IMG/VR virus record: IMGVR_UViG_3300021963_006352
Location: 1 to 35,490 of that record
Length of the DNA: 35,490 bases
DNA from: a virus
Direction: 5' to 3' (one strand)
The position numbers and the translations under genes were made by a program. Under the pieces are notes generated by a model that saw only the letters and a list, made by a program, of their open reading frames with translations, made no database searches and was not told the DNA's origin. Shown here one piece after another: positions 1 through 35,490 of the stretch (its first letter is position 1; the number at the start of each line of letters is the position of its first letter).

Positions 1-1037
1 CTATGTATGGTGTTCTTGGTCTTCCTGCCTTTCGGTTTTACGATATTGATAATGCAGAGGCAGTTACGATTACGGGTCAAACTGTTATTAAGAAAACGGC
101 AGAGATGGCAAACATCAAATATTGGAAAGAACTCGGAACAAAAGAAGATTACAATGTCTACATAGATACCGATTCAATCTATATGTTGGCAGAACCTTTG
201 GTAAAACACAGATACCCTGAATATAAAGAATTCGATGAGAAGAGAATGGCAGAAGAGGTTAATACAATTGCCGAAGAAACTCAAACATTCCTAAACAATT
301 TCTATAACTTATTATCAGAAAGATTCTTTTGTATTCCAAAAGATAAACACAGATTTGAAATTAAGAAAGAATACATTTCCAAAGCAGGATTTTGGGTAGC
401 AAAGAAACGATATGCACAATGGATGGTATTAAAAAATGGTATCAAATGTGATAAGTTGGACGTAAAAGGATTGGATGTAGTTCGTTCATCATTCCCCAAA
501 GCATTTCAGAAGTTTATGTCCACAATGTTAAAGGATATTTTAATGGGTAAAGATAATGCTTATATAGATGAAACCCTACTAACATTTAAGAAAAGTTTAC
601 CAACATTACCTGTAAACAACATTGCCAAAGGTGGAGCAATTAAAGAGTTAAGTAAGTATGATAATGGAACTTGGAGAAAGGATAGTGGATTAGCAATTGC
701 TAACTTTGAGAAAGGAACTCCGGCACACGTTAAAGCAGGTATTGCATACAATAGATTATTAAAGTTCTTTGATTGTCCGTTTAAGCATGAACCAATCAGA
801 GATGGTGATAAAGTTAAGTGGGTTTATTTAAGACAAAACCCATTAGGATTAGATACAGTTGCATTCAAAGATTATAATGACCCAAAAGAGATTATGGACT
901 TTGTGGAACAGTATATCGATAGAGATATGATTTTCAAAGCAGAGTTAGAGAACAAATTAGATGACTTCTATAATGCACTTAAATGGCAAAAAGCATCGGC
1001 ATCAGCGCAAACTGCAAAAAAGTTCTTTGATTTCTAA
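1..1037 (+). CDS. DNA polymerase, family B (T4 gp43-like), C-terminal part
   Basis: This is the C-terminal part of the replicative DNA polymerase; the gene begins before the window, so the first Met at base 3 is internal. The fragment opens with YGVLGLPAFRFYD, the end of polymerase motif B. It contains the catalytic palm motif YIDTDS (residues 53-58 counted from base 3), followed by the thumb-side AKKRYA and GLDVVRSSFPK blocks seen in T4/RB69 gp43. The exonuclease domain lies upstream and is not visible. The protein ends in AKKFFDF, which resembles the clamp-binding tail at the C-terminus of RB69 gp43. Clamp-loader genes follow downstream, consistent with a phage replisome cluster. Family assignment is firm; the clamp-binding tail is inference from similarity. 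Confidence 0.95.
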   Translation, partial: MYGVLGLPAFRFYDIDNAEAVTITGQTVIKKTAEMANIKYWKELGTKEDYNVYIDTDSIYMLAEPLVKHRYPEYKEFDEKRMAEEVNTIAEETQTFLNNFYNLLSERFFCIPKDKHRFEIKKEYISKAGFWVAKKRYAQWMVLKNGIKCDKLDVKGLDVVRSSFPKAFQKFMSTMLKDILMGKDNAYIDETLLTFKKSLPTLPVNNIAKGGAIKELSKYDNGTWRKDSGLAIANFEKGTPAHVKAGIAYNRLLKFFDCPFKHEPIRDGDKVKWVYLRQNPLGLDTVAFKDYNDPKEIMDFVEQYIDRDMIFKAELENKLDDFYNALKWQKASASAQTAKKFFDF

Positions 1038-1056
1038 AAAATTTTTCGTATATTTG
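1026..1056 (+). promoter_or_regulatory. Bacteroidetes-type promoter, TTTG-N19-TATATTTG
   Basis: TTTG lies at 1026-1029 and TATATTTG at 1049-1056, separated by 19 bases. This matches the Bacteroidetes housekeeping consensus of TTTG near -33 and TAnnTTTG near -7. The leader to the ATG at 1079 is A-rich with no Shine-Dalgarno sequence, as usual in this phylum. It would drive the dUTPase and clamp-loader genes. Confidence 0.75.
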
Positions 1057-1078
1057 TAAACAACTAAATAAAATAAAA

Positions 1079-1354
1079 ATGGCAGAAGAACAAAAAAATG
1101 ATGAGGTGTTAGAATCAACACCAAAAGTAATTGAAGATGTAGAATGGTGTTTTCAATTTTTCAATAACGAACCAGAAGTATTTGCATTCTCTAATGAAGG
1201 AGAACCAGCTGGTAATTTGAGTATTGATTTAAAACCATTTGAAGGAGAAGGTTTATCATTTAACCATAACGGAATGGTATTTAGAATTTTTCCAAGACCA
1301 ATTTCAGAAGAAAGTAAAAAAGTAAGAGCAGAAGAAAATGAAAGTAAAAATTAA
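1079..1354 (+). CDS. Acidic hypothetical protein, 91 aa
   Basis: No family is recognised. The protein is acidic and soluble, with charged, low-complexity ends and a central part containing aromatic and Gly-rich stretches (VEWCFQFFNNEPEVF; GLSFNHNGMVFRIFPRP) that suggest a small beta-rich domain. It is the first gene after a Bacteroidetes-type promoter and its 3' end overlaps the dUTPase gene by 17 bases, so the two are probably cotranscribed and coupled. Position between polymerase and dUTPase suggests a role in replication or nucleotide metabolism, but nothing in the sequence shows this directly. Confidence 0.75.
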   Translation: MAEEQKNDEVLESTPKVIEDVEWCFQFFNNEPEVFAFSNEGEPAGNLSIDLKPFEGEGLSFNHNGMVFRIFPRPISEESKKVRAEENESKN

Positions 1355-1763
1355 ATTACTACATGAAAATGCAGTTAAACCAAAGTATGCAAAAGAGAGT
1401 GATGCTGGTTTAGATTTGGTGGCAACATCAATTTTAAGTCAAACTCCAACTCAAATTACTTATGGTTTGGGTATTGCAATGGAAATACCAGAAGGTATGG
1501 TGGGATTGGTATTCCCACGTTCATCTATTCGTAATTATGATTTATCACTAACTAACGCAGTTGGTGTAATCGATGCAGGTTATAGAGGAGAGTTGCAGGC
1601 AACATTTTATAAACTAAATGGTATAGCATCAAAAGTTTATGAAGTAGGGGATAGAGTAGTTCAGATTGTTATAATCCCCCATCCAGTAGTTCAATTGAAT
1701 GTGGTAGATGAATTGAGTGATAGTGCAAGAGGTGAAGGTGGATTTGGTTCAACAGGTAAATAA
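1338..1763 (+). CDS. dut: dUTP diphosphatase (dUTPase)
   Basis: Hydrolyses dUTP to dUMP and pyrophosphate, keeping uracil out of phage DNA and supplying dTMP precursor. The 141-residue length is normal for the trimeric family. All five motifs are in order: SDAGLDL (21-27), PRSS (60-63), GVIDAGYRGEL with the catalytic Asp (76-86), GDRVVQI (104-110), and the C-terminal RGEGGFGSTG lid (131-140). It overlaps the preceding small gene and lies 6 bases before the clamp-loader gene. It appears intact and active. Confidence 0.97.
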   Translation: MKVKIKLLHENAVKPKYAKESDAGLDLVATSILSQTPTQITYGLGIAMEIPEGMVGLVFPRSSIRNYDLSLTNAVGVIDAGYRGELQATFYKLNGIASKVYEVGDRVVQIVIIPHPVVQLNVVDELSDSARGEGGFGSTGK

Positions 1764-1769
1764 AAAAAT

Positions 1770-2717
1770 ATGAGTTTTTTTCAAAACGAAAATAGTAAAA
1801 GAGAACATAGTTTATGGGTGGAGAAATACCGCCCACAAACACTTTCCGAATATGTAGGAAATGAAACCGTAAAGGAAACTATTCAACAGTATTTGGATAA
1901 TAATGATATTCCACATTTGTTATTACATGGTAAAGCAGGTACTGGTAAAACCACACTTGCAAAACTAATTGTAAATACTATTAAATGTGATAGTATGATT
2001 ATCAACGCATCGGATGAGAACAATGTGGATACTGTCAGAACAAAGGTTAAAAACTTTGCTTCTTCTATGGGGTTTGCGGGATTCAAAGTTATTATATTAG
2101 ATGAGTTTGATTATATGACTCCAAACGCACAAGCAATCTTGCGTAACTTAATGGAGACATTCTCCAAACATTGTAGATTTATCCTAACGTGTAATTATCA
2201 CGAAAAGATTATTGACCCAATCAAAAGTAGATGTCAAACATTTGCAATCACCCCTCCTACAAAGAAAGATGTTGCAATTCAGGTTACTAGGATTTTAGAT
2301 GCTGAAAAGATTAAATACGATGTGAAAAATGTTGCTGATATTATCAGTTCATATTACCCAGATATTCGTAGAATCTTAAATACTTGTCAATTACAATCTG
2401 CAAAAGGAGAGTTGAAAGTAGACCATCAAATTATGGTGGAATCGGATTTCAAAACAAAGTTGGTAGATTTGTTAAAAGCAAATGATGACAAAAGAAATAT
2501 GTTTATGAATATCAGACAAGCAGTTGCTGATAATAAACTAAACGATTACTCCGAAATGTATTCTATGTTATATGATAAGGTAGAGGTATATGCAGCAGGT
2601 AATACGGCAAATGTAATTCTAACAATAGCAGAAGGTTTATCAAAAGATGCATTGGTAGTAGATAAAGAGATTGTTTTTATGAGTACAATTATTCAAATAT
2701 TAAACATTATAAAGTAA
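1770..2717 (+). CDS. Clamp-loader large (ATPase) subunit, T4 gp44/RFC-like
   Basis: AAA+ ATPase that would load the sliding clamp onto primed DNA, equivalent to T4 gp44. The N-terminus has the RFC box WVEKYRPQTLSEYVG (16-30). Walker A is GKAGTGKTT (54-62), Walker B is VIILDEFD (107-114), sensor 1 is around FILTCNYHEK, and the SRC motif is at 153-155. The C-terminal third is the helical collar. Length of 315 residues fits gp44. The stop overlaps the ATG of the zinc-ribbon gene (TAATG), and a gp62-like subunit follows. Confidence 0.95.
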   Translation: MSFFQNENSKREHSLWVEKYRPQTLSEYVGNETVKETIQQYLDNNDIPHLLLHGKAGTGKTTLAKLIVNTIKCDSMIINASDENNVDTVRTKVKNFASSMGFAGFKVIILDEFDYMTPNAQAILRNLMETFSKHCRFILTCNYHEKIIDPIKSRCQTFAITPPTKKDVAIQVTRILDAEKIKYDVKNVADIISSYYPDIRRILNTCQLQSAKGELKVDHQIMVESDFKTKLVDLLKANDDKRNMFMNIRQAVADNKLNDYSEMYSMLYDKVEVYAAGNTANVILTIAEGLSKDALVVDKEIVFMSTIIQILNIIK

Positions 2718-2956
2718 TGGAACAAGGATTACCATTAGGGATGAACCTAAACGATGCAAGAAATATGGATTGTGAATGTGGCAACAACACATTTATGCCA
2801 GGTTTCAGATTTAAGAAGATGAGTAAGTTGATTACAGGTCAAGCACAAGATGCTATTATTCCAATTGAAGTGTATTTGTGTACACAATGTGGAAAAGCAT
2901 TGCAAGAGTTGTTACCAACAGAGTTAAGAGATAAACCATCAACATTAGTTCAATAA
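2717..2956 (+). CDS. Small zinc-ribbon-like protein, 79 aa
   Basis: Four cysteines in two pairs, C19/C21 (CEC) and C55/C58 (CTQC), suggest a zinc ribbon; the middle is polar with a basic FRFKKMSK segment. It starts on the clamp-loader stop (TAATG) and its own stop overlaps the next ATG, so it is translationally coupled between the gp44-like and gp62-like genes. That placement suggests a replisome accessory or a nucleic-acid or protein contact role. The first pair, CxC, is unusual for a classical ribbon. Function is not known from sequence. Confidence 0.8.
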   Translation: MEQGLPLGMNLNDARNMDCECGNNTFMPGFRFKKMSKLITGQAQDAIIPIEVYLCTQCGKALQELLPTELRDKPSTLVQ

Positions 2957-3405
2957 TGGCAAAGAAACTATTTGACCACATCAACGCAATTACATCGGAA
3001 CAAGACCCGAAGTATTTTGACAAACTCACAGAAGAAGACATTAAGACATGGAGTAACTTTATGATTAATCGTTTTCTTTCTATGAAACCTGAATGGGTTG
3101 AATTGATTGCAACCATATTACCTTTAACACAGACTCTACAACCAAAGGAAATGTATAATCTTTATATCAATATTATACCCAAAGGTAAGTATTATCTTAA
3201 ATACATCAAAGGAAAAGGAGAAGAAAAATATGAATCCTTTTTAGTTGATTTGATTAAGAAAGAATACGATTGTTCTGAAAGACAAGCAATGGATTATATT
3301 GAAGTTTTATACGGAACTCGTGAGGGTAGAGAGAACATCAAATTCATTTGTGAAAAGTATGCAATTGATAAAAAGTTGATAACAAAACTTAAATTAAAAA
3401 TCTAA
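2956..3405 (+). CDS. Clamp-loader small subunit, T4 gp62-like
   Basis: Probably the non-ATPase subunit that completes the clamp loader with the gp44-like protein. The central segment, an aliphatic helix followed by YNLYINIIPKGKYYLKYIK and then LVDLIKKEYDCSERQAMDYIEVL, follows the same pattern as T4 gp62 (NYLMAAVPRGKRYGKW, then IKLLAKRYQVNTNDAINY). At 149 residues it is somewhat shorter than T4 gp62. Gene order, after gp44, matches T4. The assignment is from remembered motif similarity plus synteny; a profile search would settle it. Confidence 0.75.
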   Translation: MAKKLFDHINAITSEQDPKYFDKLTEEDIKTWSNFMINRFLSMKPEWVELIATILPLTQTLQPKEMYNLYINIIPKGKYYLKYIKGKGEEKYESFLVDLIKKEYDCSERQAMDYIEVLYGTREGRENIKFICEKYAIDKKLITKLKLKI

Positions 3406-3409
3406 TATA

Positions 3410-3441
3410 TTTGGAAAAACGGAATAATTTTTGTATATTTG
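3410..3441 (+). promoter_or_regulatory. Bacteroidetes-type promoter, TTTG-N20-TATATTTG
   Basis: TTTG at 3410-3413 and TATATTTG at 3434-3441 are separated by 20 bases, a full match to the Bacteroidetes -33/-7 consensus. It lies in the short gap before the nuclease gene at 3459 and gives that gene its own transcription start. Confidence 0.8.
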
Positions 3442-3458
3442 TATATAAATAATACACT

Positions 3459-4322
3459 ATGGCAAGAGTTTCGTTTTCCCAATATAGTATGTGGTCTTCA
3501 TGTCCACAACAATATAAATTGGCTTACATAGATGATTTAAGAGAATCATCATCCAATATACACTCCGTATTTGGTTCAGCAATGCACGAAACTCTACAAG
3601 AGTATTTAAGTAGATGTTTGCGTATTTCAAAATCACAAGCTGATAAAAATATGAATACAAAAGAATTCCTCAAAGAAAAGATGAGAGAGTTCTTTTTAAA
3701 AGAATCAAACGATGGGCAGAATCCAATCTGTTCCAAAGAGGAACTAGTTGAGTTTTTAGAAGATGGATATGCTATATTAGATTATTTCCAAAAATCTAAA
3801 AATTTCAACAACTTCTTTTCCTTAAAAGATGATGAGTTGATTGCTATTGAGCAACCAATCAATACTAAAATTTCAGAGCATGTAAACTTTTTAGGATTCA
3901 TTGACTTCATCGTTAAAAACAAAAAGACAGGTAGGTATCGTATTACTGATTTTAAAACATCTACAAAAGGATGGAGTAAATATCAGAAATCAGACCCTGT
4001 TAAAAACTCACAAATTTTATTGTATAAGAAATTCTACGCAGAACTGTTAGGAATATCACAAGATATAATAGATGTTGAATTCATTATATTAAAACGCAAG
4101 TTGTATGAGAATACAGACTTTGTAGTTCCTCGTATTTCAAAACACGTTCCAGCATCCGGCAAACCATCGGTAAACAAAGCATGGAAAGGGTTTAGTGATT
4201 TCGTTGAATCTGTATTTGATAAAGATGGTAATTACAGAACCGATGTAGATTATCCTAAAAATCCAACAAAGTTATGTGATTGGTGTGAGTTCAAACAAAG
4301 AGGTATTTGTAACGGAAAATAA
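3459..4322 (+). CDS. PD-(D/E)XK nuclease, Cas4/RecB-like, with probable Fe-S cluster
   Basis: Predicted DNA exonuclease of the RecB/Cas4/AddB superfamily, probably for phage recombination or DNA processing. The N-terminal SFSQYSMWSSCPQQYK resembles the RecB-type nuclease start, H43 lies in SAMHETLQEY, and the catalytic core is GFIDF (D149) followed by ITDFKTS (D164, K166). C15 with C273, C276 and C284 near the C-terminus form the one-plus-three cysteine pattern that holds a 4Fe-4S cluster in Cas4 and AddB. Length of 287 residues is normal for the stand-alone phage form. No cas1, cas2 or CRISPR repeats are present, so a CRISPR role is not supported. Confidence 0.85.
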   Translation: MARVSFSQYSMWSSCPQQYKLAYIDDLRESSSNIHSVFGSAMHETLQEYLSRCLRISKSQADKNMNTKEFLKEKMREFFLKESNDGQNPICSKEELVEFLEDGYAILDYFQKSKNFNNFFSLKDDELIAIEQPINTKISEHVNFLGFIDFIVKNKKTGRYRITDFKTSTKGWSKYQKSDPVKNSQILLYKKFYAELLGISQDIIDVEFIILKRKLYENTDFVVPRISKHVPASGKPSVNKAWKGFSDFVESVFDKDGNYRTDVDYPKNPTKLCDWCEFKQRGICNGK

Positions 4323-4339
4323 TTTTTCGTATATATATG
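4306..4339 (+). promoter_or_regulatory. Promoter of the RHH/glycosylation operon
   Basis: TTTG at 4306-4309, inside the end of the nuclease gene, is followed 20-22 bases later by a TATATATATG tract at 4330-4339 that matches TAnnTTTG with one mismatch. The upstream AATTTTTCGTATAT is shared with the promoter before 1079. A perfect 14-base palindrome overlaps its downstream edge. Confidence 0.6.
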
Positions 4340-4349
4340 TATATACATA
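4336..4349 (+). promoter_or_regulatory. Candidate operator TATGT-N4-ACATA (perfect palindrome)
   Basis: TATGTATATACATA is a perfect 14-base inverted repeat overlapping the -7 box and the expected start of transcription, 13 bases before the RHH gene. The same TATGT-N4-ACATA half-sites occur at 17566-17579 in the leader of another operon. Position and symmetry fit an RHH dimer operator; binding is inference, and AT-richness makes chance palindromes possible. Confidence 0.5.
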
Positions 4350-4362
4350 AATACGATTAAAT

Positions 4363-4563
4363 ATGGCAAACCTTAAACTCACTACTGTAAAGGTAATCCA
4401 AAAGTTGTATGATGAAGATTTTAAGATAGCTGCTATTAGAGGTGGTATAAACTTTCAAAAACTAGTCAATCGCTCTTTGGACCTTTACACAAAAGATGAA
4501 CAATTTAGAAAACAATTAAACGAATACACTACATCTTTACAAATTAGTGGTTCACAATTTTAA
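4363..4563 (+). CDS. Ribbon-helix-helix (Arc/MetJ-type) DNA-binding protein, 66 aa
   Basis: The pattern is a short beta strand (KLTTVKV), a first helix (IQKLYDEDFKIAAIRGG), a turn, and a second helix (NFQKLVNRSLDLYTKDEQF), which is the ribbon-helix-helix layout of small dimeric repressors. It heads the glycosyltransferase operon directly behind a promoter that carries a 14-base palindrome, so autoregulation is the simplest reading. No toxin gene accompanies it, which argues against a plain antitoxin. The family call is from pattern only; an RHH role in protein-protein contact cannot be excluded. Confidence 0.7.
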   Translation: MANLKLTTVKVIQKLYDEDFKIAAIRGGINFQKLVNRSLDLYTKDEQFRKQLNEYTTSLQISGSQF

Positions 4564-4571
4564 AACAAGTT

Positions 4572-5951
4572 ATGGCAAAAAAGAAAATCCTATTACTCTC
4601 CGATGACCTTCGAATGACAAGTGGTATTGCTAATGTTTCTAAACAATTGGTGTTAGGAACGGTGGATAAATACGATTGGGTTCAGTTAGGAGCAGCAATT
4701 CAACATCCTGATGCAGGTAAAGTATTTGACTTAAATGATAATGTCAGAGAAATAACAAAAGTAGCAGATGCTTCTGTTAAAATATACCCATCGGATGGAT
4801 ATGGTAATGCTGATATTATCCGTCAGTTGTTGATGATTGAAAAACCTGATGCAATCTTACACTTTACAGACCCGAGATACTGGATTTGGTTATATGAGAT
4901 TGAGCATGAAATTCGTCAATCAGTTCCTTTATTCTTTTATCACATTTGGGATGATTTGCCAGACCCAAAATACAATAGAGATTACTACGAAAGTTGTGAT
5001 TGGATTGGAACTATTTCAAAACAAACCTACGGTATTACTAAAAGAGTTTGGGGTTGGGATAAGGAGAAGCATTGGACTAAACCGGAAGATTGGCAAGTAA
5101 GTTATGTACCACATGGTATCAATTCTGAATTGTATAAACCGGTAGATGTTCCGGCAGACTTTAAAAAATCTGTATTAGGAGATAAAGAATACGATTTCAT
5201 TTTATATTGGAATAACAGAAACATTCGTAGAAAACAACCTATGGATGCGATGTTAGCATTTGAAGAGTTCCGTAAAGCACTTGCACCAGAACATCAGGAT
5301 AAAGTTTGTATGATATTACACACCGAACCAGTTATGGAGCATGGTACAGATTTACCCACATTTGCAGAACATTGTATGCCAGATGCGGATGTTATTTTTT
5401 TACCTAACAAATATACGGAAGACCAATTAAACTATCTTTACAATTTGGCAGATGTAACAATCAATGTGGCATCAAACGAAGGATTTGGATTAGCAACTGC
5501 TGAATCTGTAATGGCAGGAACTCCAATTATCGTAAATGTAACAGGTGGATTACAAGACCAATGTGGATTTAGAGAAAGAGGAACGGGTAAATTACTAACC
5601 GCAGAAGATTATGTGGAGATTGGTTCATTACACGATAGACATAGAAAAGCAGGTGTAGTTTGGGGAGATTGGGTTAAACCTATTTGGCCAGTTCGTTCAA
5701 CAACAGGTTCAGTTCCAACACCATACATTTTTGATGATAGAGTTGATTTCCAAGATATTGCACCTTTAATTATGGACTTTTACAAAATGGGAAGAGAAGA
5801 AAGAAAAGCAGTAGGATTGAAAGGTAGAAACCACTTTTTAGGAGAAGGTAAATTAAGTTTAGAAGCAATGTGTAACTCATTATCAGATGGTATGGAAGGA
5901 GCATTTGCAAATTGGAAACCAAAAGAAAAATTTAAAGTTATAGAATTATAA
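4572..5951 (+). CDS. GT-B glycosyltransferase, GT4-like
   Basis: Predicted retaining glycosyltransferase that moves a sugar from a nucleotide-sugar donor. The N-terminal Rossmann half starts KKKILLLSDDLRMTSGIANVS, with the glycine-rich acceptor loop typical of the fold. The C-terminal half has VPHGIN and then EGFGLATAE, the E-x7-E donor motif (E303, E311), followed by MAGTPIIVNVTGG. At 459 residues it is a complete two-domain enzyme. It follows the RHH gene by 8 bases and is followed by a second GT-B gene one base away, so both belong to one operon. Donor and acceptor cannot be read from sequence. Confidence 0.9.
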   Translation: MAKKKILLLSDDLRMTSGIANVSKQLVLGTVDKYDWVQLGAAIQHPDAGKVFDLNDNVREITKVADASVKIYPSDGYGNADIIRQLLMIEKPDAILHFTDPRYWIWLYEIEHEIRQSVPLFFYHIWDDLPDPKYNRDYYESCDWIGTISKQTYGITKRVWGWDKEKHWTKPEDWQVSYVPHGINSELYKPVDVPADFKKSVLGDKEYDFILYWNNRNIRRKQPMDAMLAFEEFRKALAPEHQDKVCMILHTEPVMEHGTDLPTFAEHCMPDADVIFLPNKYTEDQLNYLYNLADVTINVASNEGFGLATAESVMAGTPIIVNVTGGLQDQCGFRERGTGKLLTAEDYVEIGSLHDRHRKAGVVWGDWVKPIWPVRSTTGSVPTPYIFDDRVDFQDIAPLIMDFYKMGREERKAVGLKGRNHFLGEGKLSLEAMCNSLSDGMEGAFANWKPKEKFKVIEL

Positions 5952-5952
5952 T

Positions 5953-7218
5953 ATGAAACCAACATTAGTATTTCAAGGTCCAGTAGCAACACGTTCGGGT
6001 TATGGAGACCATGCGAGAGATTTATTACATTCTCTATATAAATTAGATAAGTTTGATATTAAAATTGTTAGTCTTCGTTGGGGTCAAACCCCAATGGATG
6101 CTCTCAATTATGATAATGAATTTCATAAATGGATAATTGAAAACATCATTCCATCCGTTCAACAAAAACCTGATATTTTTATTCAAGTAACAGTTCCCAA
6201 CGAATTCCAACCAGTAGGATTCTACAACATTGGTATTACTGCGGCAATTGAAACAACACATTCACCTATTGAATGGGTACATGGTTGTAATAGAATGGAC
6301 TTAATTATTGTTCCATCTGAACATTCTAAAAAGAGTTTAGTTGATTCAGTTTATAATGAACAAGATAAAGCAAGTGGTCAATTGATTGCTCAGCACAAAG
6401 TTCAAAAACCAGTTGAAATTTTGTTTGAAGGATTTAATGAAAATTTTGGAACAGAACATATCCAAGAAGTTACTCAATTAGATAAAATTAAAGAAGATTT
6501 TGCATTCTTATTCGTAGGACATTGGTTGAGAGGAGATTTAGGTGAGGATAGAAAAAACATTGGAATGATGATTAAAACATTCGCAATGGCATTCAAAAAC
6601 GAAAAGGTTAAACCTGCATTGATTTTAAAAACATCATCAGCTGGATTTAGTGTATTGGATAGAGAAAATACTATTAAGAAAATCAAACAGGCATTGGGTA
6701 AAGATTACGGTTCAGTTCCTGTATATTTGATTCACGGAGATTTAACCGAAGCGGAAATGAATGGATTGTACGAACATCCAAAAGTAAAAGCAATGTTAAA
6801 CTTTACAAAAGGTGAAGGATTTGGTAGACCATTATTAGAATTCAGTTTAGCAGGTAAACCAATTTTAGTTTCTAATTGGAGTGGACATTTGGATTTCTTA
6901 AAAGAAGGTGCAGTTTTATTAGATGGAGAGTTAAAAAATGTACATCCATCGGCAGCAGACCAATTCTTATTAAAAGAAGCAAAATGGTTTAGTGTAAACA
7001 TATCAGAAGCATTGACTAAAATGAAAGATGTTTATAAGAATTATAGTAAGTATTTACCTGGTTCAACTAAATTGGCAAAAAATAACAGACAGAATTTCAG
7101 TTTACAAAAAATGACCGAAGGATTTGATGGTATTTTAAATCAATATGGTATTTATAATAAAGTACAACCAAAGTTTCAAACTTTACAATTACCTAAATTA
7201 AAATCATTAAATAAATAA
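5953..7218 (+). CDS. GT-B glycosyltransferase, GT4-like (second)
   Basis: A second full-length GT-B enzyme of 421 residues. The start FQGPVATRSGYGDHARDLL has the acceptor-side glycine loop, and EGFGRPLLE carries the E-x7-E motif (E288, E296), followed by AGKPILVSNWSGHLDFL. It differs from its upstream neighbour enough that the pair is unlikely to be a recent duplication. ATG begins one base after the upstream stop. Specificity is unknown; two GT4-type enzymes side by side suggest sequential sugar additions. Confidence 0.9.
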   Translation: MKPTLVFQGPVATRSGYGDHARDLLHSLYKLDKFDIKIVSLRWGQTPMDALNYDNEFHKWIIENIIPSVQQKPDIFIQVTVPNEFQPVGFYNIGITAAIETTHSPIEWVHGCNRMDLIIVPSEHSKKSLVDSVYNEQDKASGQLIAQHKVQKPVEILFEGFNENFGTEHIQEVTQLDKIKEDFAFLFVGHWLRGDLGEDRKNIGMMIKTFAMAFKNEKVKPALILKTSSAGFSVLDRENTIKKIKQALGKDYGSVPVYLIHGDLTEAEMNGLYEHPKVKAMLNFTKGEGFGRPLLEFSLAGKPILVSNWSGHLDFLKEGAVLLDGELKNVHPSAADQFLLKEAKWFSVNISEALTKMKDVYKNYSKYLPGSTKLAKNNRQNFSLQKMTEGFDGILNQYGIYNKVQPKFQTLQLPKLKSLNK

Positions 7219-7222
7219 TCAT

Positions 7223-7702
7223 ATGGCAGTTAGGAACTTTAATACGGCGTATCTAAATGAAGTTATGGATTCCCATAGAGTTCCTGCTGTCACTATGGTA
7301 AAAGGTAAATTTTATTCTTTACTAAATTATGTAACGGTTGGTGGTAATAAGCAAGTTACTTCTAAATCGGATTCTGCTTTAATATTTACATTATTTGTAT
7401 CTAAATCAAAAGATATAGTTCATTGTATAAAAGTATCAAATGTTAGTCCATCTATAATAAAAAGATTTTTTAAAAGATTAGTAAATTTAGATACGAGAGA
7501 AATTGAATTATCAGGAACTGCAAGAAGAACATATCAAACAGTAGTATCTAAATTTCCAGGTATTCAGGATGGAGCATATAGAACTTATAGATTAAGTAAT
7601 ATAAAAAATGTTCACGAATTGGATATGAATGTTAAATTTATAACATCTTCAAGAGATAAGGTAATTCGTATTAATCCTAGATTCCAAACACAAAATAAAT
7701 AA
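7223..7702 (+). CDS. Hypothetical phage protein, 159 aa
   Basis: No family is recognised with confidence. The protein is basic, has no signal or membrane segment, and looks mixed alpha/beta: a GKFYSLLNYVTVGG hairpin, an aliphatic strand, a helix IIKRFFKRLVNL, and a C-terminal DGAYRTYRLSNI segment. The layout recalls short T4-like phage proteins with a YRTYR-type segment, but I cannot name the function. It lies in the glycosylation operon, 4 bases after the second GT. Confidence 0.75.
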   Translation: MAVRNFNTAYLNEVMDSHRVPAVTMVKGKFYSLLNYVTVGGNKQVTSKSDSALIFTLFVSKSKDIVHCIKVSNVSPSIIKRFFKRLVNLDTREIELSGTARRTYQTVVSKFPGIQDGAYRTYRLSNIKNVHELDMNVKFITSSRDKVIRINPRFQTQNK

Positions 7703-7704
7703 TT

Positions 7705-8187
7705 ATGACATCAAAAGAATTTATCCTTTGGTTAAAAGGATTTTCAGAAGGAGTACATGAATATAATATTACTCCAAAACAATGGGATATTGTAAAAGAT
7801 AAATTAGCAGAGGTTAAAGATGAACCAACTGAATCTTTTCCGATATATCCAAAACAACCTAATACTGTACCAATACAAACATTACCATTTATACAACCAT
7901 ACGACCCATATAACCCATATAAGATAACTTGTGAAACAAATGGTACAACTGGTACAACATTGACGGTTGCAACTGGTAGTAGTGGAACTATTGTATATAA
8001 TCCATCAACATCAACCACATATGGTTATCCGAGTGGTTCTGCGTGGAATTACACAAACAATACATATGTACCATCAGCAGATATGTGGTCAGAACATCAA
8101 TCAAGAATGGCACACTATAAACCATATAATCCACCATATACAACAGGTGGAGAAGATGAAATTGTAAAACATCACAATGAAGACTAA
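7705..8187 (+). CDS. Hypothetical protein with phage-type N-terminal helix domain and Tyr/Pro/Thr-rich tail
   Basis: The first 40 residues, with FILWLKGFSEG and ITPKQWDIVKDKLAEV, form a helical motif I recall from many small tailed-phage proteins. The remaining 120 residues are low-complexity, rich in Pro, Tyr, Thr, Gly and Asn, and probably disordered. Such a tail is a plausible glycan acceptor or a virion-binding segment, given the surrounding glycosyltransferases, but that is inference. It starts 2 bases after the preceding stop and ends 3 bases before the next gene. Confidence 0.75.
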   Translation: MTSKEFILWLKGFSEGVHEYNITPKQWDIVKDKLAEVKDEPTESFPIYPKQPNTVPIQTLPFIQPYDPYNPYKITCETNGTTGTTLTVATGSSGTIVYNPSTSTTYGYPSGSAWNYTNNTYVPSADMWSEHQSRMAHYKPYNPPYTTGGEDEIVKHHNED

Positions 8188-8190
8188 AAA

Positions 8191-8817
8191 ATGAAATTAA
8201 GTTACGCAATAACTGCTTGTAATGAGCACGAAGAGATAATTAGATTAGTTACTCAATTATTAAATTACAAAGAAGAGAACTCTGAAATAGTGGTATTATT
8301 GGATACCCCAAAATCCTCACCAGAAATGATTGAGTATTTAGAGTTACAAGCAAATGCTGACAAAATTACGGTAATTGAATCGGAGTTTAGTGGTGATTTT
8401 GCACAATGGAAAAACTTTCTAAATTCAAATTGTAAAGGAGAATGGATATTTCAGTTAGATGCTGATGAGTATTTAGAACCAGATTTGATTGTAAATTTAG
8501 AAGAACTATTAGGTGCAAACGAAGATAAAGACCTGGTTGTAGTTCCTCGTATAAATACAGTTGAAGGTTTAACTCCACAACACATTCAAAAATGGGGTTG
8601 GAATGTAAATGAAAAAGGTTGGGTTAATTTTCCAGATGTTCAGACTCGTATTTACAAAAACAAAGATACAATTGGTTGGCAAGGTAAGGTTCATGAAAGG
8701 ATTGTAGGATTTGATTCTTACACTGCATTTCCTTTGGATGAGGTATATTGTATCAAACACCCAAAAACAATCGAAAGACAAGAAAGACAGAACGATTACT
8801 ACGATACTTTGATGTAA
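8191..8817 (+). CDS. Glycosyltransferase family 2 (GT-A)
   Basis: Predicted inverting GT-A enzyme. The N-terminus KLSYAITACNEHEEIIRLV is the usual GT2 opening and FQLDADEY (D90-A-D92) is the metal-binding DxD. Length of 208 residues covers only the catalytic core. The second half contains a W-rich acceptor region and a conserved-looking KVHERI motif seen in LPS core GT2 enzymes. Its stop overlaps the start of the next gene (TAATG), indicating coupling. Confidence 0.88.
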   Translation: MKLSYAITACNEHEEIIRLVTQLLNYKEENSEIVVLLDTPKSSPEMIEYLELQANADKITVIESEFSGDFAQWKNFLNSNCKGEWIFQLDADEYLEPDLIVNLEELLGANEDKDLVVVPRINTVEGLTPQHIQKWGWNVNEKGWVNFPDVQTRIYKNKDTIGWQGKVHERIVGFDSYTAFPLDEVYCIKHPKTIERQERQNDYYDTLM

Positions 8818-9476
8818 TGGTTAGAGTTTATTATCACATATACGCGGTAGAAGGTGTTGATGAAATTATAGATGAGCAATTAAGTTTAATTGAAAAAAAC
8901 TTTAACTTTCCATTTGTATTAAATGTTGGCATCTCTATTGCAAATGATAATTATTCGACAAGTAATATAATAGATAAATTCTATACTTTTAACAAACCGA
9001 ATTATCGTATCAGAGATATTAGAGTTAAAGGACACGAATTCACTACATTAGAACTTATAGAAAAAGATAAAGAAAAATTTGGAGATTCGGATTTTATTTT
9101 GTATCTTCATACCAAAGGTGCATCCAAAAGAGGAAGTGGGGAATATAGTAATATAGAAAGTTGGAGACATCTTATGAATTACTTTAATGTAGAAAGATGT
9201 GAAGATGTATTCAAAATCTTAAACAAATCGGATTATAATACATACGGTGTTTTATTTGGTAAAGCAGGTCCTTGGATGATATATTCTGGTAATTTTTGGT
9301 GGATGAAAGCATCTTACGCAAAAACTATAAATTTAGATGGAGTAAAACGAAGTAGTAGGTTTGCATCAGAACATTCATTTTTACAAATGGGTGAGGGGTG
9401 GCAACCATATTCACCATATAATAGAGAAGGGGAAAACCATTATCTAATTAATTTTAACGAAGTAGGTTATAAATAA
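8817..9476 (+). CDS. Glycosyltransferase-like protein with LHTKG motif
   Basis: I start this gene at the ATG at 8817, which overlaps the upstream stop as TAATG; the same frame is open back to 8748, but that part lies inside the upstream GT2 gene. The 219-residue protein has YLHTKGAS (LHTKG at 97-101) followed by WRHLMNYF, a pattern found in a group of bacterial polysaccharide glycosyltransferases. A later segment with FWWMKASY is consistent with an acceptor pocket. There is no classical DxD. The fold call is moderate; its place among GTs supports it. Confidence 0.65.
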   Translation: MVRVYYHIYAVEGVDEIIDEQLSLIEKNFNFPFVLNVGISIANDNYSTSNIIDKFYTFNKPNYRIRDIRVKGHEFTTLELIEKDKEKFGDSDFILYLHTKGASKRGSGEYSNIESWRHLMNYFNVERCEDVFKILNKSDYNTYGVLFGKAGPWMIYSGNFWWMKASYAKTINLDGVKRSSRFASEHSFLQMGEGWQPYSPYNREGENHYLINFNEVGYK

Positions 9477-10345
9477 TGAAAATAACATTCATATACGATT
9501 ACAAAGATGGTGAGACATGGTCTACACCAATGGCACTCTTAAACGAATTCAAAGAAAGAGGATGGGAAACCGAAATAGTTCCAATTACGGCAAATGATGA
9601 TTCTGCATTACAATTATGGATTCAACAAGATATTCCAACGGATATTGTGTTGTTTATGGATTGGGGTAGAATTGATTCAAAATGGTTGGATAAATCATTA
9701 AAACCTAACACATTTTGGATACAAGAAAGTGGAGATGACCCACAGAACTTTGAAAGAAACTCTCCCAAAGCAGATAGATTTCATTTTACAATTACACCTG
9801 ATAAACAATGTGCAGAAGCATATAAAAAGAAGGGTATAAATGCTGAATGGATAAATCACTTTGCAGATACGGCAGTTCAATTCCCTATGAATTTAGAACC
9901 AAAACACGTTGCAGTTACCAGTAGAGGAATTGGTAATTCGGCATTTTTAGATTACATCACAAGATGGGCAGAAGGAGCAATTGGTAATCGTAATGGATTA
10001 AATGCAAAAGAACATACGGAGTTTTTGAATACCGGTTTAATGGTTATTCAGAATAGTAGATGGAAAGAAATCACTCGTAGAATATTCGAAGGAATGGCAT
10101 GTGGTAAAATGGTTTTAACCGATAGATTGCCAGAAGAAACAGGTCTTTCTGAAATGTTTATAGATGGAGAAGATATTGTGTATTACGATGAGATGTTTGA
10201 TTGTATAGAGAAGATGAACTACTACAATGAAAACGAAGATGAGAGAGAAAGAATAGCACATAATGGAATGATAAAAGTATTACACAATTACACACAAATT
10301 CAAGTAGTAGATAAACTAATAGAAGAATTTAAAAAGCACAAATAA
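9476..10345 (+). CDS. GT-B glycosyltransferase, CgeB-like
   Basis: The 289-residue protein combines an N-terminal Rossmann-like half (KITFIYDYKDGETWSTPMALL; IQESGDDP) with a C-terminal half carrying RIFEGMACGKMVLTDRLPE (E205) and MFIDGEDIVYYD. This is the C-terminal signature of the CgeB and related GT1-like enzymes. It overlaps both neighbours by one base (TAATG). The first domain is short for a GT-B, so it may be a compact version. The donor is unknown. Confidence 0.8.
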   Translation: MKITFIYDYKDGETWSTPMALLNEFKERGWETEIVPITANDDSALQLWIQQDIPTDIVLFMDWGRIDSKWLDKSLKPNTFWIQESGDDPQNFERNSPKADRFHFTITPDKQCAEAYKKKGINAEWINHFADTAVQFPMNLEPKHVAVTSRGIGNSAFLDYITRWAEGAIGNRNGLNAKEHTEFLNTGLMVIQNSRWKEITRRIFEGMACGKMVLTDRLPEETGLSEMFIDGEDIVYYDEMFDCIEKMNYYNENEDERERIAHNGMIKVLHNYTQIQVVDKLIEEFKKHK

Positions 10346-10908
10346 TGACATTTTCAGAATTTTACGAAGCTTCGGATTTCAAAAGTGATAAGGGTACAAC
10401 GCATGATTATATCAATGGTTGGTATTCGGATGAATTTACATCTAAACGAAATGATAAATTAAAAATATTAGAAATAGGAGTACATAGAGGACCTTCTATG
10501 AAACTATTACGTGATTGGTTTATTAATTCCGAAATAACAGGCATAGACCCATTTGGAGATGGATTACCCGAAGGTATTGCAGATGATATTAGAAAAATGG
10601 GAGATATAACTATTATCCAAGATGACGCATATACAGAAAAAGTATTAAATATGTTTGAAGATAATTCAATTGATTATTTAATAGATGATGGACCGCATAC
10701 ATTGGATTCTCAATTATTTGCGATAGAGTATTGGTTTCCAAAAGTAAAAAAAGGTGGTACTATGATTATCGAAGATATACAAAAATTTGATAGAGATAAA
10801 GAAAAAATAGATGAGTTGTGTTTGCAATTGGGATTAAATTATGAAACAATTGATTTGAGAAACAATAAGGATAGATATGATGATGTTCTTTTAATATTTA
10901 GAAAATAA
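10345..10908 (+). CDS. Class I SAM-dependent methyltransferase
   Basis: Motif I KILEIGVHRGPS (40-51) forms the SAM-binding loop, TGIDPF places an acidic residue (D68) at the end of strand 2, and DYLIDDGPH (110-118) is the strand-4 region. These features resemble sugar O-methyltransferases of the MycE type and cephalosporin-hydroxylase-like proteins. Being embedded among glycosyltransferases, a sugar methyltransferase acting on the assembled glycan is the most likely role. It starts on the upstream stop (TAATG). Protein or DNA substrates cannot be excluded. Confidence 0.82.
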   Translation: MTFSEFYEASDFKSDKGTTHDYINGWYSDEFTSKRNDKLKILEIGVHRGPSMKLLRDWFINSEITGIDPFGDGLPEGIADDIRKMGDITIIQDDAYTEKVLNMFEDNSIDYLIDDGPHTLDSQLFAIEYWFPKVKKGGTMIIEDIQKFDRDKEKIDELCLQLGLNYETIDLRNNKDRYDDVLLIFRK

Positions 10909-10911
10909 AAT

Positions 10912-11553
10912 ATGAAATATAGCATAGTAATTCCAACACTTTGGAAATCAGACAGAACTAAAAAACTACTTTCAGATTTAAATGAGTGCGAGTATGTTGA
11001 TGAGATTATTGTAATAAATAATCAATTGACGGATGTATTGGATGGGAAAGTAGAAAAAGTTAGACATGTTTCATTTGGTAAAAACATTTATGTAAATCCA
11101 GCTTGGAATTGGGGAATACATAATGCTAAAAACAATCACATTGCATTACTAAACGATGATATAAACTTTAATCCAAACATATTTGAATTAATAACCGAAG
11201 ATGTATTAAATCAATTTGGTATTATTGGTATGGGTGAGGGTAATTATAAATCCTTAAACATAGAAGGTGACCCTATATTAGAAGTTTGGCAACCAGGTGT
11301 AAACGATTGGGGTTGGGGTTGTTTTATTATGTTGAATAAAAAAGATTGGATTGATATTCCAGATAATATAAAAATATGGTATGGGGATAATATCATAAAA
11401 GATGTAAATCCTGCACCAAAAGCAGTATTACGAAATTTTAGAGTTGATACTGAAATGAGTACAACATCGGATGAACCTATTTGGGACGAGATAAAGAAAG
11501 AAGATTACAATAACTTTATAAACTATTTAAGAAATGCAAAAACTACCAATTAG
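10912..11553 (+). CDS. Glycosyltransferase family 2-like
   Basis: A 213-residue GT-A-like enzyme. KYSIVIPTLWKSDRTKKLL and EIIVINNQ are the first two strands of the nucleotide-binding fold, and ALLNDDINF (N81-D82-D83) sits where the DxD is expected. VWQPGVNDWGWGCFIML resembles the acceptor-loop G-W segment of GT2 enzymes. Its 3' end overlaps the next gene by 20 bases. Substrate not readable. Confidence 0.8.
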   Translation: MKYSIVIPTLWKSDRTKKLLSDLNECEYVDEIIVINNQLTDVLDGKVEKVRHVSFGKNIYVNPAWNWGIHNAKNNHIALLNDDINFNPNIFELITEDVLNQFGIIGMGEGNYKSLNIEGDPILEVWQPGVNDWGWGCFIMLNKKDWIDIPDNIKIWYGDNIIKDVNPAPKAVLRNFRVDTEMSTTSDEPIWDEIKKEDYNNFINYLRNAKTTN

Positions 11554-12277
11554 TATAGGGATATTAGCTTGGAATAGTGGACAGGTATTGGTAGATACTT
11601 TAACTACATACCACAATAACGGATTGTTTGATATAGTAAACGATGCTACTATTTTATTTCAGGAAGCATCTATGCAAGATTATGAAATTGCAAAACATTT
11701 TGGATTAGATTGTATAGGGTTGCAAAAAAACATTGGTATCGGTAAAGCATTCATCAAACTAACCGAAAATGCACAAACTGAAAATGTAATGGTGTTGGAG
11801 CATGATTGGAATCTAATAGAAGATAAAGCAACCACATACCAAAGATTAGAATCTGGTTTAGAAATGCTAGATGGTAGTGTAAATGTAGTTAGATACAGAC
11901 ATAGAAAGTATCCAGGTATTCCACATTTTTCATTCAAATATATTGGTAAAGAACTTACTTACTATGATGATGAAATTGGATGTCAATCTCCACACTTATT
12001 AGATTCAGTACATTGGTGTGACCCTAAAAAAGAATTTCCTCAGCATATCGGTCAATTTGGTGAATACTTTTTAACATCATCTCGTTATGGTAATTGGACA
12101 AACAACCCTTGCTTATACAAAAAACAATTTTATTTAGATACTGTATCACAATTTGCAGGAGATGGTATTGCATTAGAAGGTAATATATCTAAATGGTGGG
12201 CACAACAAAACTATGGTGTGGCACATGGGGAGGGTTTATTTATGCATAACGATTGGGGTAAATACGGAAGAAGATAA
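11534..12277 (+). CDS. Glycosyltransferase-like protein (GT2-type)
   Basis: ISIGILAWNSGQVLVDTL opens like a GT2 enzyme, QKNIGIGKAF resembles the GxG donor-side helix, and VMVLEHDWNLIED (E89-H90-D91) occupies the metal-motif position in a variant form. The 247-residue length fits a GT-A core. It overlaps the upstream gene by 20 bases and the downstream gene by one. The altered DxD makes the catalytic call less certain than for its neighbours. Confidence 0.7.
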   Translation: MQKLPISIGILAWNSGQVLVDTLTTYHNNGLFDIVNDATILFQEASMQDYEIAKHFGLDCIGLQKNIGIGKAFIKLTENAQTENVMVLEHDWNLIEDKATTYQRLESGLEMLDGSVNVVRYRHRKYPGIPHFSFKYIGKELTYYDDEIGCQSPHLLDSVHWCDPKKEFPQHIGQFGEYFLTSSRYGNWTNNPCLYKKQFYLDTVSQFAGDGIALEGNISKWWAQQNYGVAHGEGLFMHNDWGKYGRR

Positions 12278-13032
12278 TGAAAGATTTGGTTATATCGGCA
12301 ATTGCAAACTATTTGCCAGAAAAGATTAAAATATATGTTGAATCACTAAACGATTGTGGATACAATGGTGATAAAGTGATGATATGTTATAATATACCAA
12401 AAGAAACAATTGATTATTTAACAGATAAAGGTTGGGAATGCTATGGTGCTGAATTGCAAGGCCATCCTCATATGAGAAGATTGATTGATATGTGGTGGTT
12501 CTTACAAAACGATGAAAGAGAGTGGAATCATATAATTACAACAGATGTAAGAGATATTGTATGGCAAACAAACCCGTCCGATTGGTTAAAACTAACTAAT
12601 AAAAACAAAATCATTTGTGCATCCGAATGTGTTACATATGAGAACGAACCGTGGGGTCATAAAAACATACACGAAGGATACGGACCTATGTTTTGGGATT
12701 GGGTTAAACAAAACACAATTGGTAATGTAGGTGTGATTGCTGGAAAACACAAATTAGTAAAAGATTTATTGATGTTGAATTGGTTAGTATCACAATCGGG
12801 AGATGTTAGACATTTTACAGACCAAAGTTCTTTTAATTTTGTAATACACAATGAACTTATAAAAGATAAAATTGATATAAACGTTGATTTTGCATTGCAA
12901 GTTGGAACTACAAAAATTGATTTTAAAATAGAAAATGATTTAGTTATGAATGGAGATGTGCCATTTGTGTTAGTACATCAATACGATAGAAATCCAGAAC
13001 TAAATACTTTAATAACAAACAAATACAAATGA
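12277..13032 (+). CDS. Putative glycosyltransferase with TDVRD motif
   Basis: The protein begins with a Rossmann-like strand (DLVISAIANYLPEKIKIYVESL) and has HIITTDVRDIVWQTNP (D90, D93), a motif at the DxD position of several GT-A enzymes acting on glycans (T-D-x-R-D-x-x-x-Q-x-x-P). A later NVGVIAGKHKLVKDLL and DQSSFNFV fit the acceptor side and the D-Q pair of that group. At 251 residues it is complete. ATG overlaps the upstream stop and its own stop overlaps the next ATG (ATGA). Confidence 0.68.
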   Translation: MKDLVISAIANYLPEKIKIYVESLNDCGYNGDKVMICYNIPKETIDYLTDKGWECYGAELQGHPHMRRLIDMWWFLQNDEREWNHIITTDVRDIVWQTNPSDWLKLTNKNKIICASECVTYENEPWGHKNIHEGYGPMFWDWVKQNTIGNVGVIAGKHKLVKDLLMLNWLVSQSGDVRHFTDQSSFNFVIHNELIKDKIDINVDFALQVGTTKIDFKIENDLVMNGDVPFVLVHQYDRNPELNTLITNKYK

Positions 13033-13943
13033 AAAAAATAGTTATTACAACATTTATAATGCCAAATGAAATAGATGATTTGGAAAGATTGTTAGCAGAC
13101 TTAAACAAAGCATCTAAACATATAGATGGTAATAATTATGAGTTATACTTAGCACTTTCAGTTGATGATTATTTGGTTAATTGGGAAGAATCTAAATTGG
13201 ATAAAGAGTTTTTCATCAACAGATTCAATGCACTAAAACCTTTGACAGAGTGGGCAGGCAAAACAACATTTAATGTTAGAGATGATATTATGGGTTGTAC
13301 TTCTTTAAGAAGAGTTGCTCATAACGAATGTAAAGATGCTACTCACTTTATTTGGTTGGATACTGATATTGTATTTGATGAAAAGTTATTGTTTTATATA
13401 GATGAAAGTGTGGATGCACTAGAAAATTCTCAAATTACAATAGGAAAAACTATTTCAAAATATGTTATTAGTCCAGAATGTGTTAAAATATGGGATTCAA
13501 CTTGGGATTGTTTAGTGAATGAAAATTTCTTAAATAAAGAAGAAGGTTATTGTAGAACAAATAATCCATATATAGATGCGGGTGAATATGGTGATGTTAG
13601 TTTGGAAATAGTAACTAATAATGTACCTGGACAACCAAGAATGAAGTTTGGTGGTGGTTGGTTTAATTGTTTATCAAAAGCATTATTAGATAGAGTTCCT
13701 TTACCAGAATCTATGGGTCACTATGGTCCAGATGATACTTATGTAATGTGGGCAAGTGAAAAGGTAATTCAAAAAGGAGAAGAGTTGTATCAGTTTAAAT
13801 TAAAAAATCAGGTAGTTTGTGAAAACTATATTTATAGAGATAGAACTCACTATGATAAGTTGATAAAACGAATTGATAGAAAAGACGAGTTTAGAAATCA
13901 AGCAAACACATCATTTGCAAACGAAATAAATAAATTACAATAG
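13029..13943 (+). CDS. Glycosyltransferase family 2-like
   Basis: A 304-residue GT-A-like protein: KKIVITTFIMPNEIDDLERLL at the start, HFIWLDTDIVFDEKLL with a clean DxD (D111, D113), and MKFGGGWFNCLSKALLDRVPLPESMGHYGPDDTYVMWA as a typical acceptor and catalytic-base region with a conserved Asp pair. It overlaps the upstream gene by 4 bases and abuts the oxygenase gene (TAGTG). It is the last glycosyltransferase of the operon. Confidence 0.8.
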   Translation: MKKIVITTFIMPNEIDDLERLLADLNKASKHIDGNNYELYLALSVDDYLVNWEESKLDKEFFINRFNALKPLTEWAGKTTFNVRDDIMGCTSLRRVAHNECKDATHFIWLDTDIVFDEKLLFYIDESVDALENSQITIGKTISKYVISPECVKIWDSTWDCLVNENFLNKEEGYCRTNNPYIDAGEYGDVSLEIVTNNVPGQPRMKFGGGWFNCLSKALLDRVPLPESMGHYGPDDTYVMWASEKVIQKGEELYQFKLKNQVVCENYIYRDRTHYDKLIKRIDRKDEFRNQANTSFANEINKLQ

Positions 13944-14620
13944 TGGAAGAATTAAAAAAACAATTACAAGAAAAAGGATATACATTTTTTAAGATGCAAG
14001 ATTATCCAGAATTTAAAGATGAATATGAATATTATAAAAAATACATATGTAGTTCTGAAAATAATTTATTAAAATATATAAACTCTGTTAGATTTGATAG
14101 TGAATCTTTAAAACTAAATATTAATTGTGAATCATTTGAAGAGGCAGAAGAAAGGGTAAATCAAGAACGTTTAAAAATTACAAAATACGATAAGTCGCAT
14201 AGTCAATATTGGTTTTATGGAGAACCTATTGTTATAACAAATTCATTTAGACCACTCATAAACAAAATTGTTAATATTTTTTATAATGAAAACTCAGAAG
14301 AATATAAACACATTCTATCAATAACATACTATAAACCCGAATGTTTTTTAAAAGCTCACAGAGATGGACAAACCGGGACTAGATTATGTGCAGTTTTAAT
14401 TTATTTAAATGATGAAGAATATAAACCTGAATGGGGTGGTAACATTGTTTTTGAAGGAACAGAATCGGTTAATCCAACATATGGAAATGTTGCTATATTA
14501 GATTTTAAAGAAGGTAATTGTTTACATGAAGTTAAAAAAGTAATAGATGGATATGGTAGATATGCTATTTTAGATTTTATAAGTTCAGAAGATGTAGGAA
14601 ATACACCTAACCATTATTAG
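13943..14620 (+). CDS. 2OG-Fe(II) oxygenase, prolyl-4-hydroxylase-like
   Basis: Predicted iron- and 2-oxoglutarate-dependent hydroxylase. The double-stranded beta-helix core carries the iron ligands H139 and D141 (AHRDG) and H195 (CLHEV), and R206 (GYGRYAI) is placed to bind 2OG. The order YYKPECFLKAHRDG, LIYLND, GGNIVF resembles the prolyl hydroxylase branch more than the TET/JBP nucleobase branch. The start is GTG, overlapping the upstream stop as TAGTG. Placement at the end of a glycosyltransferase operon suggests hydroxylation of an acceptor (protein residue or sugar). Confidence 0.88.
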   Translation: MEELKKQLQEKGYTFFKMQDYPEFKDEYEYYKKYICSSENNLLKYINSVRFDSESLKLNINCESFEEAEERVNQERLKITKYDKSHSQYWFYGEPIVITNSFRPLINKIVNIFYNENSEEYKHILSITYYKPECFLKAHRDGQTGTRLCAVLIYLNDEEYKPEWGGNIVFEGTESVNPTYGNVAILDFKEGNCLHEVKKVIDGYGRYAILDFISSEDVGNTPNHY

Positions 14621-14635
14621 TTTAATTAAATTTTT

Positions 14636-14646
14636 TATATTTATAT
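14636..14646 (+). promoter_or_regulatory. Candidate second-class (late-like) promoter box TATATTTATA
   Basis: TATATTTATAT lies 24 bases before the ATG at 14670, without a TTTG element at the expected -33 distance. The same 10-mer occurs before 25515 and 29483, and close variants before 17589 and 25823. It begins a new transcription unit after the glycosylation operon. The class is inferred from recurrence only. Confidence 0.5.
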
Positions 14647-14669
14647 CCGTATATACAATCAATTATAAT

Positions 14670-15314
14670 ATGAAATTTGAAGTAACCAACCCCAAAGCTT
14701 GGAAAGCAGTAAATGAAAAAACTATGCCAATGTCTGATAAGATTAAGGTATATGAAAAATTAGGTGGTGCATATCGTTTAGGAGAGAATGGTGGAGAGCA
14801 AGTGTTTAACAAAATGACAGAATTGTTGAAACACAAAATGAATGAAGATGATGATAATTCTTCACCGGAAGAAACATTAGCAGGATTGAAAGATATGGCA
14901 ATGGGTAATTTGGAAAGAATTGCCGATTATGCTAATATGATTGAAACCAGAATGAAAGAAGGACAGGAATTGGATTCTTGGATGTATTCTCAACTAACAG
15001 TTGCATTGGAAAATCTAAACTCGGTGCATGATGCAATGGATGGTGATGATGGTGAAAGAGAACCAATGTTAAAAGAAGGGGTATCATCAAAAGAAATGGA
15101 TACTATTAAATCCGCAGTAGAAGCAGCATCATCATTTATGAATGTAGGAGCACAATTAAAGAGTGCAGGTTTACGATATACATTTGCAACAGAACCGTTG
15201 GCAATTTACATAGTTCAACCTACGGCAAATAATAAAGTGGCAATTATTAACAAAAGATATGCAAGTAATCCAGATTTCGTAGTTGGTGATATTGCAGTTG
15301 GTGTAATGGACTAA
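14670..15314 (+). CDS. Hypothetical phage protein with helical LERIADYA/ELDSWMYSQLTVA motif
   Basis: The middle (roughly 72-115) contains GNLERIADYANMIETRMKEG followed by ELDSWMYSQLTVALENLNSV, a helical motif I recall as recurrent in T4-like marine phage proteins of unknown, possibly virion-associated, function. Acidic low-complexity (NEDDDNSSPEE) precedes it. The last third (YTFATEPLAIYIVQPTANNKVAIINKRYA) is beta-rich. There is no signal or membrane segment. It is the first gene behind a TATATTTATA box, suggesting late expression. Confidence 0.75.
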   Translation: MKFEVTNPKAWKAVNEKTMPMSDKIKVYEKLGGAYRLGENGGEQVFNKMTELLKHKMNEDDDNSSPEETLAGLKDMAMGNLERIADYANMIETRMKEGQELDSWMYSQLTVALENLNSVHDAMDGDDGEREPMLKEGVSSKEMDTIKSAVEAASSFMNVGAQLKSAGLRYTFATEPLAIYIVQPTANNKVAIINKRYASNPDFVVGDIAVGVMD

Positions 15315-15316
15315 TT

Positions 15317-15619
15317 ATGGAAAATATATATTCAGTATTAATTACGGCAATAACAGTATTAGGTGGAACGGGTGCATGGAGATTCTATGAAAAGAGAGCA
15401 ATAGCAAGAGAAAAAGATGAGGATTTCATCAGACACGATTGCAAAGATAGAATTTCTAAATTGGAAGCATTATTATCCGAATCATCAAAAGAAAAAGATT
15501 CTTTAAGAGATATGGTATTGGCACTTACAAAAGAAGTTGCTGCACTATCTGTTAAAGTAGAATACCTTACAAAAGAAAACGATAAATTATCCAAAGGTAA
15601 AAAAACATTAAATGGCTAA
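15317..15619 (+). CDS. Membrane-anchored coiled-coil protein, 100 aa
   Basis: One N-terminal hydrophobic segment (about residues 5-20, YSVLITAITVLGGTGAWRFY) is followed by a basic patch and a heptad-like coiled coil (about 45-92) ending in a Lys-rich tail. Small phage proteins with this build include spanin-type i-components and membrane anchors, but no lysis partner gene adjoins it, so a lysis role is not supported. It starts 2 bases after the upstream stop and overlaps the next gene by 8 bases. Confidence 0.75.
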   Translation: MENIYSVLITAITVLGGTGAWRFYEKRAIAREKDEDFIRHDCKDRISKLEALLSESSKEKDSLRDMVLALTKEVAALSVKVEYLTKENDKLSKGKKTLNG

Positions 15620-16433
15620 GATTCTACAAGAATGTATTATTGTATCCAAAGAGGTTGATGATAAGTTCATTCTAGCAAAGAATAGAGATAGAGCTTATGC
15701 ACCAACTCTTGAAATTGTACATACTATAATGGATGGGATTGAAGTTGCTTATCTACACGATACAACAACCGATTGGAGTGAAGGTATGAATGAAAATGGT
15801 ATAGGTGTTGTGAACTCTGCTCTATTGGTAGGACACGATGAGGCAGAACATAAGATTGTAAAGAAGGGTGGTAAACCTGGACCTGATGGTGATAAAATGA
15901 GAAATATCATCAAACAACCTACATTAAAAGATGCTATAAAAGCAGCAGTAACATATAAAGGAAAGAGTGGTTTATCGTTAAAAGGTCACACATTCGTATC
16001 ATCTGCAAAACAAATGGTTAGTATTGAAACCACATCAAAACATAAACCAGATATTCAAATACAAAATACAGAATCACCGGTAGTTCGTACAAATCACGGA
16101 CATATGTTTACAGATGCTGGATACACACATGGTGAGAAATATCTTTCATCACAAATGAGAAAAATATCAGCAGAGAAATCGGTTGATAAAGTGGACGATT
16201 GGAAAGAAATTGCACATGCTATGAGAAAAGAGTTTTTTCCAAAAAGACCACAGATGAATATGAAAAGAGATACAAATCAAATGTCTACATCATCACAAAC
16301 GGTTATGAATCTTACGGATAAGATATTGCAAATTACATATTTTAAAGATAAGGTTAAGGAGTTTAAGGGGATTAATAGTAATTTACCAGAAGGGTATATT
16401 CCTAAAATTAAAATAGAAGTAATAGAAGCATAA
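15612..16433 (+). CDS. Ntn-hydrolase-like protein (C45/acyltransferase-type), putative
   Basis: Features resemble the N-terminal-nucleophile hydrolases related to penicillin acyltransferase (peptidase family C45): a near-N-terminal Cys (C8), AKNRDR about 15 residues later, WSEGMNENGIGVVNSALL in the central sheet, and VRTNHGHMF as the Asn/His-containing motif. In this family a Cys exposed by self-cleavage attacks an amide bond; here seven residues would have to be removed before C8. Length of 273 residues is a little short. The family call is from motif order only. Substrate unknown; an amidase role on a peptide, quorum signal or acylated sugar is possible. Confidence 0.55.
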   Translation: MAKILQECIIVSKEVDDKFILAKNRDRAYAPTLEIVHTIMDGIEVAYLHDTTTDWSEGMNENGIGVVNSALLVGHDEAEHKIVKKGGKPGPDGDKMRNIIKQPTLKDAIKAAVTYKGKSGLSLKGHTFVSSAKQMVSIETTSKHKPDIQIQNTESPVVRTNHGHMFTDAGYTHGEKYLSSQMRKISAEKSVDKVDDWKEIAHAMRKEFFPKRPQMNMKRDTNQMSTSSQTVMNLTDKILQITYFKDKVKEFKGINSNLPEGYIPKIKIEVIEA

Positions 16434-17107
16434 TGTTTTCAAAATCTGCAACATCTGGTATTTGGAACGGTAAAAAAGTGGAGTTCGGTAAGGTTTATGG
16501 AAACCCTATGGCAACTGCATTTGGGCAAGTTAAAGAGGATATGGGAAAAAAGTTACGAGTATTTGATTTCGATGATACATTAGTTCAGACTAAATCACAT
16601 ATATACATCACACATAAAGACGGTAAAAAATCCAAATTAACTCCTGGTGAGTATGCAGTATATGAACCAAAAAGTGGTGATAAGTTTGATTTTTCTGATT
16701 TTGAAAAAGTAAAACAACCACAAGAAATTAAAGGTGTTACCGATTTGTTAAGAAAAATTGCAAAAGCAGAGGGAGAACGAAAGATTGTAATATTAACTGC
16801 GAGGGGTGCATATAGACCAGTTAAGGATTATTTACAAGATATTGGGTTAAGCGATATATATGTTGTTGCATTGAATAGTGCTGACCCACAAGATAAAGCA
16901 GATTGGATAGAGCAAAAGATTAAGGAGGGATATAACGATGTATTCTTCATTGATGACTCTCATAAGAATGTACAAGCAGTTCAAAAATTGGAAAAGAAAT
17001 ACCCTGATATTAAATTGCAAGTTAGACATGTCCAACACAATGTACCTGCACCACCAAAAGAAACAAACGAATTAAAATTAAAATCATTATTACCTAATAA
17101 GTTATGA
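16433..17107 (+). CDS. HAD-superfamily phosphatase-like protein
   Basis: Motif I VFDFDDTLV (nucleophile D45, acid D47) begins the HAD core, IVILTARG is motif II, and VFFIDDSHKNVQAV is motif IV with the acidic metal-binding pair. About 40 N-terminal residues precede the core. The gene is coupled to its upstream neighbour (TAATG) and overlaps the downstream kinase gene by 4 bases (ATGA). A phosphatase beside a P-loop kinase recalls polynucleotide kinase/phosphatase pairs, but the kinase is of the APS type, so a small-molecule phosphatase is equally likely. Confidence 0.8.
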   Translation: MFSKSATSGIWNGKKVEFGKVYGNPMATAFGQVKEDMGKKLRVFDFDDTLVQTKSHIYITHKDGKKSKLTPGEYAVYEPKSGDKFDFSDFEKVKQPQEIKGVTDLLRKIAKAEGERKIVILTARGAYRPVKDYLQDIGLSDIYVVALNSADPQDKADWIEQKIKEGYNDVFFIDDSHKNVQAVQKLEKKYPDIKLQVRHVQHNVPAPPKETNELKLKSLLPNKL

Positions 17108-17550
17108 TATACCTTTTTACAGGTCAACCAGGAAGTGGTAAAACTACTCTGGCAAAGAAGTTACAATTTTGGTTACAAACCGATAAGAAAAATTGGAGAA
17201 AAGATGTATTCCACATCGATGGTGACCAATTGAGAGAACTATTCCCTAATACAGATTATTCCAAAGAAGGTAGAGAGAAAAACATTCAAAAGGCATTTGA
17301 TATTGCAAAATATTTGGATAGTTGTGGTAGTGATGTGGTAATATCAATGGTATCCCCATATAGAGAACTAAGAGAACAACTTAAATCGGAATGCAAAGTA
17401 AGAGAAATTTACTGCCATACCAAAAAAATGAGAGGTAGAGAAAAGTTTTTTGCATTAGATTATGAAACTCCTATTGAATTTTATGTAGATTTGGATACAT
17501 CTAAACAACCTGATGAAACTTTTAGTAATTTATTGAAGTTTTTAATTTAA
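17104..17550 (+). CDS. P-loop kinase, adenylylsulfate (APS) kinase-like
   Basis: Walker A GQPGSGKTT (7-15), HIDGDQLRELF (37-47, the D-G-D substrate motif), a REKNIQKAFDIAKYL helix (57-71) and VVISMVSPYRELR (78-90) follow the APS kinase (CysC) order. The family phosphorylates adenylylsulfate to PAPS, the sulfate donor for sulfotransferases. At 148 residues it is shorter than cellular CysC. No ATP sulfurylase or sulfotransferase is in the window, so the substrate could differ, such as a nucleotide or sugar. It overlaps the HAD gene by 4 bases. Confidence 0.75.
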   Translation: MIYLFTGQPGSGKTTLAKKLQFWLQTDKKNWRKDVFHIDGDQLRELFPNTDYSKEGREKNIQKAFDIAKYLDSCGSDVVISMVSPYRELREQLKSECKVREIYCHTKKMRGREKFFALDYETPIEFYVDLDTSKQPDETFSNLLKFLI

Positions 17551-17554
17551 TTTG

Positions 17555-17564
17555 ATATACTTAT
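17555..17564 (+). promoter_or_regulatory. Candidate second-class promoter box TATACTTATA
   Basis: TATACTTATA differs by one base from TATATTTATA seen before 14670, 25515 and 29483. It lies 24 bases before the HNH-like gene and is followed at once by the TATGT-N4-ACATA repeat. No clear TTTG is present at the -33 position. Confidence 0.45.
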
Positions 17565-17565
17565 A

Positions 17566-17579
17566 TATGTATCAACATA
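17566..17579 (+). promoter_or_regulatory. Candidate operator TATGT-N4-ACATA (second copy)
   Basis: TATGTATCAACATA repeats the half-sites and spacing of the palindrome at 4336-4349, with a different centre. It sits in the same place relative to its promoter box and start codon (9 bases before the ATG). This is consistent with control by the RHH protein encoded at 4363; unproven. Confidence 0.45.
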
Positions 17580-17588
17580 GATAATAGT

Positions 17589-18161
17589 ATGGAAGAAGAT
17601 GAAGAAGTTACTGGCTTTTTTCCCAATTTGGAAAATAGCAGAAGTGTTAAAAGGGGATTAGGAGCTCAACCTCTTTTAGAATCACAAATCAGAGCAGCAC
17701 AATCAAAATCCGCATCGGCATTTGAAGCAGCAAGAACATTAGGTGTTTCATATAACACATACAAAAAGTATGCAAAGTTATATGGGGTGTTTGATGATTT
17801 AAAAAATCCGTATGGTATTGGTATTCAGAAAGCAAAAGCAATTAAGAATAAGAAGTATCACATAGATGATTTAATTGCAGGAAAGCATATCAAATACCCA
17901 TTACACAAATTTAAGAATAAACTATTTGATAGCGGATATGTTCCGAAAGTATGTGGTAGTTGTGGATTTAGTGAAGAGAGAATAACCGATGGTAAAATGC
18001 CATTACTAATAGATTTTCTAGATGGAAATTTAAATAACAGAAAATTAGAAAATATCAGACCATTATGTTATAATTGTTTCTTCTTATTGGTAGGAGAAAG
18101 AAATGTAAAGAATTGGTATGATGAAAATGGTATGCCAGATGAAGAAGATATACAGGAGTAA
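17589..18161 (+). CDS. HNH-like zinc protein with degenerate active site, plus HTH-like region
   Basis: The C-terminal half has the HNH zinc frame VCGSCGF (C122, C125) and RPLCYNC (C160, C163), with DGNLNNRKLENIRPL between, as in phage HNH endonucleases. The catalytic His pair normally just before DG is replaced (LIDFLDG, D142/F143), and the residue after the last CxxC is Phe where His is usual. Nuclease activity is therefore doubtful; DNA binding may remain. Residues 41-66 (SASAFEAARTLGVSYNTYKKYAKLYG is the region) look like a helix-turn-helix. It heads an operon with the GHMP kinase, whose start lies 23 bases inside it. Confidence 0.75.
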   Translation: MEEDEEVTGFFPNLENSRSVKRGLGAQPLLESQIRAAQSKSASAFEAARTLGVSYNTYKKYAKLYGVFDDLKNPYGIGIQKAKAIKNKKYHIDDLIAGKHIKYPLHKFKNKLFDSGYVPKVCGSCGFSEERITDGKMPLLIDFLDGNLNNRKLENIRPLCYNCFFLLVGERNVKNWYDENGMPDEEDIQE

Positions 18162-19167
18162 AGTTCCATTTAGAATTAGTTTTGGAGGTGGAGGAACTGA
18201 TATGAGTTCTTATACCAAAAACCATACGGGTGCGGTAATCAATACTACAATCCGTTTATTCACTCATACATCATTAGTATTGAGAGATGATATGAAGGTA
18301 TCGTTTGAATGGATAAACAAATCTGAAAAAGAAGAGCATGATTTTAGTAGTGAATTGGATTGTTCTTATGGACTAAAACTATTCAAAGCAACTCATAATC
18401 ACATATTCAAACGATTCAAATTACCACCTATCGGATATGATATAGTATCACATCAAGATGCACCTACGGGTAGTGGGTTGGGAACATCATCTACTTTGAT
18501 TGTATCGTTGATTGGAGTATATCAGGAGTTATTCAACTTACCTTTGGGTGAGTATGATATTGCAGAGATGGCAGTTCAGATTGAAAGAATTGAATTAGGA
18601 GAAAATGGTGGCAAACAAGACCAATATGCAGCTGCGTTTGGTGGGTTTAACTATATGGAATTTAAGGGTGATGAAGTTATTGTAAATCCACTACGAATAA
18701 AGGATAAGGTGCAAGATGAATTGGAAAACAATATCTTATTATATTACACATCATTTACTCGCAAAAGTTCAGACGTTTTAGAAGAACAAATAAAGAACAT
18801 AGAAGATGAAAACAAAACATCACTATTATCACTACATGGTTTGGTAGAACAGGCAAAACTAATAAAGGATTGTTTGATTAGAGGTAAGATAGAAGAGTTG
18901 GGAGAGATATTAGATTATGGGTTCAAACAAAAAACTTCATTAGCAAAAGGAATAACAACACCTGAAATTCAAACCCTATATGATACTGCAATAAAAGCAG
19001 GGGCAACTGGTGGTAAGATAAGTGGTGCAGGGGGTGGTGGATTTATATTCTTCTATTGTCCTAACAATACTAAGTATAATGTGATAAGAGAATTGAATAA
19101 ATTAAGTATGGGATACCCACAAACATTTACTTGGAATAAATTTGGATTGAGGACTTGGAGTATATAA
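18139..19167 (+). CDS. GHMP kinase, D-glycero-D-manno-heptose 7-phosphate kinase-like (HddA type)
   Basis: I choose the ATG at 18139, because it gives MKKIYRSKVPFRISFGGGGTD, the standard start of the family; the frame is open upstream to 18118. All three GHMP motifs are present: PFRISFGGGGTD (10-21), the ATP loop GSGLGTSS (111-118), and GGKISGAGGGGF near residue 300. GENGGKQDQYAAAFGG is typical of the heptose and fucose kinase branch. The enzyme would phosphorylate a heptose 7-phosphate at C1, a step towards GDP-heptose. Length of 342 residues is normal. A sugar nucleotidyltransferase is encoded at 25026. Confidence 0.85.
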   Translation: MKKIYRSKVPFRISFGGGGTDMSSYTKNHTGAVINTTIRLFTHTSLVLRDDMKVSFEWINKSEKEEHDFSSELDCSYGLKLFKATHNHIFKRFKLPPIGYDIVSHQDAPTGSGLGTSSTLIVSLIGVYQELFNLPLGEYDIAEMAVQIERIELGENGGKQDQYAAAFGGFNYMEFKGDEVIVNPLRIKDKVQDELENNILLYYTSFTRKSSDVLEEQIKNIEDENKTSLLSLHGLVEQAKLIKDCLIRGKIEELGEILDYGFKQKTSLAKGITTPEIQTLYDTAIKAGATGGKISGAGGGGFIFFYCPNNTKYNVIRELNKLSMGYPQTFTWNKFGLRTWSI

Positions 19168-19189
19168 AATTATTTAATCAAAATTTAAT

Positions 19190-19357
19190 ATGAAAGAAGA
19201 AAAAAAAATAGTAGAACGAATATTTAAGAGTGATGAGTGCACTTCCATTTGGAAATACGATTTAGAAAAATCATCCTCTAATCCAATATCAGTAGAACAC
19301 AAATGGAATCCATCTTATTTAAAAGAAATAGAGATAAGACAAAAAAGAGGTAGATAA
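19190..19357 (+). CDS. Small hypothetical protein, 55 aa
   Basis: An ATG-started frame of 55 codons begins 22 bases after the GHMP kinase stop and ends at TAA just before the next promoter. The product is basic and Lys/Glu-rich with ECTSIWKYDLEKSSSNPISVE in the centre; a W-x-Y-D-L ... P-x-S-V-E pattern of this kind occurs in other small Bacteroidetes phage proteins as I recall them. No membrane or signal segment. Likely real, function unknown. Confidence 0.55.
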   Translation: MKEEKKIVERIFKSDECTSIWKYDLEKSSSNPISVEHKWNPSYLKEIEIRQKRGR

Positions 19358-19389
19358 TTTGGTATTATCAAAAATGTTTCGTATATTTG
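19358..19389 (+). promoter_or_regulatory. Bacteroidetes-type promoter, TTTG-N20-TATATTTG
   Basis: TTTG at 19358-19361 and TATATTTG at 19382-19389 are spaced by 20 bases, identical in layout to the promoters before 3459 and GroEL. Transcription would begin near 19397 and run into a 19-codon ORF and a strong terminator before the TonB-dependent receptor. Confidence 0.8.
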
Positions 19390-19408
19390 CATAAATAAAA
19401 TAAAATTT

Positions 19409-19468
19409 ATGGCTAAAAAACAAAATTCATCAAATCTAGTTACCCAATTATTTGTATTAAAGCAGTAA
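19409..19468 (+). CDS. 19-codon ORF (possible leader peptide)
   Basis: ATG GCT AAA begins a frame encoding MAKKQNSSNLVTQLFVLKQ, with an A-rich leader like that of real genes nearby. It lies alone between a strong promoter and a terminator whose stem starts 8 bases after the stop codon. It may be a leader peptide, a free small protein, or only the body of a small RNA. Coding status cannot be decided from sequence. Confidence 0.4.
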   Translation: MAKKQNSSNLVTQLFVLKQ

Positions 19469-19475
19469 ACCCAAT

Positions 19476-19506
19476 GGGGGTGCATGAAAATGTACCCCCT
19501 TTTTTA
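19476..19506 (+). terminator. Rho-independent terminator between short ORF and TonB receptor
   Basis: GGGGGTGCAT (19476-19485) pairs with ATGTACCCCC (19490-19499) with one G-U pair around a GAAA tetraloop, followed by six T. It lies downstream of the promoter at 19358 and upstream of the receptor ATG at 19548, with no evident promoter between, so it may act as an attenuator of the receptor gene. Confidence 0.88.
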
Positions 19507-19547
19507 TTTTAACAATTAAACAATTTTTTAACAAAAACAAAACAAGT

Positions 19548-22500
19548 ATGAAAAAAGTGATTTTATCGCTTCTCCTTTCAATAACTGCTTTTGTAGGATT
19601 TGGACAGATTACCACTTCCTCAATTTCAGGTGTTGTAAAGAATGAGAAAAACGAAGTGTTGGTTGGAGCAACAATCCAAGCAGTACACACTCCAACTGGT
19701 ACTAAGTATTCTACATCTACCAATAAATCAGGTGGATATGTACTACCCGGTGTTAGAGTAGGAGGACCTTACACAATTCAGGCAACATTTGTTGGTACGA
19801 AGAAAGAGGAGGTTGCAGATGTTAATACACAGTTAGGTATTACATCAAATGTGAATTTTTTATTAGTTGATGACAACAGAACTCTAAAAGAGGTTGTTGT
19901 GGTTTCTACTCGAAACAATATTATATCGAGAGAAAAGACAGGTGCATCACAACAATTTTCTCGTAGAGAGTTACAAACTATTCCAATTACAGGAGCTAGA
20001 ACTATCGATGGTATTACAAAATACAATCCATTCGGTAATGGTAATTCATTTGGAGCACAAGATTCTCGTTTGAACAACTTCACTATTGATGGTTCTCAAT
20101 TTAATAACAACTTCGGTTTAGGCTCATCTGCACAAGCGGGTGGTAGAACTGGTGCAAGTGCTATTTCATTGGATGCGATTGACCAATTGCAAGTGAATAT
20201 TGCACCTTTTGATATTCGTCAGAGTGGGTTTACTGGCGCAGGTATCAATGCAGTAACACGAAGTGGTACAAATGAAGTAGAAGGTTCTGCATACCAAACA
20301 CAACGAAATAATAGTTCAACTTATATTGGTGATAACGCAAATGGAACAAAAGTTACTCCATCTAAATTTGATGAGAAAGTACAAGGTTTCCGTATAGGTG
20401 CACCAATCATTAAGAACAAATTGTTCATTTTTACTAACTATGAAGGTATTGAAAGAACTGAACCGGGTACAACTTGGACATCAACAGGTTCTCCATTGGC
20501 AGGTTCACAAGTTAGTAGACCAACTTTCCAACAATTGACCGACCTTTCTAAATTTATGAGAGATAAGTTCAATTACGAAACAGGTCCGTTTGAAGGGTAT
20601 TCTAATACAAACGTATCTAATAAATTCTTAGTTCGTTTGGATTGGAACATCAATGATAATAACAAATTAACTGCTCGTTATGTTTACCACGATTCAGAAG
20701 CAGAAATTGGTATTTCTAATTCTCAATCAGCGGGTTTTGGTAATAGAACTGGAAACATTAACGCAATGAGTTTCCAAAATAGTGGATATACTATTCAGGA
20801 TAACACTCGTTCGGCAGTATTGGAGTTGAACTCTAAAATATCAAATACATTACACAATAACTTAATTGTATCATACGATAAGCAAATTGAGAACAGAGGT
20901 TATATGTCTCAAATGTTCCCAACAATTGATATATTACAAGGTTCTACTACATTAACATCGGTAGGATTTGACCCATTCACTCCGGGTAATAAATTGGATT
21001 ATGCATCATTCAATGTTACAAACAACGTAACAAAGTATTTGAATAAGCACACATTGGTTGGTGGTTTTAACTTTCAAAGTTTCCAATCTAATAACTTATT
21101 CTTCCCTGCATCCAATGGTGTTTACATCTTCAATAGTTTAGCAGATTTCTACACCGCAGCTAATCAATCATTGGCAAATGGTGGAGCACCATCTACATTT
21201 GCACCTGCTCGTTTCCAATTCCGTTATTCGGCATTACCAGGAGCAATCGAACCAATGCAAACTTTAAGGTCAAATAGATTGGATTTATACTTACAAGATG
21301 AGTATGATGCAACACAAAATTTAAAATTAACATTTGGTGTTAGAGCAAATATTATTGGGTTTGATAATACTGCATTAGAAAACTCAGCAGTTACTGCAAT
21401 GACATTTGCAAATGGTGAGAAATTGAATACAGGTGTAATGCCAGAAACACAAGTTCTTTTTGAACCTCGTGTTGGTTTCAATTATAACTTAAAGGGTGAA
21501 AGTAAAACACAATTTAGAGGTGGTACTGGTGTATTCACAGGTAGACCTCCGTATGTATTTTTATCTAACCAAATTGGTAACAATGGTGTGTTGACAGGAT
21601 TTATTGATGTAAGTGGTGCAGCAGCAGCTAAATATGGTTTTACCGCTGACCCTAACAAATACTTCATTCCATCAACTCCAACTTTACCATCTACATTTGA
21701 TTTAGCATTAACAGACCCTAACTACAAATTCCCACAAGTTTGGAAAACGAATTTGGCAGTAGACCAAAAGTTACCATTCTTCGGATTGATAGCAAGTGCT
21801 GAATACCTTTACAATCAAACACTTAACGCAGTTCATTACTACGAAGCTAACCTAAGAAATCCTGTTGGAACTTTGGGTGGTGTAGATAATAGAGCTCGTT
21901 TCGGTGGAAGTGATGCAACTGTAAGAGTAAATAACAATGTGAGTAGAGCAGTAGTTCTTACAAATAGAAATGGTGCATTCCACGAATCATTAACATTGAA
22001 ATTAGAAAAGCCAGTTCAAAAAGGTTTCTGGGGTTCAATTGCATGGACAACTGCTAACTCAAAAGATTTTATGAGTGCAGGTTCAATTGCTAGTGGTTCT
22101 TGGCAATCAGCATTATCAGTTAATGGTAATAACGATTTAGGATTATCATTCGCAGATGCTTTTGTTAGAAATAGATTTGTAGGTTTATTAGGATATAGAA
22201 TTGAATACGGTGATAAATTCGGTGGAGCAACTACATTTACATTAGGTTATGTAGGACAAGAATCTAACCCATATTCGTATATCGTAGCAGGTGACCTTAA
22301 TGGTGATAGAGTAAACAACAACGATTTAATTTTTGTTCCAAACAAAGGTTCAGATATTAGATTTGCACCATTGACAGTTGGAACAAGAGTTTATACAGAA
22401 GCAGAACAACAAGCTGCATTTGATAAATTCATTGACCAAGACCCGTATTTATCAACTCGCAGAGGTCAATATACTGAAAGAAACGGTGGATTGTTACCAT

Positions 22501-22826
22501 ACTTACACAGATTTGATTTATCAGTAGCACAAGATGTATTTATTAAGATTGGTGGAAAGAGAAATGCATTCCAAATCAGAGCAGATATTCTTAACTTTGG
22601 TAACTTAGTTGATAATACATTCGGTGTTTCTCAAAGAGCAACTGCACCTCAATTGTTGAACTTTGTAAGCAGAGATGCAGTAACAAATGTTCCATCGTAT
22701 AGATTTGCAACTCAAAGATTGACAGATGGTTCTACAATTTTAGCAAGAGATACTCACCAGTACAATTCATCAGTATTTGATGTATGGAGTGCTCAATTAG
22801 GTATCCGTTACATTTTTGGTAGATAG
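19548..22826 (+). CDS. TonB-dependent outer-membrane receptor, Oar-like
   Basis: A full-length 1092-residue outer-membrane protein. The signal peptide ends FVGFG with Gln20 as the predicted first mature residue. Residues about 26-105 form a carboxypeptidase-regulatory-like beta domain (SGVVKNEKNEVLVGATIQA; GYVLPGVRVGGPY). About 112-250 is the plug, with FDIRQSGFTGAGINAVTRSGTN, the signature stretch of Oar-type receptors. The rest is a 22-strand-type barrel ending in the aromatic strand SAQLGIRYIFGR. The frame is intact, so it is probably functional. These receptors import ligands using TonB energy and often serve as phage receptors. Finding one in a phage genome is unusual; superinfection exclusion, surface exchange or nutrient uptake are possible roles. 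Confidence 0.93.
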   Translation: MKKVILSLLLSITAFVGFGQITTSSISGVVKNEKNEVLVGATIQAVHTPTGTKYSTSTNKSGGYVLPGVRVGGPYTIQATFVGTKKEEVADVNTQLGITSNVNFLLVDDNRTLKEVVVVSTRNNIISREKTGASQQFSRRELQTIPITGARTIDGITKYNPFGNGNSFGAQDSRLNNFTIDGSQFNNNFGLGSSAQAGGRTGASAISLDAIDQLQVNIAPFDIRQSGFTGAGINAVTRSGTNEVEGSAYQTQRNNSSTYIGDNANGTKVTPSKFDEKVQGFRIGAPIIKNKLFIFTNYEGIERTEPGTTWTSTGSPLAGSQVSRPTFQQLTDLSKFMRDKFNYETGPFEGYSNTNVSNKFLVRLDWNINDNNKLTARYVYHDSEAEIGISNSQSAGFGNRTGNINAMSFQNSGYTIQDNTRSAVLELNSKISNTLHNNLIVSYDKQIENRGYMSQMFPTIDILQGSTTLTSVGFDPFTPGNKLDYASFNVTNNVTKYLNKHTLVGGFNFQSFQSNNLFFPASNGVYIFNSLADFYTAANQSLANGGAPSTFAPARFQFRYSALPGAIEPMQTLRSNRLDLYLQDEYDATQNLKLTFGVRANIIGFDNTALENSAVTAMTFANGEKLNTGVMPETQVLFEPRVGFNYNLKGESKTQFRGGTGVFTGRPPYVFLSNQIGNNGVLTGFIDVSGAAAAKYGFTADPNKYFIPSTPTLPSTFDLALTDPNYKFPQVWKTNLAVDQKLPFFGLIASAEYLYNQTLNAVHYYEANLRNPVGTLGGVDNRARFGGSDATVRVNNNVSRAVVLTNRNGAFHESLTLKLEKPVQKGFWGSIAWTTANSKDFMSAGSIASGSWQSALSVNGNNDLGLSFADAFVRNRFVGLLGYRIEYGDKFGGATTFTLGYVGQESNPYSYIVAGDLNGDRVNNNDLIFVPNKGSDIRFAPLTVGTRVYTEAEQQAAFDKFIDQDPYLSTRRGQYTERNGGLLPYLHRFDLSVAQDVFIKIGGKRNAFQIRADILNFGNLVDNTFGVSQRATAPQLLNFVSRDAVTNVPSYRFATQRLTDGSTILARDTHQYNSSVFDVWSAQLGIRYIFGR

Positions 22827-22845
22827 TAAACAAATATCTAAACTT

Positions 22846-22875
22846 AAATGGGAAAGCGAAAGTTTTCCCATTTTT
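22846..22875 (+). terminator. Rho-independent terminator after the TonB receptor
   Basis: AAATGGGAAAGC (22846-22857) pairs with GTTTTCCCATTT (22862-22873), with one G-U pair, around a GAAA tetraloop; a short T run follows. It separates the receptor from GroEL, whose -33 TTTG starts at 22877. Confidence 0.85.
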
Positions 22876-22876
22876 G

Positions 22877-22908
22877 TTTGGAAAAATGAAAAAAATGTAG
22901 TATATTTG
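22877..22908 (+). promoter_or_regulatory. Bacteroidetes-type promoter of groEL, TTTG-N20-TATATTTG
   Basis: TTTG at 22877-22880 and TATATTTG at 22901-22908 with 20 bases between. The leader to the ATG at 22933 is A-rich. No CIRCE-type inverted repeat was seen, so host HrcA control is not suggested. Confidence 0.8.
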
Positions 22909-22923
22909 TGGAAACAAAAATAA

Positions 22924-24552
<1,629 letters not shown>

Positions 24553-24582
24553 AATTTAAATAAACAATAAAAACAAAAAGTT

Positions 24583-24789
24583 ATGGCAAAGTATTACGCA
24601 GTTACAGTAGCAGTAGAAGTTGAAGATGCAAAAGGCAAAATCAAAAAACAAAGAGAGCAGTATTTGGTAGATGCACTATCCGTTACGGAAGCAGAAGCTA
24701 AGTTAGTTCAGAAGTTTGTAGACGAGGCAGTTCAATTGGAGTACGAAGTAGTTAAAGTTTCAGATACAAAGATTTTAGAAGTATTCTAA
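24583..24789 (+). CDS. Small protein, DUF4494-like, 68 aa
   Basis: The pattern AVTVAVEVEDAKGKIKKQREQYLVDALSVTEAEAKLVQKF, then EYEVVKVSDTKILEVF, resembles DUF4494, a small domain of Bacteroidetes and their phages with the core YLVDAxSxTEAEA. Function is unknown. It follows GroEL by 30 bases with no visible terminator, so it may be cotranscribed, and stands one base from the next gene. The family is from memory. Confidence 0.75.
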   Translation: MAKYYAVTVAVEVEDAKGKIKKQREQYLVDALSVTEAEAKLVQKFVDEAVQLEYEVVKVSDTKILEVF

Positions 24790-24790
24790 T

Positions 24791-25039
24791 ATGGAAACCG
24801 AACTTAAAGAAGAAAAAGTATTAGTTCTTAAAAGAGTTCCACCAGGGGATAGATGGGTATTTGCCGATGGTTCATCCAAAAGCGTTTATCCATCTCTTAC
24901 CGATGGGTTGGAAGCTTGGTTTCAAGTTAATGGAGATACTAATTTCTATATTGAAGCAAGAAAAGGAACAGTAGAAATTGTTAGAGAAGAAGAAGTTGAT
25001 GTTCCAGTAAAACGGTTCTCACTATATGGGGAAGACTAA
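24791..25039 (+). CDS. Hypothetical protein, 82 aa
   Basis: No family recognised. A small, mixed, soluble protein with PPGDRWVFADGSSKSVYPSLTDGLEAWFQ in the middle and an acidic VEIVREEEVDV strand near the end. ATG lies one base after the upstream stop and its last 14 bases overlap the nucleotidyltransferase gene, so it is probably translated in the same operon. Confidence 0.72.
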   Translation: METELKEEKVLVLKRVPPGDRWVFADGSSKSVYPSLTDGLEAWFQVNGDTNFYIEARKGTVEIVREEEVDVPVKRFSLYGED

Positions 25040-25454
25040 AACATTAGTAATAGTAAGTGGTTATTTCAATCCGGTTCATAAAGGACATATTGATTATTTA
25101 AGACGAAGCAAAGAGCTTGGAGACGAGCTCTTTGTTATTGTCAATAATGATTATCAAAGAGCATTAAAAGGTTCTACTGAATTTATGAAACAAGAGGAGA
25201 GGTATGAAATTGTATCAAATCTAAAACAAGTAGATTGGGCAATTATTGCAATAGATAAAAATAGAGAGGTTGCAAAAACAGTTCAATTAATCTACGAAAC
25301 TCACAAAGATAGTTATGATAAATTTATATTTGCCAATGGTGGAGACCAACTAACACATTCTATTTCAGAAAAATCTATGTGTGATAAGTTGGGTATCGAA
25401 ATGATATTTGGTATGGGAGATAAAATACAATCTTCTTCGTGGTTATTAAAATAA
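25026..25454 (+). CDS. Nucleotidyltransferase, HldE domain II/TagD-like
   Basis: The short cytidylyltransferase fold is clear: VSGYFNPVHKGHIDYLRRSKELGDELFVIVNND, with HxGH at H18-H21 (nucleotide-binding), KGSTEFMKQEER, FANGGD, and a C-terminal QSSSWLL (135-141) equivalent to the ISSTxL motif. Relatives join CTP to glycerol-3-phosphate or ATP to heptose-1-phosphate. With the HddA-like kinase at 18139, activation of a heptose is a plausible role, but choice of sugar or alcohol cannot be read. It overlaps the upstream gene by 14 bases. Confidence 0.85.
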   Translation: MGKTKTLVIVSGYFNPVHKGHIDYLRRSKELGDELFVIVNNDYQRALKGSTEFMKQEERYEIVSNLKQVDWAIIAIDKNREVAKTVQLIYETHKDSYDKFIFANGGDQLTHSISEKSMCDKLGIEMIFGMGDKIQSSSWLLK

Positions 25455-25471
25455 CTTTAATAAAATTTTTA

Positions 25472-25481
25472 TATATTTATA
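25472..25481 (+). promoter_or_regulatory. Candidate second-class promoter box TATATTTATA
   Basis: TATATTTATA, identical to the boxes before 14670 and 29483, lies in the 60-base gap before 25515, preceded by a T run and with no TTTG at -33. It would start the 25515-29408 unit. Confidence 0.5.
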
Positions 25482-25514
25482 TTTAATTAAAATCGTTCAC
25501 TAAACAAAAAAACA

Positions 25515-25772
25515 ATGGGATTATTCGCATTTATTAAAAGTCTTTTCTCAAAAGCAGAACAGATTCAAAACGCAGCTGAAACTTTTGTAAATCAAGTAGA
25601 AGAAATTGCACCAGAAACAAAGAAAGTAACTCAAAAGGTAAAATCAGGAATTTCAAAAGCAAAGAAAGCTACAAAAAAAGCAGAAGAAGTAGTTGCTGAA
25701 AATGAAGTTGCAATCAATGTTGCAGAGACAGTAGTTAAAACTGCAAAAGCAAAGAGAGCAGCTAAAAAGTAG
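25515..25772 (+). CDS. Lys/Ala-rich helical protein, 85 aa
   Basis: After MGLFAFIKSLFSKAEQ, an amphipathic start, the protein is a repeating Lys/Ala/Glu/Val helix (VKSGISKAKKATKKAEEVVAENE is the region) and ends in KRAAKK. It is strongly basic at its C-terminal part. Such proteins bind membranes, nucleic acid or pack inside capsids; the sequence cannot decide. It is the first gene after a TATATTTATA box. Confidence 0.7.
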   Translation: MGLFAFIKSLFSKAEQIQNAAETFVNQVEEIAPETKKVTQKVKSGISKAKKATKKAEEVVAENEVAINVAETVVKTAKAKRAAKK

Positions 25773-25800
25773 TAGAGTATCAATCGGTTATGTTATAATT

Positions 25801-25810
25801 TTTACTTATA
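25801..25810 (+). promoter_or_regulatory. Possible second-class promoter box TTTACTTATA (weak)
   Basis: TTTACTTATA differs by one base from the TATACTTATA box at 17555 and lies 12 bases before the ATG at 25823, closer than the other boxes. It could start an extra transcript for the basic protein and downstream genes; low certainty. Confidence 0.25.
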
Positions 25811-25822
25811 AATTGTAACAAA

Positions 25823-25957
25823 ATGGCAAAAGCAAAAAGTTCTGTTGGTAATAGCAACAAAAAGGTAACATTCGGAAAAAGAGGAAAAGGTAAAGCTAAA
25901 AAGGCATTTTCTAAATACGAAGAAAAACCAAAAAAATATAGAGGACAAGGAAGATAA
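25823..25957 (+). CDS. Very basic small protein, 44 aa
   Basis: A 44-codon frame whose product is about one third Lys/Arg, with KVTFGKRGKGKAKKAFSKY and a C-terminal KPKKYRGQGR. Small phage proteins with a similar FGKR...GKAKK...KKYRGQG layout are known to me from other Bacteroidetes phages. Its stop overlaps the ATG of the next gene (TAATG), so it is coupled to the ParB-like gene. Charge suggests binding to DNA or RNA, possibly packaged with the genome. Confidence 0.7.
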   Translation: MAKAKSSVGNSNKKVTFGKRGKGKAKKAFSKYEEKPKKYRGQGR

Positions 25958-26946
25958 TGATAAGATTAAAATCACTACTTAAAGAGGAAGAGGTTGTAAA
26001 AAACAAAGATACTGGTAATGTTTATGTGGTTCAGAAGATGAATCCTAATAAACACGTTAAACCTACACCTGCTGAAATTGAAAAAGCAAAATCAAAGAAC
26101 GGTGGGCAGTTACCAAAATCAGAACCTCAATCTCCACAGAAACCACAGAATACTGCACCTACCAAACCAGGTCAGAAATTGGGTGGTAGTGATTTTGCAT
26201 CATCGGCAGAAACTCCAAATGGTAGTGGGATGCCAAAGTTGAAAGACTTGATGCCAAATGCAGATTTCTCTAACAAACCACTTTCGCAAGTAACTCCAAT
26301 TGAAAGACAACAAATATCTACTATTGTAGATAAATTGGCGGAATTGGGTAAGCAAGCAAAGGAAAAAGGAGAGCAAGCACCTAACTTTAATCTATGTCAA
26401 GTATCGATTCCTGGTACCAACTTATATTGTGATGGTAACAAAGGAATTGAAAGAGGTGATATGCCTCAATTCAAAGGAACACCACAACCTGGTTCACCTG
26501 CCGATAAACTTCCAAAGGATGAAAACGGAGAAGCAGATACCGAAGAATTCTTCAAACAAATGTTGAATAAGCAGGGTATTAAAGTATCAGAACCTACGGC
26601 AGTTCCACCAGATAGATTAAAAGCAACTCAATCGGAGTTAGTTGGTGTTAAAGTTGCAGGTATGAGTAAAGTGTTAGAAGACCCTAATCACCCTGCATAT
26701 TCAAAAATTACTGCACCTATATATGTTTCAAACGATGGATATGTATTAGATGGACACCATAGATGGGCAGCAGTTGTTGCACACAATGCGGCACATCCTG
26801 ATAAGCAAATTCCAATGAATGTTAGAGTTATCGATGAACCAATTGAACCATTGGTAAAACGTTCAAACGCATTTGCAGAAAAGATGGGTATTAGAGCTAA
26901 AAAAGCAGATACGGGAGCAAAAGGAGGACCATCACCAATAGCATAA
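25957..26946 (+). CDS. ParB-like domain protein with disordered middle and LLKE leader
   Basis: The N-terminal MIRLKSLLKEEE resembles the leader of internal head proteins of T4-like phages; L-K-E fits the (L/I)-x-E site cut by T4-type prohead protease. Residues about 35-110 are Pro/Lys-rich and probably disordered. The C-terminal domain has VPPDRLKATQSEL and YVLDGHHRWAAVVAHN (D265-G-H-H-R-W270), the ParB/Srx-type DGHHRWAA motif associated with nucleotide binding or nuclease activity. Length 329. A packaged protein delivered with the DNA is a reasonable inference, not shown. Confidence 0.72.
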   Translation: MIRLKSLLKEEEVVKNKDTGNVYVVQKMNPNKHVKPTPAEIEKAKSKNGGQLPKSEPQSPQKPQNTAPTKPGQKLGGSDFASSAETPNGSGMPKLKDLMPNADFSNKPLSQVTPIERQQISTIVDKLAELGKQAKEKGEQAPNFNLCQVSIPGTNLYCDGNKGIERGDMPQFKGTPQPGSPADKLPKDENGEADTEEFFKQMLNKQGIKVSEPTAVPPDRLKATQSELVGVKVAGMSKVLEDPNHPAYSKITAPIYVSNDGYVLDGHHRWAAVVAHNAAHPDKQIPMNVRVIDEPIEPLVKRSNAFAEKMGIRAKKADTGAKGGPSPIA

Positions 26947-26951
26947 CAAAA

Positions 26952-27770
26952 GTGGGTATTATTAAAGGAAAATCATCTGGTAAAAACATTCAAACAATCC
27001 AGTTACCCGGTGGTGGACAATTGTTTGGTACTATACACAGAAATACTAAAATGGTTGATGATATAATTGACCATATAAAAACCACAATACCACAAGAAAA
27101 GTGGAAAGATGTTGTATTTGTAGGAGAGGGTGGAGCAAGTGGTAAAAATGGAGAGATAGTATTTCACGATGAGATGAAATATGCAGCACCAAAGTTTAAA
27201 GAATTAGGTGCAGGTATTGATACTTGGGATGGAGATGAATTGGATGTACACAATGACCAATCCAAATTGTATAAAAAACAAATGGAAAAAACTGGTCTAA
27301 ATCATTCGCAAGTTAAAGCGGGTAATTGGGCAAGTATGATTGGACAAGGTGAGGGTACTGATACTATGAGTCCAAAAGATTATTTGGATAACGAAGGTAA
27401 ACAATTCTTACAGAATGCTGCAAAAGAAGCAGGACTTCCACAAATAGCAAGTTTTGATAATCCAACAGGTACAACACCAACCGAAGATAATTGGAAAGGT
27501 AGTGGGGATAAAGGTACATTGTATAGATTATCTTTCCCGGAGGATAACAATGATAAAAAAACTAAAATAAACGATATTCAGGTAGCATTTAATAATATCA
27601 GAGATGAGAATATTTTAGATAAATCAAAAGAATTACAAAAGAAAGGTAAGATACCTGTTGTGGTAGCAGGTGAAGACCATATTAAACTTGTTAAAGATAT
27701 AATAGGTAAAACTTCAAATTTATCAGAACTTTCTTTAAGGGGTATTCTTAAATCAATAGGTAAACTATAA
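26952..27770 (+). CDS. Putative TraB/TIKI-like protein
   Basis: The frame begins with GTG at 26952, 5 bases after the upstream stop; the next in-frame ATG is inside the first conserved block, so GTG is preferred. The 272-residue product has LFGTIHRN (G26-x-x-H29), VVFVGEGG (E59) and near the end VVVAGEDHIKLV (G240-x-x-H243). Two GxxH motifs at opposite ends plus an early Glu are the pattern of the TraB/GumN/TIKI family, some members of which are metalloproteases. No signal peptide. Motif match only, so the call is tentative. Confidence 0.5.
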   Translation: MGIIKGKSSGKNIQTIQLPGGGQLFGTIHRNTKMVDDIIDHIKTTIPQEKWKDVVFVGEGGASGKNGEIVFHDEMKYAAPKFKELGAGIDTWDGDELDVHNDQSKLYKKQMEKTGLNHSQVKAGNWASMIGQGEGTDTMSPKDYLDNEGKQFLQNAAKEAGLPQIASFDNPTGTTPTEDNWKGSGDKGTLYRLSFPEDNNDKKTKINDIQVAFNNIRDENILDKSKELQKKGKIPVVVAGEDHIKLVKDIIGKTSNLSELSLRGILKSIGKL

Positions 27771-27774
27771 AAAT

Positions 27775-28545
27775 ATGTATCCAGTTAGAGGGTATTACAA
27801 ACCAGAAGCATCTTTTTATACCATAAACGAATGGGAAGGGATAGCTAATGAGTTTTTAAATCTTGAAAAACAAGGATACGATACCAGAGGTGGTGTTATT
27901 GATAATAACGCAACTTTGGTAGGTTTAATCAACAAATATTTTGGCTATCAACTTTATGTTGAAACCGAATTATACGATGATTTGACAAAAAAGAATGTAT
28001 TAGATTTCATTGAAGATTTTGTGAACCACAGAGTATGGGGATTGAAAACTGAATTTGAAAAATACATTGTAAATATAGATAATGATAAATTTGCATTTTT
28101 TTATTCAAGAAGTGCAATTGAACCATATATATTATTGAGTGAACAGTTTACAAAGGATACTTATGGTAGTACGGATGTAATAGTTGAAACTATGCATTGG
28201 GCATCACCACAAGGATTAAAAAATATAGAAGATGGAATTTCAGAAGGATTCCAATTCGCAATATCTACATTTACTACACAGGCGAGAGAGTTTTTCAGAC
28301 CTGAAAGTAATGTGTTGGTTAAATTAAAAGGTAAGTTAGTAGCAGCTTTTCAATCAGATGCAAAGACTTTGGTTACAGACAAGGGAAATAGGGCAGCAAA
28401 CCTATTTCGTTTCTCCTATCCTGACAATGAAAACAATTTATGTCGTAATTGGGAGAAATGTAAAAAAGATAAAACATATCTTTGGAACGAAATTGTTATT
28501 AAACCAATATCTATTGTAGATTATAAGATTGTAAAGAAATACTAA
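27775..28545 (+). CDS. Hypothetical protein, possibly ADP-ribosyltransferase-like
   Basis: Residues about 140 to the end show a weak ADP-ribosyltransferase-like order: METMHWASPQGLKNIEDG (first strand with His), FQFAISTFTT (an S-T-x strand), NVLVKLKGK, and LWNEIVIKPISI near the C-terminus, where an acidic residue would be catalytic. Similar proteins with this arrangement occur in T4-like phages as I recall. The N-terminal half is helical and unassigned. T4 packages an ADP-ribosyltransferase (Alt), which makes the position beside the ParB-like leader protein noteworthy, but the family call is weak. Confidence 0.4.
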   Translation: MYPVRGYYKPEASFYTINEWEGIANEFLNLEKQGYDTRGGVIDNNATLVGLINKYFGYQLYVETELYDDLTKKNVLDFIEDFVNHRVWGLKTEFEKYIVNIDNDKFAFFYSRSAIEPYILLSEQFTKDTYGSTDVIVETMHWASPQGLKNIEDGISEGFQFAISTFTTQAREFFRPESNVLVKLKGKLVAAFQSDAKTLVTDKGNRAANLFRFSYPDNENNLCRNWEKCKKDKTYLWNEIVIKPISIVDYKIVKKY

Positions 28546-28556
28546 ACTTACATATA

Positions 28557-29408
28557 ATGCTACTAAAAAGAGGAGACAACAATGCCGAAGTAAAGCAATT
28601 ACAGGCAAAGTTAGGACTAGAACCAGTTGGTAATTTCGGTCCAAAAACAGAAGATGCAGTTAAAGCATTCCAAGCAAAAAATGGTTTAACCGCAGATGGT
28701 AAAGTAGGTCCAACAACTTGGGCAAAGATAATGGGAGCACCCGTTGCTTCAACACCTACACCGGCACCCGTAGCAGCACCTGCTGCACCAATCGCAAATT
28801 CGGGTAATCTAAAACTTTCAAATCTTAAAGGACATATTCCAGATGCAGTAATTGCAATGATTCCTGATACTGCTGCAAAGTTCGGTATCAACACACCATT
28901 AAGATTAGCACATTTCTTAGCACAATGTGGACACGAAAGTGGTGGATTCAGAGCAACACAAGAAAATCTAAACTATTCTGCAAAAGGTTTAATGGGTATA
29001 TTCAGAAAGTATTTCCCAACAGAAGCATTAGCAAATGCGTATGCAAGACAACCTGCTAAAATTGCTGCAAAGGTGTATGGTAATAGAATGGGTAATGGTA
29101 ATGAGGCAAGTGGAGAAGGCTACAAATTCAGAGGTCGGGGGTATATCCAATTGACAGGTAAGGAAAACTATACTGCATTTGGTAAATCTATCGGTGAAGA
29201 TATGGTTGCAAATCCAGATAAAGTTGCAGGTCCTTATGCATTATTATCAGCAGCATGGTTTTTCTCTAAAAACGGATTACACAGAATGGCAGATGAAGGA
29301 GCAAGTGATGCAGTTGTAACAAAGATTACTAAAAGAGTAAATGGTGGTACAATTGGATTACCTGACAGAATAAAACATTTTAAAGAATATTACAAATTGT
29401 TAGTATAA
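28557..29408 (+). CDS. Endolysin: peptidoglycan-binding domain plus GH19 lysozyme/chitinase-type domain
   Basis: Cleaves peptidoglycan at the end of infection. The N-terminal PG_binding_1 domain (about 3-60) has KRGDNNAEVKQLQAKLGL and DGKVGPTTWAKIMG. A Pro/Ala-rich linker (about 62-80) follows. The GH19 domain has FLAQCGHESGGF with catalytic Glu127, and YKFRGRGYIQLTGKENY, the substrate-cleft block. No signal peptide is present, so a holin is required; a holin-like gene starts at 35119. It is followed by a terminator. Confidence 0.93.
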   Translation: MLLKRGDNNAEVKQLQAKLGLEPVGNFGPKTEDAVKAFQAKNGLTADGKVGPTTWAKIMGAPVASTPTPAPVAAPAAPIANSGNLKLSNLKGHIPDAVIAMIPDTAAKFGINTPLRLAHFLAQCGHESGGFRATQENLNYSAKGLMGIFRKYFPTEALANAYARQPAKIAAKVYGNRMGNGNEASGEGYKFRGRGYIQLTGKENYTAFGKSIGEDMVANPDKVAGPYALLSAAWFFSKNGLHRMADEGASDAVVTKITKRVNGGTIGLPDRIKHFKEYYKLLV

Positions 29409-29415
29409 TTTAATA

Positions 29416-29450
29416 AAGGGAGAAAATAAAAATTCTCCCTTTTCTTTTTT
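29416..29450 (+). terminator. Rho-independent terminator after endolysin
   Basis: AAGGGAGAA (29416-29424) pairs perfectly with TTCTCCCTT (29433-29441) around an 8-base A-rich loop, followed by a T-rich run. It closes the 25515-29408 unit. Confidence 0.85.
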
Positions 29451-29454
29451 ATTA

Positions 29455-29464
29455 TATATTTATA
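29455..29464 (+). promoter_or_regulatory. Candidate second-class promoter box TATATTTATA
   Basis: Third identical copy of TATATTTATA, 19 bases before the ATG at 29483 and directly after the endolysin terminator, where a new promoter is needed. No TTTG occupies the -33 position, which falls in the terminator T run. Confidence 0.55.
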
Positions 29465-29482
29465 AATGATTAAAATCAGAAT

Positions 29483-30136
29483 ATGACTAACAAATTGAAT
29501 GTAAGTGATTTAGTTACAAAGGGATTGATATATCTAGTATCCTTTTGGATTTGTGTTGCTCTTATAACACAGAGTTATTTCGTTTATTTACATTTTAATG
29601 ATAGCGAAACTGCTAAAAACCTATCGACTAAATTTGATGAAAAGTTTAATGGGTATTACAAAAATACACCAGGTAACATTTTTTATAATGGTGAAGAACC
29701 GTTATACTATATGGAAGAAAACGAATTGTGGGTTGATGGTGTAACAAATCAGGTTAAAATTGGTAAGTTAGCAGGTAATAGAAATTTAGAATTTGGAGTT
29801 AGAAATATATTAGAAGAATACATCCAAGAAGCAGGATATGCTCTTTCTGATAATGCAGGTAAAAAAATAAAAGTAGAAATCGTTTATTTAGACGTATTAA
29901 CTACTAAAACAAACATTTCGGTATTTCACAGAGATAATGCCGAGGTAGTTATCCGATTAAAGGGAATTCTTTATAAGGATGGCAAAAAAGTCAAAGAGGT
30001 TATGGTTGAAGAATCTTCATCAGAAATCTCGATGTCTACCCTAATAGTAGATGGTGGCGGTAAGTTCAACCAAACTTCTTTAAGTAATGCACTTAAAAAA
30101 GGTTGCGAACAAATCATCACTAAACTATTAGGCTAA
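29483..30136 (+). CDS. Membrane-anchored protein, weakly YajG-like
   Basis: One N-terminal membrane segment (about 15-35, LIYLVSFWICVALITQSYFVY) is followed by an extracytoplasmic domain. The arrangement NLEFGVRNILEEYIQEAGYAL, KIKVEIVYLDVLTTKT, AEVVIRLKGILYKDGK and ALKKGCEQIITKLL recalls the YajG-type lipoprotein domain (helix, strand, strand, helix), but no lipobox is present. It opens an envelope block and is followed one base later by a secreted protein. Function unknown. Confidence 0.7.
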   Translation: MTNKLNVSDLVTKGLIYLVSFWICVALITQSYFVYLHFNDSETAKNLSTKFDEKFNGYYKNTPGNIFYNGEEPLYYMEENELWVDGVTNQVKIGKLAGNRNLEFGVRNILEEYIQEAGYALSDNAGKKIKVEIVYLDVLTTKTNISVFHRDNAEVVIRLKGILYKDGKKVKEVMVEESSSEISMSTLIVDGGGKFNQTSLSNALKKGCEQIITKLLG

Positions 30137-30137
30137 A

Positions 30138-31772
30138 ATGAAAAAACTTTTAATGACCCTATTACTATTAGTAGTAGGATTATCTTCTTACGGACAATTG
30201 ACAATCAGTCAATCCCTAATCCCACCATCTAACATCAAAGTTGGTGATACTATCACAGTTAGATATACTTTAACAAAAGGACAAGTAATCAAAAACCCAC
30301 GTTATCTTTGGTTTAGATACCAATTTAACAATAAGGCATTGACCTATGTATCAACTGCATTCAATCAAGGTGCATCTGCACAAACATTCTACACAGGTTG
30401 GAATAACTACAAATTTACTCCAAACGGTGGTGCAAGTGATAATGATTTGAATGTTCAATATGGTTTAACACCTTGGGCATATAACGCAAATGCAGATTGG
30501 AATGTTGGACAATTAACAGTTCAAAGAGCAGACGCATCTATTAGTGGTATAATTGCTACTCAAAAATATATCCTAAAAGACCAAAATGCATACAACAATA
30601 TATTCAAAATAGATTTGGCAACTGGTACTGATACGACCGGTGCAAATGTTGGAACTATATATGGTGGTGGATTTTCTTCTATCACAAATGTAACTGGTAA
30701 TACATCTCAATTCAAAGTAAAAGTTTTATTCCCACAAGGATATAACATTACCGACCATAGTGTTCAGTTGATGAGATTAAAATCGGATAATAGTGGAGAT
30801 ATTGATTGGTCACAACAACCTATTGCACAATTACCATTGGATGCAAGTGGTGAAGCATTATTCACAACACAGGTAAAAGTTGGTGATGAGGTTGGTGTAT
30901 TTGTAGGAGCAACATTCCAAAAAGCATGGATGAATAATATCGTAACTGTATCGGATGCATACAAAGCATTTTTAGGACACTCACAAACTGATATTGGCGG
31001 AACTCCAAACTTCTTTACTTTACCTGTATTGGAAAGAAGAGTTGGTAAAGTTAGTTTAGGTAATAGTGCATTTGGAGAAGCAGATTCATACGCATTATTT
31101 GCGCATGTAATGGGACAAAATGTATCAACAACTGCATCTATTCCAACAAACACATCAACATCAGTAAGATGGTATAGTGGTTTATTGAATCAGAGTTGGT
31201 TAGATGGTGTTGTTAAAAACAAAGTGGTAATCACACAACCTATACAAGAAGCATATGCAGTATTTGCTTGGGGTGGTGACTTGAACTGGTCACATTCATC
31301 AGACCCGGCACAAATTGCAAGTAGAATTAGTAGTAACCAATTCACTAATTCAGTTGGGGTTGCAAATAGAACAATTGCACCTTTAACATATCAAAACAAA
31401 ACAATAGAAAACGCAACATTAAGTGTAGTTTCTAGAATTGAAAATGGTAAAGTTGTATTAACTACAAACTTGACAAAAGAAGGATTAGCAGGTTTGCAAG
31501 TGGTGATGAATTATGATAATACTAAATTAACATTGGATAATGTAATATTTGATGCAGGTTCTACAATCACTAACTTTTCAACAAAAGAAGATGGTAGATT
31601 GACATTTGGTTCTATGGACCAATTGAAAACTTCAAGAATTAAAACAGGAACTCCATATAGATTGATATTCACACCAAAAGAAACTTTAACAAATACGGCG
31701 GGTTTATTCTTTTTTGTATTATCAGATGCAGTAGACGCCAAAGGTAACAAAGTGAATTTAATAGTTGAATAA
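30138..31772 (+). CDS. Secreted protein with cohesin-like and degenerate dockerin-like modules
   Basis: A 544-residue secreted protein. The signal peptide MKKLLMTLLLLVVGLSSYG is followed by Gln20 at +1. The N-terminal domain (IKVGDTITVRYTL; YQFNNKALTYVSTAF) is cohesin-like. The middle has VSDAYKAFLG and KVSLGNSAFGEADSYALFAHVMG, in the place of a dockerin but without the calcium-binding Asp residues, and then GGDLNWSHSSDP. The C-terminal cohesin-like domain has LQVVMNYDNTKLTLDNVIF. The last 300 residues parallel the next protein, so the two are paralogues. Location is periplasm, outer membrane surface or medium. Confidence 0.78.
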   Translation: MKKLLMTLLLLVVGLSSYGQLTISQSLIPPSNIKVGDTITVRYTLTKGQVIKNPRYLWFRYQFNNKALTYVSTAFNQGASAQTFYTGWNNYKFTPNGGASDNDLNVQYGLTPWAYNANADWNVGQLTVQRADASISGIIATQKYILKDQNAYNNIFKIDLATGTDTTGANVGTIYGGGFSSITNVTGNTSQFKVKVLFPQGYNITDHSVQLMRLKSDNSGDIDWSQQPIAQLPLDASGEALFTTQVKVGDEVGVFVGATFQKAWMNNIVTVSDAYKAFLGHSQTDIGGTPNFFTLPVLERRVGKVSLGNSAFGEADSYALFAHVMGQNVSTTASIPTNTSTSVRWYSGLLNQSWLDGVVKNKVVITQPIQEAYAVFAWGGDLNWSHSSDPAQIASRISSNQFTNSVGVANRTIAPLTYQNKTIENATLSVVSRIENGKVVLTTNLTKEGLAGLQVVMNYDNTKLTLDNVIFDAGSTITNFSTKEDGRLTFGSMDQLKTSRIKTGTPYRLIFTPKETLTNTAGLFFFVLSDAVDAKGNKVNLIVE

Positions 31773-31773
31773 T

Positions 31774-34065
31774 ATGAAACATTTATTAGTTACATTATTC
31801 TTATTTATATCATTTTTAGGGTTCGGACAGAGTGTATCTGCTCCGGACTCTAAATCGTTTATACCATCCACAAACGGACAAGATGCAAGTGGGTTTAGTT
31901 TAAGTGGTTTTGGTTCTACTGAAACACTATTAGCATCAATCAGTTTAATTAATCCACCAACTGGTACTACATTTAATCTAACTACTACAACGGGTCTAAC
32001 CGCAGCAAGTGGTTTTACATTAGCAGGTAATAAGACTCGTTTGGTGGTAACGGGAACAATGTCTAATATCAATATGGCATTATCATCCTTAAAAATAAAT
32101 ACGGGTTCAATAATTGGGAATGTTCAATTATCAGTAGCAGCAACCGTAAATCCAGTAGGGTTCTTTTACAACGGAGTAAATGGACACTTTTATAGACCTG
32201 TAACCGCAACTAATGAAAGAACTACTTATACAAATGCAAGAGCTAGGTCATTATTAACAACATTCAAAGGACAAACCGGATATTTGGTAACTATAACATC
32301 AGCTTCCGAAGATGCTTTTATATTCGCAAATGTTCCTGCAACTAATGTTTGGTTTGCAGCAACAGATGAAGTAGTAGATGGTAGATGGGTAATAGATGCA
32401 GGACCTGAAAGAGGAACTGTAATGAAAACTCAAAACGGACAACTTAATGGAAACATTCCCGGTGTATATAACAACTGGGCACCTGGTGAACCAAATGGTG
32501 CTAATGGTAGTGAAAACTATGCGGTAGCAAAATGGAATGGTGCAGCAAATTGGAATGATTTATCAAACAATTGGAACAATCCTTATGTAATTGAATACGG
32601 AACTTGGACTAATCCTGATGATGCAACATTTACTGAATTTTATACTAATTCAGTAACACATACAAATGGAGAAGTTTTAACCGCAAGATTTAATATTGAT
32701 TTTGGTAGTAATGTTGATGAAACTAAATTTTCAGTAAAAGCAAACACATTTGTAAATAACCTATGGGGTACAACAACCAACACATCAAGACAATTAAGTG
32801 GTTTAGGTAAAGTAGATATTACCAATGATTTAGATACTGCAAGAATTAGTGATGGAATCAGAGCAACTATCACACCAGGTCAAGTAGAATGGTCACTTAT
32901 AAATCCATACGAATCATCACGAAATGGACATAGATTACAAATCGATGAAAGGGAATTTTTTGGATTAGGTATAAACTTAAATCAGATAAAATCAATACAA
33001 TTATTTGATATATACGATGGACCTATTCAACCTTTGGATTTTAATGGATGGTGGAAACAATGGTTGGTGCCAGGAAATATTAATTTAGCTAGTAAAGTAG
33101 CTACAAGTTCGTTTCAAAGTAATATAAGATTACAAGATGGATGGTATGCATTTAGAGCAGAATATTCGTTTGCACCAAATAGGATGTTTAAACAACATGG
33201 TATTGATTTATCATACACCAATCAAACCGAACTAAACACTTTATATAATAGCATTGTAACGGTATCGGATGTATTTATTGCATTTAAAGAATTATCAAAT
33301 AGTGGATTATTAGGAAACGAAACCGGTAATGAATTCACATCTGGTATTCAATATATGAATGCGGATGTAGATGGTAATGGTGTATTCAACGAAGAAGATA
33401 CTTACAAATTATTACAACATTTAACAGGAGTTACACCACTTACACAGTATTCTGCATTAACATATTTGATGAAACTTTATAGTAAAACGGAATATGATGC
33501 TATTACTAAATCTAATTGGAATACTCAATTTAACTCAACAAGAAGTTTATATCCGTTTAGTTTGAATACTGGAACATTAAACAATACTTACAATATAAAT
33601 GTAACTTGGGTAGGTGATGTAAATTTATCACATTCTGCACAACAAACTACACCTGCACCTATGAGTGTTGGAAGTATGAATAGGGTAATTGCAAATCAAA
33701 TAAATGCAAGTATTATGGGGGAAAATGTGGGTGGAAAAGTGGTAATAACGATAACATTAGACCCATTGCAACAACAAGTAGTAGGAACACAATTTCAGTT
33801 AAACTATGATAATACTGCATTAGAATTTCAAAAAGTAGATTTTACAACAAAAGGTAATCCTACGAATTTTGGAACTAATAAAGGGACTTATGTAAATTTG
33901 GGTTCATTAATAACAGATGGTTCAACTACATTAGATAAAACAACGGAGTACAAAATTACATTTGTACCAAAAATTGGTATTGAAGGTATTTTAGGTTTAA
34001 CATCTGTTTCAAATACAGATGCAGTAAGTAAAGATGGTACACAATTAAAAGTAAAACTAAACTAA
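31774..34065 (+). CDS. Secreted C-type lectin protein with dockerin-like and cohesin-like domains
   Basis: ATG at 31774 is preferred over the in-frame TTG at 31765 because it gives the clean signal peptide MKHLLVTLFLFISFLGFG with Gln19 at +1. Residues about 130-275 form a C-type lectin domain: GYLVTITSASEDAFI, the EPN triplet (E239-P-N241) of mannose-type sugar binding and WND (W260-N-D262), both calcium ligands. A dockerin-like loop has ligands D531, D533, N535, N539 and D542, then GDVNLSHS. The C-terminal domain (FQLNYDNTALEFQKVDF) is cohesin-like. At 763 residues it shares its last third with the upstream paralogue. A calcium-dependent glycan-binding protein shed or displayed by infected cells is likely. 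Confidence 0.85.
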   Translation: MKHLLVTLFLFISFLGFGQSVSAPDSKSFIPSTNGQDASGFSLSGFGSTETLLASISLINPPTGTTFNLTTTTGLTAASGFTLAGNKTRLVVTGTMSNINMALSSLKINTGSIIGNVQLSVAATVNPVGFFYNGVNGHFYRPVTATNERTTYTNARARSLLTTFKGQTGYLVTITSASEDAFIFANVPATNVWFAATDEVVDGRWVIDAGPERGTVMKTQNGQLNGNIPGVYNNWAPGEPNGANGSENYAVAKWNGAANWNDLSNNWNNPYVIEYGTWTNPDDATFTEFYTNSVTHTNGEVLTARFNIDFGSNVDETKFSVKANTFVNNLWGTTTNTSRQLSGLGKVDITNDLDTARISDGIRATITPGQVEWSLINPYESSRNGHRLQIDEREFFGLGINLNQIKSIQLFDIYDGPIQPLDFNGWWKQWLVPGNINLASKVATSSFQSNIRLQDGWYAFRAEYSFAPNRMFKQHGIDLSYTNQTELNTLYNSIVTVSDVFIAFKELSNSGLLGNETGNEFTSGIQYMNADVDGNGVFNEEDTYKLLQHLTGVTPLTQYSALTYLMKLYSKTEYDAITKSNWNTQFNSTRSLYPFSLNTGTLNNTYNINVTWVGDVNLSHSAQQTTPAPMSVGSMNRVIANQINASIMGENVGGKVVITITLDPLQQQVVGTQFQLNYDNTALEFQKVDFTTKGNPTNFGTNKGTYVNLGSLITDGSTTLDKTTEYKITFVPKIGIEGILGLTSVSNTDAVSKDGTQLKVKLN

Positions 34066-34403
34066 TGAAAAAGATATTATTTATTTCTTTTATTTTATTA
34101 GGATGTTCTACGCCAGATATACCAACACCTGTAAATCCAATTGAAAAGATATTTACTGTAACTGAAAGTTCTGTAACTAACGGTCAATCTATATATTTTG
34201 ATTTACCATCAAAAGGAACATATACACTAACTTTAATAGATAAAGAAAGTGGGCAAGTAGTTAGTAGAGAAAAGTTTATTGGACAAAATGGAGAAAATGT
34301 AAAGAAGATTTATACGAAATCGTTACAAAGTAGATATTTATATTTGTTATTGGAAGATGTTACTAAAAAAGAATTAGGAAAAACAACTATCATAACACAA
34401 TGA
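34065..34403 (+). CDS. Lipoprotein, 112 aa
   Basis: A type II signal peptide with lipobox LLGC places the lipid-modified Cys at C14; the mature part starts CSTPDIPTP. The rest is one beta-sandwich-like domain with TYTLTLIDKESGQVVSREKF and SRYLYLLLEDVTKKELGK, which resembles the fold pattern of type IX secretion C-terminal domains. ATG overlaps the upstream stop, and its own stop overlaps the next ATG (ATGA). It is a paralogue-like partner of the next gene. Confidence 0.8.
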   Translation: MKKILFISFILLGCSTPDIPTPVNPIEKIFTVTESSVTNGQSIYFDLPSKGTYTLTLIDKESGQVVSREKFIGQNGENVKKIYTKSLQSRYLYLLLEDVTKKELGKTTIITQ

Positions 34404-34768
34404 AAAAAATAATTTTAGGATTAGGAATAATCGCAACCTTAGTAAGTTGCCAAAATGAATTAGAAATTGTACCAACAGTACAAGTTTCAGAAGAACTTAA
34501 AATATCCGATAAAGTGGGTATTAAATTACAGACACCATTTGTAACAAACGAAGTTGCAATGAATGTAAAAATAGATGCAGCACAAACTGTAACTGTTAGA
34601 ATTTTTGATATTGCAAACAGAGTAGTATCAAAAGAAGTGATGGATGTTAAAGCGGGAGATAATGTATTAAAAGTATATACAACTGCATTACCATCATCGG
34701 CATATAGAATAGCATTATTTGACAATAATAATAAACAACTAGGGGTTACTGATTTTAATAAATTATAA
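34400..34768 (+). CDS. Lipoprotein with T9SS-sorting-domain-like fold, 122 aa
   Basis: Lipobox LVSC puts the acylated Cys at C17; the next residues QNELE are partly acidic, as in Bacteroidetes surface-export signals, though not an exact match. The single domain (VTVRIFDIANRVVSKEVMDV, then LPSSAYRIALFDNNNKQLG) follows the type A sorting-domain pattern of strand, D-x-x-G-like turn, and A-Y-R-I-x-L. No cargo domain precedes it, so it is not a usual T9SS substrate. It is coupled to the upstream lipoprotein. Confidence 0.8.
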   Translation: MKKIILGLGIIATLVSCQNELEIVPTVQVSEELKISDKVGIKLQTPFVTNEVAMNVKIDAAQTVTVRIFDIANRVVSKEVMDVKAGDNVLKVYTTALPSSAYRIALFDNNNKQLGVTDFNKL

Positions 34769-34782
34769 ACTAAAAAACAAAA

Positions 34783-35112
34783 ATGGCAGAAGAAGCAGAA
34801 AACTCAGGAGGAGGTTCATTAAAAAGTATTTTAATTGGACTTGCTAGCACAATCGCATTGGGAGTTGGTGGTTATGTAACCAAACAACTAACAGGTGAAG
34901 GAGATGAACCAGCGGCAGCAGTATCAGCACCCGCACCGGTAATCAACATTACAAATACAAACCAACAATCACAGAGAGCAAGTAGTGGTGGTGGAACAAA
35001 GGTAATTGAAAGAGTGGTTGAAAGACCAGCAGCTCAAACACAACAAGCACCTGCACCTAAACCAAAGAAAAAAGAAGGTGATGAGTTTAAGGAAGAAAAA
35101 CCACAATGGTAA
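34783..35112 (+). CDS. Small single-TM protein with Pro/Ala/Lys-rich tail
   Basis: An acidic N-terminus, one hydrophobic segment (about 13-31, LKSILIGLASTIALGVGGYV), then a low-complexity Ala/Pro/Gln/Lys-rich tail with KVIERVVERP, ending KKKEGDEFKEEKPQW. No lipobox. The layout (short anchor, long flexible tail) is seen in phage spanin-like or envelope-associated proteins, but there is no direct evidence. It lies just before a holin-like gene, which would fit a lysis cassette. Confidence 0.7.
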   Translation: MAEEAENSGGGSLKSILIGLASTIALGVGGYVTKQLTGEGDEPAAAVSAPAPVINITNTNQQSQRASSGGGTKVIERVVERPAAQTQQAPAPKPKKKEGDEFKEEKPQW

Positions 35113-35118
35113 TTTAAT

Positions 35119-35490
35119 ATGGCAGAGAATAGTGAAGCAACTGGATTTAAGGACCTATTAAACCAAATGATGAGCCGTAGGTGGTATATTACTGCTATGG
35201 TTTTAGGTGGGTTTATGTTAATTATAGGTGGTATATTTGCTGCAATTGTATCTAATACACAAGTAGCAGGAGCTTGGAAAGAATTACTAATGTTATTGTT
35301 AGGTGCTTTCATTGGTTCTTATGGTAAGATTATAGATTATTGGTTCTCTGATACCGATAAAGATAAGATGTTAGTTCAGAAGATGGATGAGGAAGATGGT
35401 GTATCATTAAGTAATACATCGGATATGCCACCACCAACACCTATGAACCCTAACGGAGCAACACCGGTAGTATTCCCACCCACAACAACC
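35119..35490 (+). CDS. Holin-like protein, start only (runs off window)
   Basis: The frame from ATG at 35119 stays open through the end of the window, giving 124 codons without a stop. Two membrane segments are clear: about 22-44 (WYITAMVLGGFMLIIGGIF) and 55-76 (WKELLMLLLGAFIGSYGKI), followed by IDYWFSDTDKDK and an acidic and Pro-rich tail. The two-TM layout with GAFIGSYGKIIDYWF matches small holin-like proteins I recall from T4-like phages. With the endolysin at 28557 it could form the lysis system. The C-terminus is missing. Confidence 0.65.
   Translation, partial: MAENSEATGFKDLLNQMMSRRWYITAMVLGGFMLIIGGIFAAIVSNTQVAGAWKELLMLLLGAFIGSYGKIIDYWFSDTDKDKMLVQKMDEEDGVSLSNTSDMPPPTPMNPNGATPVVFPPTTT

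What the first reader, a model, noticed from the sequence alone, without database searches (positions are those of the whole stretch)
4572..14620. A 10-kb phage glycosylation island with nine glycosyltransferase-like genes, a methyltransferase and an oxygenase
Three GT-B and six GT-A or GT-A-like enzymes of clearly different sequence sit in one coupled operon with a SAM methyltransferase and a 2OG oxygenase. This many different enzymes implies assembly of a long, decorated glycan, not addition of a single sugar. Targets could be the virion (capsid or tail proteins), phage DNA, or the host O-antigen. The Tyr/Pro/Thr-rich protein at 7705 is a candidate acceptor.
Basis: partly seen in the sequence, partly recalled or inferred. 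Interest (0 to 1): 0.78.

Follow-up and report, generated by a model that had tools for sequence, protein, structure and literature searches.

The report
Phage glycan-building gene island
A large aquatic phage, probably of Flavobacteria, carries a 13-gene operon with about nine sugar-transfer enzymes; four of its genes are nearly invariant in the phage lineage and the rest are swapped, which suggests that the phage coats its own particles with a variable sugar chain.

Summary
In detail: 4572-14620 is one tight + strand operon of 13 genes. Five are glycosyltransferases (GTs) by profile, one is GT-A by predicted fold, three are GT-A-like on weak evidence; with them come a methyltransferase and a prolyl-hydroxylase-type oxygenase. 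The contig is from a T4-type phage of a large aquatic, probably Flavobacteria-infecting lineage (kin: Immutovirus). In 80 relatives found through the neighbouring nuclease, GTB1, GTB2, the 159-aa gene and GTA1 are almost invariant (62/63, 46/46, 31/31, 30/31 where enough DNA is held). The other GTs vary, and decorating genes are exchanged. The 159-aa protein resembles the T4 DNA-end protector gp2 in predicted structure only. I found no membrane, flippase, polymerase or lipid-carrier enzyme, and four 179-209 kb relatives with the GTs lack any thymidylate-synthase/hydroxymethylase gene. I therefore favour cytosolic glycosylation of a virion protein (0.55) over host-surface change (0.22) and DNA glycosylation (0.06). 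The proposed acceptor at 7705 is weak: one relative with the whole GT set has lost its Ser/Thr/Tyr/Pro-rich tail. Phage GT clusters are known (P-SSM2, moraphages); the constant-core, variable-periphery layout appears undescribed in the literature I could search.

The parts
3459..4322 (+). PD-(D/E)XK nuclease (RecB/Cas4-like); left border and anchor of the island
   Evidence: PHROG exonuclease 1e-26; GTB1 follows it in 62 of 63 nuclease-anchored loci
4572..5951 (+). GTB1, GT4-type GT-B glycosyltransferase, lineage core; EGFGLATAE keeps the E-x7-E motif
   Evidence: PF00534 4e-9; only PDB sequence match is chlorovirus glycosyltransferase B736L, 1.5e-8; homologs in Immutovirus, Mel-JY01, RM378, LR756508
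5953..7218 (+). GTB2, GT4-type GT-B glycosyltransferase, lineage core; EGFGRPLLE motif
   Evidence: phrog_2170 glycosyltransferase 2e-19; 46 of 46 nuclease-anchored loci with enough DNA
7223..7702 (+). g159, probable T4 gp2-like DNA end protector (virion head completion); lineage core, fast evolving
   Evidence: AlphaFold2 pLDDT 82; Foldseek to annotated DNA terminal/end protectors, E 6e-4 and 1.6e-3; 31 of 31 loci; dN/dS 0.25-0.70; no sequence-level support
7705..8187 (+). g160, short N-terminal domain plus disordered-looking Ser/Thr/Tyr/Pro-rich tail; function unknown
   Evidence: phrog_28500 (unknown function) 8e-9; ortholog tails median 35% S+T+Y, 23% P+G; L061 has no tail
8191..8817 (+). 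GTA1, GT2-type GT-A glycosyltransferase, lineage core
   Evidence: PF00535 6e-13; 30 of 31 loci; homologs in Immutovirus, Mel-JY01, RM378
8817..9476 (+). U219, GT-A-fold glycosyltransferase by predicted structure
   Evidence: AlphaFold2 pLDDT 63; top structural neighbours nearly all GT-A enzymes, Z 11.7
9476..10345 (+). GTB3, GT-B glycosyltransferase
   Evidence: PF13524 3e-22
10345..10908 (+). SAM methyltransferase (Methyltransf_24); exchangeable cargo
   Evidence: PF13578 5e-9; 3 of 10 fully spanned islands
10912..11553 (+). GTA2, GT2-type GT-A glycosyltransferase
   Evidence: PF00535 2e-5, above cut-off
11534..12277 (+). GTA3, GT-A-like (invariant EHDW)
   Evidence: weak match to solved glycosyltransferase 5tze, E 0.085
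12277..13032 (+). GTA4, GT-A-like (invariant DxxD)
   Evidence: Pfam-negative itself; scattered weak hits of homologs to GT8/GT77-type models
13029..13943 (+). GTA5, GT-A-like (invariant DxD)
   Evidence: Pfam-negative itself; invariant D111 and D113; weak GT hits in the pooled GTA4/GTA5 homolog scan
13943..14620 (+). 2OG-Fe(II) oxygenase of prolyl-hydroxylase type; exchangeable cargo
   Evidence: PF13661/PF13640 1e-9; PKHD/P4H structures by profile; 4 of 10 islands, replaced by a GDxFS-motif (SGNH-hydrolase-like) protein in L019 and L061
14670..15314 (+). s214, conserved protein forming the right border
   Evidence: present at 52-92% identity in the 10 loci that reach it

Best explanation
The island encodes soluble, cytosolic enzymes that build an oligosaccharide sugar by sugar directly on a phage structural protein before or during assembly. 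GTB1, GTB2 and GTA1, constant through the lineage, would make the acceptor-proximal core. The next tier (U219, GTB3, GTA2-5), constant in the window's subclade, would extend it. An exchangeable set (methyltransferase, oxygenase, SGNH-like hydrolase, acetyltransferase, epimerase, aminotransferase) would decorate the outer sugars, so related phages display different glycans, perhaps to avoid phage-binding host or grazer factors or to tune adsorption. Shown: gene content, order, conservation, purifying selection, absence of recognised lipid-linked and hydroxymethyl-pyrimidine machinery. Inferred: acceptor, order of addition, sugars, benefit.
For: (1) Four genes (GTB1, GTB2, g159, GTA1) are almost never lost in nuclease-anchored loci at 50-96% nuclease identity (62/63, 46/46, 31/31, 30/31): a constitutive function, unlike an optional moron. 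(2) A gene whose predicted structure resembles the virion protein gp2 sits inside the operon. (3) All island proteins look soluble (hydropathy scan only), and relatives have no recognised initiating phosphoglycosyltransferase, flippase or polymerase, with controls ringing. (4) No thymidylate synthase/hydroxymethylase in G001, G002, G010, G011, which have the GT core; no C5-methyltransferase in G001, G002. (5) Cargo is typical of surface-glycan diversification. (6) Precedents: chloroviruses glycosylate their capsid protein in the cytoplasm with at least eight virus-encoded GTs (PMC7019647), and GTB1's only PDB match is a chlorovirus GT; mycobacteriophage capsids and tail tubes carry glycans (as cited in PMC12619734).
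Against: No virion glycan has been measured and no acceptor identified. The gp2 likeness is structural only (TM 0.3-0.45 to the annotated end protectors) and has no profile support; gp2 is known from T4 as an internal head protein, so it marks timing at best. The left neighbours are replication genes, where DNA-modification genes could also sit. The phage carries other envelope-directed genes (outer-membrane receptor at 19548), which fits host-surface remodelling too. A host lipid carrier and export system could be borrowed, so absence of phage copies is not proof.
Confidence: 0.55

Rival explanations
1. The enzymes remodel the host cell surface (LPS, O-antigen, capsule or surface glycoproteins) to block superinfection, as proposed for the P-SSM2-type clusters of T4-like cyanophages.
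For: The same mix of GTs, epimerases and HIGH nucleotidyltransferases is read this way for cyanophages (PMC7824862). The window has an HddA-like sugar kinase (18118), a HIGH-type nucleotidyltransferase (25026) and a phage-lineage Oar/TonB-type outer-membrane receptor.
Against: No membrane protein in the island, and no initiating phosphoglycosyltransferase, flippase or polymerase in relatives. The core is almost never lost, whereas superinfection-exclusion genes are usually sporadic (general knowledge).
Confidence: 0.22
2. The enzymes glycosylate phage DNA bases (T4-like or multi-sugar DNA hypermodification) against restriction.
For: Some phages hypermodify DNA with several GTs (Pyle et al. 2024, seen only as a citation in PMC12619734). 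The island lies next to gp44, gp62 and a nuclease.
Against: Four 179-209 kb relatives with the GT core have no thymidylate-synthase-family hydroxymethylase, and G001 and G002 no C5-methyltransferase. The oxygenase is prolyl-hydroxylase-like, not TET/JBP-like, and is missing from 6 of 10 islands.
Confidence: 0.06
3. The acceptor is encoded in the operon: the fast-evolving g159 or the Ser/Thr/Tyr/Pro-rich g160 is glycosylated, as in adhesin-glycosylation loci that pair acceptor and GT genes.
For: Both evolve faster than flanking GTs (g159 42%, g160 54% median identity against about 82%). The g160 tail is Ser/Thr/Tyr/Pro-rich in most orthologs. The oxygenase is of prolyl-hydroxylase type.
Against: g160 lacks its tail in L061, which has all nine GTs, and is recognisable in 17 of 31 loci. 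g159 resembles a head-internal protein.
Confidence: 0.12
4. The products make a free soluble glycan or metabolite rather than modifying a macromolecule.
For: Not excluded; a halogenated sugar/amino-acid metabolite was suggested for a second cyanophage cluster (PMC7824862).
Against: Nine different GTs exceed what a small metabolite needs, and no carrier or export gene was recognised.
Confidence: 0.05

Closest known systems
Core glycosyltransferases of moraphages (aquatic T4-related jumbo phages of Bacteroidota; PMC12619734)
   Same: Large aquatic phages with Bacteroidota hosts; four GT orthogroups among genes shared by at least 80% of genomes; target left open
   Different: No operon layout, constant-core/variable-cargo structure or machinery test appears in the parts of that paper I read; I did not match their orthogroups to these genes by sequence
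GT cluster of Immutovirus (Flavobacterium phage vB_FspM_immuto_2-6A, MW353175)
   Same: Nuclease - small gene - GTB1 - GTB2 - ~152-aa protein - GTA1 in the same order
   Different: Cargo differs (two WecE-type aminotransferases, epimerase, PglD-like, other GTs); its 152-aa protein was not detected by the g159 profile
P-SSM2-type LPS/capsule gene clusters of T4-like cyanophages (PMC7824862)
   Same: Multi-GT cluster with epimerases, methyltransferases, 2OG oxygenases and HIGH nucleotidyltransferases
   Different: Described as sporadic and polymorphic; here a core is nearly invariant with a gp2-like gene embedded
Chlorovirus capsid glycosylation (PBCV-1; PMC7019647)
   Same: Virus-encoded GTs without signal peptides acting in the cytoplasm; at least eight GTs; methylated sugar
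   Different: Eukaryotic virus; glycan and acceptor there are solved, here unknown
Mycobacteriophage virion glycosylation (Freeman et al. 2023, known here through PMC12619734)
   Same: Phage GTs modify the phage's own structural proteins
   Different: There demonstrated by experiment; here inferred from genes alone

Membership tests
Phage DNA-glucosylation systems (T4 type) | Route to hydroxymethyl-pyrimidine (thymidylate-synthase-family hydroxymethylase, or C5-methyltransferase plus TET/JBP) | tested here: not met
   PF00303 absent from G001, G002, G010, G011 though GTB2 is present; PF00145 absent from G001, G002; PF12851 absent but without positive control. Records are linear and may lack an end
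Phage DNA-glucosylation systems (T4 type) | Glycosylated bases in virion DNA | not testable with these tools
   Needs LC-MS of virion DNA
Wzx/Wzy- or lipid-carrier-dependent O-antigen/capsule loci | Initiating phosphoglycosyltransferase, flippase and polymerase | tested here: not met
   PF02397, PF13440, PF04932 absent from all relatives searched while controls ring; no TM protein in the island. WecA-type PF00953 and ABC export were not searched
P-SSM2-type cyanophage glycan clusters | Several GT families clustered with sugar-modifying enzymes in a T4-like phage | tested here: met
P-SSM2-type cyanophage glycan clusters | Product displayed on the host surface (the published proposal) | not testable with these tools
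   Given as a suggestion for cyanophages in the text read
Virus-encoded cytosolic virion glycosylation (chlorovirus / mycobacteriophage) | GTs soluble, without signal peptides or TM segments | tested here: met
   Hydropathy scan of all island proteins; simple method
Virus-encoded cytosolic virion glycosylation (chlorovirus / mycobacteriophage) | Glycan on a virion protein | not testable with these tools
   Needs virion glycoproteomics
Immutovirus-type nuclease-GTB1-GTB2-GTA1 locus | Same gene order and homologous core GTs | tested here: met
T4 gp2 DNA end protectors (g159) | Shared fold | tested here: inconclusive
   Foldseek E 6e-4 and 1.6e-3 to annotated end protectors but TM 0.3-0.45; no profile or tblastn support
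Moraphage lineage | Membership in the published clade (TerL/MCP/PolB tree) | not tested
   Genomes of that study were not identified in the collections used

The most novel reading that the evidence does not exclude
A widespread lineage of large Bacteroidota phages builds a long, strain-specific glycan on its own virion entirely in the host cytosol, with an invariant core and an exchangeable periphery organised like an O-antigen locus but without lipid carrier, flippase or ligase: a bacterial-virus counterpart of chlorovirus capsid glycosylation, possibly with a hydroxylated acceptor or sugar.
Probability: 0.35. Interest if true: 0.8.

Novelty: new variant of a known kind. Interest (0 to 1): 0.55.

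Why it matters
If right, virion glycosylation is a constitutive property of a common freshwater phage lineage, and the swapping of decorating genes would be a form of virion antigenic variation. It would give a cultivable test case (Immutovirus on Flavobacterium) for why phages glycosylate particles and a source of new soluble glycosyltransferases. It also argues against naming such clusters host LPS or DNA-modification genes by default.

Tried and rejected
DNA near-identity search gave only a 59-bp match to Immutovirus. g160 as obligate acceptor was rejected as primary reading (tail-less L061; 17 of 31 loci); its N-terminal domain has no tblastn match in phage records. DNA glycosylation was tested through hydroxymethylase, C5-methyltransferase and TET/JBP searches and is not supported. 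Lipid-linked export was tested with three families; none found. Late-promoter evidence: ATAAATA-like words lie 8-18 nt before several starts, too close for promoters and possibly leader sequence, so inconclusive; Bacteroidota-type TAnnTTTG boxes precede the genes at 1079, 3459 and 22933 but not GTB1 directly. hhalign among the island's own shallow profiles did not link GTA3-5 or U219 to GTA1/GTA2, so GTA3-5 rest on weak evidence. PDB profile searches for U219 and GTA4 found no GT and for GTA5 only dynein, judged spurious. PDB structural comparison of g159 gave only matches at Z 5.2 or less, mostly small beta-barrel domains. An empty site without the GT core was sought: G012 lacks GTB2 but also lacks the nuclease, so the locus is probably just not on that contig.
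Full report
WHAT IS THERE. The window is a 35.5-kb linear virus record. It reads PolB end, dUTPase, clamp-loader gp44 and gp62, a PD-(D/E)XK nuclease, the island, then a conserved block, a large outer-membrane protein, GroEL and a lysin. In 4572-14620 thirteen + strand genes are spaced by -20 to +4 nt. Five are GTs by profile. A sixth (8817-9476) has no Pfam hit, but its AlphaFold2 model, although of modest confidence (pLDDT 63), has structural neighbours that are nearly all GT-A enzymes. Three more (11534, 12277, 13029) keep invariant acidic motifs and give only weak GT hits. The methyltransferase and oxygenase are real; the oxygenase is of prolyl-hydroxylase type with an intact metal site.

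WHOSE IT IS. The nearest named relatives are Flavobacterium phages of Immutovirus, Microcystis phage Mel-JY01 and, more remotely, Rhodothermus phage RM378 and LR756508. Immutovirus and Mel-JY01 keep nuclease-GTB1-GTB2-GTA1; RM378 has GTB1 followed by a weak GTB2 homolog and, a little further on, two GTA1-like genes. The full-length Oar/TonB-type receptor in the window is 55-66% identical to its best Flavobacterium and other Bacteroidota relatives, which points to a Flavobacteria-type host. Relatives with the locus run to 198-287 kb. This fits the published moraphages, aquatic phages of Bacteroidota whose near-core genes include four GT orthogroups of undecided target (PMC12619734); I could not test membership.

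CONSTANT CORE, VARIABLE PERIPHERY. To avoid selecting on GTs I anchored on the nuclease with a profile reaching 50% identity. Among 80 loci, where enough DNA follows, GTB1 is present in 62 of 63, GTB2 in 46 of 46, the 159-aa gene in 31 of 31 and GTA1 in 30 of 31; g160 in 17, U219 in 12 and GTB3 in 14 of 31 (these last three can be undercounted where the stretch held is short). Within the window's own subclade, ten relatives span the island to its right border, and all nine GTs plus both small genes are in 10 of 10, but the methyltransferase is in 3 and the oxygenase in 4; in two an SGNH-like (GDxFS-motif) protein stands in the oxygenase's place. Elsewhere the variable slots hold NAD-dependent epimerases, DegT aminotransferases, HAD-nucleotidyltransferase fusions, hexapeptide acetyltransferases, FkbM and C-methyltransferases and further GTs. 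GT genes show dN/dS of 0.03-0.34 and the two small genes 0.17-0.70.

THE 159-AA GENE. Its model (pLDDT 82) matches one uncharacterised phage protein over its length, then DNA terminal/end protector proteins (the gp2 family) of a Serratia phage and an Ackermannviridae phage at E 6e-4 and 1.6e-3, with P-HM2 Gp2 and a Tenacibaculum phage end protector lower down. TM-scores are modest and no sequence profile agrees, so this is a likely fold relation, not proof. If right, a late virion gene lies inside the GT operon.

TESTING TARGETS. DNA: G001 (198.5 kb), G002 (201.9 kb), G010 and G011 have the GT core but no thymidylate-synthase-family gene; G001 and G002 have no C5-methyltransferase; TET/JBP was absent from the records searched but without positive control. 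Thymidylate synthase is sporadic in the lineage, unlike the GT core. Host surface by lipid-linked assembly: no island protein has a TM-like segment (two single hydrophobic stretches lie inside soluble-type cargo proteins of relatives), and Bac_transf, Polysacc_synt_3 and Wzy_C were absent while controls rang. The host could still supply these. In-operon acceptor: g160 has a Ser/Thr/Tyr/Pro-rich tail in most orthologs but none in L061, which keeps all nine GTs.

MOST LIKELY MECHANISM. Cytosolic stepwise glycosylation of a virion protein, with the constant trio making the core and swapped enzymes the periphery. Chloroviruses do this with at least eight virus-encoded GTs in the cytoplasm (PMC7019647), and the only PDB sequence match of GTB1 is a chlorovirus GT (that B736L is a chlorovirus protein is my own knowledge). 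Mycobacteriophage capsids and tail tubes are glycosylated (as reported in PMC12619734). The main rival, host-surface change against superinfection, is the published reading of similar cyanophage clusters (PMC7824862) and gains some support from the phage's outer-membrane receptor; I give it 0.22. Acceptor, sugars and linkage remain unknown; the assignment is by genes alone.

NOVELTY. Phage GT clusters, virion glycosylation and GTs in moraphages are known. The near-invariant four-gene core with a gp2-like gene, the swapped cargo and the exclusion tests seem not to have been described in the papers I could search; subscription papers were mostly out of reach. I rate it a new variant of a known kind.

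Noticed in passing
19548-22826: Phage-encoded 1092-aa Oar/TonB-type outer-membrane receptor with an N-terminal hydrophobic (signal-like) segment (PF13620, PF25183). About 15 related viral contigs carry it at 71-94% identity while the best bacterial relatives are 55-66%, so it belongs to the phage lineage; possible receptor decoy or superinfection exclusion.
   Followed up: partly
30138-34768: Two large proteins with N-terminal hydrophobic segments and C-terminal cohesin-like domains (544 and 766 aa), then two lipoprotein-like genes: an apparent envelope or secretion module in a phage.
   Followed up: no
18118-19167 and 25026-25454: HddA-like GHMP sugar kinase (322 bits, below the curated cut-off) and a HIGH-type nucleotidyltransferase resembling the HldE adenylyltransferase domain; may supply a heptose-type sugar nucleotide.
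   Followed up: partly
7223-7702: g159 diverges much faster (42% median identity) than the GTs on its left (82-83%) although it was found in every nuclease-anchored locus long enough to hold it; unexplained.
   Followed up: partly
L063, L065, L067, between gp62 and the nuclease: In these relatives a homolog of the island's 2OG oxygenase sits upstream of the nuclease instead of at the right end, so this gene moves between two slots.
   Followed up: no
L003:18001-19492: GTB1 is split into two ORFs in Microcystis phage Mel-JY01; its relatives point to Bacteroidota hosts, so the stated Microcystis host deserves a check.
   Followed up: no
15612-16433 and 17104-17550: Weakly AAT-like (acyl-transferase/Ntn-hydrolase family) and APS-kinase-like genes in the conserved block right of the island; roles unknown.
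   Followed up: no
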